From assembly GCA_943736015.1 (NCBI GenBank), contig OX031070.1:26557673-26621672 (forward strand): a DNA stretch of 64,000 nt. The letters run 5' to 3'. Of the stretch, positions 1 to 64,000 are shown in pieces. Position 1 is the stretch's first letter, and each line of letters begins with the position of its first letter. The notes beneath the pieces are model-generated. The model ran no database searches. It saw nothing but the letters and a program-made list of their open reading frames with translations, and was not told where the DNA came from. The DNA comes from Tridacna crocea (lineage: Eukaryota > Mollusca > Bivalvia > Cardiida > Cardiidae). A program made the translations under genes and the position numbers.

Positions 1-20
1 GTCGTTTGGTAAAGAGTTAA
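1..20 (-). mobile_element. MITE A, right tip only (window edge)
   Basis: gtcgtttggtaaagagttaa is a complete E1 end; the rest is outside the window. Confidence 0.8.
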
Positions 21-69
21 GAGACTTCAACAAAAATAAAGTATGTGTATAAATAATGCCCTGTCATAG

Positions 70-220
70 TTAAGGGCTCTGAAAAAGTTGTGGGGAAAGG
101 AGAAATTTCTGGTAACCAGGTCGTTTTCTTTTCCTACAATGTTTCCTGCCCTTTCAAAACATATTTCACCATTCAAGTCACTTTCAATTTGCCGTCTGGA
201 AATTTCTTTTTAAAAGAATG
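70..220 (-). mobile_element. MITE A, decayed
   Basis: The hairpin core ggagaaatttctggtaaccagg is damaged on its right arm, and the E1 end is lost. Confidence 0.5.
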
Positions 221-268
221 CATATTTTCATCCTACGGTCAAGGGCAATTAAAAGCAAATTTAACAAA

Positions 269-497
269 TTAACCCATTATCACACAGTCCCTGCTTTTGG
301 CGACCCTGAGAAAGAAGCCGTCAGGAAACAATGTGGGAAAAGGAGAAAATGCTGGTAACCAGCATTTTCTCCTTTTCTCACAAAGTTTTCTATCCTTCAC
401 AAAACAAGTTTCAAATTTTCAGTCATTTTTATTTTGTCGTCTGCAAATACCTTTAATTTGGACAAATCTAAAATATTGTCATTTGGTAATGAGTTAA
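269..497 (-). mobile_element. MITE A, full length
   Basis: TTAA at both ends; centre GGTAACC. The right stem arm carries TCACAAAG in place of CCCACAATG. Confidence 0.9.
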
Positions 498-692
498 ATC
501 AGAAATAACCCATGATTTTTACAAATGGTGCCAAAAACGTATATTATGCACAGCAGTAGTTCAGTTTTGATTATTTTCTATTAGACAAATTGAGTGATTG
601 AGACAGGATAATTTGATGGACGGACTTAAAGTATGTGGTATTCTTGCTCTTAACCATTTATTAAAGCTGACATTAGAAACCAAAATGTCTAT

Positions 693-922
693 TTAACCCT
701 TTCCTAAACAATCCCTGGTTTTTACGGGTCTGGAATAGTAGCCTTTTGAAAACCTTTGTGGGAAAAGGAGAAAATGCTGGTAACCAGCATTTTCTCCTTT
801 CCTCACAATGTTTTCTACCCTATCATAGACAGAAATCATCTTTTCAGCAAGAGTTGAATTGTCGTCTGCAAATGCTTTCAATTTGGTCTAGTCCAAAAGT
901 TTGTCGTTTGGGAAAGGGTTAA
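693..922 (-). mobile_element. MITE A, full length
   Basis: TTAA both ends. Its E1 tip lies 19 bp before the acceptor AG of the 943-1077 exon. Confidence 0.9.
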
Positions 923-942
923 TGCAGTCGGATATTTAACAG

Positions 943-1077
943 GGACTCAGACTCTAACTTTCCCAATAGTTGGCACAGAAAACAGGTCAAAGGTACAAAC
1001 CACAACAAATTCCGAAAATGACACCATACAAGAAAATTTGACACAAGTACCGGAAGTGGTCACAACTCCTAAAGCAG
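943..1077 (+). CDS. probable internal exon, Thr/Ser-rich, unknown gene
   Basis: 135 bp of non-repetitive sequence between MITEs, with acceptor ATATTTAACAG (AG 941-942) and donor GTTAGT (from 1078). One frame is open throughout, with phase 1 at both ends. It encodes TQTLTFPIVGTENRS and then a Thr/Asn/Val-rich stretch ending VPEVVTTPKA. Such composition suits a mucin-like or O-glycosylated linker of a surface or secreted protein. No family is recognised. The acceptor lies only 19 bp after the end of a MITE A copy. Confidence 0.45.
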
Positions 1078-1261
1078 GTTAGTAAATTATGTCCTTAAAT
1101 TCTTCGTAATATTTACATAATCCATTCCCGTCTCGATGACCGTTTGCTTTTGTTTGGTATAAATGCTTCTAAGGTAAGATAAGAGATAATCTTATAGTTA
1201 TTAGTTTCTGTAATACAGATTTAATAAGTTTTTACTGTGTGAGTCTACTTTTCATCAACAT

Positions 1262-1570
1262 AGTGGTGGGGGTATACTGGAATCGCCATGGCTGTCTGTC
1301 TACCCATTTATCTGTCTGTAGACACAATTTTGTCAGGAGCAATACTCCTACAGTTTTCCACGTACTGAACTCAAATTTACAAATTTACACACAAGGTTTT
1401 CATATACATGAAGTTGTGCATGTGCAATTTTCATGACCCTGTTCTGATTTGGTACAGAATTATCTCCCCTTGAACTTTTTTCAACTCTTACTTTTGTACT
1501 AAACCATTCTGCATTCTGTAACAAAGACCGACTTTTGTGACAAGGAGCTGGATGGGGGGGTGGTGTTAAT
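1262..1570 (+). repeat. diverged repeat, tataccccc family end
   Basis: gtggtgggggtatactggaa, ccatggctgtctgtc, then aaccattctgcattctgtaa and gacaaggagctggatggggg. Similar sequence at 49176-49510, and the last part at 58975-59080. Confidence 0.55.
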
Positions 1571-1574
1571 CACA

Positions 1575-1803
1575 TTAACCCATTAATACACAATCCCTAC
1601 TTTTGACGCCCTTGAGAAAGAAGCCTTTGGAATACATTGAGGGAAAAGGTGAAAATGCTGGTAACCAGCATTTTCTCCTTTTCCCACAATGTTTTCTACC
1701 CTTCACAAACCAAATTTAAAATTTTCAATCACTTTTATTCTGCCATCTGCAAATGCTTTCAATTCGGACAAGTCTATAATATTGTTGTTTGGTTATGATT
1801 TAA
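1575..1803 (-). mobile_element. MITE A, full length
   Basis: TTAA both ends; the left stem arm has gagggaaaaggtg, the right arm is standard. Confidence 0.85.
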
Positions 1804-2100
1804 GTGATAGCTCTAGTTTATTTTTGCCATGTTCTGGCAAAAGGGGTTTATTACATGTCCCTGGTGCATCGTACCAAGCAGTTTGTAAAATTATGTCTAT
1901 AAATTCCTTTTTATTTAACCACTGACAAAATCATGAAGTATACTGGTCCTCTGATATGTAGAAAATTGACCAACGGCAAAATGTTTCAACCTTGGCCAGC
2001 TTGCCTGGATTGTGCAGACTGATCCAAGACGATACCTTTTTGCAGATGCAGCCCCCTTTTCACTGAGCTTATTGATATTGATCTCTTGCATTTTTTACAG

Positions 2101-2150
2101 CAAAAGATAAACCCAAAACAACAACGACAACTCAGGCTCCTCTTGACATC
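2101..2150 (+). CDS. possible small Thr-rich exon, same gene
   Basis: A strong acceptor (TCTTGCATTTTTTACAG) is followed by 50 bp reading in the frame expected after the 943-1077 exon: AKDKPKTTTTTQAPLDI, then donor GTAAAT. It ends in phase 0, so it does not join directly to the terminal exon at 5724. It would need another exon between, or be an alternative exon. Confidence 0.35.
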
Positions 2151-2235
2151 GTAAATTCTATGTCGTGAACATTCAAGATTGATTATTAAAACTGTCTTAT
2201 TGAACTTGTTACAGCTTAAAAATGTTGTTGTTTTT

Positions 2236-2461
2236 TTACTCTTCACCAAACGACAAAATTTTAGACTGGTCCAAATTGAAAACATTTGCACACATCCATA
2301 TAGAAGTGACTGAAACTCTGAGATTTGTATTGGGGAGGGTAGTAAACATTGTGGGAGAAGGAGAAAATGCTGGTTACCAGCTTTTTCTCCTTTTCTCACA
2401 ATGTTTTCAAGAGGCTTCTTTCTCAGGGTTGTTAAGTCGGATTGTGTGGTAAGGAGTTAAA
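2236..2461 (+). mobile_element. MITE A, full length
   Basis: The left TTAA is lost in a T-run; the right TTAA is at 2458-2461. Centre GGTTACC. Confidence 0.85.
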
Positions 2462-2469
2462 TGTTCAGA

Positions 2470-2835
2470 ACCTAACAATTTATTTATAAGAAGAACTTGC
2501 TTATTCTAGAAAATGTCACGAGCTGAAAATATTGGCTCTAGAGTGTACACAAGCTTTCTCTAAACTTTGTCCCATTGACCCAGTTTGGTTAAACATGATC
2601 CAATTTCAAAATTGTCCAGGCCATCAGAATGCATGTCTTTTCAATATCTAGAATGATGTAAAAATTAGGTTATGTCAAGTCGGAATTTCAAACTTGTCCA
2701 AGATATCACCAAAGCAAATATTGCAACAGTTTCATGAGTATCAGCTGAAAGTTTGTCTCTTCTCTAGGGCACAAACAAGTTTTCTTTTTCCCTATGTGGC
2801 CAGGTGACCTAAAGGGTTATGACAGTATGTCTTCA
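2470..2835. repeat. decayed tandem monomers (satellite-element core)
   Basis: Units built on 'gggcnctagagtgnacacaagcttt' and 'gacccantttcnaacttgnc' type phrases, without recognisable ends. The same phrases recur at 3075-3283. Confidence 0.4.
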
Positions 2836-3064
2836 TGAACCCTTTACCAATCAATGACGACTTTTAACGACCTTGAGGTAGAAGCCTTTTAAAAACATTG
2901 TGGGAAAAGGAGAAAATGCTGGTAACCAGCATTTTCTCCTTTTCCCACAATGTTTCCTACCCTGCTGGAAACAAATCTTAATTTTTGAGTTACGTTTATT
3001 TTGTCATCTGCAAGTGCTTTCAATTTGGACCAGTCTAAAATTTTTTCGTTTGGTGAAGGGTTAG
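2836..3064 (-). mobile_element. MITE A, full length
   Basis: Ends decayed to TGAA and TTAG; the stem is perfect over more than 30 bp. Confidence 0.85.
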
Positions 3065-3074
3065 GACAAATATG

Positions 3075-3283
3075 TCTTATCAAGTTTGATTAAAATCAGA
3101 CTGAAAAATGTGCCCTTTATAAGCTTTTTGTAAGATTTGTCCTAGTTATTTGATTTTCGACCTGTTGTGACCCAATTTCGAACTTGACATTATACAGACA
3201 AATGCTCTGATTAAGTGTTATAAACATCAGACTGAGAATTTGGGCCCTAGAGTGCACATGAGGCTTTACTCAGACTTGTCTCA
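3075..3283. repeat. decayed tandem monomers, continued
   Basis: Two partial units: atcagactgaaaaatgtgcc and atcagactgagaatttgggc, period about 130-140 bp, with gcacatgaggctttactcag. Confidence 0.4.
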
Positions 3284-3507
3284 TTAACTCCTTGCCAAAC
3301 GACAAAATTTTGGATCAGACCAAACTGAAAGCATTTGCAGACGACAAATGTGACTGAAACACAAAAAAATTTTTGGGGAATGGTAGAAAACATTGTGGGA
3401 AAAGGAGAAAATGCTGATTACCAGCATTTTCTCCTGTTCCCACAATGTTTTCTAAAGGCTCCTCTCTCAGGGTCGTTAGAAATTGGAAAAATGTGGTAAT
3501 GAGTTAA
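3284..3507 (+). mobile_element. MITE A, full length
   Basis: TTAA both ends; centre gattacc; one mismatch in the right arm (ctcctgttccc). Confidence 0.9.
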
Positions 3508-3599
3508 CCTACTTTAAAAATGTTAAGTCTTTTCTTTAGTTGTAATGACAAATAGCATATTTATAAGGCTCAAATGATAGTTTATACCTTTGAAAGGCA

Positions 3600-3665
3600 A
3601 GAAAACATGTGAGACAATACTCCTTTTTGTCTCCTTTTCCCACAGTGTTTGAAGACTCTACCCCA
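3600..3665. mobile_element. MITE A core fragment
   Basis: ctccttttcccacagtgttt with a disrupted left arm, directly before the next copy. Confidence 0.45.
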
Positions 3666-3669
3666 GCCA

Positions 3670-3899
3670 TTAAACTCTTTACTACATGACATATTTTTTT
3701 AGACCTGTCCAAATTGAAAGCATTTGCAGACAACAGATTGAAAGTAAATCAAATGCTTATTTTGGTCTTTGATAGGATAGAAAACATTGAGGGAAAAGGA
3801 GAAAATGCTGGTTAGCAGCATTTTCTCCTTTTCCCACAATGTTTTCAAAAGCTTTCTTTTTCAAGGTCGTTACAACTAGCAATTGTGTGGTAGAGTTAA
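3670..3899 (+). mobile_element. MITE A, full length
   Basis: TTAA both ends; centre ggttagc; separated by only 3 bp from the next copy. Confidence 0.85.
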
Positions 3900-3902
3900 G
3901 AG

Positions 3903-4417
3903 TTAACCTATTACCACACAATCCCTACTTTTGACGCCCCTGAGAAAGAAGCCTTTGGAAAACATTGGGGGAAAAGGAGAAAATGCTGGTAACCAGCATT
4001 TTCTCCTTTTCCCACAATGTTTTCTACCCTTCACAAAATGACTTTCAAATTTCCAGTCACTTTTATTTTGTCGTCTGCAAAATTAATGCTTTCTATTTGA
4101 GTGGTTGTATTGGGGTTTAACGCCACTTTAACAGCTAAGGTCATATCATTGCGGTTGGTGACGCCCATGTGTTTCCTGGCTTTCTCACACTGGTACCAAC
4201 ACATTTTTTACTTTCTTGCCAAAGCCACCGACTTCTTTTCTCACATGCTTCAGCAGAGGTGAGAGGCGAAAAATTTGCCAGAAAGAAAATTTGCCTCAAC
4301 CCGGTACTGAACTCACAACCATCAGGTCATGAGTCCGACACGCTCACCACTGAGCCACCCGTGCGGGCGCTTTAGATTTGGACAAACCTTAAATTTTGTT
4401 GTTTGGTAATGAGTTAA
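3903..4417 (-). mobile_element. MITE A, full length, split by a SINE
   Basis: TTAA both ends. The SINE entered the E1 flank at 4101 with a 12-bp duplication of MITE sequence. Confidence 0.9.
4101..4369 (-). mobile_element. tRNA-derived SINE inserted in a MITE
   Basis: Read on the minus strand the right end is tRNA-like: a GTGGCTCAGTGGTGAGCG A-box region and GGTTGTGAGTTCAGTACC as B box. The 3' end is GGCGTTAAACCCCAATACAA. The flanks CTTTCTATTTGA (4089-4100) and CTTTAGATTTGG (4370-4381) are a decayed 12-bp target duplication. Confidence 0.75.
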
Positions 4418-4557
4418 ACATGGGTCAGTTTGGTAAAGAGTTTAAATAGAGACAATGTAGATCAAAGATCAGACAGCTTGTGTTTGACAGTTTCAAATTA
4501 ATCTATTTTTCAGTACATGCAACAAAAGGTGCAACTGACATTGTAAAGGTTACATTG

Positions 4558-4780
4558 AATCATTAACAAACGATATTTTAGGCTTGTCAAAATCAAAAGC
4601 ATTTGCAGACGACAAAAAAAAAAGAGACTGAAAATTTGAAATTTGATTCGGGAAGGGTAGAAAACATTGTGGGAAAAGGAGAAAATGCTGGTCACCAGCA
4701 TTTTCTCTTTTCCCCACAATGTTTTCAAAAGCTTTCTTTCTCAGTAGTTAAAAGTCGGGATTGTGCGGTAAAGGGTTTAA
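4558..4780 (+). mobile_element. MITE A, nearly full length
   Basis: The E1 tip is shortened (attaacaaacgat); right TTAA 4777-4780; centre ggtcacc. Confidence 0.85.
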
Positions 4781-5021
4781 TGAAAACCAAAAGGCATTAT
4801 CTAAAATAACCATTTTTATTTTTAAACCAATTAAACATCCACAAATGCCTAATATGAACAAAGTGAAACCTCATATATCCCAACAAATCACTAATAACCA
4901 TTTACATGATGTGATAAATGTGTGATACTTTACAGTGATCTAAAACTTAATGCTTCTTTTATCTGGGACAATCTTGATGGACAATCTTGATCAACAATGT
5001 TACTCAGTCACAATAGAACAT

Positions 5022-5250
5022 TTAACTCATTACCATACGACAAAATTTTAGGTTTGTCCAAATCGAAAGCACTTGCAGACGACAAAATAAAAGTGACCGA
5101 AAATTTGAAACTTGTTTTCTGAAGGGTAGAAAACATTGCGGAAAAAGGAGAAAATGCTGGTTACCAGCATTTTCTCCTTTTCGCACAATGTTTTCCAAAC
5201 ACTTCTTTTGCAGGGTCATTAAAAGTAAGGCTTGTGTGGTAATGGCTTAA
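5022..5250 (+). mobile_element. MITE A, full length
   Basis: TTAA both ends; centre GGTTACC; the right arm has ttcgcaca. Confidence 0.9.
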
Positions 5251-5313
5251 AGGTGCAACAGTGGCCAAAAAAAAAACAAAAAAAAAAAAACAGAACACAA
5301 GTATAACAATGCA

Positions 5314-5541
5314 TTAAGCATTTACTCCATAGATACTCATTTCTACGCATTGCATGTAGGAGCCTTTGGAAAACATTGTTGCAAAGGTGAAATTGCTCGT
5401 TACGAGCAATTTCACCTTTTGCCATAATGTTTTCTACACTATCAAAAAGGTTCATATACACATAAGAAACGGCTTCATCCTTGCTGTTATTTAGGGTCGG
5501 TTAGAGATACCATAGAAAAGCCTTATGGGATAAAGGGTTAA
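5314..5541 (+). mobile_element. MITE B, full length
   Basis: TTAA both ends, TIR TTTACTCCATA / TATGGGATAAAGGG. Hairpin aaggtgaaattgctcgt / acgagcaatttcacctt, perfect here including the T-A pair that differs from MITE A. It overlaps nothing, but lies just before the possible terminal exon at 5724. Confidence 0.85.
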
Positions 5542-5723
5542 ATTAAAATCATACTATTTAAAAAATAGAAAACCGTGTGAAGATGACAATCTGTTAATTT
5601 GAGGTTGCTTCAAATGTTAGTTACGTACAGAAAAACGAATTTTGAAATCAGGCATAAAAATAAACAACAGACAGAGTGACCTGGCAACTTCTAACCTCAT
5701 TTTGAACTTAATTTCTCTTCCAG

Positions 5724-5800
5724 CAACTAATACTTCGGCCGACCATACAATAACAGCCGTGACTCTCCCTTCCTATACAAATACAATTCCTGAAAACTGA
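5724..5800 (+). CDS. possible terminal exon of the same Thr-rich gene
   Basis: The acceptor TTAATTTCTCTTCCAG (AG 5722-5723) precedes CA ACT AAT, in the phase left by the 943-1077 exon, which would give an Ala codon at the join. The frame encodes TNTSADHTITAVTLPSYTN-type sequence and ends at TGA 5798-5800. Composition matches the upstream exon. An ATTAAA lies about 77 bp downstream (about 5877). No family is recognised. Confidence 0.42.
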
Positions 5801-5897
5801 CACATGTTTGTTACCACTTAATAATCCAATAAGCCATTGCAAAATTCTAATCTTAAGTCTAAAACACCACTAATTCCATTAAAAAAAAACTGTTTTC

Positions 5898-6126
5898 TTA
5901 ACTCATTACCACACAATCCCTTCTTTTGACTACCCCGCAAAAGACACCTTTAGAAAACATTGCCCGAAAAGGAGAAAATGCTTGTAACCAGCATTTTCTC
6001 CTTTTCCCACAATGTTTTCTACTCTTAACAAAACAAATTTCAAATTTTCAGTCTTTTTTATTTTGTCATCTGCAAATGCTTTCAATTTGGACAAGCCTAA
6101 AATATTGTCATTTGGTAATGAGTTAA
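5898..6126 (-). mobile_element. MITE A, full length
   Basis: TTAA both ends; the left arm has gcccgaaaagg and the centre is cttgtaaccag, so two stem mismatches. Confidence 0.88.
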
Positions 6127-6507
6127 ACCTCTTTCTCTAATTTCTGATGGTTACCAACTATTGGCATAAATATCTTCCACTTATTTTTTATTTTATCAAA
6201 ACTCCCTTAAATTTGTTTTGAACATGAAAATCTGGATAGCTCCCTATACATTTGCAAAAATATGATACACAAATGCAAAGCAAACAAACAAGTAATCAAA
6301 ACTTATCTCAACATGCTACATGTATACTACAAACATTCATCATTAAAAGCACTCTTAAGAAAATAACATTGAATATTGATGTTCAAGAGATCTGATGCTG
6401 TAGACTTAAGAAAGCACTGATGACAATGAGAAAATGTTATTTCTGAGCAATGTTTATACAAAATCAGTAGTGTTAGATACTTAAAACAGTCTAATGAGTG
6501 ATACTTA
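6127..6507. other. no feature seen
   Basis: AT-rich, non-coding, no recognised repeat; probably 3' flank of the possible Thr-rich gene. Confidence 0.5.
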
Positions 6508-6712
6508 GCCATTTATCATATGAAGGATCTTAACTGGTCCAAATTCAAAGGCATTGTAGCAAGCAAATCAACTGAGGCTCAGAGGATGAATTTATCTCTA
6601 AAAAGGTAAAAAACAAAGTTGGAAAAGGAGAAAATGCTGGTAACCAGCATCTTCTCCTTTACCAACAATGCTTTTAAAAGCCTCTTTCCCACCAAGAGTT
6701 GTAAAGAGTTAA
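6508..6712 (+). mobile_element. MITE A, decayed E1
   Basis: First of three chained copies; it shares its right TTAA (6709-6712) with the next one. Confidence 0.75.
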
Positions 6713-6937
6713 CCCTTTAACACACAATCCTGCCTTCTAACAACCCTGAGAAAGACGGCTTTTGAAAACATGATGGGAAAAGGAGAAAACGCTACTTACC
6801 AGCACTTTCTTCTTTTCCCATAATGTTTTCTACATTTTCAAGAACAAATACCTTTTTTTTGAAAACATGCCAATTTTCCTTTGTGAATTTCCTCAATGTA
6901 GCCGAGTATGAAATTTTGCTGCGTGGGAAAGGATTAA
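6709..6937 (-). mobile_element. MITE A, full length
   Basis: Middle of the chain, opposite orientation to its neighbours; both TTAA sites are shared. Confidence 0.85.
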
Positions 6938-7159
6938 CTCATCACCAAACAACATTTTAGACTTGTAAAAATTGAAAGCATTTGCAGACGAAAAAATAAA
7001 AGTGACTGAAAATTTGAAATTAGTTCTGTGAAGGGTAGAAAACATTGTGGGAAAAGGAGAAAATGCTGATTACCAGTGTTTTCTCCTTTTTCCACAATGT
7101 TTTCTAAAGGCTTCTTTCTCAGGGTCTTCAAAAGTAGGGATTGTGTGGTAATGGGTTAA
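6934..7159 (+). mobile_element. MITE A, full length
   Basis: Third of the chain; centre gattacc; right arm slightly decayed. Confidence 0.88.
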
Positions 7160-7335
7160 GCAGCTACCAAATTACAAATCTTCTAGACTGGTCAAAATGG
7201 AAAGCGACTGCACACAACAGAAAATCATGTGACTCAAACAGTTAGATTTGAGTGTGCAGATTTGAAGACATGGTGGACTTTGTGGGAAAAAAATTGTGAT
7301 AATCATTTTTCCAAAATGTTTTCAAAACCTTGTTT
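7160..7335 (+). mobile_element. MITE A, decayed
   Basis: ctaccaaattacaaatcttc then agactggtcaaaatgg; the hairpin is destroyed (gtgggaaaaaaattgtgata). Confidence 0.5.
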
Positions 7336-7602
7336 TTAACCGTTTACCAAAAAATCCCTGGTTTTCACGACCCTGAGGTAGTTGCCATTTGAAAACATTG
7401 AGATAAAAGGAGAAAATGATGGTAACCAGCATTTTCTCCTTTTTCCACAATGTTTTTTACCCAGCTGGAAACAATTTTCAATATTTAAGTCATATTTATT
7501 TTGTCGTCTGCAGATGCTTTCAATTTGGACCAGTCTAAAATTTTGTTGTTTTTTAAAATTCCAGGGTTGGTTGAAACAAAGAAATGTTTCATAAAGGATT
7601 AA
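7336..7602 (-). mobile_element. MITE A, full length with altered E1
   Basis: TTAA both ends, but the E1 flank after 7545 holds ~45 bp of extra sequence (tccagggttggttgaaac). Confidence 0.75.
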
Positions 7603-7781
7603 GAGCAATGGAGTGAATGAAAGCAACATGAAAAACAAAATACCACAAATATATTAATATACCATGTACATACCAAACAGTTTCTCTGATTAAAAATCTG
7701 TTTTGATTACAACAACTATACAGTCAAAAATATATCATACAATCATTAAACTAGATCCACTGATTGATAAAACCATCCAAT

Positions 7782-7985
7782 TAACCCTTTACTACACGCC
7801 AAAATTTTAGAAATGTCCGTACGAAAGCAACTTTCAGACGTCGGTTCGACAGTTTTACATAATGAAGGTATTTATCCTTGAATCAATACATGTAGGAATG
7901 ATTGTGGGAAAAGAAAAAAAAAGTTTTTTACCTGCAACCTACAGCCCTCAGACAGAGAAGAAAACATTGTCGGAAAAAGAGTTTG
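7782..7985 (+). mobile_element. MITE A, decayed
   Basis: Good left end ttaaccctttactacacgcc; the core survives only as fragments. Confidence 0.5.
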
Positions 7986-8058
7986 TTTGAATGGTGTCTT
8001 ACTCTGCTTTCAACTTTTTTTCAGCCGTGTCACGGTGACAGATCACATATTCATGTTT

Positions 8059-8114
8059 TCTGGTGGAAAAAGAGAAATATCAAATGTTTCCTGGTGGAAA
8101 AAGAGAAATATCAA
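8059..8114 (+). repeat. 32-bp tandem duplication
   Basis: ctggtggaaaaagagaaata repeated at 8059 and 8091, directly before a MITE. Confidence 0.7.
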
Positions 8115-8342
8115 TTAACTCTTTACCAAACGAGAAAATTCAAGACCAGTCCAAATAGTAAGCATTTGCAGACAACAAATTAAATGTGACTGAAAAATTA
8201 AAATTTGGTTTGGGAAGGGTAGAAAACATTGTGGGAAAAGGAGAAAATGCTGGTTTCCAGCATTTTCTCCTTTTCCCACAATGTTTTCTAAAGGCCTCTA
8301 TTGAGGGTCGTCAAAAGTACGGATTGTGTGGTAATGGATTGA
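8115..8342 (+). mobile_element. MITE A, full length
   Basis: Left TTAA; right end TTGA; centre ggtttcc; the stem is otherwise perfect. Confidence 0.88.
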
Positions 8343-8430
8343 CAGCATTTTTCCCTTTTTTCCACAATGTGTTTGAATGTCTTGAACTTCAGAATAATTA
8401 AAACTTTGGGCTATGTGGTAATGGGTGAAC
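8343..8430 (+). mobile_element. MITE A right half
   Basis: Starts inside the hairpin (cagcatttttcccttttttc) and ends at gtggtaatgggtgaa. Confidence 0.6.
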
Positions 8431-8642
8431 CCTTGGAGGGCCTGGTTAACCAACCCAAGGATTGGTTAATTCTTCAAATAAGACCATGATCGATACTGCA
8501 ATGTCAAGGTTGTCGTTGACCATAATGTCTCGGCTATACTGAGAGTGTAGATCAAAGATCAGCCTGCACATTTTGTACAGTCTAATGCTGGTCTTCACTG
8601 GTGGCAAAGGTACATTAGAGTCATGCTAGGAGCTTTACTGGT

Positions 8643-8897
8643 TTAACCCTGTACCACACAATCCCGACTTTTAACACCCCTGTGAAAGAAGCCCTTTAAA
8701 AACATTGTGGGAAAAGGAGAAAATGCTGGTAACTAGCATTTTCTCCTTTTCCCAAAAAGTTTTCTACCATATCAAAGCAAAATTGCACCATTTCCCTTCC
8801 TAGAACAAAATTCAATTCTTTAGTGACATTCATTTTGTCATCTGCAAATGCTTTCAATTTGGACCCGTCTAAAATTTTGTCATTTGGTAAAGAGTTA
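8643..8897 (-). mobile_element. MITE A, full length with ~25-bp expansion
   Basis: TTAA both ends; extra bases near 8785-8810 (caccatttcccttcctagaa); centre ggtaact. Confidence 0.85.
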
Positions 8898-8981
8898 AGC
8901 ATTATAGAATATACAATCAAACTGAAAGTTTTAAGCAGTCTGATATTGCCAAACATTGTTCTCATAAACACAATCATTCTC

Positions 8982-9135
8982 TTAACCCTTTACCACACAA
9001 TAAAAATGTAGACTTGTCCAGTTTGAAAGCATTTGCAGACAACAAAATACATGTTAAATGTAGCTAAAAATGATGATTTCTGTCTATGACAGGGTCAAAA
9101 ACATTGTAGGAAAAGGAAAAAATGCTGGTTACCAT
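8982..9135 (+). mobile_element. MITE A left half, cut at the hairpin centre
   Basis: Good up to aatgctggttacca, then unrelated sequence. Confidence 0.7.
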
Positions 9136-9567
9136 ATTACACTTAATTGTCTCATATCTAATCCTTAAATTGCCTATCCAACTTTAAACTGCATTTGCAG
9201 AAAATATACATGTAGATCAAGATCACACTGCACAAATCAAACAGTCTGATTTTTGATCTGCACTGTCCAATATGCTGAAACCTCATAATTGTACTTTTTT
9301 AGGTCTTTTTCTTTTTCCTAAGCTGAAAAAATGTCTGATGGGTTTATCTTGCTTTCTAAGGGTTATAATAATGATATTGGAACTATAATGGGTAATTCTT
9401 CAACAACGATGAACCCTTAATTACACACATGGGCCTTTCTATATTCCTACAGTATACAGCTTTTAAAAAAAACAATATCTTTCTTCTTCTAACATTGCAT
9501 CAAAAGTAACACAGTTTGGCATTTTTGTTCAGTACAATCATTTTTTTTTTTTTAATATCTGTACTAG
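9136..9567. other. no gene; one weak hairpin repeat
   Basis: Only a weak hairpin relative near 9210-9260 (gtagatcaagatcacactgc). Confidence 0.5.
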
Positions 9568-9804
9568 TTAACTCTGTAACGAACGATAAAATGCTAGACT
9601 GGTCCATATCAAAAGCATATGCAGACGACAAATTAGAAGTGTCTGGATTTATGAAATTTGTCTCTAAAAGGGTAGAAAACCTTGTGGCAAATGGAGAAAA
9701 TGCTGGTTGCCAGCATTTTCTCCTTTTCCCACAAGGTTTTCAACTTTCCTTTCACGGGCATTTCAAGGGTAGTGAAAAGTAGGACTTGTTTATTAAAGAC
9801 TTAA
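9568..9804 (+). mobile_element. MITE A, full length, matched stem change
   Basis: Left arm aaccttgtgg and right arm ccacaaggtt both differ from the usual attgt/acaat, so pairing is kept. TTAA both ends. Confidence 0.88.
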
Positions 9805-10015
9805 GTCACTTACCGAATGAAGTTTCGGACTTGCTTAAATCTACAGCAATTGTAGACTACAAGTTAAAATTGTTTCAAAATGGTGGAAATTGATTTTGAG
9901 GGGGAAGAAAACATAATGGGATAAGAGAAAATGCAGGTTACCTGCATTTTCTCCTTTTCTCACAATGGTTCCTACAGTTTCAAAAGGTTTTTTTTTTTTT
10001 TTTAACTTAGTATAA
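9801..10015 (+). mobile_element. MITE A, diverged, matched stem change
   Basis: Shares TTAA with the previous copy. The core aatgcaggttacctgcatt has T-to-A and A-to-T changes on opposite arms that keep the stem. Confidence 0.7.
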
Positions 10016-10321
10016 GATAAGGCCATTCAGTATATGGTGATGTAATGTACAAATAATACATGTAAAATGATAAAAGGAACAACATGAATTCTTAAGTAAT
10101 TAAGTAATGCTAACAGTCTTTTCAAAGACTTAACAAAATTATCCCCCTTATTTTACAAACAATAATGCAAGCCATGAAAACATATAATATTCTCCTTCTT
10201 CAAAAAAAATATATATATAAATAAAAATGGCAAAGAGACGAGTTTGTTGGTACCATTCTTGAGTTTGTTGTACAATCATTTTGATATGAGAGTTGCGCTG
10301 TTGTTTCTTGTTCTATTTGTA

Positions 10322-10544
10322 TCAACCTTTACCACATGGCAAAAAATTTGGACCAGACCAAACTTAAAGTATTTGAGGTCATCAATTTAAATGTAGCTCA
10401 AATGATGTCTTTGATAGGGTAGAAACCATTGTGGGAATAGGAGACAATGCTGGTTACCAGCATTTTCTCCTTTTTCCCACAATGTTTTCAAAAGCCTTGC
10501 ATCCAAGAGTCATGGAAACTAGGTGTTGTTTGGTAAGGGATTAA
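10322..10544 (+). mobile_element. MITE A, nearly full length
   Basis: The left tip lacks TTAA; right TTAA 10541-10544; centre GGTTACC. Confidence 0.82.
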
Positions 10545-10787
10545 GACAAATTCTAGCATGATATGAGAATTTTGCTCTATACAAACAATACAAGGAAAGC
10601 ATGACAAAATCAGCAACACTCCATTTAGAAATGACGTCATTCCATATCCAGTGACGTCATTCTGCATAGGCTAAAGGAGTAAGTTATTCCATGGAGCATA
10701 AATTTCATCCATGTTTTTACTGTAACTATGAACTTGTTTTCCTTTCATTGAGAACTGGTCATGTTAGAATCAAAATAATCTTATTTA

Positions 10788-10928
10788 TATCACGGTTCAT
10801 CGTTCAATAAACCATGTGGCGAAATATGATACGCAATGAACAAACCACTTGGGCTATCACCCTTGTGAATTATTTATTGTGTCTCATAACTCACAACTGT
10901 GGTTTTATTGAATGATAAACCATGATAG
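10788..10928. mobile_element. small foldback element, ~140 bp
   Basis: cacggttcatcgttcaataa at the left and tttattgaatgataaaccat at the right are inverted. A right-half relative lies at 13890-13995. Confidence 0.5.
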
Positions 10929-11071
10929 AAAGAGGATTATTTTTTAATTAATGTATGACCTCTCTAAATATAATACTCAGAGGCCCCGATTATCAGTCAA
11001 ATCTGACCCAAGGGCAAAAAGAGGCAAAAATACACCGGCCATGCTCAATGAAATGGGGGGCTTATAGCATC

Positions 11072-11301
11072 TTAACCCCTTTACTCTATAGATACTCATT
11101 TCTACCCATTGCTAATAGGAGCCTTATGAAAAAACTGTGGCAAAAGGTGAAATTGCTCGTCACGAGCAATTTCGCCTTTTGTCACAATGTCTTCTATGCT
11201 ATCAAAAGGTGTCATATACCCATAAGAAACGGCTTCATCCTTGCTGTTATTTAGGGTCAATTTGAGATGCCTTAAAAATGCCTTATGGGGTAAAGGTTTA
11301 A
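11072..11301 (+). mobile_element. MITE B, full length
   Basis: TTAA both ends; core ttgctcgtcacgagcaa; right arm ttcgcc, giving a G-T type pair. Confidence 0.85.
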
Positions 11302-11631
11302 CAGAGTATCAACCCAGGTCAGCCTGGGCAATTTGCACAGGCTGACATTAATGGATACTTCTATTAAATCTTCTACTTCTGATTTGTCTGAGGACAGGTG
11401 TAACTCATGATGCAGTCAGCTGGTATACAGAATTTATGACAAAGATCCAAAATTATGTGAGGTCTTGCATGGTACAATGGAACATAGAGATGCATAAAGC
11501 TCCCTTTTCCTCTATCTTAGCTCACATAAACCAACGTCATGGTCAGAAGCCACACAATATGAAAGATCTTTTGATCCACATGTGACTTAGACTGAGGTGT
11601 ATTTCAGTCGCAAGCGAACGGCTTGGTCAGT

Positions 11632-11847
11632 TTAACCTGTTACCAAACAATCCCTGGTTTTCACAACTCTGAATAACTCTTAAAAACATGGTAGGAAAAG
11701 GAAGAAATGCTGGTTACCAGCATTTTCTCCTTTTTCTACAATGTTTTCCACCCTGTCAAAGACAAATTCAGTTTTGCTGTTGCATTGGATTTTATTGTCT
11801 GCAAACCCTTTCAGTTTGGTCAAGATTTTTTATCTGGTAAAGGGTTA
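11632..11847 (-). mobile_element. MITE A, full length
   Basis: Left TTAA, right TTAG; the core carries gtaggaaaagg / ttttctaca, a stem-compatible change. Confidence 0.8.
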
Positions 11848-11956
11848 GCCACCCTCATCTCATAATGGTTCATGTATCTGGCACCTCTGACACAAGAGAT
11901 CAATACTGCACTGCACTACCTTGCCAAGGAAAACAGTGCATTGAACATTCAAGTAA

Positions 11957-12184
11957 GTTATCCCTTTACTCCATAGATACACATTTCTACGCATTGCTCA
12001 TAGGAGCCTTTTGAAAACATTGTGGCAAAAGGTGAAATTGCTCGTGACGAGCAATTTCGCCTTTTGTCACAATGTTTTCTATGCTATCAAAAGATGTCAT
12101 ATACACATAGAAACTGCTTCATCCTAGTTGTTATTTATGGTCAATTAGAGATACCATAGAAAGGCCTTATGGGGTAAAGGGTTA
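11957..12184 (+). mobile_element. MITE B, full length
   Basis: Both ends are TTAT; core ttgctcgtgacgagcaa. The longest perfect stem of the three B copies after 5314. Confidence 0.85.
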
Positions 12185-12257
12185 TTCCCAGCTTGGGGCT
12201 CTACCACAATAAAAACAAAAGTACCCCATATTGGTGCTAATGCTCGGCTGCGGTTGC

Positions 12258-12485
12258 TTAACTCTTTACCAAACAACAAAATTATGGACTGATCCAAATT
12301 GAAAGCATTTGCAGACAACTAAATAAATTTGACTGAAAAGCTGAAATTTGGTTTGGGAAGGGTAGAAAACCTTGTTGGAAAAGGGGAAAGTGCTGGTAAC
12401 CCAGCATTTTCTCCTTTTCTCACAATGTTTTCAAAGGGCTTCTTTCTCAGGGTCGTTAAATGCAAATTGTGTGGTAAAGAGTTAA
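12258..12485 (+). mobile_element. MITE A, full length
   Basis: TTAA both ends; the centre is expanded by one base (ggtaacccagc). Confidence 0.88.
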
Positions 12486-12575
12486 ACTTCAGTGAGAATT
12501 TTAAGATCTAAAAATAGGTGTAACTATGCAAGAATTACTTTCATGCATCCCTGCCCTTGTTGTATAGTTTCCTCC

Positions 12576-12810
12576 TTAACCCATTACCACACAAGAAAAA
12601 TCCATACTTTTGATGCCCTTGATAAAGAAGCCTTTTGAAAACACTGTGGGAAAAAGAGAAAATGCTGGTGACCAGTATTTTCTCCTTTTCCCACAGTGTT
12701 TTCTACCCTTCCCAGAACAAATTTCAATTTTTCAGTCATCTTTATTTTGTCGTCTGCCAATGCTTTCAATTTGGACCAGTCTAAAATTTTCTTGTGTGGT
12801 AAAGAGTTAA
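12576..12810 (-). mobile_element. MITE A, full length, matched stem change
   Basis: aacactgtggg and cccacagtgtt replace attgt/acaat on both arms. TTAA both ends. Confidence 0.9.
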
Positions 12811-13167
12811 TAATTAACAACTTGGCCAACTTTGACATAAATATCTCCAATTGAAACAGAAATGGTATAAAATGTCCAAGTTTGTGCAGAGGACAAAAGC
12901 GAGGACTATGACAATAACTTGATGCTTTCTTTATAGTAGAAAATCTTGGAAAAAGATATTAGAAAAATCTACACATCTCTTTGAACAATTTGGATTAAAA
13001 CACAACAGTATCAACAAAATAGTATGAATAAATTGATTTGCAACATAATTTGAACCTCAACGAAATTGCTTCACTCTCAATCACTCCCACTCTTTGATGA
13101 ATCTTTTTTCAATTTACTCTACATACAGAAGAATTCCAAGCTAAGACGAATAATAATTAAACACTGA
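12811..13167. other. no feature seen
   Basis: AT-rich unique-looking sequence. Confidence 0.5.
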
Positions 13168-13396
13168 TTAACCCTTTACCACACAATCCCTACTTTTGAC
13201 GCCCCTAAGAAAGAAGCCTTTTGAAAACACTGTGGGAAAAGGAGAAAATGCTGGTAACCAGCATTTTCTCCTTTTCCCACAGTGTTTTCTACCATCCCCA
13301 GGACAAATTTCAATTTTTCAGTCACCTTTATTTTGTCATCTGCAAATGCTTTCAATTTGGACCAGTCTGAATTTTTCTCGTGTGGTAATGGGTTAA
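13168..13396 (-). mobile_element. MITE A, full length, same matched change as 12576
   Basis: Shares the cactgtggg / cccacagtg pair with the 12576 copy, so the two are close relatives. TTAA both ends. Confidence 0.92.
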
Positions 13397-13399
13397 TAT

Positions 13400-13562
13400 T
13401 CAACTCTTTACCACAGTGACCGCAAGAAACAAATTCTTTTGAATACATTACGGGATAAGGAGAAGATGCTGGTAACAGGTATTTTCTCCTTTTTGCTTGT
13501 TGTCTGTGATTTTTTTTTTTTTTTTAATTTGGACAATTCTAAAATTTGTAAAATACTTGATG
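13400..13562 (-). mobile_element. MITE A, internally deleted
   Basis: Left part to the core, then a T-run and a shortened E1 flank. Confidence 0.6.
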
Positions 13563-13773
13563 TTAACACTTTGCAAGACAACAAAACTTAAGCTTTGTTC
13601 AAATTAAAGGATTTGCAGATGACAAATTAAGTGTTATTCAAAACATAAAAATTGTCTTTCATAGGGTAGGAAACATTTTGGAAAATGGAGAAAATGCTGT
13701 TTACCAAACTTTTTCCTTTTTTGCCCTCTGTTCAGGATTGTTCATAGTTGGCATTGTGCCATAACGGAATAAA
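13563..13773 (+). mobile_element. MITE A, diverged
   Basis: Left TTAA; core gaaaatgctgtttaccaaac, right arm decayed. Confidence 0.65.
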
Positions 13774-13824
13774 CTGATCACTTCATCATTCCTACATAAG
13801 TTTTGTGTTGCATGCAACTGCTTT

Positions 13825-13858
13825 TAACTCTTCACCATATAATCCCGACTTTTAACCA
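13825..13858 (-). mobile_element. MITE A E2 tip
   Basis: ttaactcttcaccatataat then cccgacttttaac; the rest is missing. Confidence 0.5.
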
Positions 13859-13889
13859 AATCCAAATCTATTTTGTTACGTCACACATT

Positions 13890-13995
13890 GTCAGTTGAGG
13901 CATAACAAATAAAACAGTTTGGCTATCGCCCTGGTGGATTATTTATTGTGTGTCATAACTCACAACTGGTTTATTGAACGATAAACCATAATAGA
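13890..13995. repeat. partial relative of the 10788 foldback
   Basis: ggattatttattgtgtgtca, then ggtttattgaacgataaacc. Confidence 0.5.
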
Positions 13996-14005
13996 AGATT
14001 ATTTC

Positions 14006-14281
14006 CTAACCACACAATGACGACTTTTAACGAGCCTGAGGAAGATGCCTTTTGAAAACATTTGGATTTCATTTTGACTTTTAACGAACCTTGGAAAGAC
14101 GCCTTTTGAAAATATTGTGGGAAAAGGAGAAAATGCTGGTAACCAGCCAGCATTTTTCCTTTTCCCACAATGTTTTCTACCCTACAAAGATAACTGCACC
14201 GTTTAGGCCATGCTGAAATTGTTGTCTGCACATACTTTCAATTTGGACAAGGTTTAAATTTTGTCAGCTGCTAAAGGGTTG
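14006..14281 (-). mobile_element. MITE A with duplicated E2 flank
   Basis: gacttttaacgagcctgagg and gacttttaacgaaccttgga follow each other, so ~65 bp of the left flank is doubled. The core has an extra cagc. Confidence 0.75.
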
Positions 14282-14429
14282 ATGTAAAAAGATAAAGTAT
14301 AAGTTGTTTCATAAAAGGATAAATTAATGTCATACGCTGGTCACCAAAATTTTCTCTGTTTCCTACAAACTGTTTTCTACTTGTTCTACAAATTCTTTCA
14401 TTAAAGTCATGTGTTATCTGCATATGCTT

Positions 14430-14646
14430 TTAACCCTTTACCACACAATCCAAACTTTTAGCGACCCAGGACGAGAAAGCTCTTGAAAATAATGTGCGAT
14501 ATGGAGAAAATGCTTTTTTACCTTTTCCCACAATGTTTTCTACCATATTAAAGACGGAATTCATCACTTGAGCGACATTTATTTTGTTGTCTGCAAATGC
14601 TTTCAATTTGGTTAAATCCACACTTTTGTAATTTGGTAAAAAGTTT
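14430..14646 (-). mobile_element. MITE A, core damaged
   Basis: Both flanks good; the left stem arm is largely lost (aatgctttttta). Abuts the next copy at TTTA. Confidence 0.75.
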
Positions 14647-14877
14647 ACTCATTACCACACAATCCCGACTTTTGACAACTCTGAGGGAGTAGCCTTTTGA
14701 AAACATTGTGGGAAAAGGAAAAAAATGATGGTAACCAGCATTTTTTTCCTTTTCCCACAATGTTTTCTACCTTGCTAGAAACAAATTTCAGTTTTTGAAT
14801 TACATTTATTTTGTTGTCTGCAAAAAAATGCTTCCAATTTGGACCAGTCTAAAAATTTGTTGTTTGGTAAAGAGTTA
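14643..14877 (-). mobile_element. MITE A, full length, near malectin 3' end
   Basis: Lies 98 bp past the malectin stop and carries the AATAAA candidate at 14805-14810. Confidence 0.88.
14805..14810 (-). promoter_or_regulatory. candidate malectin poly(A) signal inside a MITE
   Basis: AATAAA on the minus strand, about 165 nt after the malectin stop. I see no earlier AATAAA or ATTAAA in the 3' flank. It is part of MITE A sequence (GACAACAAAATAAATG), so the transposon may supply the 3' end. Confidence 0.4.
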
Positions 14878-14974
14878 AAGTGAACACATCTGAAATTTTG
14901 ATGTGTTGTATATAAATATACAGCTGTGAGAAAAAAAGGCCTAGAATAGTAAATAATCTACTATAATCCAACAG

Positions 14975-15201
14975 TTATAATTTACAAAGACAAAACAATA
15001 ATGGAATAAATGCACCGACGGCAACAAAAACAGGCAACAGCATGGTGCTAGTGTCATCTGTTGAGTACGGGTCCTTGACCTTCGGCCCTGACGGTCGTCG
15101 TGTCTGTTTTTGCTTTGAATCGTTCACTATTTCCTCTTCTTCATCCTCTTCTTCATCCTGGTTTGGGTCAGTGCCTTGCAAGGGAGGTAATTTTGGTACA
15201 T
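14975..15201 (-). CDS. MLEC: malectin exon 4 (acidic linker, membrane helix, stop)
   Basis: The acceptor CTATTTCAG (AG at 15203-15202) is followed by AT, completing the split GAT codon (Asp212). It encodes VPKLPPLQG, an acidic run of 10 Asp/Glu in 11 residues, a basic stretch and a membrane helix (about residues 264-283) ending CLCKL, one Lys/Arg change from the human tail. The same strand is also open upstream to 15253, but that extension is intron. Confidence 0.93.
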
Positions 15202-18200
15202 CTGAAATAGTTAATAGATCTGTTGGTTTGTTTGTATTAGAGTTAAATGCCATTTAACTCTTTACCAAACGACAAAATTTTAGACCGGTCCAAGTTAAAA
15301 GCATTTGCAGACGACAAAATAGAAGTAACTAAAAATTTGAAATTTCTTTTAGGAAGGGAAGAAACATTGTGGGAAAAGGAGAAAATGCTGGCTAGCAGCA
15401 TTTTCTCCTTTTCCCACAATGTTTTCAAAGTGCTTCTTTCTCAGGGTCATTAAAAGTCGGGATTGTGTGGTAATGGATTAAATAGCTTAGGTCGTATCAT
15501 CAGTGTTTTCTCCCTTCCCCACAAGGTTTTCAAAAGGCTCATTCTTCAGGCTCCTTTAACCAGGGATTGTTTGGGTAAAGGGGACTAAAACTTAGCTGAG
15601 GTAATGATTTTTGTTTCAAAGAATAGACATTGTGGGAAAAGGAGAACATGCTGGTTCCCATTTTCTCCTTTACCCACAATGTTTTCTTGAGCTTTCCTTT
15701 TTCTGTGTTGTAAAAACAAGGATTGTTTGGTATAAAGATATACAAGGAAGATTTTACTGAGCATTTCCTCTCTGTGTGTGTTTGTGAATACTTATTGTGT
15801 GAGAATACTTATATTTATATCTAATTATGTATTTCCTGCTCCTTCAACATTCTTCCTGGTTATAATATTCTTCACATTTCTATCATCACAGACATCAGCT
15901 AGTGAGGAAATCAAAATGATTATTTATCTATTAACTCTTTACCACATAATCCCTTGTATTAACAACCCTGAAAAAGAAAGCTTTTGAAAACATTGTTGGG
16001 AAAAGGAGAAAATGCTGGTAACCAGCATTTTCTCCTTTTCCCACGATGTTTTCTATCCTATCAAAGACAACAATAAGCATTTCATATCTTTTTAACTTGT
16101 TGTCTGCAAATGCTTTCAATTTCAAGAAGTCTAAAATTTTGTTGTGTGGTAAAGTATTGTCTGCGCATGTCATATTCTTCGAAGATTCAACTGTCTTATA
16201 TGACGCATCGCTATCCCCTAAAGTGGGCAGACCGTAATATTACGCTCTATAAAGTAGCAATGTAGAAAATAGCTTTTATCAATACATTTGAGGAGAAATG
16301 AGACCTGCTTTAGCTCAAGATTTTTCTAAACTGCTGATCATAGCTAAGTGAATTACACAAGGTAGCATTTCATTGAGTAAACATATATTTTAGTTTAAAA
16401 TTCAAAGTAACCGTTGTCGTGTAGGAAAGTGGTTCAGTTCTGTACCAAGGATGCCCAAATTAGATAGATGAGTATTTACAGAATGCCATCTAGCTGGAGA
16501 TAATGGTGGTGAAGAGTTAAGCACAAAGTGCTTCAACCCTTTATTGCACATCAAAAGTTTAGTCACTTCCATGCAGAGAGCATATGTAAATGATAATCTG
16601 AATGAAGCCCAATTGATGGGATTTTGAAAAACTAGAAAACACTGTGGTAATTAGAGAAGATGCTGGCAACTAGCATTTTTTCCTTTTCAAAAGCATTATT
16701 CCCCAGGTTCAGTAAAAGGTTGATAAAGGGCTTATAGCTTAATCTTTAAATGGTAGGGCTCACATCAGACCTGCATTTTTGGACCAAAAATAATGTCTTT
16801 ATTTCACTTTGGGCAGTAACCCACATAGGGCTGGCTGGATGAACCGCAAAAATGCAATATGGCCAATAAGACCAAAGATAAGTATTTCCCTTACCATCAA
16901 CAGCGCCTCTCATTACATATATAGCATTTATTTTGGGATTGTCCAAGTCACCCTGAAATCAAAAAGAAATTGACTGTATTGCAATACATGGATCCGTGGT
17001 GAAAAGATAAACCGACTACCTTAGTTACTGTTGCCAAGGTCTCACAAACAAACGTAGTCAATACATATACAGTATAGCAGATAGGCTACTTGAATCGTGC
17101 TTTCATGACTGTTTCTCAATAAAATTTCGGAAAAAGTATTTTAATCATATATTTCTATCGATGATAAATTCTCGGTAAGAAATTTAAAGATGCTTTACTA
17201 ATTTACAAACGGAGATGTATAAAAGGGCGAATTGCGGGGGCGACGTACAATGTAACAGATTTACATGTTTAAACAAAAATTTGAACATATAAAAAACATC
17301 AGCAAATCTCCGTTTTGCCACAGAATAATAGAATTAACGATACTTATTGATTTCGTTGGGCTAGTAAAGTCATCTCAGCATCATATCAAATTAAAGAAAC
17401 CTTTTTAAAAGTTTATAGATTGTCTGAATGTACAGAGAGGTCTAAGTTAATGAAAAATTTTAATATCATGTTAAGGGGAAAAAGGTTGTCTGATGGATTA
17501 TAAAATGAGTTAAGTGTGTTGTCAATTAAGAAAATTGTTAACATCATTGACGGTAGTATATGATATACTGATGACAACGGGTGGTCAAGGTGATTAAAGC
17601 GGCAAATTGTTTTTCAATCAAACACACTTCTTATCAAATTAACAGTTTACCAACACACCCTTTGTGCTAATGTGCGGATGTGCTAATCCATTTAAACTTG
17701 TCACCAAATGACAAAATTTTTAGAGCAATCAAAATTCAAATATTTGCAGACAACAAAATAAATGATTCAAAAATTGAAATTCGTTTTTGAAAAGCGCAAA
17801 AGACAGTGAGAAAATGATAAAATGAATGTTACAAGCATTTTCTCCTTTCTCCGCAATGCTTTTAAAAGCTTTCTACGGGTCGTTTAAACTCGTTATGTGG
17901 TAAACGGTTAAAACAGATAAGTCAAGAGAAAAAAATTTCCATGTTCCACCAGATCAGAAGTTAGACTTTTTTTAAAATTGAAATATACTCCTATAATGAG
18001 GAAGAACTACACGTCAAAGCGCTTATTGTAATCAGCAGGCACTTTAAATCCAAGAATAAACATCATGTAATTTGCAATCTGATCTATATCTACACATCAG
18101 AGATCGTATATACGATCCCAGTACACATTCAGCATAGTCTTCATGCACCATGGGTTAAAATTAATGTCAAATTGAAACATTGGTGACAAGTAACGCGGCC

Positions 18201-21200
18201 ACTTTTTGGATGTGCAAAGGTTATTGAACAAGGTTAATATTCAAGTAAAAGTATTTTCTTTTTATTAATACTTCATATAGGTCTGTTTTTACCTTTGTTT
18301 TCCAGTTTTCTCTTTCAGAGAGGAAAAATTACAGAATACTTTAAATTGATCTATTATCCAGCGCTGATCCGCTCTTTGCACAAGTTCAAATTTTCAGTAA
18401 TCATCACAATTTAAACTTGTCTATAGTCTCTACGTGATCTCACGTCATCGATACACGTTCGCAAAGCACATTTTTTAATTTTCTTTTAAAATTCAAACGT
18501 TAAAAACACAACATAAATAAAGAGAATTGCATTCTTCCAACGTTAACAGTCGTTTATTTGTGAGCCGAAAGAGCAGAAACCAAGGTAGGACATCGGGTAG
18601 AATAAACGCGATGTCCTGATTGGTCAAATATCGATTTCCACGGATCCATGTATTTGGACATCTCTGAACACAATCTCTGAACACCATCATGAACTTTCGA
18701 TGACCCCAAAAAAGAAGGCTTTTGGAAACATTGCAGGAAAAGGAGAAAATGCTGGTAACCAGCATTTTCTCCTTTTCCCACAATGTTTTCTACCCTTCCA
18801 ATATCACATTTCAGTTTTCAAGTCACAGTAAATTTGTCGTCAGCAAACGCTGTCAAGTTAGACCAGTCTACAATTTCGTTGTTCGGTAAAGGCTTAATAT
18901 AACATTCGTGTATCTCATACTATCATGTTGTGTTATTCAACATCCCAAAAACTGTAACACAAAGAAATTTTAAAGCTGTCTGCATTTAACCCTCTCCCAA
19001 ACGACAAAATTTCAGACTTGTCCAAACTGAAAGCACATGGAGATGATCAAATAAATATAACTCAAAAATTTAAATTTTTTTCCAGCAGGGTAGAAAAAAA
19101 AAAATTGCAGGAAAAGGAGAAGATGCTGGTTAACAGCATTTTCTCCTTTTCCCACAATGTTTTCAAAAGGCCTCTTTCTCGGAGTCGTAAAAAACAGGGA
19201 TTGTTTGGTAAAGGGTTAAAGCACTTGCAGATGACAAATCAATTGTGACTCAAATTGTGAGATTTGTCTGTGATACTAGGCCAGAAAATGTAGGCAGAGG
19301 AGAAAATGCTGTGTATCAGCATTTTCTCCTTTTCCCACATTGTTTCCAAAAATATTCATTAGGATTGTAAAAACCCATGATTATGTGGTAAAGGGATAAC
19401 AGCTTGATGCATACCTGTTGTCTAGATACTTTTATAGGATACTCTTAAAAGCAGTTGTATTATGAGGTAGTAAGTTCAAAGGTATACATGTACCTTGACA
19501 AATTCTACTGGAATCTTCCCTTCGACAATATCTGATGTTTCTCCATTCACTTTTAACTTTCCATGTCGAATCTGGAAAGGAACGATCTCATCGTGCGCCA
19601 CCCCACGTCCAACTTTTCCATAGATATCTAGTTCATGAATAACTGTATGCTCTTTGTTGAGTAATATGTCAAACACCTGCAAAAAATCAGGTGCATAAGA
19701 TATATCAATCTTGCTTGGGGGAAAAAATACACAACAGAAACACCACTGGCACATGATGATGTGTGCTTCATATTACCAGTGATCTGCCGAGCTTTTGAAG
19801 ATGCTGGGACAATGTCCCCTTTGACTGAAAAAATTGGGGACATTTTCAAAAAACTGGGGACATTTTCACACCATTTCCTCTTAAAAACTCTTCGGTTTTT
19901 TAGACCAGACATTTTATTGTACATGTTGTCAACACTAGAGGACAACGGGGTGGGGGGGGGTGTTTCACTTTCAGAGGTGATCGGGCTGTCGTTATGATTT
20001 TGGTTATTGTCATTGTCAACACTAGCGGAGGACTGGGTGGGGGTCTTTTCACTTTCAGAGGCGATCGGGCCTTCCTTTTGATTTTGGATTAATTAATTAC
20101 TATCTAGATCAGTGTCAGATTGTGTTTTATTTGACTCCACATCGCATTGTGTTGTCAGTTTCTTTGTAGGAGCAGTGAAATATGATTGAATGTCCCTCAT
20201 GGACAATCTTTTCCGCTTTGTGTCTCCGTCGGCCATGGTTACTGTTGTTGCGAGCTATTTCGTCAAAAACAGTTTGATTGGTAGCTAGCTACATGGTAGC
20301 GTGTGTGCAGCCAATCACAATCGCCAAAACAAACTATGGTATAGAGGAAGTGGGCTTTCCTCTGACACAAACTTTCTGTTTACCTACTTTCGCTTTGAAA
20401 AGGTTAGTTCTTTCGGTTTTGAAACTGGACACAGCCGATTTTGTGTTGCGTCATTGGCGCACCTGTTGGAATTTTCATGCGCCCTAGATGATTTTACTGC
20501 GTCCAGGGCGCAAAAACGCAGCCTCGGCAGATCACTGTATTACATTATATACGGTAATTGATCAGGGACAGCATTCTTCTTTTCTTTCACTTGGAGCTTG
20601 TGGACTTTTTGAAATTGCATAAAATGTTTAAATAAATCTATCAAATTGGAAAAATTCAGGTAACTGGTATATATTGTTGTGAAGTACCATTTTCTCAACT
20701 TGAAAGTTTAGGTTAACTCTACCAGATGACAAAATTTGAGATTTGTACAAATTGAAAGTGTTTGCATTTGTAAGTTACTGACTCAAGTAATGGTTTTCTT
20801 TGAAAGGGTAAAAAACCTTGTGTGAAAAGGATAAAATGCTGTTTACCTACATCTTCCCTTTTTCTTGCTATGTGGTCTGTAAAAGTACACATGGTGGGAA
20901 AAGAAGAAAATGCTGTTTACCAGCATTTTCTCCTTCTCCCACAATGTTTCAAAAAGTTTACTTTCCATGGGTCGTTCAAACACAGGAATCTGACATTCTA
21001 TAACCAAAATAAATAACAAGAGGGCCAAGATGGCCCTGGATCGCTCACCTGAATTTTTGAGATGACCATAGTCTATTTTTTTTTTTAGGTATTCAAACAT
21101 TGGAACCAAATTTATAATTTTGCCAAGCAATTTTCAAAAGGTCACCTGTAAAAATCATTTCGAAATCTGACCATCAGTTTCAAAAAGAAGAGTTTTTAAG

Positions 21201-24200
21201 AATTCTTCATTTCTGTATAAGAGCAAGTAGCCCCCATCCATGAGACCCATGTTTCTTGATGGATCAAAATTTACAAACAAGTTTTGAAAAGGGTCACCCA
21301 AGGAACATCTCTCTGAAATAATTTCAAAATCTGACCAGGGGTTTCAGAGAAAGAGAATTTTAAAGAATTTCATCATGTCCATATAGTGCAAGTAGCCCCC
21401 ATTCACAAGACCATGTTTCTTGATGGATCAAAATTATATGTACAGCTTTTGGAAAGGGTCCCACAAGGAACATCTCTGTCAAATTATTTTAAAATCTGAC
21501 CACAGGTTTCAGAGAAGAAGAATTTTCAAGAATTCTTCATTTCCATATAGTGCAAGTAGCCCCCATTCACTAGAGCCATGTTTCTTGGCCAATCAAAATT
21601 TTGCGAACAATTTTAGAAAAGGGTCACCCAAGGAACATCTCTGTGAAATTATTTCAAAATCTGTCCAGCCATTTCAGAGAAGAAGAATTTTCAAGAATTT
21701 CTTCATTTCTATATAGTGCAAGTAGCCCCCATTCACCACAGCCATGTTTCTTGACCAATCAAAATTTCGCTAACAATTTTTGAAAAGGGTAACCCAAGGA
21801 ACAAGTCTGTGAAATTATTTCAAAATCTAACCAGCGGTTTCTGAGAAGAAGAATTTTTAAGAATTTCTTCATTTCTGTATAGTGCAAGAAGCCCCCATTC
21901 ACCAGAGCCATGTTTCTTGACAGATCAAAATTTCGCGAACAATTTTTGAAAAGGGTCATCCAAGGAACATCTCTGTGAAATTATTTTAAAATCTGACCAG
22001 CGGTTACAGAGAAGAAGAATTTTTAAGAATTTCTTCATTTCTGTACAGTGCAAGAAGCCCCCATTCACCAGAGCCATGTTTCTTGACGGATCAAAATTTC
22101 ACGAACAATTTTTGAAAAGGGTCACCTAAGGAACATCTGTGTGAAATTATTTTAAAATCTGGCCAGCGGTTTCAGAGAAGAAGAATTTTTAAGAATTTCA
22201 TCATTTCTGTATAGTGCAAGAAGCCCCCATTCACCAGAGCCATGTTTCTTGACGGATCAAAATTTCGCGAACAATTTTTGAAAAGGGTTACCCAAGGAAC
22301 ATCTGTGTGAAATTATTTTAAAATCTGGCCAGCGGTTTCAGAGAAGAAGATTTTTAAAGAATTTGCTAAAAAATTCCATTTCGTTGCCATGGCAACCAGA
22401 GTTTTTGACGGAATCAAATTCTGTGAACAATTTTTAAAGAGGACCTCCCAAGGAACATTCCAGCCAAGTTTGGTCCAAATCCGCCCAGCGGTTTAGGAGG
22501 AGTTGATGTTTAAAGAATTGTTGACGACGCACGACGCACTGACGCACGACGGACGACGGACACCTGGTGATCCTAAAAGCTCCCCTTGAGCACGTTGTGC
22601 TCAGGTGAGCTAATAAAATATGGAAAAAAAAATCCCCCCTATATAATATAATACAAGAGGGCCAAGATGGCCCTGGATCGCTCACCTGAGTTTTGAGATG
22701 ACCATAGCCTACATTTTTTTTTTTTTGAGGTATTGAAACATTGGAACCAAATTTATAATTTTGCTAAGCAATTTTCAAAAGGTCACCTGTAAAATTCATT
22801 TCCAAATCTGACCATCAGTTTCAAAAAGAAGAATTTTTAAGAATTCTTCATTTCTGTTTAAGAGCAAGTATCCCCCATCCACGAGAGCCATGTTTCTTGA
22901 TGGATCAAAATTTACGAACAAGTTTTGAAAAGGGTCACCCAAGGAACATTTCGGAAAATTTCTTTTAAAATCTGACCAGGGCTTTCAGAGAAAGAGAATT
23001 TTCAAGAATATCATCATGTCCATATAGTGCAAGTAGCTCCCATTCACAAGAGCAAGGATCACCCAAGGAACATCTCTGTCAAATTATTTTAAAATCTGAC
23101 TAGGGGTTTCAGAGAAAAAGAATTTTCAAGAATTTCTTCATTTCCATATAGTGCAAGTAGCCCCCATTCACCAGAGCCATGTTTCTTCATGGATCAAAAT
23201 TTTGTGAACAGGTTTTGAAAAGGGTCACCCAAGGATCATCACTGTGAAATCATTTTAAAATCTGTCCAGCCGTTTCAGAGAAGAAGAATTTTTAAAAATT
23301 TCTTTATTTCCCTATAGTGCAAGTAGCCCCCATTCACCAGAGCCATGTTTCTTGACGGATTAAAATTTTGTGAACACTTTTTGAAAAGGGTCACCCAAGG
23401 AATATCCCAGAGAAATTATTTCAAAATCTGACCAGTGGTTTCAGAGAAGAAAAAATTTTAAGAATTTCCTCATTTCCCAATAGTGCAAGAAGCCCCCATT
23501 CACCAGAGCCATGTTTCTTGACGAATCAAAATTTCGCGAACAATTTTTGAAAAGGGTCACCCAAGGAACATCTCTGTGAAATTATTTCAAAATCTGACCA
23601 GGGGTTTCGGAGAAGAAGATTTTTTTAAGAATTCCTTCATTTCTATTTAGTGCAAGTAGCCCCCGTTCACCAGAGCCACATTTTTTGACGGATCAAAATT
23701 TCACGAACAATTTTTGAAAAGGGTCACCCAAGGAACATATCTGTGAAATTATTTCAAAATCCAACCAGCGGTTTCAGAGGAGAAGATTTTTTAAGAATTC
23801 CTTCATTTCTGTATAGTGCAAGTAGCCCCCATTCACCAGAGCCACAATTTTTGACGGATCAAAATTTCACGAACAATTTTTGAAAAGGGTCACCCAAGGA
23901 ACATATCTGTGAAATTATTTCAAAATCCGACCAGCGGTTTCAGAGGAGAAGATTTTTAAAGAATTTGCTAAAAAATTCCATTTGGTTGCCATGGCAACCA
24001 GAGTTTTTGATGGAATCAAATTCTGTGAACAATTTTTAAAGAGGACCTCCCAAGGAACATTCCTGCCAAGTTTGGTCCAAATCCGCCCAGCGGTTTAGGA
24101 GGAGTTGATGTTTAAAGAATTGTTGACGACGCACGACGGACGACGGACGACGCACGACGGACGACGCACGACGCACGACGGACGACGGACGACGGACACC

Positions 24201-25584
24201 GGGTGATCCTAAAAGCTCCCCTTGAGCACGTTGTGCTCAGGTGAGCTAATAAACACAAGGAGTGCAACGTCTCGATTGCTGGCGCGAGCACCCGACAGCC
24301 TTTCCCAACCAAAATCACCCACGAAACAAACATTGATCATAATCTCCTTCAGCCTAGCGATAGACAAGACATTAATGTACCTGCGACATCCGGCGATACC
24401 TCAGTAGACACCTTTCAACCGGAGATATCCGTCATGTTTTACAGCTCTATCAGGACATTTTGATTTATCCGGGTGGCCATTCACTGACGTCACAGAAAGT
24501 AGCAGGTACCCTATTTTCGTATTACTTATTACTAGTATTTTTTTTTATTTTAAGACATTTATGGACATAAAATGATACTAAAGATTCTAGAAAAATCTGT
24601 AGTATCATGTGATGCCCATAAGTATCTTAAAAATGGAAAAATAATAGTAATAAGTAATACGAAAATACGGTATCTGCTACTTTCTGTGACGTCAGCGAAT
24701 GGCCACCCGGATAAATCAAAATGTCCTGATAGAGCTGTAAAACATGACAGATATCTCTGGTTGAAAGGTGTCTACTGAGGTATCGCCGGATGTCGCAGGT
24801 ACATGAATGTCTTGTCTATCGCTAGGCTGAAGGAGATTATGATCAATGTTTGTTTCGTGGGTGATTTTGGTTGGGAAAGGCTGTCGGGTGCTCGCGCCAG
24901 CAATCGAGACGTTGCACTCCTTGTGTTTATATTATATAGGGGGGGGATTTTTTTTCCATATTTTATCATTTATTTTGGTTATAGAATGTCAGATTCCTGT
25001 GGTTCAAACTCTGGATTTTGAGATAAAGGGTTGACAAGCAATTACTTGAATAAAGAATACTAATATTGTAAATATTGAGGAAAAAGGAGACAAAGCTGGC
25101 AACCAGCATTTTCACAAAACACTGGTTTCCAAACACGTTCAATTTGAACAAGTCTAAAAATTTGTCATTTGGTACAGGATTATTGCTTTACCTTCTGATT
25201 AGGGGAGGTAAACCACACCTCCGAAAATTTCAACACAATCACATACTCGCCATCTTTTTTGAGAGGAATGTCATAGCCAAATGTTTGCATATGATATCTT
25301 TCTGTCTGATATAAAATCTGGTCCTGAGGTACGACACGCTGAATCATTAATGATTTTCCATAATCGGATGAAATTCCGACGCTATGTGTATCCCTTTGGT
25401 AGCGAATACCCTGGATATCGGTGTGTGCCTCGCCTCCACAGTTAACAGCCCAAATCACGTCATCGATTACGAGGCAGTTTGTAAACAATGAGAGTGAGCA
25501 TAAAAGTGAGAACAAAAAGTTGCTTTCAACAGAAAACCGTCGCATGGATACGAGGAAATTTGATAGAAATGCCAGAATCAACAT
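14975..25584 (-). CDS. MLEC: malectin, four exons: join of 25584-25192, 19676-19494, 16952-16895, 15201-14975
   Basis: Malectin is an ER type I membrane lectin that binds diglucosylated high-mannose N-glycans early in glycoprotein quality control, working with ribophorin I of the oligosaccharyltransferase complex (known for vertebrates). The four exons join in phase into 286 residues; vertebrate malectin is about 290. In order: a hydrophobic signal segment (residues 22-39), the malectin domain from VIWAVN (43-48) to about residue 210, with the family motifs GGEAH, DQILYQTERY, TFGY, VLKFSEV, AHDEI, VEFVKGD and DNPK, then an Asp/Glu-rich linker (NQDEEEDEEEE), and a C-terminal membrane helix ending LLFCLCKL. 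The aromatic residues of the sugar pocket (Tyr in DYG and ERY, Phe-Gly-Tyr) and the Asp of DNPK are present. Introns of about 5.5, 2.5 and 1.7 kb are full of MITEs. No frameshift is seen, so it is probably functional. Confidence 0.95.
15254..15481 (+). mobile_element. MITE A, full length, malectin intron 3
   Basis: TTAA both ends; centre ggctagc. It begins 51 bp upstream of the exon 4 acceptor. Confidence 0.9.
15500..15745 (+). mobile_element. two decayed MITE A pieces
   Basis: A right half (15500-15583, ccccacaaggttttcaaaag) then a diverged copy with core gaacatgctggttcccattt and tip gtttggtataaag. Confidence 0.55.
15931..16156 (-). mobile_element. MITE A, full length
   Basis: Left TTAA; the right tip is gtgtggtaaagtatt; one arm change (cccacgatg). 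Confidence 0.85.
16532..16743 (+). mobile_element. MITE A, decayed
   Basis: Core aagatgctggcaactagcat; ends near TTAA 16740-16743, about 150 bp downstream of malectin exon 3 in transcript order. Confidence 0.6.
16895..16952 (-). CDS. MLEC: malectin exon 3 (58 bp)
   Basis: A small exon: acceptor TTTTTGATTTCAG, then GGTGACTTGGACAATCCC, encoding GDLDNPKINAIYVMRGAVD, then one base of a split codon before the donor GTAAGG (from 16894). The DNPK motif holds the Asp that contacts the glycan in characterised malectins. The phase (1 at its 3' end) matches exon 4. Confidence 0.92.
17692..17911 (+). mobile_element. MITE A, diverged
   Basis: gtcaccaaatgacaaaattt at the left; tatgtggtaaacggttaa at the right; stem damaged. 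Confidence 0.7.
18688..18897 (-). mobile_element. MITE A, E2 tip lost
   Basis: Perfect core; right TTAA 18894-18897; the left end grades into unrelated intron sequence. Confidence 0.82.
18986..19219 (+). mobile_element. MITE A, full length
   Basis: TTAA both ends; an A-run in the left arm (gaaaaaaaaaaattgcagg). Confidence 0.85.
19216..19400 (+). mobile_element. MITE A, E1 shortened
   Basis: Shares TTAA with the previous copy; starts at aagcacttgcagatgac; core ctgtgtatcagc. Ends about 90 bp past malectin exon 2. Confidence 0.75.
19494..19676 (-). CDS. MLEC: malectin exon 2
   Basis: Sixty-one codons, phase 0 at both ends. The acceptor is TTTTTTGCAG (AG at 19678-19677) and the donor is GTACAT (from 19493). 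It encodes VFDILLNKEHTV through VPVEFVK-type sequence with the family motif AHDEIVPF, and continues the lectin domain directly from exon 1. Confidence 0.93.
19760..20236 (-). pseudogene. possible gene fragment inside malectin intron 1
   Basis: From ATG at 20236 the minus strand encodes MADGDTKRKRLSMRDIQSYF, a basic N-terminus with a degenerate PCNA-box-like pattern (I..YF, lacking the Gln). A single TAA at 20095-20093 interrupts the frame after 47 codons. The same frame then stays open through two imperfect repeats of a Ser/Asp/Asn-rich unit (SESE, SVDN) and a basic stretch NRRVFKRKW. The surroundings are more CpG-rich than the rest of the intron. Similar starts occur in hAT- and zinc-finger-type transposon proteins, but I cannot name the family. 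It could be a retrocopy or a transposon 5' end. Confidence 0.35.
21015..22613 (+). mobile_element. satellite-bearing element, ~166-bp monomers (copy 1)
   Basis: It begins acaagagggccaagatggcc (a hairpin) followed by gctcacctga, and ends gtgctcaggtgagc. The core is a tandem array with period about 166 bp (the landmark catgtttcttga recurs near 21412, 21576, 21742, 21908, 22075 and 22242). A gacgcacgacgg minisatellite lies near the right end. Insertion splits the left arm of the foldback element. Confidence 0.8.
22652..24249 (+). mobile_element. satellite-bearing element, ~166-bp monomers (copy 2)
   Basis: Same orientation, ends and monomer as the copy at 21.0 kb but an independent insertion: the foldback arm sequence on either side differs. 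The target duplication lies within ATAA but cannot be fixed because the site is AT-rich. The right-end minisatellite (gacgacgcacgacggacgac, 24124-24200) is longer than in copy 1. Confidence 0.8.
25060..25183 (-). mobile_element. MITE A right part, 7 bp from a malectin splice donor
   Basis: Core gctggcaaccagcattttca; tip gtcatttggtacaggatta. The malectin exon 1 donor GT is at 25191-25190. Confidence 0.7.
25192..25584 (-). CDS. MLEC: malectin exon 1 (signal peptide and N-terminal two thirds of lectin domain)
   Basis: This exon carries 131 codons and ends in phase 0 at CAGAAG before the donor GTAAAG (25191-25186). Two in-frame starts are possible. Met1 is at 25584. Met14 is at 25545 and gives a cleaner signal peptide: MRRFSVESN, then a hydrophobic run to about residue 39. 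I prefer Met14 as the functional start but give the longer frame. Motifs VIWAVN, GGEAH, SSDYG, DQILYQTERY and FGYDIPL are all here. Confidence 0.92.
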
Positions 25585-25611
25585 CGTTGTTTGACACCGG
25601 GAAGCTTTTTA

Positions 25612-25626
25612 CCAGGAAGTGACGTT
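25612..25626 (-). promoter_or_regulatory. possible ETS/CRE composite site upstream of malectin
   Basis: On the minus strand the sequence reads AACGTCACTTCCTGG, about 28 bp upstream of the first malectin Met codon. It joins a CRE half site (CGTCA) to an ETS core (ACTTCC), a common composite in TATA-less housekeeping promoters. The transcription start is unknown, so this is only a pattern match. Confidence 0.3.
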
Positions 25627-25827
25627 GTATGTTGAAAGGGTATGTGTAATCCCCGGCCGCCCAAGTAAACAAATACAACTTGGACCGCGCTATCAAATAT
25701 AATAATATCTATTATCTAAATTTTGAATTTATTGATAAATGTTACGTTTGAAAATATGAAATATATACACAAAGAACAATTTTCTGTCCATAGTCAATTT
25801 TTCCTTTTGCCATCTGATATGTAACCT

Positions 25828-25945
25828 TTACTGTTTACCAAACAATCATGTTAAAAAAATAAAGACCTTGAGGAAGTTCTTAGGATTTTAAAAATGTGAA
25901 AAAGAAAAAAGAGAAAATGTTGATAACCAGCAAACAATGCACTCC
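25828..25945 (-). mobile_element. MITE A left half, cut at the hairpin centre
   Basis: tgtttaccaaacaatcatgt to gaaaatgttgataaccagca, then directly the next copy. Confidence 0.6.
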
Positions 25946-26033
25946 TTTAACTCTTTGCCAAACAACAATCTTTTCGGCTTGTCCAAATCTAAAGCATTTG
26001 CAGACGACAGTATAGTGACTGAAAATTTGAAAA

Positions 26034-26909
26034 TCTTCTTCTAAAGTACTTGGAATTATGAGAAAGCTGAAATTTACACTGAATAGGAAATCATTAAACC
26101 AAATTTATTTGTCTTATGTAGCACCATTACTAGAATACGCGTCAATTGTTTGGGATGGTTGTTCTGATTCCTGTGCAAATTCTCTACAAAAAATTCAAAA
26201 CGAAGCTGCCAGAATTGTAACTGGTCTCACCCGTTCTGTTTCCTTAGAAAACTTGTTCTTAGAATGTGGATGGCAATCTTTGAAAGATAGGCGGGAAACC
26301 CAAAAAATGTTTTTTATGTATAAAGCAACCCATCAGATGGTTCCCGAATACATTGCAGACTTGATTCCGCCACTTATAGCAGACACAACGCAATATGCTC
26401 TTAGAAACATTACTGATTTAAGAAACATATCTACTCGCACTACAATTTCTCAAAAATCTTGTATCCCTTCTTCAATATATATTTGGAACAATTTAAATGA
26501 AAACCAGAAGAATGTTAATTCGTTTTCGACTTTTAAAAAATTAATTTCAAGTAGGTTCCCAATAACCCCTGTCCCCGCCTATTACCTTGAAGGCAATCGT
26601 TTCTTATCAGTTATGCATGCCCGGATTAGGAATAAATGCAGTGGACTAAATAGTGATTTGTTTCATAATTATCTTCGTAACAGCCAGCTTTGCACGTGCT
26701 CGGTGGAATCTGAAGACGCCGAACACTATTTTTTCAGATGCAATCTTTTTGTTATCCAAAGACTGCACTTATTTAATTCTATTCAGCACCTTAATCCATT
26801 GAATGTAGATGATCTTCTTTTTGGCAAACCATCCCTAACAGATCGAGAAAATTCAGAATTATTTGTATCAGTCCAGGAGTATATTCAACAAACTGGCCGA
26901 TTTACTTGA
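26034..26909 (+). CDS. non-LTR retrotransposon ORF2, C-terminal fragment (RT thumb and zinc knuckle)
   Basis: About 291 residues, uninterrupted. Recognisable pieces of the C-terminal part of non-LTR reverse transcriptases: LGIMRKLKF, LSYVAPLLEYASIVWD, IQNEAARIVTGLTR, the region PVPAYYLEGNR, HARIRNKCSGLNSDLF, and the Cys-rich end C.CSVESEDAEHYFFRC, a CCHC-like knuckle typical of this group. The catalytic YADD part and the endonuclease are lost by 5' truncation, so it cannot act alone. The ATG at 26058 is internal and not a true start. The intact frame suggests a fairly recent insertion. Confidence 0.85.
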   Translation, partial: SSSKVLGIMRKLKFTLNRKSLNQIYLSYVAPLLEYASIVWDGCSDSCANSLQKIQNEAARIVTGLTRSVSLENLFLECGWQSLKDRRETQKMFFMYKATHQMVPEYIADLIPPLIADTTQYALRNITDLRNISTRTTISQKSCIPSSIYIWNNLNENQKNVNSFSTFKKLISSRFPITPVPAYYLEGNRFLSVMHARIRNKCSGLNSDLFHNYLRNSQLCTCSVESEDAEHYFFRCNLFVIQRLHLFNSIQHLNPLNVDDLLFGKPSLTDRENSELFVSVQEYIQQTGRFT

Positions 26910-26961
26910 TATAAGCATACTGTCGTATGATCTGACTTTTCCTTTTGAGCAAATGGACAAA

Positions 26962-27062
26962 ATCTCTGTCTGTCTGTCTGTCTGTTTGTATGTTTGTCGT
27001 TCTGACTCTCTGTCTGTCTGTTTATCTGTCTGTCTATCTGTCTGTCTCTCCTTCTCTCTATA
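26962..27062 (+). repeat. CTGT/CTAT microsatellite in the retrotransposon 3' UTR
   Basis: Runs of TCTG units with interruptions (TTTG, TATC, TCTC) just after the ORF2 stop. Confidence 0.8.
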
Positions 27063-27353
27063 TCTCTTTCTTGTGTATTATAATTAGTTGTGGAACACTT
27101 GTAAATTCATTATATTGTAGGGGGAGGGTCGATTTCTAAGTTGTTATAACTTGTGACCCAACCCCATTTCCATGTAAATTTGAGGGAAAATAAATATGTT
27201 TAAACTAAACTAACTGAAAATTTGAAATTTGTAATGCGAAGGGTGGAAAAAAGGAGAAAATGCTGGTTACCATGCAGCAATTTCTCCTTTTTCCACAATG
27301 TTTTCAAAAGGTTTCTTTCTCAAGGTTGTCAAAAGTAGGCATTGTGTGGGAAT

Positions 27354-27650
27354 GGACCTTTCCCAAACAATCCCTGGTTTTTACGGATCAGGAACAGAAG
27401 CCTTCTGAAAACATTGTGGGAAAAGGAAAAAATGCTGGTAACCAGCATTTTATCCTTTTCCCACAATGTTTTCTCCCTTATCATACAGAAAAATCATCTT
27501 TTAAGCAACTTTTAATTTGTCATCTGCTTAATGCTTTCAATTTGGTCTGGTCCAAAATTGAACTGGCCACCGTTGTTTATCCTATACACGTAGTAGTATC
27601 AGGGGCGGTAACCAGTCTAGTCTAAAATTTGCAGTTTGGGAAAGGGTTAA
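27354..27650 (-). mobile_element. MITE A, full length with ~65-bp insertion in E1
   Basis: The phrase 'gtctggtccaaaatt' is followed by extra sequence and then again by gtctagtctaaaattt. Right TTAA 27647-27650. Confidence 0.82.
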
Positions 27651-28911
27651 AGTCATTGTTTGGTACTGTCATCTCAAGGACAATTTTTTAACTGACCTTT
27701 CATCTACACTGCATGTTTTTAGGCCAGGGAATCCCTCTCAAGGGATTCCCTTGCCTATAGGGATCGTAAGCTGCCTTTTCCGAACTACTTTCAGACAAAA
27801 TGTTGAACGGTGTGTCCACTCGATATCGCTGAGTCCGCCAAAACAACTAGTTTCCCTCAAAGTTTTCATCTGCAAAGTGCCATGGAATTGCAAGGGTATT
27901 ACGACCCTTGAATAAGTGACGAGTGTGTGCTTTTTATCCCGTTTTCGTCATTAACATTGACCTAATAAAGGGGTAACCTGATAAACTTAGATTTATCCGG
28001 CGGTTGTGTATTCCGACGCGCTATACGGTTAATATCTATAACGTTGTGTTGACATTTGAACATATGTGTCACAAAACGCGTCTCCGGTGAAATGCGATTG
28101 TAAATAAAGCAAACTACATATAGAATATTGGCCCGTGTTACGTTTATTACTTTTTCTTATGTATATCGACTAAATCTAGGGTACTTTGACAGTGCTGCTT
28201 TCTACACCGATAAAAATCCAACTATTTCCCACTAGTGTGTCCACTTCTCTGCATACCACCCGCTGTTGTGATAGCAATTTCCGACTGCTGGAGAAATCGG
28301 CCCCTGGAAATATCGTCCCCGAACTGCTTGGAGACGATTTCTCCGGAGAAATCTGGTGAAATCGTCCCCAAATAAAATTTTAGAGAAATCGACCCCAACA
28401 TCAAATTTCATCCATATCGTTATTCAAGTTATCTATAAACATTATTTTTGAAACTTCGTTGTCTTTAGTACGTACATTATGTGTATTAGTTACCTTTATC
28501 CAAGAGTTATTTGGTAGTTTTGCCAATGTTTATAACTGGCTATTTCACACTGATACGATGTATTTCACACCTTTTACACCTGTCACAAATAGATTACACC
28601 TGTGTGGTTCTTAAAATATCTATTTGATTGACTTTGATTTGAAACCAAATAAATGTTTATATATTTTTTCTGTATTGGTTCGCTTGTCATTTAATGTATT
28701 TTTTTATATTCATTAATGCCCATTATTTTGATTTATTGTATGAAGATTTTTTTTCATCCCCTCTCTCTCTCGTATATTTTCCTGCCCTTTCCTACTTGTA
28801 CATTTTCCATCACCCAATACGAGGTTCATGTCCAGCCGTCGATCGTGAAGTCACCAGTTCGATCACATAAAGTGTGTTTTATTGAATCACATCTCTGGTT
28901 ACCGTATATTG

Positions 28912-29062
28912 AAACCCTTTTCCACAAAAGCATTTCCTCCTTTTCCCACAATATTTTCTAGCTTTTGAAAGACGAATGTTACTTTTTTATTAACATTTGA
29001 TTTGTCTTCTGCAACTGCTTTTAACTTTTTTTCCGGAAAAAAATGTTTTTTGGTTAAGGGAG
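28912..29062 (-). mobile_element. MITE A, decayed
   Basis: ttttccacaaaagcatttcc then ctccttttcccacaatattt and cttctgcaactgctttt; lies in the middle part unique to the 27716 element. Confidence 0.55.
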
Positions 29063-29379
29063 ATTTTTGAAAAAGAAAAACACTTATTTACAGAGATTCA
29101 AAGGACTTAGATTTCAGAGACCTGTATGTTCAGTATGTGATGAGAGAGAATTGTACCCCATCACAATACCTATCATCAATCCTCAATAGGAAATTGACCG
29201 AGCTTGTGGACTCTTACAGTGTACTTCGCTAACAACTGAACTATATTCCACTGAAAAAACCATCATTTTAGCAACACTTCAGTTGTCTGCAAGATACTTT
29301 CAATGTTGATAATTCTGAAAATCTGGGGAATGGAGGCATACTGACTAGTGCAAGCTATAAATATCTTTCAAACAGCCTA

Positions 29380-29384
<5 letters not shown>

Positions 29385-29415
<31 letters not shown>
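29385..29415 (+). repeat. (CT)n microsatellite
   Basis: About 15 CT units inside the variable middle of the hairpin-ended element. Confidence 0.9.
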
Positions 29416-29417
<2 letters not shown>

Positions 29418-30239
29418 ATTACGTTGCACCAGCCAGGCTGATTTAAAAAGCGTGTTGTCCACAGAGCATCTTGATTTTGAGACAAAACCAAAATGTTTTT
29501 CAAGGCTCTTTTGGCTAACACCATGTTAAATTTTGCTTCTGATGAAGCACCTTAATTTACCATCTGTAAAAGTTGCTTATAAATCTCAGTTTTTAATTTT
29601 AATTATATGTTGGTCCTATAATCTCTCATGAAGTGATTATACTAAATTTTTTGTGGGTCATCAATGGAAATTAAATAGAGGTAGTTGATTTGCCAATTAA
29701 AATAGTGATAAAACATTTTTAATACATGTATACAATCTACTGTGCGACGTAATTGACAATAAAGAAACTTGTCATTTGATTAGGATAAATTTTTGGGGAA
29801 AAATATGCTACTGTTAATAGACGACTCATAAATGTGAAAAATAACGTCATTCAGGACTTCACATGTTTTCAGAAAATTTAGATAACCGAAGTTGGTATTG
29901 CACCGATTGAATAGTTCAATTTTGACTTGAGATTGTTTACAAGCACGACAAATTACTAAGTATTCTAAGCCATTATCAAGCACCCCATAAAGTTTTGTGA
30001 GTACATGCCTAGCTCTGGCTTAATTAGTTTCTGGCTGGTGCTTTCTTGTATCAGTTCAAAATTTCCTGTTAAAAACAAGAATTCCAGGGGCTTAGTGGAA
30101 TCCGCTTGTATCCATGTCCGTCTACCTGTTTGTATTAATCAAAATTGACCTCTTGTATTGTTTCGTATCCTCAATTTCCTGTTTTCTGTTAATGGTTTCA
30201 TTCTAGCCGAGTCTAAAATTGTTGTACACATGGTAGAGT

Positions 30240-30400
30240 GAAAATCTTCGATAAACTACAAAATTCTAGACCTGTCAGAAATAAGAAACACAAAGTCAAA
30301 TTTGACTGGAAGGATGGTGGATGTCATAGAAAGGGTAGAAATAATTTTAGGGAAAATAGAAAGCCTTTCTCCTTGAAACTCCGGATTATTTAGTAAACTG
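30240..30400 (+). mobile_element. MITE A, decayed
   Basis: cgataaactacaaaattcta then gacctgtcagaaat; the core is nearly lost. Confidence 0.4.
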
Positions 30401-30423
30401 TCAGAGGGGCATTTAACCAGATT

Positions 30424-30770
30424 TTTAGGTATGAGTAGAACTCATACCCTGGAGAACTCGTACCCCAATCTCAAGGGTACGAGTTCCCCAGAGAAGTCGA
30501 TCGTACCCAGGATACGAGTTCTCTGAAGAACTCGTTCCCCCACATATACTTATACCGGTAGTTTACCATCATGTTGTCAACTTTTATTTTCATGCCATTA
30601 TTATGATGTAGATCTGATGATAATGGGTTGTTGTTTTTGTACACCTGTTGAAAAGACATAAATACATGTAAAGTAAAGAAACTTGTATTTCTTTTTTGTA
30701 CATGTATCTGCTGAAAAGACATAAATGAAGAAACTTCTGTGTTTTTTCATGCATTGTTTATATTTTGTGT
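30424..30770. repeat. GAGAACTCGTACC repeat block, copy 1
   Basis: Four direct or inverted copies of gagaactcgtaccc / gggtacgagttc in 110 bp, followed by a dispersed piece (gtttaccatcatgttgtcaa; gttgaaaagacataaata). Relatives at 32895, 34048 and 46797. Confidence 0.6.
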
Positions 30771-30802
30771 TTGATAATCTGGAGTTAAATTTTCTTCACA
30801 AG

Positions 30803-31034
30803 TTAACCCTCTACAACACAATCCCTAGTCTAAACCAACCTGAAGCAGGACGATTCTGAGGACCTTGCTGGGAAAGGAGAAAATTCTGGTAACCAGCGTT
30901 CCCCCTCCCCCTCATTTTCCACAATGTTTTCTACCCTGTTGAGGACTATTGTTTCATTTGTCTCACTTTCGAATGTTTTTTTTTTTGCAGAAGTTTTCAA
31001 GTTAGAAGAGTAGAATTTGTCGTTTGGTAGTTAC
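30803..31034 (-). mobile_element. MITE A, diverged
   Basis: Left TTAA; core aaattctggtaaccagcgtt then a C-rich run; tip gtcgtttggtagtta. Confidence 0.75.
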
Positions 31035-31639
31035 AGTGGTGTACATTTATCTACTGCCATCAAAAATTTGCTGGGCAGCGTCAAATAAACATCTGCACAG
31101 ATTCGTTGCAGTACAGATTATGGTTGTGTAGATCTTAGAAAAAAGTCTCCTTCACCCGTTTCTAGGCTTTGCATATTTTCATATTAATTTGTGCGACTTT
31201 TAGAAGTTCCTGTAGTTCATTAACAATTTTATTTGGTCTCCACTCTGTTTACACTGATCAGTTACGTCAATTAGGAACTTAATTGTGTCTAGCAAGAACC
31301 AAAACCGGGAGTAAATTTGGGAGTAATTTTATGGTCAAAGGTAAAAAACTCGTATTTACTGACTTTTTTTTTCATGGCAGAATTACGTCCTTTACATTTG
31401 TAGACAGCGTAAAACGGAAGACGAATAAACATCATTGCGGCTTGGGAAGACGATCTGTGTCGAAAACATATTCGTACAGCTGTCATTATTTTTTGTAAAG
31501 TTTAAGACAGGATTGCAGATGCTGACTAACCTGAAAATAGAAGACAAAAGAAAGAAAACCAATTGCAGATGTGGTTACTATTCTGTTTGTAATACATGTA
31601 TTTGAAAAAAAGCCTATTCCCGGGGGCGGGGGGGGGGGG

Positions 31640-32350
31640 AGGAGGTGTTTAAAATTTCCATTTCTTGTTAATGCCATAAATTCTACAATTGTAGTCAGAT
31701 TTCAGTGAAACTTACACAGTTTCTTTCTTTTATCAATAGCTTCAGCCTCATTGATTTTTTAAAAAAATCCAACCAACAATATGGAAAAAGTAGCCGTTTC
31801 AAGTTGAAAATTTCCATTTCTTGTTAATGCGATAAAGTGTGCATTTGTAATCAGATTTTTGTAAAACTTGCACAGTTTGTTAATCTCATATATAGCTTGA
31901 ATCTTATTGAATTTGAGAAAAAAAATCCAACAAACAGTATGGGAAAAGTAGTCGTTTGTTGAAGAAAATTTCCATTTTTTTTTCAGTTAATGCAATGAAG
32001 CCAGCATTTGAGGTAGGATTTTCATGAAACTTACACAGTTGCTTTGTCTTATAAAAGCTTAAACCTTATCGATTTTGAAAAAAAAAATGACAATCAATAT
32101 GGAAAAAGTAGCCATTTGATGTTGGAAATTTCCATTTCTTATTAATGCTATGAAGTCAGCTTTTGGGGCTGGATTGTCATTAAAATTGCACAATTACTTT
32201 GTATCATAAACATCTTTAACCCTATTGATTTTGACAAAAAACCTGACCATCATTGTGGGATAAGTAGCCAATCAAAGTTTAAAAATTTCCATTTTTTGTT
32301 TGGACAATGAAGTTCACGGTGTTGATGCAATTCTGTTGAAACTTGCAAGT
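31640..32350. repeat. five decayed ~158-bp tandem units
   Basis: The phrase aatttccatttcttgttaat recurs near 31650, 31810, 31965, 32125 and 32285, each followed by 'cacagtt' and 'gattttgaaaaaa' at similar distances. Confidence 0.6.
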
Positions 32351-32894
32351 ATTTTTTTTTCATCTTTTATTTTTACAACATAAATTCATAATGTATGTTA
32401 GCAAAAAAGCAAATTCTCTGCCAGTAGAGCAATTTCAAGCCCTAAAGAGCCTCTAGTTCGTATTCTAGTCTAATTTTGATCTATTAAAACATCCATTTCC
32501 TCCCATAGATGCCTACTATCTATATTCACAATTTTGCTGTAGATCGTAGATCAATTAAAATTTAATTTTCTCATTACATGTAGTTGGTAAGGACATGAAC
32601 ACTACCTTCGACTCGGACGGTAGCTGTGTTTTTATTATTGTGGCTTTGTCTGAAGCCTTGTGGTCTAGCCCTGCTAGGGCATCTGCATACTCTGAGGTGG
32701 ACAGGGGTTTGTTTACCCTGTCTCAAATGGGATTCAGGGACCTACCTCTTAGAAAAATTCAAATTTTCAGCAATTAAGATGCATTTTGGGACCAGTCGTG
32801 CCATTGAAACTCAAATAGGATAGATGCTTTTTTTCATAAATACTTGCTGAGTTACATAGATCTAGATCTACTATAAGCTTTCGAAACCGTATCA

Positions 32895-33125
32895 GGAGAA
32901 CTTGTACCCTGGAGAACTTGTACCCCAATCACGAGGGTATGAGTTCTCCAGAGAAGTTGTTCCCCACTAAAATATGTAATTATAGTTTACCACCATGTTG
33001 TCAACTTTTATTTTCATGCCGTTATTGTGATTTCATGATTTTGTTTTGTTTTGTTTTGCTTTGTATATGTGTTGAAAAGACATAAATAAAGTAAAGAAAC
33101 TTTTCTCATGCAGTGTTTATGTTTT
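32895..33125. repeat. GAGAACTCGTACC repeat block, copy 2
   Basis: ggagaacttgtaccctggag and the same downstream dispersed piece (gtttaccaccatgttgtcaa) as at 30560. Confidence 0.6.
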
Positions 33126-33129
33126 ATGT

Positions 33130-33636
33130 TTTAAAAGGTGAAAAAACATGTGGAAAAATGAGACCATGTTGCGGTTATCTGAATTTGCACCTTCTCCCAC
33201 AAGGCTTACAAAAACTTCTTCAGCGTGGTTGAAACTCAAGATCGTGTAGTAAAATATCAGAAAACATAGAGGAAGTCTGTTCAATAAAATGAGAGAGAGA
33301 GAGAGAGAAAAATGCAAATATTGTTATATGTGAAATAACATTTTAGTCTTTTCAAAATTTTATACATCTGCAGATGAAAAATTCATTACGGAAAAATGAT
33401 AAAATACTGGTTATAAGCGCACCCTCTCCAACATTTTCAAAAGCTATCTCCCACAGGGAACTATTTCGTAGAGGGTAAAGTAATGATCCAACAAGATTCA
33501 AACAGCTAGCTAGATTTCTTCTTTTAGTGTTACATAATTAAAAAAAGTTATACCGTCGTTTTATCCTTTTCCAACGATGTTCATGAGGAAGTCTTTTTCC
33601 TCGTAAAACCATGCCATTGATTTGGTAAAGGGTTAG
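33130..33636 (+). mobile_element. three decayed MITE A pieces
   Basis: 33130-33260 (gcggttatctgaatttgcac), 33340-33482 (catctgcagatgaaaaattc) and a right half 33553-33636 ending tttggtaaagggttag. Confidence 0.5.
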
Positions 33637-34047
33637 TTAAGAGGGCTTTCAACCAAAAATACCGGTTTAAATGCTGGTAAATAGTAAATGTTAATCACAC
33701 ATGATATATGAAATTTATAGTACCTGACACCTTTGACTCCTTTGAAAAATTGGCATATTCATTTAACGAACCATAAGTACATGTATGAAAACGAGCCTTT
33801 TAAAAAAAAACATATATTTGAATAATTCAATGAATCCAGATTATATAGATCTATCTGATAAAACTTCTTCTTTCTAAAATTTACCTGCCCATTTAACTTG
33901 CTTCCTTTCCATTTAAATCCATCAAACACCCAGTGCTTGATTATTCTATAACTTACTCATTTCGCAAAAGATAGTATGAAAATCAGCAAATCACCAAAAT
34001 CTTAATGATATACACATGTATAAATCTATCCCCCCAAAATATCTGTA

Positions 34048-34140
34048 GGGTAAGAGTTCTCTGGAGAATTCGTACCCTGGGTACAAGTTCTTCAGAGAAC
34101 TTGTACCCTTCAGATTGGCGTATGAGTTCTCCAGAGTATG
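34048..34140. repeat. GAGAACTCGTACC repeat block, copy 3
   Basis: gtaagagttctctggagaat, ggtacaagttcttcagagaa and acttgtaccc, without the downstream piece. Confidence 0.55.
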
Positions 34141-34287
34141 ATTCACTATCAACGGATTTTTATCCAGAATATTTTTGGACCAGTAAGTTGATATCTAAAT
34201 GCAAATATAATAAGTGCATTATTCTATTGGAGAGGGGGAGTATAGGGGATGGAAGGGGAAGAGTACATATACATACATACATGTAGG

Positions 34288-34835
34288 TTAAAGGTGGCCC
34301 TTCAGATTTTGGGATGAAAATTTTACAAAAGTGCAAAAAGACATCCTTATACTCCCAAAGCCTTTTAATTTTCATTCATAAAACCCAAGTAGTCGAAAAC
34401 CATCCGACAACACGAGAAATTAGAGATTTACTACAGCCCAGGTTGACACCAGCGGGAGACACATTCTATTTTTAGATGATCAATTCGCTCATTTAATTAC
34501 AGGAATACACAGAAGAAGCTTCAAACATAGCGTCCGAAGAAGACATTATGGAAAATAATTATTACATGTTTGTTGTGATAGGGAATTTAAGCGTTATGAG
34601 TCACGTGACAGTCACTTGACATTCCCACAATGCTTTAATGATTTTTGGCGCGAAATCTAAAAATAGCTTAAGAGGCTACTTAGCCTTTTAAGGGAATACC
34701 ATCAAAAAAATTTTTTTTTGTAATTTTATGAATCTTAATTATTGATGATTTGTATTATTTCTTCGTATGAATTTCAATGATATATATTTTTTTTTAATTT
34801 GGTGAGATATAAAAATTCTAAATACCCACCTTTAA
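34288..34835 (+). mobile_element. TTAA-flanked non-autonomous element, 548 bp
   Basis: TTAA, then AGGTGGCCCTTCAG at the left; the right end is TACCCACCT then TTAA, so the termini are inverted (AGGTGG / CCACCT). No coding capacity. A second, oppositely oriented copy begins at 49580. Confidence 0.7.
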
Positions 34836-35264
34836 TATTTCAGGAGAAATCCAACTACTAAGGTAGCACAGTGTCATGGTAAGGCTGTGGGTCTGAAAGT
34901 CTCATTGGTCTTGATAGTCGTGGTGACCAAGGTTTACTAGATTTTTGTGAAAGGATCGCTTTTATATAAATGTAAAAGATCGCTTTTATGTATATCCATT
35001 CCATCCCAGGTTCTTAGATATTTCACACACCTATGATATTTTCGTTTCAAATAAACTTTTTTTTTTTTCAAATTTTTATCCCCACAGTGGCACAATTTAA
35101 AAGAAATCCACAAATACCTTTCCCAAAACTATACATTTTTTTTTTCCAATTTTTTCCCAAAACTTTATCTAAATATACTCATATCTTTTTTTAAATCTAT
35201 CCAAAGCTTTACCAAATCTCTCTCCCAAATCTACCAAAATCTTTCCCAAACCAGTCCAAATTAA

Positions 35265-35525
35265 TTGGTTGTATTGGGGTTTAACGCCACTTTAACAGCT
35301 AAGGTCATATCATGGCGGTCGGTGACGCACATGTGTTTCCTGGCTTTCTCACACCGGTACTTACACTACTTTCTTTCCAAAGCCACCGACTACTTTTCTC
35401 ACATGCTTCAGCAGAGGTGAGAGGCGAAAATACGCCGAAAAGAAAGTTCGCCTCAACCGGGTATCGAACTCACAACCACCAGGTCATGAGTCCGACACCC
35501 TCACCACGGAGCTACCCGGGCGGGC
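35265..35525 (-). mobile_element. tRNA-derived SINE, second copy
   Basis: Same family as 4101-4369; the B box reads GTTCGATACCC. Target duplication AGTCCAAATTAA (35253-35264) against AGTCCAATTTAA (35526-35537), one mismatch. The tRNA-like head is at the right. Confidence 0.75.
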
Positions 35526-35537
35526 AGTCCAATTTAA

Positions 35538-36718
35538 ATCTTACCCATCTTTTTAATAAAGCTATTAGGAAGGGACTTTAACAGCGTTAGGTTAGAAGTG
35601 CACTTTAATACTAGCATCTGACGAAGAAAAACGGGGATCTATTCATGTGATATCTTTTCCGCGAATTGACGAATATTAGGCAGCGTTGACTGTTCAGACA
35701 GGCCCGGATAGATACTTTCCATAGATCCGAGATGGAAGCTTATTGAGTATGGTCACAGTTAATATTGATTGTTTTAAACTAAACACTTTAGGCACCTTTC
35801 ACAACTATTGTTGATTTTAGGCCAGCGTAGATCAAGATTGGACAGCACAAAACTTGCAGTCCGATCCTTGATGTACAAGGTACGCTTACTGAGACATTTT
35901 CTACAACAGCAACATTGAAACTGTATTATCTATGTTTCACTCAGTCTAGACTGAAAATGTTGGCTGGGTTTATTCAGCGCTCTAAAGGTTAAACTTGCGA
36001 TTTTGTCTTCCTTCTGAGACAAACAAAAGTAAATAAATTGTTTTACTTCGAAGAAACAAATAGTCATGCATCGTGTGAAAACAATTTGTCAACTACACTA
36101 ACACTACCAATACTGACGCTTATTTGGCTCACTGAAAATTGGATAGGTTGATGGCCGCTCACAGCAATCAACCTTGATCGCCCTGAGTTACAGCCACAGA
36201 CACCACCAAACTTTTCACCAGTCTTTAACAAACATCAAATGTAAGCTTTGGTCAACCGCTTAATTTAACTTGAACTATGAAATAAAAGTATGTACAGATA
36301 AGTTACAAATTCATGATAATCAGTAATCTGCAGTTGTTGAACCTGCAATTAAAAGACCAAATGTTTCATGAAGTAGGATAACGATCCCTATTTATCAGCC
36401 ATTTTTAAGAAAATTCAAGGCATAGCTGATATTTTTCTAAATTTGAAACACACCTTTGATTTGCTAAACCATTTGGTGTAGCCAGTCAGAGTTTTTATCA
36501 CCTTGGTTTAGCCAATCAAAGTTGTGTCACTTTCAAATATAGAAAGTTCTTGAGAATAAAACCAAGAACCTCCAACGAGCCCGGACTATACATTCTGCTC
36601 TTTGCAACCATTAAGAAATGCTTCAACTAATTGTGCTATTTCTCCATTTTCAAAGATTTTAGAGTGAAAATACAATACACACATATATATACTCTCTCTC
36701 TCACTTTCTCTCTGGGTG
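35538..36718. other. no feature seen
   Basis: Unique-looking sequence with a weak hairpin relative near 35825-35880. No splice-bounded frame found. Confidence 0.45.
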
Positions 36719-37066
36719 ACAGATGTTTTGGTAACAGAAGAGTTCGGTAACATTTATCCCTTGAATGATAGGTTCAAACCTTTTATTTTTTCACTTTCCA
36801 TCCCCTTTCGCTTGAAAGGTAGGCAACCCACATAGTCAATATATACGGCATGGAATGAGGTATACCAAACAATTATTTATGATACATAGTGGAAAATACA
36901 AATTAAGGTTTTAAATTACAAAGGTTTGAACAAAATAAAGCCATGCGTTGGGTGTAAAGAACGTCACGATACATAAACACTAATATAATTGCTTTGTTAC
37001 CGAAACATCCAATCGATCTACTCTATAATCTATGTTACCGAACTCGTCTGTTACCGAAACATCCGT
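36719..37066. mobile_element. small foldback element, ~350 bp
   Basis: Left acagatgttttggtaacaga and right tctgttaccgaaacatccgt are inverted over about 36 bp, both including a gagttcggtaacat-type phrase. A third internal ttgttaccgaaacatcc lies near 37000. Confidence 0.6.
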
Positions 37067-37404
37067 AAATCCTTTCTCTTAACCATATTGTAATAATTTC
37101 TAAGATAATAATGATGAAAATATTTATTAATCAATTTAAGATCCCTTTTTCATCTACTTACTTTGTTTAATGTTAGTTTATTTTCACTCTATTTAAATTT
37201 GAAACACTTTATGTATTATGCCTTTTTTCCGTGGAAAAGTTGTCATCATAGATCTATATATATATTTTTTTTAACAAAAAGATACTAGATACCAACATTT
37301 GGTAACAAATTTTCAAGATTTTTTTTTTTTTTAAATTATTCACAAACAAAATATTGCTGCTTTTATTATGCCTGGCCATAACTATTTATCAGGTCTCTCT
37401 TAGT

Positions 37405-38770
37405 AAACAAGAGCCGTCAGAGACGGGTTATGCTCCCCGAACAAGTGCTTGTAATAAAATATATGAAATTGATATAAATTCACTTCTTTTATCCTAAAAG
37501 AACCTGTTCATGCCCCCCCCCCCCCCAAAATTTGAAGTGAAAAGGCAATTACTATCTTAGAGATAGCCAACACAAACTTGTAGAGGACAATAAGCCCAAT
37601 AAGCCCCCTTTTCCCGTAAGACAATATTGGATCATTTGAATAAATACAACGGGTGTGTGGTTTGTGGCATTTTTGAATAATAATTCAACCCTTTTCCCAT
37701 AAGACAATATTGGATCATTGAAATAAATACAACGGCTGTGTGGTTTGTGGCATTTTTGAATAATAATTCAAAATTTGAAATTTCATAAAATTTTGAGCAG
37801 TTATGTAGTAAATATTACATAAAACAATTTTTTACATGAAGCCCCCTTTTTCCGAGACGCATCCTGAAATTGAGAAACAGGAAGAGAGGTACCTAGGCAA
37901 CGTTCCAACAAGTTCAGATTTAAAATTTCACAAAGTTTTGAGCACCGATAAAAGAGATACTAGTGAAAAAACAATTTTTTCCATGAAGTCGCCTTTTTCC
38001 GTGATGCAGCCTCAATTTGAGAAACCAGGAAAGACGTATTTGCGCTTTAATAATCAGTCATAGATTGAAAAAAACAAAGGGCACATGTTGAAACTTGTAA
38101 AACAAGATACAGTCTAACCATGACATTTCATGAAATTTTGACAGAAACTGAACAAGATGTTAGTAAAAATTGCAATTTTGCATTAGGGCCCCTTTTTCCT
38201 TGTCATTTAACAAGAAACCCCCCCTTTTCCATGACACAGGGTCGAATTAAAAAACATGTAGATAAAGAAACAAGAGCACATGGTGAAATTTTGAAACAAT
38301 ATAACCATGAAGTTGAATGAAATTTTGACCAAAATTGAATGAAATATTAGTAAAAATTGGATTTTTGCAAGAAACCCCCTTTTTCCATGACATAACGTCA
38401 ACTTAAAAAATGCCCAGATTAAAAATAGCAAGGGCACATGCTAAAACTTTCCATAAACAATATAACCATGAAGTTTCATGATATTCTGACAAAAACTGAA
38501 TGAGATATTGGTAAAAATTGCAATTTTGCATTAAGCCCCTTTTTTTCCATGACACGGGGTCAAATTGAAAATCCGGGAAAGATACGTCGGCGCCTTACCA
38601 TAAGGAGTTTATATATGAAGTTTTATCCAATTTGGTCCAGGGGTTGTGCAGAAATCGCTTCGGACCGACGGACGGACGGAAGGACGGACGGAAGGACGGA
38701 CGGACGGACAGACGGACGGACAGACGAAGCGGCGACTATATGCTCGCCCTTCGGGGAGCATAAAAATTAC
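37405..38770. mobile_element. satellite-bearing element with tatgctccccgaa ends
   Basis: Left end gacgggttatgctccccgaa; right end cgcccttcggggagcataaa, the inverted match. The core is diverged tandem units built on 'cccctttttccatgacacagg' and 'gtcaaattgaaaa'. A GGAC/GGAA minisatellite (38664-38727) lies near the right end. Confidence 0.65.
38664..38727 (+). repeat. GGAC minisatellite
   Basis: About fifteen 4-bp units (ggac, with ggaa and agac variants) inside the 37405-38770 element. Confidence 0.85.
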
Positions 38771-39822
38771 CTCCAAACAATCAGCAACAATCAAAACTTG
38801 AAGAAGTAAACCTGTAATAAACTACATTTGACAAGGCCTAAAAAAAAAATAGTTTGTTTCGGGTAACCCGACCCTACCTGGAGATTTTGCCCCGACCCTA
38901 TTTTTTTTTTTCTTCTGATAAGAAAAAATCGGCCTTTTATCTTACTGTGTCACAGAACACATCTGTCATGTACTACTACATACATACAGTGTTAAAATTC
39001 ATTATTAAAGATGAGAAGATAGTTTGAAGTCCCTCTGGTCGGACGATGCCATGCTGATCATTGAAGTGTCATGGGTTTTCGCGTTTTTTCGGCGATCTAT
39101 TTTTTCGTGACAAAGTTTTTGAGAAGTATTACTACATGATTTGACATCAGTTTGTCATTTTGAGTAGCAGATAACTTGAAAATATGTCACTTTACACTAG
39201 ATAAGATGATTAACACCGTTATTACCCTGTCATAAATGACTCTCCAGCTTCATGATCATGCGCCTGTCGTTCGCATTTTATACTGATGTGTTTACGTGTT
39301 TAGCCCATATTTCTGCTGGATGCACGAAAGGTAGGTTATATAAGCTCTAGACCATAAATTCCTGCGTCAGATACTTTGCAGCGTCAAAGACATGTCATTT
39401 CAATTTTCCAGCGCCGAAACCCGCACAATTGTCAACTTCGGAAGACCGTTGCCGATCTGCGATTACCTATTTGTAAAGAACAAAGACAATTTAAACTGAG
39501 CCATCTTTCGCTAGCAAATACTCAAATAGCAGCCAGAATTCGTCCGCTAAACCAAACGACCTTGTTAATGCTTTATTTTTTTTTTACAATCCTAGTGACA
39601 AAAAATGTTACAGGCGGCAAACCGATCAAAACACAGTTTCAACTTTTTGGGCACGAACATAATAAAATCATATGATCACCTTAGAATGTTCCGAATTGGC
39701 ATCTATATATAAAACGTTGAAAACCCTAAGCTAGAGTGAGTGACTGTCATCATTTCGCTGCAAATCATTCCCCAAATTGCAAAGTTTGATAAATTTCATT
39801 GTTATTAGGGCTGTTTTTGTTT

Positions 39823-42160
39823 TTAGCTCACCTGAGCACGAAGTGCTCATGGTGAGCTATTGTGATCGTGCTGTGTCCGGCGTCCGTCGTCCGTCGTGCG
39901 TCGTGCGTCGTCCGTCGTCAACTTTTTACCTTGTGTACGCTCTACAGGCCACAGTTGTAGTCGGATACTCATGAAAATTGGTCAGGATGTTTGTCTCGAT
40001 CAAATCTCGGACGAGTTCGAAAATGGGTCATGTGGGGTCAAAAACTAGGTCACTAGGTCAATTCTTAGAAAAACCTTGTGTACGCTCTAGAGGCCACATT
40101 TTGAGTTGGATACTCATGAAAGTTGGTCAGGATGTTTGTCTCGATGATATCTCGGACGAGTTCGAAAATGGGTCATGTGGGGTCAAAAACTAGGTCACTA
40201 GGTCAAATCTTAGAAAAACCTCGTGTACGCTCTAGAGGCCGCATTTTGAGTCGGATACTCATGAAAGTTGGTCAGGATGTTTGTCTCGATGATATCTCGG
40301 ACGAGTTCGAAAATGGGTCACGTGGGGTCAAAAACTAGGTCACCAGGTCAAATCTTAGAAAAACCTTGTGTACGCTCTAGAGGCCGCATTTTCAGTCGGA
40401 TACTCATGAAAGTTTGTCAGGATGTTTGTCTGGATGATATCTCGGACGAGTTCGAAAATGGGTCACGTGGGGTCAAAAACTAGGTCACCAGGTCAAATCT
40501 TAGAAAAACCTTTTGTACGCTCTACAGGCCGCATGTTCAGTCGGATATTCATGAAAGTTGGTCAGGATGTTTGTCTGGATGATATCTCGGACGAGTTCGA
40601 AAATGGGTTACGTGGGGGCAAAAACTAGGTCACCAGGTCAAATCTTAGAAAAACCTTGTGTACGCTCTAGAGGCCACATTTTCAGTCGGATACTCATGTA
40701 AGTTGGTCAGGATGTTTGTCTGGATGATATCTCGGACGAGTTCGAAAGTGGGTCTCGTGGGGTCAAAAACTAGGTCACTAGGTCAAATCTTAGAAAAACC
40801 TTTTGTACTCTCTAGAGGCCACATTTTCAGTCGGATACTCATAAAAAATGGTCAGAATGTTTGTCTGGATGATATCTCGGACGAGTTTGAAAGTGGGTCA
40901 CGTGGGGTCAAAAACTAGGTCACCAGGTCAAATCTTAGAAAAACCTTTTGTACGCTGTAGAGGCCACATTTTCAGTCGGATACTCATGAAAGTTGGTCAG
41001 GATGTTTGTCTGGATGATATCTCGGACGAGTTCGAAAATGGGTCACGTGGGGTCAAAAACTAGGTCACCAGGTAAAATCTTAGAAAAACCTTTTGTACGC
41101 TCTAGAGGCCACATTTTTTGTCGCATACTCATGAAAATTGGTCAGGATGTTTGTCTGGATGATATCTCGGATGAGTTTGAAAATGGGTCACGTGGGGTCA
41201 AAAACTAGGTCACTAGGTCAAATCTTAGAAAAACCTTTTGTACGCTCTAGAGGCCACATTTTCAGTTGGATACTCATGAAAGTTGGTCAGGATGTTTGCC
41301 TGGATGATATCTCGGACAAGAACGAAAATGGGTCATGTGGGGTCAAAAACTAGGTCACTAGGTCAAAAGTTAGAAAAACCTTTTGTAGGCTCTAGAGGCC
41401 ACAATTTCAGTCCGAAACTCTTGTAAGTTGGTCAGAATGTTTGTCTTGATGATATCTCAGACAGGTTTGAAAATGGGTCATTGGGGGTTAAAAACTAGGT
41501 CACCAGGTCAAATCTTAGAAAAACCTTGTATATGCTCTGGATGCCACATTTTAAGTCCAACACTCTTGAAAATTAGTCAGAATGTTTGCCTTTATAATAT
41601 CTTGGATGAGTTTGAAAATGGGTCATGTTGGGTCAAAAACTGGGTCAATAGGTCAAATGTTATAAACACCTTTTGTATGCTCTGGAGGACACATTTTCAG
41701 TCTGATACTCCTAAAACTTGTTCATAATATTTGTCCTGGTGATACCTTGAATGAGTTTGAAAATGGGTCATGTGGAGTCAAAAACTAGGTCAATGGGTCA
41801 AATATTAGAAAAACCTTGTGTACACTCTAGAGGCTACATTTTCTGCCTGATACTCTTCAGACTTGGTCAGAATGTTTGTTTTGGTGATGTCTCAAAAGAG
41901 TTTGATAATGGGTATTTGTCGGGTCCAAAACTAGGTCACTTGATGAAATCTTAGAAAAACCTTTTGTACACTGTAGAGGCCACATTTTCAGTCCAATACT
42001 CATGAAACTTGGCCAGAATGTTTGTCTTATTGATATCTCAAAAGTGTTTGATGATGGGTAATGTCTGATAAAAAACTAGGTCACTGGGAAACTAGATGGT
42101 GCATGTTTGGTCAATAAACTCAGGTGAGCGATTTCAGGGCCATCATGGCCCTCTTGTTTT
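39823..42160 (-). mobile_element. satellite-bearing element, 145-bp monomers
   Basis: Left end ttagctcacctgagcacgaa with a gagcacgaagtgctc hairpin, then a cgtccgtcgtgcgtcg minisatellite (39877-39921). About 15 tandem 145-bp monomers follow, sharp at 39960-41300 and decayed to the right. The right end is caggtgagcgatttcagggc. Relative to the 21.0-kb elements it is inverted and carries a different monomer. Confidence 0.8.
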
Positions 42161-42164
42161 TCCA

Positions 42165-42400
42165 TGTATGTACAGCAGAGGCAATGAAAAACCAGTGTGA
42201 AATTTTCTTATTTACATACATTTATACGTGATTGCACACACACTGCACACGACGTAAATGTATCGCCATGTATCGATACAATGAGTAAGAATCGCGATAT
42301 ACTATCGTCAGCAAAAATATCACGATGTTCTGATGCATCGATGATATCGCCCCAGCTCTAACTTTTACTTATGATTTTCACTTTTCTTAATCGATTGAGA
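42165..42400. other. possible TIR fragment inside the large inverted repeat
   Basis: Contains gtatcgccatgtatcgatac and, on the minus strand, gttagagctggggcgatatc, a phrase that resembles hAT element ends. No partner end found. Confidence 0.3.
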
Positions 42401-43199
42401 AATTCTGGAATCGACTGTGGTCGGTTCCTGAACTCGCGCGGTCCCAAAACTTGAAATCTGGTTTTTAGCGCTTGGTTTTGTGACTAATATCAATCAAACT
42501 CTTAAATTCAATATAGTGGACAAATAACACGAAAATTGGCCAGTAAAAAGACAAATATTTTTTTGTCCACGGATGTCTTTACAAAACTTGACGAATAGGC
42601 AAGCTTCTTATTTGATCCCTGTTCCCGGGTTTTAAAATTTGGAATTTTGAAATGATCTTTAACGCTGAAAAATATCTGCCTAAATGTCAATCTGACACCT
42701 GAAATTATCGTCTAGAGCTTCATTTAACCTAGCTTGCACGCCACCGGTAGAATACGGGCTAAACACGATCAGTATAAAATGCGAAGGACACGCGGACGAT
42801 AATGAAGCTGGCGAGACATTTATGACAAAGTAACAAAGGCGTTAAGCATCTTATCTAGTGTAAAGTGACGGATTTTAAGGTTACCTAATATTCAAACTGA
42901 CTTAATGATGTCAAATCATGTAGTAATACTTCTCCAAAAATTGATTCTCACGAAAAAATAGATCGCAAAAAAAACGTGAAAACCCATGACACTACCGTGA
43001 TCAGCGTGGCGTCGACCGATCAGATAGACTTCAAACTATCTTCTCATATTTAATAATTAATTCAAACAGTGAATTTACACAAATCTCTGATTAAAACAAT
43101 AAGTGGAAGCTAAAATTCTGTTCGTGAGTGAAAAAAAATGTTTTATGAAATGAAAATAATAGATCTATAGCAGACGGGGTGGGGTGAGGGAGGAGAGAA

Positions 43200-44480
43200 A
43201 GGGTCGTCTGCAAATGCTTGAAATATGTCTGACTTTTCTAACTTGATTGGAAATAAAAATATACGGAACAAAATAACAAAATGAATGATATTGAATAAAG
43301 CACAACATTTAATGTTAAAATGTGTCTGATCTACTGTATATGAAATTGAGGGGCAGCAGCACTCCTCCCAATTTTCTTGACGGATTTGGATAAAATTTCA
43401 CAATGTTTCTCATCTCTTCTTCTTTGTGACCTAAAACATATTGTCAAGGTTATGAGGTTTGCAATTCATAGCTGCGTCATGAAAAAAGAGGGCTTCATGT
43501 TATATTTCATTTTTCACCAATATTTCTAATTTATACTGGACAGTGGACACATAGGGTCGTCCGCAAATGCTTGAAATGTCTGATTCTTCTTAAGTTGATT
43601 GCAAATTACAATATAAGGAACAAATAACAAAATGAGTGATTTTGAATTAAGCAAAACATGTTAAAATGTGTCTGATCTAAATGAAAATGAGGGGCAGCAG
43701 GACCCCTCCAACACTTCTTGACGGATTTGGATAAAATTTCACAGAATGTTTCTCATCTCTTCTTCTTTGTGACCTAGCACATATTGTCAAGGTTTTTTTT
43801 AAGTTTGCAATTCATAGCTGCACCATGAAAAAAAAAAAAGGGGGGGGGGGCTTCATGTTATATTTCATTTTTCACTGATACTTGAATTATATTTCTAATT
43901 AATATTGGACATATCTTAACGGATTTGGATTAACTTTTCTCAGATCATGTGACCTAGCACATACTGTCAAGGTTTTATAATTTGTAACACTGTCATGGAA
44001 AAAGGGGGCTTCATGTAAAATTTAAATTGCATCTGTCCTTTCGTACGTCCATTTCTTGTGAATGCAACTCCTCTCACATTTCTAGACGGATTTGGATGAA
44101 ATTTTCACAGAATGTTTCTCATCATGTGATCCAGCGCAGATTGTCAAGGATGCGTGTGTCATGGATAAAGGGGTCTTCATTTTATATTTAATTTTTACCA
44201 ATCTCTCTAATTACTGGGCGTACCTCAACAGATATGGGTGATATCTCACAGATTGTTTGACCTAGTGCATATTGTCAGGGTTTTAGAATTTATTGCTGTG
44301 TCATGGAAAAGGGGGGCTTCATGTCAAATGTAAATTTTCATCTCTGTACCTCAAGCTACTGGACAAAATTTCATGAAACTTCATGTTTTATTGCTTAATC
44401 AAATCCAATGACCACTGAGTCTGTTGTGCATGCGTCTGTCCATCCATCAGACCATCCGTAACCCCTTCAGATTATAAGTA
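43200..44480. repeat. decayed tandem repeat, ~340-366-bp spacing
   Basis: gacggatttggataaaattt recurs near 43382, 43722 and 44088, with 'tttctcatctcttcttcttt' and 'gggggcttcatgt' at fixed offsets. The ends are not found. Confidence 0.5.
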
Positions 44481-44888
44481 GCACAATATATCCATTGAGC
44501 TACCCAGGCAGGTGCTAGAAATTCTAACACTTTAGTCTCCTAAAGCTAGCTGCTTGAAATAGCAGCTTGTGGAGGCGTATATTGTGATGACAGCACTTTT
44601 GTTTCACTTTTTAACCCTAAAAGACAACAAAAGTGGACACTTATAATTTTAAAGTTGTGTGAGGAATGTGTGTTCTAGATAAAAAAAACAAAAAAAAAAA
44701 AAACATGCACATCCTTTGTTAACCCAACTTTTCTACAGTTAAAATGTTTACTTAAATCAGTAAGTTATATAGTCCTTTAAAGTGTTCTGGAGGGGGAGGG
44801 TATTAAACATAAAAACAAACGAAACATTCTAGTATTTATCAGTCTATTTAGAAACTTGCAAATAAATATTTTAACTTTTTCAGGTGTT

Positions 44889-45103
44889 TTAGCTTTTTAC
44901 CACACAATCCACACTTTTAACAACCTTTAAAAAAAACTTTTGAAAACATTGTGGGAAAAGGAGAAAATGCTATTTATAAATCAACATTTTCTTTGTTTGC
45001 CATAATGTTTTCTACCCTTCCCAAAACAAAATTCAGTTTGTGAGTAACGTTTGTTTTGTCGTCTGCAAATACTTCTAAAAATTTCAATTAAGAAAAGAGT
45101 TAA
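44889..45103 (-). mobile_element. MITE A, core damaged
   Basis: ctttttaccacacaatccac at the left; TTAA 45100-45103 at the right; the core reads aaatgctatttataaatcaa. Confidence 0.7.
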
Positions 45104-45220
45104 ACAAAAGTTGATGTCAACAGCATTTAATGAGGGAAGGGGTGGGGGAAGGGGGAGTGGGGGGAAAGATGCAAATATAAGTATTATAAGTATTATAAAG
45201 ATGAACATAGAATTTGACCA

Positions 45221-45525
45221 TTTAACACACAATAAGAAATTTACTGACAGAGTTGAGGTCTTTTGAACACATAATGAGAAATGGACTCAGAGCTGATAGC
45301 TACCATTTTCTCTTTTTTCCTTAAGGTTTTTTTCCATTTTCAAAAGCAAATACCACCTTTTGATCCTTATTTTAATAATTAAAACATATTTTAAACATAT
45401 TTAAAACTTAAATAATTAAAATTAATAATTAATCACTTAATTTAAACTTATTTTAAACATATTTAAATATGTTTTCTACAAATGCTTAAAGGTGCGGACA
45501 AGTCTACATTTTTTCATGTTGTTAA
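45221..45525 (-). mobile_element. MITE A, decayed, AT-rich insertion
   Basis: tttaacacacaataagaaat at the left; acaaatgcttaaaggtgcgg at the right; an AT-rich tandem (aacatatttaaa-type) between. Confidence 0.45.
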
Positions 45526-46352
45526 GATTTTAAGCGCTTTCAAAATGCTTGGGGTGGGAGAGGGGTGTTAAAAAGAAAAAAAAAAAAAAAAAAAAAAAAT
45601 TCGCCCCTACCCTACCTAACATTTTTGGAGACGTTACCCTAAACAAACCATTTTTTTTAGGCCCAATACCCCTGCACGCAACCAGGTTAGAGAATTTATT
45701 CAAGTTGGTACACCGAAATGGTTTCCGGTCGATCAAGTCAAAAGCGAAAGTAGGAGCAAGAAAATCCCTTGCATTTTTTAATAATTTGTGCAAATATGTT
45801 GTTTTCTGTTAAAAATTATTTATCAGGCTACACTTATACTTTCTATATAGTCTAAATTCATCATTGATCACTTTATGAACTGTGAATGATGGAAATCAAA
45901 TTCGAGTCCAGATGCCCGAGAGAATGCGAATTGGTCGTCTAAAAAGCGTGTCCGTTCACTGGTCGTTGTCGAAACCGATTTTGAAAGTTATTCTGACCCC
46001 AGAAATTTGCAGAAAGTACATATAACCGCCCAGTTTGTATTTTCAGGAAATAATATCTGCCATGAAACAACCCTCGTTCATGTTCTAGACATTTTCTAAT
46101 GGTATGCCCCGATATTTTTGGTCGAAGATACAGCCACATAAAGTTTGTTGAACACGGAAGTTTTAACATAGGCTACACCGTTTGACTGTCGAAGAATGAC
46201 ACAGAAGAAAGAAATTATTTTGTCATGATAGCAAGTGCCATATAGAATGTAAGTTTGGTTTAACGACGTCTCTATTTCACATTTTTTTCCTAACAGACAT
46301 TTCTTTTTAGAAAACTTTGCACATACAAAGCTTATCGGTTGCTAGAGAACTC
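45526..46352. other. no gene seen; poly(A) run
   Basis: A 27-nt A run (45573-45599) follows a G-rich stretch and may mark an old retroposed tail. The frames around it are low complexity. Confidence 0.4.
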
Positions 46353-46797
46353 TTAACTCTTTAGTAGACTTTACCAAACAACAAAATTTTAGACTAGTCC
46401 AAATTGAAAGCATTTGCAGACGACAAAATTAGTGTGAATAAAAAATTGAAGGGGAGGGGATGAAAAGATTGTGGCGAAAGAAGAAAATGCTGGTTACTGC
46501 CAAATGTCGCAGGTACATTGTTGTGTTGTCTATCGCTAGGCTAAAGGAAATTATGATCAATGTTTGTTTCATGGGAGATTTTGGGTTGGAAAGCTGTCTT
46601 GTGCTTGCGCCGGCAATCGAGATGTTGCATTCCTTGTGTTTACAAATATATAAGGGAGTTTTTTTTTTCATATTTAATCATTTATTTTGGTTGTATAGAA
46701 CGTCAAATTCCTGTGATTTTCTCCTTTTCCCACAATCTTTCCAGAGGGCTTCATTCTCAGGTTCGTAAAAACCAGGGCTTGTTTGGGAAAGGGTTAA
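46353..46797 (+). mobile_element. MITE A, split by a foldback fragment
   Basis: TTAA both ends; the insertion at 46498-46715 sits at the hairpin centre and has removed about 12 bp of the stem. Confidence 0.8.
46498..46715 (+). mobile_element. fragment of the CACAGG foldback element, inside a MITE
   Basis: Matches the right arm of the element at 20981-25001 (atgtcgcaggtacat, gatcaatgtttgtttc) and ends exactly at CCTGTG before MITE sequence resumes. The left part is missing. Confidence 0.7.
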
Positions 46798-46900
46798 CTT
46801 GGAGAACTCATACTCTTTAGAACTGGCACCCCAATCTGAAGGGTACAAGTCCTCTGTAGAACTCGTACCCTGGATACAAATTCTCCAGAGAACTCGTACA
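46797..46900. repeat. GAGAACTCGTACC repeat block, copy 4
   Basis: ggagaactcatactctttag, gggtacaagtcctctgtaga and actcgtaccctgg, directly after a MITE A end. Confidence 0.55.
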
Positions 46901-46978
46901 TTTTTCATTTTGTCTTTTGTAAATAGAGTAAGTTATAGAATAATCAATCATCGGTGACTTAATTGTAGTAAAATATGC

Positions 46979-47576
46979 CACAGGAATTTGACATTCTATA
47001 AATTGTACATATTTTCATTTCTGTGCATTACGAAAAAAGACCAGCGGAATAAGGCTAATTATGTCAATAGAATCAACGTCCCCTGATGGGGGTTTTCCTT
47101 TATTCATACAAGTCACATATCTTTTCTTAAAAAAGAATATTGACAACTATTTTTACTAGGTGCCTCTAGAAAAATATGCAGTATCATATGATGTACATAA
47201 ATATATTTTAAAACAAAAATGAAATCGAAAGAAACTTTTTCTGCATAACTTAAAAAATAGTGACGTTAGTGAATGGCCTCCCAGATGGCATTTTTGTGCC
47301 CAAAAAAAGCTGTAAAAATTACAGATATCCCCGGTTAAAAAGTGTCTACTGAGGTATCGCCGAATGTAACAGACCTGTACAAGTTTGTCTTGTCTATTAC
47401 TAGGGTAAAGGAAATTATGATCAATGTTTGTTTAGTGGGTGATTTTGGATGGGAAAGGCTGTCTTGTGTTGTGGCCGGCAATGGAAGCATGGCATTCCTT
47501 GTGTTTCTATATATGGGAGAGATTTCTTTTTCATATTTTATCATTTATTTTGGTTAAAGAATGTCAGATTCCTGTG
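46979..47576. mobile_element. third copy of the CACAGG foldback element, short left arm
   Basis: Starts CACAGGAATTTGACATTC and ends GTCAGATTCCTGTG. Flanking AATATGC (46972-46978) and AATATAC (47577-47583) give a 7-bp target duplication with one mismatch, as in the 20981 copy. The left arm is mostly lost. Confidence 0.7.
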
Positions 47577-47981
47577 AATATACTGGTGTATCATTGATTC
47601 TCATTACTTTATGAATACTCATATCTTCGTGTATTCATATTTGCTATCAATATTTTTTGCTCACTGCTTTTCTTGGCTGCTATGAAACCTTTTACAGACG
47701 TAAACATTTCCGAGAAGCTTTCTAAGCAGAAGAAATGGGTCAAATACAGAATCAAAATGAAAAAGGTCTCATTTTATCCAAAACCATCATTTCTTTCAAA
47801 TAACTCGTCAGTTGTTTAATGTATGTACATCACAGGTTTCGAAATTCCCATATATTTACTCGCAAAATGCGGGTCAGAATTGGGAATTGCGAGTTGAAAT
47901 TTCAAGCACTTGATAAAAAACGGGAGTGCAAATTCCTGAAAGCAATTACCGAAATGGTCAAATGTGAATACAAAAAAGGTA

Positions 47982-48811
47982 CAGTCCGCTCCACATATTA
48001 CGAGATTGGTTTCAACGAGATACCGCTTATAACGTAAATCTTGCTGAATCCCGGCAGAATCCCTTCTTTTTTTCTTTTATTTCATACCGCATAGAACGAG
48101 ATCGGTTACGGCGAGATATCGGCTACAACGTAAAAATAGTCAAGGCCCCCAACGTAAATTTACCACTTTACAACGAGGTCTATTGATAAAATACGTCATC
48201 TGCATTAGTTTGTCACCATGCAAGGCAATTATCGAATAATTATCGCATTAACTTCCTAACATTAAACTACTGTCGCGTTTTGGATATGTTTGCGCCATGG
48301 GCTAAATTGATCCGTAGGTGATTAAATGTTATCACACATTTTTTTAGCAGTTTATACATGTAGCTTATGACTGACCAGTTCTGATGGATTAAATGAAAAC
48401 TTTACGCTGGTTCTTTGAGTGCGAGTTGGACATTGATAGAGCACATTTTCAAACTTAGCGAGTATTGAACAATTACTGGAGGATAAAATCAAAAACAAAA
48501 AAGGCTATCTAACATAACAGCATTCTTCAAATAAATGCATATTTAATTTTTAAAATGCTAACATTCGTGTAAATATCTCGTAAATACATATAATACATTG
48601 TACAGTAAATCGACAGAGTTATCTGTCTTTGTATACTCTTCAGAAAGAAGGTAATTAGCTACTTCCGGTGTAAACGAAAGTAAACAGTATGAAAGTCTGT
48701 ATCCTTAGGTATCTTTACGATGTTTGATTTCCGATTTGGTTATAACGAAACCCGGTTACAACGAGATAATACTTCTTGTCCCCGCGATCTCGCTGTATCC
48801 GGAGTGCACTG
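47982..48811. mobile_element. pogo/mariner-like non-autonomous element, 830 bp, TA target
   Basis: Starts CAGTCCGCTCCACATATTAC and ends, on the other strand, CAGTGCACTCCGGATACAGC, flanked by TA on both sides (47980-47981, 48812-48813). Subterminal 'ataacgagat'-type motifs recur at both ends, as in pogo/Tigger elements. No transposase frame is seen. Confidence 0.65.
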
Positions 48812-48950
48812 TAATTTGTTTTGTTCTGGATAAACATCAGCCATATTGCACTGAGAATTTACCCTTTGACGGCTGTTGATTAGATTTATATGTTGCTATT
48901 AAAGCCTCAGAGAAATTGAATTATGCATGTGGAGTGAAATTTCGCCTATT

Positions 48951-48998
48951 GCCTCAGGTGAGCGATCCAGGGCCACCATGGCCCTCTTGTTTTCTAAA
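48951..48998 (-). repeat. solo end of the gctcacctga element family
   Basis: ctcaggtgagcgatccaggg then ccaccatggccctcttg, matching the right end at 42120-42160. No core or partner end is near it. Confidence 0.6.
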
Positions 48999-49175
48999 TG
49001 TTGGCTGATATTGAGCTGTGTTTTGGTATGTAAATTTACTACCATTGCATGCACACCTATATAATAATGACAAATGATACTTATAATCCTGAAAAGGGGT
49101 CAAATACATTCGTTATAGTTTTACAAACTATATATTGCCGATAGGGAACTGGGTATTACTATGCAATACTATCAG

Positions 49176-49510
49176 AAAGCTTGTTATACCCCCCCACAAG
49201 ATAGTGGAGAGGGTATACTGGAATTGCCATGGCTGTCCATACATCCGTCTGTCTGTTCGTTGACACAAATTTGTCCTCAGCAATACTCCTACAGTTTTTT
49301 TGTGTACTGAACTTAAATTTACATACAGGGTTCCTATACATATGAAGTTGTGCATTTGCAATTTTCATGACCCTGCTGCAATTCGTTACAGAATTCCCCT
49401 TGAACTCTTTTTAACTCAGTTTTGTACTAAACCATTCTCCATTCTGTAACAAAGACCTGTTTTGTGACAAGGACCTGGTGGAGATATAATCATGAATAGT
49501 GATAGCTCTA
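49176..49510 (+). repeat. diverged repeat, tataccccc family
   Basis: The hairpin start tatacccccccac followed by gtggagagggtatactggaa, then ccattctgtaacaaagacct. A relative of the repeat at 1262-1570. Confidence 0.55.
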
Positions 49511-50068
49511 GCTCATAACTAAACAGAGCTTCAAATGTGTGACTGTCAGAAAGACACCAGTTGGTAGCAATTTGTTTCTTTAAAGGTGGGTATATAGAAT
49601 TTTCACAACACACCAAATTAAAAAATATATATGTCAATGAAATCTATATGAAAAAAACAATACAAATCAACAGTAATTAAGAATCATGAAATTACACAAA
49701 AAAAATTTTTGGTGGTATTCCCTTAAAAGGCTACGAAGCCTCTTAAGCTATTTTTAGATTTCCCACCAAAATCAAAAAAGCATTGTGGGAATGTTAAGTG
49801 ACTGCACGTGACCAGTAACTATTAAATTCCATAACATAACAAACATGTAATTATTTTCCATAATATCTAGAACTTCGGACACTGTCTTTGAAGCTCTGTA
49901 TATTTCCAGTAATAAGATGAGTGAGTTGCTCATGTAAAAATAGACTGTGTTTCCTTTCAGTGTCGACCTGGGCTGTAGCAAATGTCTAATTTATCTATTT
50001 GTCGGATGGTTTTCGACTACTGGGGTTTAATGAATGAAAATTATAAGTCTTTGGGAGTATAAGGATGA

Positions 50069-52332
50069 TTTTTAGGCCAGGGAATCCCTCTCAAGGGATT
50101 CCCTTACCTATAGGGATCGTAAGCTGCCTATTCAGACAAAAATGTTGGACGGTGTGTCTACTCTATATCGCTGAGTCCGCCAAAACAACTAGTTTCCCAA
50201 GTATATACAGAGATTACTTATCACACGGTGTGAATGCTTTCCTTTCCTAAAAGCTTTCATCTGCAAAATGCCATGGAATTGCAAGGGTATTACAATCCAG
50301 TAATAACTGACGATTGTGTGTTTTTTATCCCGTTTTTGTCATTAACACTGACCTAATAAAGGCGTAACCTGATGAACTTTGCTTTATCCGGCAGTCGTGT
50401 ATTCTTACGCGCTATATACGGTTAATATCTATAACGCTCTCTCTTGCAGTCCGGATCATTCACATTCAGGTATGGTGAGATTAACGAACGACGACTCTGC
50501 TCGGAGTTTGTCTATAACGTTGTGTTGACATTTGAACATGTATGTCACAAAACACGTCTTCGCTAAAATGAGATTGTAAATAAAGCAAACTACATATAGA
50601 ATATTGGCCCGTGTTATGTTTATCACTTTTTCCTATGTATATCGACTAAATCTAAGGTACTTAAGCGGAATGCTGGAGAAATCGGCCCCTGGAGAAATCG
50701 TCCCCAAATAAAATAAAATCGTTCCCTGGAGACGATTTCTTTGGTGAAATCGTCCCGAAATAAAATTTTAGAAAAATCGACCCAACATCAAATTTCATTC
50801 ATATCGTTAATCAAGTTGTCTATAAAAATATTTCTGAAATTTCGTTGTCTTTAGTATGTACATTATGTGTATTATATACCTTTATCCAAGAGTTATTTGG
50901 TAGTTTTGTCATTGTTTATACTGCCTATTTCACACTGATAGGATGTATTTCACACCTTTTACACCTGTCACAAATAGATTACACCTGTGTGATTCTTAAA
51001 AATGTCTTTGATTGAGTTTGATTTGAAACCAAATAAATGCTTATACATGTAATTTCTTTCTGTAGCTGTTCGCTTGTCATTTAATGTATTTTTTTCATCT
51101 CTCTCTCTCTCTCTCTACTGGTGTTATATGACATAACTGTGACCAATACCATTTAGCAGGGGCATCAGTGTCTCTGACACACATATTTCTAGTGTTCACT
51201 AGGGCTTGTGTGTATCCGAACATTTCCGGTCCATAACTTCTACAATTGTGGATGGATTTCAAAATAATTTGGCACAACTGACCTCCATCACGGTTAGATG
51301 TGCCATTTTAAACATCTGTTCAAGTAGGTTCAAGATTAAGGCCACATTGAAGGTCAATTTTTCGTCCGAATCTTAACTCCTACATTTTTGGATAGATTCC
51401 GATATAAATTAGCATAATCATATTGTTCTCCATCATGAGCAGAAGTTCCCTTTAAAACATTTATTCAGGTCCAGGGTCTAGGTCAAGCTTGAGAGTCAAG
51501 TGTCCGCGGGCTTGACACAAGTTGTCCTTGGACAACGATTATGAATTAGGATTAACGTCTTTTTATATTATGTAGATATAAGTATCGAAGCTCAAATCAC
51601 TGTGACTTGTCCGTAAAGTAGGCAAGTAAAATAGGAAAACCAAGCCTAATCGTTTTCCTAAAACAATCCAACCTTTTCACAGTATTTTATTGAGAAAATA
51701 TTTTGGCTAAAAGAGAATTTGCTTGTAACAAGCAATTCCTCCTAATTTCCCCAAAATCTTACGTTTCAATATACACGAAGAACTACTTTGGATTTTCATC
51801 TACAACTTCCTTCAAATATGACCAGTTCAAAATTTCGTCGACTTGTGGAAGGTAGAGGCAACATGACCAACTGCCATATCACTCCAATCTTTATTAATCA
51901 TTACATTTTACCTTGATATCTATCTTACATGTATTTTCATTGAAATCAATAAGAATGAATATGTTCTTGCGACATAAATGTAAAAAATAAAGTCATTCAG
52001 GACTACAAGACATCACATATCTCAAAAAATTTAGATAACAAAAGTTGGTATTGCGCCGATTGAATACGGTTCAATTTTGACTTGGGATTGTTTACAAGCA
52101 CAACAAATTACTAAGTTTTCTAAGCCATTATCAAGCACCCCATAACTGTGAGCACATGTCTAGCTCTGGCTTAATTAGTTTCTGGCTGGTGCTATCTAGT
52201 ATCAGTTCAAAATTTCCTGATAAAACCAAGAATTCCAGGGGCTTAGTGGAATCCCCTTGTATCCCTGTCTGTCTACCTGTTTATATTAATTAAAATTGAC
52301 CTCATGTGTTGTTTCGTATCCTCAATTTCCTG
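50069..52332 (-). mobile_element. hairpin-ended element, possibly Helitron-like (copy 2)
   Basis: Same ends and terminal hairpin (50080-50103) as the 27716 copy. It differs by a 52-bp stretch near 50198-50250, an 83-bp segment bounded by TCTATAACG repeats (50428-50519) and an unrelated middle (about 51100-51960). It interrupts the TTAA-flanked element that starts at 49580. Confidence 0.5.
51670..51845 (-). mobile_element. old relative of MITE A/B, third stem sequence
   Basis: Core gaatttgcttgtaacaagca then attcctcct. The flank still reads gaccagttcaaaatttcgtc. Confidence 0.5.
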
Positions 52333-52773
52333 GCCTTCAGTACTATCAGTACTTTGATTTTGTATTTTTGTCCCAAAATCTGAAGGCCCACCTTTAATTC
52401 TTTGTTTGTCTATTAAGAGCAGATCTTTAAACTAATTGACTCATATTAAGCCATATAACCAATTTTATCAATACATGTATTAATTTTTATCAACCATAGC
52501 CATTCTTTTGGCTTTATGACAAATATTACACGTGGTGGTTGCAAGATTGCATAGATAGTGATGGATAGAAAATGTAATTTTAAACTGATACTGATTTTGC
52601 ACTGGTTTGCACTTTAGATGCTACATTTTGAGGAAGGAAGGGGGGGGGGAGGGGGGTTTGGAAAGACAGGAAGACCCCTTCCCCCAGCTGGATCAGCCAG
52701 GCTAGAGTATACCCCTCCCCACCCCCCTAATGTGCAATATCAATATTTATTTACATTAAGTTTAGTTTCACTC

Positions 52774-52957
52774 AGAGCTCCAGATAAAAGGGAGTGATGG
52801 TATTATGAATCCAGTGTTTCTCTTCCAATGTTGTGGGTACTCATTAGAATTGTCTCAATGAGAGGATTCTAATGAGTACCCATAACATAGGGTTAAGTGG
52901 AGAATTACCAAAATTTTCAACTTTGAAATCAAAATCACTCCCTCTATCCAGAGCTCT
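52774..52957. mobile_element. small foldback element, 184 bp
   Basis: Outer arms agagctccagataaaaggga against tccctctatccagagctct. An inner perfect 16-bp pair (GGGTACTCATTAGAAT / ATTCTAATGAGTACCC) surrounds a 15-nt loop. Confidence 0.65.
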
Positions 52958-53248
52958 GTCACTATTGTGTGCACTCTCTATATACATACCCATTTTACTA
53001 CTATTTTCAAAGTTGTGTAATCAGATCAACTGACTTGAAAATAGGTCAGCTGTGTAATCAGCTTACATGATTAGCTCCATGTCAGTATTTTTCTTTTGTC
53101 TTTTTTTTTTTCTTCTCTTTTGTAGATTGTTGAAATATAGATAATATTTCAGAATGGTATTAAAATTTGGTATGACCAATAATTTACATCAGTAATACAT
53201 TGTTCCAAAAAGTTTTTTAAAATGTGTAAAAAGGACCTTTTGGAAACT

Positions 53249-53314
53249 GCGAAAAGTGTCGACCCTGGTCAGACTGCGCCGTTGCATAGGCTGACCAGGG
53301 TCAACACTTTTCGC
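53249..53314. repeat. 24-bp-stem hairpin
   Basis: GCGAAAAGTGTCGACCCTGG pairs with CCAGGGTCAACACTTTTCGC, extended by TCAG/CTGA, with one G-A difference and an 18-nt loop. Confidence 0.75.
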
Positions 53315-53443
53315 TTTTATGATATTTTCTGTACAAAAAGCGGTCATTCAATCTTACTGTACAATCATTTTTGAATTATCAGCTTGAATTAACCAGCACT
53401 ATCTTTGATCTGTTTACATTCTAATTGATGTACTGAATTCCCA

Positions 53444-53549
53444 GATAGTCCCTTTTTGTGTGACGTATCACAAATGGTGACTTATGAGTTGACTGATAGT
53501 CCCTTTTTGTATTACGAGTCTCAAATAGTGACTTATTAGTTGACCCTTT
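53444..53549 (+). repeat. 51-bp tandem duplication, diverged
   Basis: gatagtccctttttgt begins at 53444 and 53495, each followed by a 'gtgacttatNagttgac' phrase. Confidence 0.6.
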
Positions 53550-53564
53550 ACCTGCTTTTAGATA

Positions 53565-53858
53565 GGTCAGGAGTCGTATGTGGCTTGCAACACAGGAAAA
53601 GGGACATTCAGACATTTGCGTAAGACATTGTCTCGTATTAGCCTGCTCAGGCTAATCTGAGACAGCACTTTACGACTACATTAAATTTTGTGCTACAGTA
53701 GACTTGTGTGAAACAGAAAATTACATAAAAACGGAAAGTGCCGTCTGGAATTAGTCTGTGCGGACTGTGCAGGCTGATCCGAGATGACGCTTTACGCAAA
53801 TGTCCGAAAGCCCCTTTTCCCGTGTTGCACACCATATACGTATACGATTCCTGGATGG
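53565..53858. mobile_element. small foldback element, ~290 bp
   Basis: Arms: tgcaacacaggaaaagggac then gacatttgcgtaa on the left; ttacgcaaatgtccgaaagc then cccgtgttgcaca on the right. Confidence 0.6.
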
Positions 53859-53961
53859 GTCAAGCCTTGCTCTGACCTATATGGTGCATATAGAAATCTT
53901 ACAGGATTTTCTGAACTGTACTTTTAACCCTTAATCTACTAAAATAAAATTCCAATTTGAT

Positions 53962-54285
53962 GGGCTGAGTCCAGGTAGCTCTAGTGTGTAGGACTTTAGA
54001 ACTGGGGGTCGAGGGTTTGATCCCGGACTACAACCCCTGGCTTGGCAAATTTCTTTCCGAGGATTGATGATAGTCACTGCAACAGGATTCATTCCTCTCC
54101 AACTGCTGACCATTGTTTCGACGATGATTATGTGGGAAAGCAGCCAGTGGCTTGGAAAGAGGATTTTGCAGAGTACTGGTAAAAGAGACTACAGGGAAGG
54201 ATGGATAGGTGCACTGGCCACCTTGATATAACTTGAATAATGTTGAAAGCGGTGTAAGACATGTTACAATTGATCAATCAATTCG
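53962..54285 (+). mobile_element. tRNA-derived SINE of a different family
   Basis: Head GGTAGCTCTAGTGTGTAGGA (A box) and GAGGGTTTGATCCCGG (B box); the body contains gtgggaaagcagccagtggc; the tail has gtgtaagacatgttacaatt then ATCAATCAATT. It is a retroposed repeat, not a functional tRNA gene. Confidence 0.6.
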
Positions 54286-54363
54286 ATGGTAAAAACCTAC
54301 ATATCACTATTTCTAAGGTTTGGTTAGGGGAATAACATTTCCCAATCAAACTGTGTTAGATGC

Positions 54364-54398
54364 AAGATCAGACTGCATGTTCTGTGCAGTCTGATCTT
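54364..54398. repeat. perfect 14-bp-stem hairpin
   Basis: AAGATCAGACTGCA, 7-nt loop, TGCAGTCTGATCTT. Looser relatives (agatcaagatcagactgcac-type) lie near 8545, 9210 and 35825. Confidence 0.7.
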
Positions 54399-54463
54399 GA
54401 TATACGCTGTCCAGTAGACGTTAGTGAGTCGCACTTTAATGCCTTATTCCAATGTGAATGGCG

Positions 54464-54638
54464 TTAACTCTGTACAAAGTAACAAAATTTTAGACTTGTT
54501 AAAATTCAAAGCTGCCTTTAAAGACAATGTAGCTCAAATAATGATTTTTGTCTTTGATAGGTTAGAAAACATTATGGATTATGGATACATAATGATTTTG
54601 AAGCCCTCCTCATCAGGGTCCTTAAAATACAGGCATAT
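54464..54638 (+). mobile_element. MITE A, hairpin deleted
   Basis: Left TTAA and good E1 flank to tagaaaacattatgg, then only a trace of the right side (tcatcagggtccttaaaa). Confidence 0.65.
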
Positions 54639-54967
54639 GTCAGGGGTGTAACCAAGAAAAAGTAAATTATGTGCAAGCCAAATGCGTGCATGAACACCGT
54701 AGGTGCGAGTGGAGGTAGAGTGGTGAGTGGGGGAACGCATGAGAGGGGGGTCTTCCTATCTCGTCTTCCTCCCCCAAGAAAATTTCAATATTCAAGATGG
54801 CTCTAGAATGATTTGGAGCGACCTACGGCCTATTTTCAATTTCTTTTTACATTATGCACATGCATGGTGTGCGTAATAGAAGTTACAGCTTTGTATGTGG
54901 TAAAGATTTCATTGCTTCTTTACTGCGCCCTAAATGACCTTAGATGTCGATGTGCCATAAAACACCA

Positions 54968-54992
54968 TTCATTCATTCATTCATTCATTCAG
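54968..54992 (+). repeat. (ATTC)n microsatellite between two SINE tails
   Basis: Six ATTC units. Confidence 0.85.
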
Positions 54993-55175
54993 TGTTTAAT
55001 CTCATTTCATTTTATGCATTGGAGGTTAGTGCACCTATCCATGCCTTCCTGGCACACTATCTTTCTCAAGCTACTGGCTGCTTTCTCTCCATACCATTGT
55101 AGAGACAATGATCAGCAAATGGGAGAATGAATGTTGTTGCAGTGACTCTGATCAACCCTCGTAGAGAAATTGGTC
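54992..55175 (-). mobile_element. SINE body, opposite orientation, tail (GAAT)n
   Basis: On the minus strand it matches the body of the 53962 SINE (agagaaagcagccagtagct; ggcatggataggtgcactaa). It meets a plus-strand SINE-like 3' tail (54917-54968, atgtgccataaaacaccattc) at an ATTC microsatellite. Confidence 0.5.
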
Positions 55176-56370
55176 AAGCTTGGTACTGTAACGAGAGGCT
55201 TTGGGCCTATTCCTTTCACCTGTTGTGGCACAATGTTCTTTGTGCTGGAATGTTGTTCTGGAATGTGCGAAAGGAATATCTCAGAACACAATACACTGTT
55301 CCGAAAGTATGTTCTGAATGGAGCATGTTCAGAATATTTTTCTAAACCATATCGAAATGAAAGTACATTGGCATGATGGCTGATGCAAGAGCTACTATCT
55401 TAGCTGTGTTAATTGAGGATATGATTAGCTGCAGAGAGAAAGAAGAGACAAGTCTACTATGCCCCTTTTTATGGCATTCATATCGTGAAAAGGGACAATT
55501 GCAAATTTTGCCATGAAGAATTGTCCGTCTTTCAGTCATCTTATATTACCTAGCAACCGGTCAGCAGGTGCCCTACACCTCGATTGGATTAGAACAGTCA
55601 GAACATGTTCTGACGAACACGGCACTGTGTTCCAAAACACTCCATTGACCTAGAACATGTTCGGAGTAGTGAAAGGGATACAACCTTTGCTTGTCTCAAG
55701 TGCTGTTTGTTACCAACTGTGCTACAGTGCTACAGCACATTATACCAAGCACATCATTGTATAAAGTGGGTCCAGTTTGTCTTAAAACAGACAGAATCAT
55801 GAGTTAGAATGGTCCTTTTATATGCAGAAAATTTAACCACAACCAAAAGTTATCCATCCTGAACCAAAGAGGCTGATATAAGTCATTATTATACTGAAAG
55901 AAATTTCTAGTGATCTGATTGGTTAACATACCGGGAACATACATGTCATGTACCCTGGCAAAAAGCACGTAAAGCCATTTTCCCTTTTGAGTGCCCTATA
56001 AACAGCACTACACTTGCAACACAACATCCAAGATGGCAGTGTCAATTGATTGCCAGACTGCATGTTTATGCACCAAACTACACTTTTTAGTGACGTCAGT
56101 TTCCACTGATGTCAGTTTTCATTGAATTGGGGCACTCAGAAAGGAATTTCAATGTTGTCAGCATACTCAATTTGTGAGATAATAAAACAGGAAAATTTTG
56201 CTCAACGCTCTTTGAAAGGATAAAACTTTAAGTATGATAAATTTGTTGTACGGTCAGGTGGCAGGGGACTTGCAAACTTGTTCACGGCTGTGTCGAATCA
56301 TGTCACCACCTCATGGGGGGAGGGTGGGGGAGGGGGCGTCTCTGTCAAAATTCAATGAAACTGGTAGTCA
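55176..56370. other. no gene seen; short inverted phrases
   Basis: Repeated gaacatgttc-type palindromes (near 55335, 55600, 55665) suggest a decayed foldback, without clear ends. Confidence 0.35.
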
Positions 56371-56495
56371 GTAGAATGTTTTCTACCCTTTCCAAATCAT
56401 ATTTCACTTTTTGACTCACACAAGTCTTATTTTGTTGTCTGCAAATGCTTTCAATTTTGGTTAGTCCAAAATTTTGTTGTTTGGTAATGAGTTAA
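56371..56495 (-). mobile_element. MITE A E1 half
   Basis: Starts just after the hairpin (gaatgttttctacccttt) and ends at TTAA 56492-56495. Confidence 0.75.
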
Positions 56496-56514
56496 AGGAT
56501 GGTAGCTGCCAAGA

Positions 56515-56946
56515 TTGGCCAAATAGCATGTACCAATAGGTTGATTTTACATGATATTTACCAATGAATTAAAGAGACTCTACTCTCATACTAAAAGACG
56601 GAAGCTGCCAAGATAGGCCGAATAGTCTTTATGAAACATGGATGTTTACCATGAGTTAGGGGTCATAGACTTTAACTCTTTACCAAACGACAACATTTCG
56701 GATATGTCCAATTGAAAGCATCATATGCAGACAACTATTTCGGCATGCCTCAAATGATGGGGGTTTGTCTTTAAAAGTGGAGAAAACATTGTGGGAAAAG
56801 GAGAAAATGCTGGTGACCAGCATTTTCTCCTTTTCCCACAATGTTTTCTAAAGGCGTCTTTCTCAGGGTTGTCAAAAGTAGGGATTGTGTGGTAATGGGT
56901 TAAACGTCGATGTTTACCAATGAGTTGGGGGCCATAGACTTTAAAC
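56515..56946 (+). repeat. short tandem units interrupted by a MITE
   Basis: The phrase gatgtttacc(a)atgagtt, then catagactttaa, occurs at 56641-56675 and 56908-56944. MITE A 56672-56903 sits in the first unit; the second shows the empty TTAA site (56941-56944). Confidence 0.75.
56672..56903 (+). mobile_element. MITE A, full length, with empty-site reference
   Basis: TTAA both ends, perfect core (ggtgacc). A duplicate of its flank without the insertion lies at 56908-56944 and has a single TTAA. Confidence 0.93.
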
Positions 56947-57191
56947 AATATTTGACCATTTTCTGCAGTAGAGCCGTGATTTTGATTAGTAATCAAGAGG
57001 TCCTGGCACAGATGGGTTTTTCACTTAGAGTATCTATTGCTGAATTACTTAAAAAATCAACCTGATACTGTTTAAATTTTTGTATGTATAAAGAAGCATT
57101 CTTAATGCTCTGACTGAAAAGTTGATGAAATTGTTAGACTTTCTTGGTAATAAGTCAAAGAAGACCAGTCTCAGAATAGTGTGGGAAAGAG

Positions 57192-57270
57192 TTAACTCTT
57201 TACCACACTACAACATTTTGATATCGTCCAAATTGAAAGCATTTGCAGGCGACAAATTAAATTTATGTGG
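57192..57270 (+). mobile_element. MITE A E1 end only
   Basis: ttaactctttaccacactac then aattgaaagcatttgcaggc; the hairpin is absent. Confidence 0.65.
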
Positions 57271-57490
57271 TTTGTTCCAAAATGCCATAGAATCACATTT
57301 TATCACATGAAATAAAGTAAACTCATTTTAATTGGTGGGTGCTCTATAGGGAATTTATTTTCATCACATTTCTTCAAATAATAAGTAACCGTAAATTGTC
57401 TCCAATTGTCTTCAATTTACTAACATCAGGTATAGCCATGCTGCCCACTGAATGTTAATGTCATCACTAACTTGCGACATTGTGTGACTA

Positions 57491-57698
57491 CTATTTTTCA
57501 GAGTACTTCCCTGCATGTTGCACACACTTTTTGTGCCTCTTAACCCAGTGCTTGAACACATTTTCAAACCACTGACGACTAAGAGACCTGCTAAAAGCTT
57601 TTACAGACTGCAATATATTCTCAATATCATTAAACCACTGACAACTAAGAGACCTGCTAAAAGCTTTTACAGACTGCAATATATTCTCAATATCATTA
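57491..57698 (-). pseudogene. possible mariner-type transposase C-terminus with a 66-bp tandem duplication
   Basis: The minus strand ends FENVFKHWVKRHKKC, then VQHAGKYSEK and stop at 57491, matching the pattern W..R..KC....G.Y.EK-stop that ends many Tc1/mariner-type transposases. The preceding 66 bp (57567-57632) is repeated at 57633-57698 and keeps frame (22 codons: ILQSVKAFSRSLS). No DDE catalytic part is seen. The assignment rests on the short C-terminal pattern only. Confidence 0.35.
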
Positions 57699-59080
57699 TA
57701 CCCCCCAAAACTCTGTTTGGGGGGTATATAGGAGTCAGCTTGTCAGTCGGTCGGTCGGTCCGTCCGTCCGTCCATCTGTTGGTCGGTCGGTTGGTCTGTA
57801 GCTTTTTGTCCGCTCTATTTCTCATAAACTACTGGACGAATTTTATTCAAACTTCACAGGTAGACTCAGTATGAAGCAGAGATGTGCATATGAAATGTTG
57901 GTTATGGTTTATTGATTTTTTCACTGAGTTAAGGCCCTTTCATGAAATTTCTTGTCCGCTCTTTTTCTCATCAACTATTGGACAGATTTGGTTCAAACTA
58001 CACAAATAGACTCAGTATAAAGCAGAGATGTGCATATCCTATTTTGGTGATGGTTTATTTAGGTTTCATGGAGTTGTGGCCCTTTGATGATTCTGGATAA
58101 ATTTCTTTTTCATACTTGAATTTTGTCCGGAGCATATCTCCAAAACTATACTAGCTAGGGTTATGAAATTTCATGGGTGGATAGATCTCATCGAGGGGGA
58201 GTGCAGTGCACAGGAATCATAACTCTTGCTAGCTTAATTTTTGAGTTATTGCCCTTTGTTGTTTTTTTTATACTTGAATTTGGTCCGGAGCCTATCTCCA
58301 AAACTATACTAGCTAGGGTTATTAAATTTCATGGGTGGATAGATCTCACCAAGGGGGAGTGCAGTGCACAGGAATCATAACTCCTGCTCGCTTAATTTTT
58401 GAATTATTGCCCTTTGTCGTTTTTAATACTTGAATTTGGTCCGGAGCGTATCTCCAGAACTATACTAGCTAGGGTTATGAAATTTCATGGCTGGATAGAT
58501 CTCACCAAGGGGGAGTGCAGTGCATAGAAATCATAACTCCTGCTCGCTTAATTTTTGAGTTACTGCCCTTTGTCGTTTTTAATACTTGAATTTGGTCCGG
58601 TGAATATCTCCAAAACTATACTAGCTAGGGTTATGAAATTTCATGGGTTGATAGATCTCATCAAGGGGGAGTGCAGTGCATAGGAATCATAACTCCTGCT
58701 CCCTTAATTTTTGAGTTATTGCCCTTTGTTTTTTTTCATACTTGAATTTTGTCCGGAGCGTATCTCCAAAACTATACTAGCTAGGGTTATGAAATTTCAT
58801 GGGTGGATAGATCTCACCAAGCGGGAGTGCGTGCACAGGAATTATAACTCTTGCTTGCTTAATTTTTGAGTTATTGCCCTTTGTCATTTTTCATACTTGA
58901 ATTTGGTCCGGTGCATGCCCCAGCTTAACAACTTGGGGTAAGACGGGTGTATCTTGTGACAATTTGCCGCTCAGGTTCAACTCTTACTTTTGTACTCAAC
59001 CATTCTGCATTCTGTGACAAAGACCTGTTTGGTGGCAAGGAGCTGGTGGGGGGTATGATCACGTTGAGTGATAACTCTAG
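57699..59080 (+). mobile_element. satellite-bearing element with tatacccccc hairpin end
   Basis: The left end TATACCCCCCAAAA / TTTGGGGGGTATA (57697-57728) forms a hairpin. A GTCG/GTCC minisatellite follows (57742-57792), then ~157-bp monomers (landmark agctagggttatgaaattt near 58151, 58312, 58470, 58624, 58782), then gccccagcttaacaacttgg and a right end with ggagctggtggggggtat. Confidence 0.7.
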
Positions 59081-59334
59081 TTAAATCTGCAGCCTTGTAG
59101 GCTGCCTTTCAACATTTGAAAGTAGGCTAAGTTCAGTGGTGCCAGTTCTGGCAAATAGGGTGGATGTGATAGCCTGGGAAACCTAAAAGCCCAATTTCTT
59201 ACACTGGACAAAGGTTTTGCTTATTCTGATAATATCAGCAATTTCTCTCACTGTGAGTCATTGATCACTTCTGATTACATCAGATACAGTTTGGAGTACA
59301 GTCTTGTTATTCAACTTCTTTGGCTTGCCATTTT

Positions 59335-60590
59335 TAGCTCACCTGAGCACGAAGTGCTCATGGTGAGCGTTTGTGATCGCCCAATGTGCATCGTGTGTCG
59401 TCCATTGTCCACAATTTCTTTAAACATCCTCTCCTCCTAAACCACGGGACCAATCTTGATAAAACTTGGCAGGGATGTTCCTTTGGTTAAGCTCTACCAA
59501 AGTTGTTCAAGAGATTGAATTCTACCCATAATTCTGGTTGCCATGGCAACCAAAGGAAAAAAATAGCAAAATCTTTGAAAGTCTGTTGTTCAAGAGATTG
59601 AATTCTACCCATAATTCTGGTTGCCATGGCAACCAAAGGAAAAAAATAGCAAAATCTTTGAAAGTCTTTTCTGAAACTAGAAGGGGTAGAGCTTTGATAT
59701 TTGGTATGTAGCATTTCCTAGTGGACTTCAACCAAGATTGTTCAGATGAAGCCCCTGGAGTCAAAACTAGCCCTGCCCCAGGGTCACAAGTTTTAATATA
59801 AGAACAGAGAAAAAAAACTTTAAAATTCTTCTTCTCTGAAACTAGAAGGTGCAGAGCTTTGATATTTGGTATGTAGCATCTCCTAGTAGACCTCTACCAA
59901 GATTGTTCATATGATGCTCCTCGGGTCAAAACTGGCCCCGCCCTGGGGTTCACAAGTTTGAAACTCAGGAACAAAGAAGGAGAACTTTAAAAACCTTCTT
60001 CTCTGAAACTAGAAGGTGCAGAGCTTTTATATTTGGCATATTTTATATTGTAGCATCCCTAGTGGACTTTTACCAAAATTGTTCATATGATGCCCCTGGG
60101 GTCAAAAGTGGCCCTGCCCTTGGGGTCACAAGTTTGAAACATAGGAACAAAGAAGGAAGACTTAAAAAAAACTTTCTCTGAAACTGGAAGGCATAGAGCT
60201 TTCATATTTCATATGTAGCATCTCCTAGTGGACCTCTACCAAGTTTGTTCATACGATGATCCTGGGGTACAAACAGGCCCGGCCCTGGTGGTCACAAGTT
60301 TGAACATGGGAACAAAGAAAGAAAACTTTGAAATTTCTCTGTTCTGAAAGAAGATGAAAACTTTGTACATGTGTTCCTTATGATAATCTGCCAATAACAG
60401 TATTTTACCTTTTTCATTAAATGTCATGTCATTGAAAAAGGGGGCTTGGTGTAAATTTTCACCATGGACCAATATCTCTTTCACTACAGGACAAAATGTG
60501 ATTAAACTTATCTTGTTAAGTGAAAGACAATAGTTATTTGATTTAATTTCATGAAACGACATGTTATCAAAAAAGGGGACTAAATGTATA
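59335..60590 (+). mobile_element. satellite-bearing element, partial, gctcacctga end
   Basis: Left end tagctcacctgagcacgaag as at 39823. It contains a direct 83-bp duplication (59502-59584, 59585-59667) and three to four ~170-bp monomers around 'tatttggtatgtagcatctc'. The right part passes into sequence like that at 44300 and stops near the retrotransposon. Confidence 0.65.
59502..59667 (+). repeat. 83-bp perfect-looking tandem duplication
   Basis: Two adjacent copies starting gttgttcaagagattgaatt and containing ggttgccatggcaacc. They appear identical, so the duplication is recent. Confidence 0.85.
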
Positions 60591-60599
60591 ATTTTATTA

Positions 60600-61159
60600 T
60601 GGATCAACTACAGTCAGTTTGCTCATCCATCCACCTTGATGGATATCTTTTAAAGTCCTCTGCATCTAAAACAATCACAACCTCTTCGGCATCCTCAAAA
60701 CACACAAACTCTCACAATAGTTCTTCTCAAAAAAATTCAAAGCCATCTACACCTTCACGAAATTCATCATGGAAAACCCCAAAGCCATCTACCTCTTCAC
60801 AACCACCTCCTAAGAAACCACAACCTCCATCTTCACAGTCTACAACAAAATCTAACGTCTCATCTAAGGATAACAATCCCAATCATACACCCCGACGTCC
60901 TAAAAGGTCTTCTTCAAAATCCAAACCACAATCTAGAGATAACCAAGGATCTTGCGAAATCACAGTCAAAGTAAATGATCCTGTCCCTACCTCCAACAGA
61001 TTTTCGGAGCTAGAGGACATGGATGCAGATGCTGAAAATCTGGAAGGTGAGGCTTCAGATTCAGAAGCCTCTATCTGGTCCACTTCCAAAGATCTTTGGA
61101 ACAAGGATTTTGACGCATGGCAATCATCCAAACCCGAGACATCTGTATTTAAATCTTAA
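60600..61159 (+). CDS. retrotransposon ORF1-like protein, Ser/Pro/Lys-rich
   Basis: About 186 residues from ATG 60600. The first two thirds are low complexity (Ser, Pro, Lys, Thr, Asn; PPPKKPQPPSSQST-type runs) and very basic, as expected for a nucleic-acid-binding ORF1 linker. The last part, VPTSNRFSELEDMDAD followed by acidic sequence, resembles the C-terminal end of ORF1 in Jockey-group elements. A zinc-knuckle part is missing, so this may be only the 3' end of ORF1 joined to other sequence near 60600. Confidence 0.5.
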
Positions 61160-61231
61160 CCAATCTATTTTAAAATGCATTGGTATATGGCCTCGCTTTT
61201 TATTTTAATTTTTATACTTTGCTCATGCACT

Positions 61232-62607
61232 ATGGATACCATAATCCAGTGGAATTGTCGAGGTCTGAAGTCAAACTTTGACAAACTTTCACTTTTAATC
61301 AATGATCACAAACCAGTTGCTGTTTGTCTGCAAGAAACCTTCCTTAAACGGGAGAATGATATCACTATCAAATACCATTCTGTCTACAACAAGATCTTTA
61401 CTGAAGGTGAAAAAAGCCAGAGGTGGTGTTTCTATTATTGTAAACAACAACATTCCTCACAAAGTTATCTCTTGAAATACAAACTTGCAAGCTGTTGCTG
61501 TCAGGTTGTCTATGCACAGTGCTGTTACACTTTGTTCTTTATATCTCCCCCGCAAGCACACCTATCAATGAGACCAATCTGAATGATCTCATTTCCCAAT
61601 TGCCATCCCCCTATATTCTTGCTAGGGACTTTAATGGTCACAATGTTATGTGGGGTTGCAATTACACCAACCAGAGAGGTCTACAGTTAGAGAACTTCAT
61701 TTCGAACAACTCGTTGTCTTTCATGAATGATAACAAGTCCAAAACCTACTTGCATCCAGCAACTGTATCTTACTCTTCCATTGATCTAACATTATGCAGC
61801 CCAGTCTTACTTCCCAAGTTTACTTGGAAAGTGACTGAGGATTTGTGTGGAAGTGATCACTTCCCCATTATCTTTTCATGTACACAACCGTCCAGCAGTG
61901 TACGACCGCAGAAATGGAAGCTTTCGAAAGCCAATTGGAATAAATTTGAAACCCTATGTGAACAGACAATCACACATGATAAATTTGGAAATTGCGATGA
62001 TCCTGCAAAACTTTTCACTTCCCTATTAATTAATGCAGTTAAACAGTCCGTCCCTCAGACCTCGACAAACCCAAAACGTCCTGACAAGCCTTGGTACAAT
62101 GATGATTGTAAACAGGCTGTCAAAGACAGAAAACAGGCCCTTAGAAAATTTAACCTCAGGCCAACCAAAGAAAATCTCAACTTATTCCGTATTTCCAGGG
62201 CAAAAGCCCGTCGTACCATTAGAGAAAGTAAGCATAAGGCTTGGAGACAGTATGTCTCTAAATTAAATAGTAGAACTACTACTAAAAAAACCTGGGACAT
62301 GATCAGAAAGATCAATGGCAAAGGCCAGTCCCCTCTTAGTCACCTTGAAGTTAACAATACCTCGTTGGAATCTCCCCAGGATATAGCTGATGCTCTTGCT
62401 GACACCTTTTGCAAAAAGTCTTCCTCTGCAAACTATTCAGAAAAGTTTCAGAGGAATAAAGCTAGAGAAGAAAAGAAAAGGCTTAATTTCGAGTCTTCGA
62501 ATTCAGAGCGTTATAATAAACTCTTCACTTTTAAAGAATTAAAATCTGCTCTGAATAAAGCTCACGATTCTTCTCCTGGCCCAGATAAAGTTCATTACCA
62601 GTTTTTA
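61232..62607 (+). pseudogene. retrotransposon ORF2 5' part: AP endonuclease and start of RT, frameshifted
   Basis: Endonuclease signatures in order: IQWNCRG, CLQETF, DFNGHN (the catalytic Asp and Asn kept, the usual preceding Gly replaced by Arg in LARDFN), SSIDLTL and CGSDHFPI. Reading shifts frame near 61412, meets an in-frame TGA or shift near 61473, and shifts again near 61550, so the N-terminal half cannot be translated in one piece. From about 61570 the frame is open through a basic linker (KRPDKPWYNDDCK, KARRTIRESKHKAWR) into SSPGPDKVHYQF, the first RT block, where an insertion stops it. Confidence 0.75.
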
Positions 62608-63917
62608 TACGCCCGTCGAAGGCGTCCGGGCGGGCGGGCGGCGTCCAGTTCTTTGTCCGGAGCATATCTCCAAAACTATACAAGCTAGGGTTATGAAATT
62701 TCATGGGTGGATAGATCTCATCGAGGGGGAGTGCAGTGCACAGGAATCATAACTGTTGCTCGCTTAACTTTTGAGTTATTGCCCTTTGTTGTTTTTCATA
62801 CTTGAATTTTGTCCGGAGCATATCTCCAAAACTATACTACCTAGGGTTATGAAATTTCATGGATGGATAGATCTCATCGAGGGGGAGTGCAGTGCACAGG
62901 AATCATAACTCTTGCTTGCTTAATTTTTTAGTTATTGCCCTATGTTGTTTTTCATACTTGAATTTTGTCCGGAGCATATCTCCAAAACTATACTAGCTAG
63001 GGTTATGAAATTTCATGGGTTGATAGATCTCATCGAGGGGGAGTGCAGTGCACAGGAATCATAACTCTTGCTTGGTTAATTTTTGAGTTATTGCCCTTTG
63101 TTGTTTTTCATACTTGAATTTTGTCATATAGTACGTAGGGTTATGAAATTTCATGGGTTGATAGATCTCATTGAGGGGGAGTGCAGTGCACAGGAATCAT
63201 AACTCTTGCTCGCTTAATTTTTGAGTTATTGCCCTTTGTTGTTTTTCATACTTGAATTTTGTCTGGAGCATATCTCCAAAACTATACTAGCTAGGGTTAT
63301 GAAATTTTATGGGTGGATAGATCTCATCAAGGGAGAGTGCAGTGCACAAGAATCATAACTCTTGCTTGCTTAATTTTTGAGTTATTGCCCTTTGTCGTTT
63401 TTTATACTTCAATTTTGTCTGCTGAATATCTCCAGAACTATACTAGCTAGGGTTATGAAATTTCATGGCTGGATAGATCTCACCGAGGGGGAGTGCAGTG
63501 CACAGGAATCATAACTCTTGCTTGCTTAATTTTTGAGTTATTGCCCTTTGTCGTTTTTCATACTTGATTTTTGTCCGGAGCATATCTCCAAAACTATACT
63601 ACCTAGGGTTATGAAATTTCACAGGAATCATAACTCTTGCTTGCTTAATTTTTGAGTTATTGCCCTTTGTCGTTTTTCATACTTGATTTTTGTCCGGAGC
63701 ATATCTCCAAAACTATACTACCTAGGGTTATGAAATTTCATGGGTGGATAGATCTCATTGAGGGGGAGTGCAGTGCACAGGAATCACAACTCTTGCTTGC
63801 TTAATTTTTGAGTTATTGCCCTTTGTTGTTTTTCATACTTGAATTTTGTCCGGTGCATGCCCCAGCTTTACAACTTGGGGTAAGACGGGCGTATCTTGCG
63901 ACAATTTGCCGCTCTTG
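62608..63917 (+). mobile_element. satellite-bearing element inserted in the reverse transcriptase
   Basis: It starts tacgcccgtcgaaggcg, followed by a GC-rich stretch (gggcgggcgggcgg), eight ~157-bp tandem monomers (one shortened, one internally deleted near 63620) and a tail with gacgggcgtatcttgcgac. Flanking TTA at 62605-62607 and 63918-63920 fits a 3-bp target duplication. An inverted pair acgcccgtc / gacgggcgt sits near both ends. A 3-bp TTA target recalls PIF/Harbinger, but no transposase is present. Confidence 0.7.
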
Positions 63918-64000
63918 TTAAAACACTTACCTTTTACTTCTGTCTCTGTTTTACTTGATATTTTCAATGATATCTGGCAGTCAGGTGTTTTTCCTGCATC
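63918..64000 (+). pseudogene. continuation of the interrupted reverse transcriptase, cut by the window edge
   Basis: Reads LKHLPFTSVSVLLDIFNDIW then QSGVFPA in one frame, the normal continuation of the RT block seen at 62580-62607. The remaining RT lies beyond the window. Confidence 0.75.

Follow-up and report, generated by a model that had tools for sequence, protein, structure and literature searches.

A conserved 67-nt palindrome with paired differences between families of piggyBac-type MITEs in Tridacna crocea

Introduction

A 64,000-nucleotide stretch of the genome of the bivalve Tridacna crocea (GCA_943736015.1, contig OX031070.1, positions 26,557,673 to 26,621,672 of the forward strand; hereafter the window) carries copies of two MITE families, A and B, each with a long internal stem. 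A preliminary description of this DNA proposed that the stems differ at several pairs, the opposite arm changing to match each time, and took this as a sign that a cruciform or an RNA hairpin is either under selection or repaired from a template. The question here is what keeps the two arms paired.

The elements and their copies in the window

MITEs A and B are 229-nt piggyBac-type elements with TTAA on both sides, in a genome of 1.05 Gb; across A, B and a further family, E, length ranges from 228 to 229 nt. The left tips of all three start with TTAA-CCCTTT, which contains the CC[C/T]T terminal motif of short TIRs. The right tips of B and E read AAAGGG-TTAA, and the A consensus ends in AAAGAG-TTAA, which deviates from the strict motif. 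Duplication of the TTAA target was seen at one site, where the filled locus L031 reads ...GGC-TTAA-element-TTAA-ACC and the empty loci L015 and L033 read ...GGCTTAAACC. At a second site, filled in L033 and empty in L015, TTAA flanks the element and the empty copy has TTTA instead. A, B and E have diverged from one another as families of a single piggyBac-type (TTAA) MITE group. With at most 3 mismatches in 32 positions, the A arm pattern has 464,222 forward matches genome-wide and the B arm pattern 51,818, against 0 for the control. A search beyond this genome, with one 20-base pattern, gave 0 matches in viral_contigs.

Three B copies lie in the window, all on the + strand: 5315..5540 (nhmmer 182 bits, sequence and fold; palindrome at ~5369-5434, with a 1-nt left-arm deletion), 11075..11300 (181 bits; palindrome 11128-11194, its centre C being the complement of the consensus G) and 11959..12184 (188 bits; palindrome 12013-12079). 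Full-length A copies occur at 5023..5249 (-, nhmmer 172 bits), 5899..6125 (+, 156 bits), 6935..7158 (-, 168 bits) and 8116..8340 (-, 165 bits). Another A copy, at 8644..8897 (+, 155 bits), has an insertion to the right of the palindrome, and that at 13169..13395 (+, 181 bits; palindrome 13223-13289) belongs to a subfamily of A in which arm pair 7 has undergone a paired change from T-A to C-G. In the A copy at 56673..56902 (-; nhmmer match, fold and sequence), the palindrome, 56782-56848, is fully paired. The third form that had been reported near 51670-51845 does exist, as a decayed relative at 51692..51850 (+), with the core GCTTGTAACAAGC. It matches the A profile with 29.9 bits, a score equalled by none of 300 shuffles, and is C-type, with T-A at pair 30; its fold is weak (z -3.6).

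Paired differences between families

In the consensuses of A, B and E, a 67-nt palindrome (33+1+33) occupies nucleotides 56-122, and all 33 pairs are formed in each. The spacer on its left measures 51 nt in the three families, and that on its right 103 nt in A and B and 102 nt in E. Folded as single-stranded DNA and compared with shuffles, the consensus stems of A and B give z values of -14.5 and -15.2. Four of the 33 pairs differ between the A and B consensuses (the latter built from 35 copies, 25 of them chosen by their left arm), and all four differences are two-sided, as the preliminary description had it: G-C to C-G at arm pair 13, A-T to T-A at pair 20 (T-G in two of the window's B copies), A-T to T-A at pair 25 and G-C to C-G at pair 30. 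If changes were placed at random, such a result would have p ~9e-8. Likewise, three pairs differ between A and E and three between E and B, again all two-sided, and the five distinct pair events of the three families together have a chance probability of ~5e-9. A tally of paired changes on 12 copies, chosen to represent types, is illustrative and carries no test.

The paired stem is indeed what is retained: from family to family, 58-60 of the 66 arm positions are identical, while the inner flanks diverge (29/43 and 61/94 identical between A and E, 20/43 and 37/95 between A and B). The earlier statement that the outer flanks of A and B are unrelated needs to be softened. The two families share total length, palindrome position and tips (21/22 matches), and the weak residual similarity of their inner flanks, concentrated beside the palindrome, exceeds that of shuffles (p ~0.003 and ~0.007). 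The flanks of E are intermediate between families. Among 107 non-seed A copies, tips and palindrome are less variable than most of the flank.

Decay in resident copies

For covariation, a sample picked by its palindrome was discarded because it was skewed in favour of pairing, and full-length profile hits took its place. Exclusion of pattern seeds and of rows that cover fewer than 60 of the 67 palindrome columns left 111 rows of A, from 132, and 11 of B, from 36. One of the 36 B rows proved to be a misassigned A copy and was removed from the family comparison and from the pair-12 and centre counts. Six loci with near-identical copies of one transposase-derived element (L025-L029 and L070) were excluded and three overlapping loci trimmed; L034, L037 and L069, which carry the same element, were kept, so that a few nested MITEs are counted more than once.

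At four surveyed pairs, the matches listed comprise 360 single, 16 symmetric and 4 asymmetric changes, counted by eye in the first 100 of 3147, 9148, 11167 and 3547 places; those listed lie on a single contig, and each symmetric locus occupies two rows. Of the nine symmetric loci among the matches listed for pair 23, eight bear one identical change, and the flank distance among the symmetric loci is 0.225, as against 0.279 to single-change copies. Paired changes belong mostly to lineages. In eight B copies picked by their flanks, change amounts to 4.2/5.3% in the arms and 4.2/4.8% in the flanks. Independent change of the arms at about the rate of the flanks, an outcome that the preliminary description would have counted as a refutation, is found among the residents of family B, and not between families, where the stem is kept. 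Since most changes listed affect a single arm, and B arms decay about as fast as the flanks, continuous repair of the stem in place was rejected as the main force that keeps it. Constraint seems to act on the source lineages.

Pair 12 is polymorphic in B. A C->T change in the right arm, with the left G intact, occurs in 5 of 25 arm-picked copies, 4 of 10 others and 4 of 8 picked by flank, that is, in 13 of the 43 examined; both sides are changed, to A-T, in 0/25, 1/10 and 1/8 of these same sets. It follows that, relative to A, part of B carries one change on one arm only and that the symmetry of the palindrome is not absolute. A step path G-C -> G-T -> A-T is possible at this pair.

The centre base behaves differently from the flank spectrum. 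Its variants in A are T (16), G (6) and C (4), with p 0.009 for T versus G against that spectrum (p 0.04 after removal of three C-type or duplicate rows); in B, C is found four times and A/T twice (p 0.002, the misassigned row being out). Copies with a flipped centre form no clade by flank distance. The centre base thus flips to its complement somewhat above expectation, hinting at occasional template switching.

A possible autonomous partner

The sole transposon whose ends could be aligned beside A is a 7.2-kb piggyBac element (L069:467-7669), with a 486-aa ORF that matches DDE_Tnp_1_7; its left end has 31 of 38 bases in common with an A copy. No comparable palindrome was found within 480 nt of either end, the best there having 17/30 pairs. 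A degraded one (19/30) has its centre 520 nt from the right end; two more, near-intact (27/30 and 28/30), sit in nested MITEs. Since the palindrome is absent from the ends of this element, it may not be a transposase site. Hairpins beside transposase had been considered as autonomous ends; they are in fact nested A MITEs, and the element ends lie farther out. Among 30 transposase loci, with flanks of up to 1.5 kb, none was recognised that has B-type ends as its own.

What maintains the palindrome

We tentatively favour the idea that the palindrome is a cis-acting module which selection preserves in those source copies that transpose; it would probably serve as a binding site of two-fold symmetry, with self-templating as a rare addition. 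Source copies that still transpose would have to hold the module near-symmetric, with its distance to either tip fixed. The most likely reason would be that a protein of the transposition machinery binds DNA as a two-fold-symmetric dimer and so reads both arms. In a surviving lineage, a change in one arm would tend to bring a change in the other; after insertion, copies would be freed from this constraint and their arms would decay independently. Rare template switching might invert the centre base and copy arm onto arm, providing lineages with ready-made paired changes. A role as recognition structure for mobilisation would be plausible. CRD dimers of piggyBac transposase bind palindromic internal repeats, according to the available parts of two accounts (PMC7351741, PMC11707139), which speaks for a dimeric reader. 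A simple transposase-site model has against it the 7.2-kb element, which shares left-end bases without the palindrome. Moreover, pairing extends over the entire 33-bp arms, although the 19-bp CRD site of piggyBac suggests that a dimer could do with less; this, like the one-sided pair-12 changes of B, weighs against the explanation that we favour.

Templating might also act alone: if quasi-palindrome correction, through template switching or cruciform processing, homogenised the arms, pairing would require no function of the palindrome. Such a process has been described for rRNA hairpins (PMC8794818, in the part available), and the excess of complementary centre bases, their scatter outside any clade and the predominance of symmetric over asymmetric changes (16 versus 4 among the matches listed) all fit it. 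However, it leaves unexplained why the palindrome sequence is conserved while the flanks drift, and it sits badly with the preponderance of single changes in listed residents, the recurrence of one change at pair 23 and the persistence of one-sided pair-12 changes in B. As a complete explanation we consider it rather unlikely. The interpretation first given to the stem is supported in part: the centre inversion of unrelated copies is a modest sign of template switching, but resident arms change mostly singly, which speaks against continuous repair in place as the force that keeps the stem. We are more doubtful about a self-maintaining hairpin module, which would combine a folded or two-fold-symmetric transposition signal at fixed distances from the tips with self-repair by template switching. 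If this were true, several hundred thousand natural palindromes would document, across a whole animal genome, the correction of quasi-palindromes.

That the hairpin acts as RNA, MITE transcripts folding into a 33-bp stem selected as a small-RNA precursor or silencing decoy, strikes us as improbable. The fold is very stable (with DNA parameters), and at pairs 12 and 20, where changes on one side are frequent in B, the window copies show G-T and T-G, which preserve RNA pairing; yet the constant spacing to both tips is unexpected for an RNA role, and Rfam gave 0 matches at gathering score within the 64-kb window. Still less probable is that ectopic gene conversion or capture moved the palindrome between otherwise unrelated MITEs, so that its conservation reflects copying and not selection. 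A-B similarity does peak within and just beside the palindrome, as this would predict, but none of 132 A-flank rows has B letters at pair 13 or pair 20, and 29 of 35 B-flank rows have both B pairs and 0 of 35 both A pairs, 25 of the 35 having been picked by the B arm. Among the eight flank-picked B copies, five have both B pairs and three have one side of one mutated. The agreement in position and total length and the intermediate flanks of E also argue against exchange.

The contrast between paired change at the family level and mostly single decay in residents makes selection on sources separable from the ageing of residents. These results suggest that the core matters to the copying of these mini-transposons, or that each half serves in part as a template for repair of the other, and they bear on what lets certain MITEs multiply to hundreds of thousands of copies. 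To our knowledge, conserved internal modules of MITEs have seldom been pinned down; here, one is delimited to the base, with near-fixed geometry. The family differences supply exact mutants for testing, and the same copies offer a way to quantify, in an animal genome, the correction of one palindrome arm by the other and the inversion of the centre.

Comparison with known systems

In the open-access literature searched, we found no account of an internal MITE palindrome or of compensatory or covarying changes in MITEs, which does not imply absence from print; on piggyBac MITEs of clams we found nothing there beyond one general review, available in part. The closest precedent, compared by description, is that of the CMITEs of Acropora corals (Wang et al. 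2010, PMC2872659). As far as the available part of that report goes, these are also piggyBac-type, with TTAA duplication and CCCTTT-like tips, and their internal region, as here, varies less between families than the TIRs do. For this region the authors propose a role in transposition, and one CMITE family resembles a piggyBac element solely at and beside the TIRs. CMITEs are, however, ~100 bp long, with ~1600 copies estimated in A. millepora, against 228-229 nt and several hundred thousand arms here, and the main text of that report does not use 'palindrom', 'hairpin' or 'secondary structure', whereas A, B and E have a palindrome with 33-bp arms and paired change.

The ends of piggyBac and piggyBat, in the parts of the descriptions available (PMC7351741, PMC11707139), share the TTAA target with A, B and E and have subterminal palindromes bound by the transposase CRD dimers. 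Those palindromes are of at most 19 bp and lie near the tips, whereas the present elements have a single one of 67 nt, separated from the TTAA sites by 51 nt on one side and 102-103 nt on the other. Finally, template-switch hairpins and quasi-palindrome correction, as presented in the accessible part of PMC8794818, likewise involve imperfect inverted repeats at which paired changes arise and loops become inverted; in the clam elements, unlike those hairpins, paired change appears to be mainly a family-level event and the sequence itself is conserved too.

Abundance and class of the MITEs

Nothing about the window looks prokaryotic, and its repeats suggest an animal, perhaps a mollusc. A 229-nt repeat crowds the window, starting with TTAA-CCCTTTACC and ending with AAAG(A/G)G-TTAA. 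With nhmmer, 68 profile matches (39 full-length and 26 partial copies of MITE family A, and 3 full-length copies of family B) cover 19.3% of it. Across the 1,048,827,098 bases searched for arm patterns, the A arm (32 nt, up to 3 mismatches) matched 464,222 times on the forward strand and 461,892 times on the reverse, and for the B arm (up to 3 mismatches) the figures were 51,818 and 51,846, with 0 for the control in each case; since one intact palindrome yields one forward and one reverse match, A must have several hundred thousand copies. At one locus an A copy lies between two TTAA (L031), where a single TTAA occupies the same site in L015 and L033. This filled and empty site, together with the CCCTTT left tips, identifies a piggyBac-type MITE, an ordinary kind of element.

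The window also holds tandem arrays at 39783-42091 (period ~145 bp), 21123-24018 (~166 bp) and 58149-63857 (~156 bp), which we take to resemble the satellite-like arrays known in bivalves, and a 294-nt inverted repeat (24249-24542 and 24637-24930, 98% complementary, gap of 94 nt). A second kind of palindromic repeat, of the AGTGTCG...CTGCGCAG type, occurs at 53282 and 11332, and at the further genomic loci L044:505, L057:163 and L016:264. Its several sequence variants are each largely self-complementary, so that here too the two arms appear to vary together from one variant to the next. More palindromic repeats, of the GGGTACAAGTTCTC and GGGTACTCATTAGAAT types, lie at 32930, 34078, 46871 and 52858.

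Paired differences between families

Families A, B and E share a central 67-nt palindrome (33+1+33) at nt 56-122, with a left spacer of 51 nt in all three, a right spacer of 103 nt in A and B and 102 nt in E, and 33/33 pairs formed in each consensus. Family E, first met as odd copies and counted afterwards, has 8,383 forward exact matches to its 35-place core genome-wide. Numbering pairs along the arms, the consensuses differ at four pairs between A and B, three between A and E and three between E and B, and every difference is two-sided. For five distinct pair events the probability of random placement is ~5e-9, a figure that takes sites as independent and is based on consensuses. It excludes pair 12 of B: there 13/43 copies have a change in the right arm only, and 2/43 in both arms. 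The preliminary description of A and B stems differing by matched changes is sound at the level of consensuses, with one-sided variants at pair 12 within B.

Arm identity between families is 58-60/66. The inner flanks are only 20/43 and 37/95 identical between A and B; the flanks had been called unrelated, which holds only in part, as A and B agree in total length and palindrome position. Between E and B the inner flanks are 21/43 and 30/94 identical, the latter no better than shuffles (p 0.15). The third form proposed for the window is present, as a decayed relative at 51692-51850; its core is of the C-type, with T-A as pair 30, and the same type is seen in copies in L022, L069 and L071, so that three Watson-Crick types occur at this pair. 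A 35-place C-type core has just 17 forward exact matches.

Changes within resident copies

Among 111 A copies picked on full length, symmetric double changes numbered 42, against 14.6 in shuffles (sd 3.7, maximum 30 in 5000), while 24 were asymmetric. Of the 42 symmetric changes, 25 fall at pairs 7, 19, 25 and 30, markers of families or subfamilies. Four pairs were surveyed with patterns that required a difference at one position of an arm, the first 100 matches being listed for each. Among the matches listed, single, symmetric and asymmetric loci numbered 80, 9 and 1 at pair 23; 90, 4 and 1 at pair 26; 96, 2 and 0 at pair 28; and 94, 1 and 2 at pair 30, or 16 symmetric against 4 asymmetric when pooled. 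Eight of the nine symmetric pair-23 loci listed carry A-to-C; compared by eye, the flanks look similar in seven of these eight (L099 is the exception), and also between some single-change copies. Flank distances average 0.225 within the eight, 0.279 from them to single-change copies and 0.273 among the latter. In B, eight flank-picked copies diverge from the consensus by 4.2%/5.3% in the arms and 4.2%/4.8% in the flanks, and ten other copies by 4.0%/5.5% and 7.1%/6.0%. As arm changes are mostly single and B arms vary near the flank rate, there is hardly any protection of inserted copies; most of the paired change lies in lineages that kept transposing.

The templated repair proposed earlier thus fares poorly as a general account of residents, whose arms mostly change singly, but it keeps some ground in the surplus of symmetric changes and of flips at the centre. 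There the base is replaced by its own complement above the flank-spectrum expectation in A (T 16 vs G 6, p 0.009; once three rows that are C-type or duplicates are set aside, T 13 vs G 6, p 0.04) and in B (C 4 vs A/T 2, p 0.002); in E it is A in 18/19 copies and T in 1/19. Because symmetric changes exceed asymmetric ones (16 vs 4) and the flipped-centre copies form no clade by flank distance, the data, on small numbers, fit occasional template switching at the palindrome. Conservation of the palindrome sequence still needs selection or exchange; A-flank and B-flank rows checked for the other family's pairs gave no sign of exchange between the two families.

Transposase partners and known relatives

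A role of the palindrome as a transposase site is suggested by the CRD dimers of the piggyBac and piggyBat transposases, which bind palindromic repeats (PMC7351741, PMC11707139). Our scan gave 118 PF13843 matches, 30 of which were examined as loci. One multi-copy family is 7.2 kb long (99.9% identity between L069 and L070 across 7.2 kb), and its ORF matches DDE_Tnp_1_7. In its left end 31/38 bases, counted from the alignment, are the same as in an A copy, and A MITEs are nested inside it; a genome-wide search with its 35-base left end gave 8 matches (up to 3 mismatches). The piggyBac-type copy at L069:467-7669 has about four repeats of roughly 35 bp at its left end, and near-identical copies lie across several chromosomes. 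The element's own ends have no palindrome comparable to that of A, a point against the simplest model of a transposase site, provided that the real partner is not some other piggyBac family; B-type ends were not recognised on any of the 30 loci.

The conserved core is unusual, and its mechanism is open to testing. The main text of PMC2872659, on coral CMITEs, mentions neither palindrome nor hairpin; these elements are the nearest described case found, being TTAA MITEs of unknown origin whose internal region is more conserved than their TIRs.
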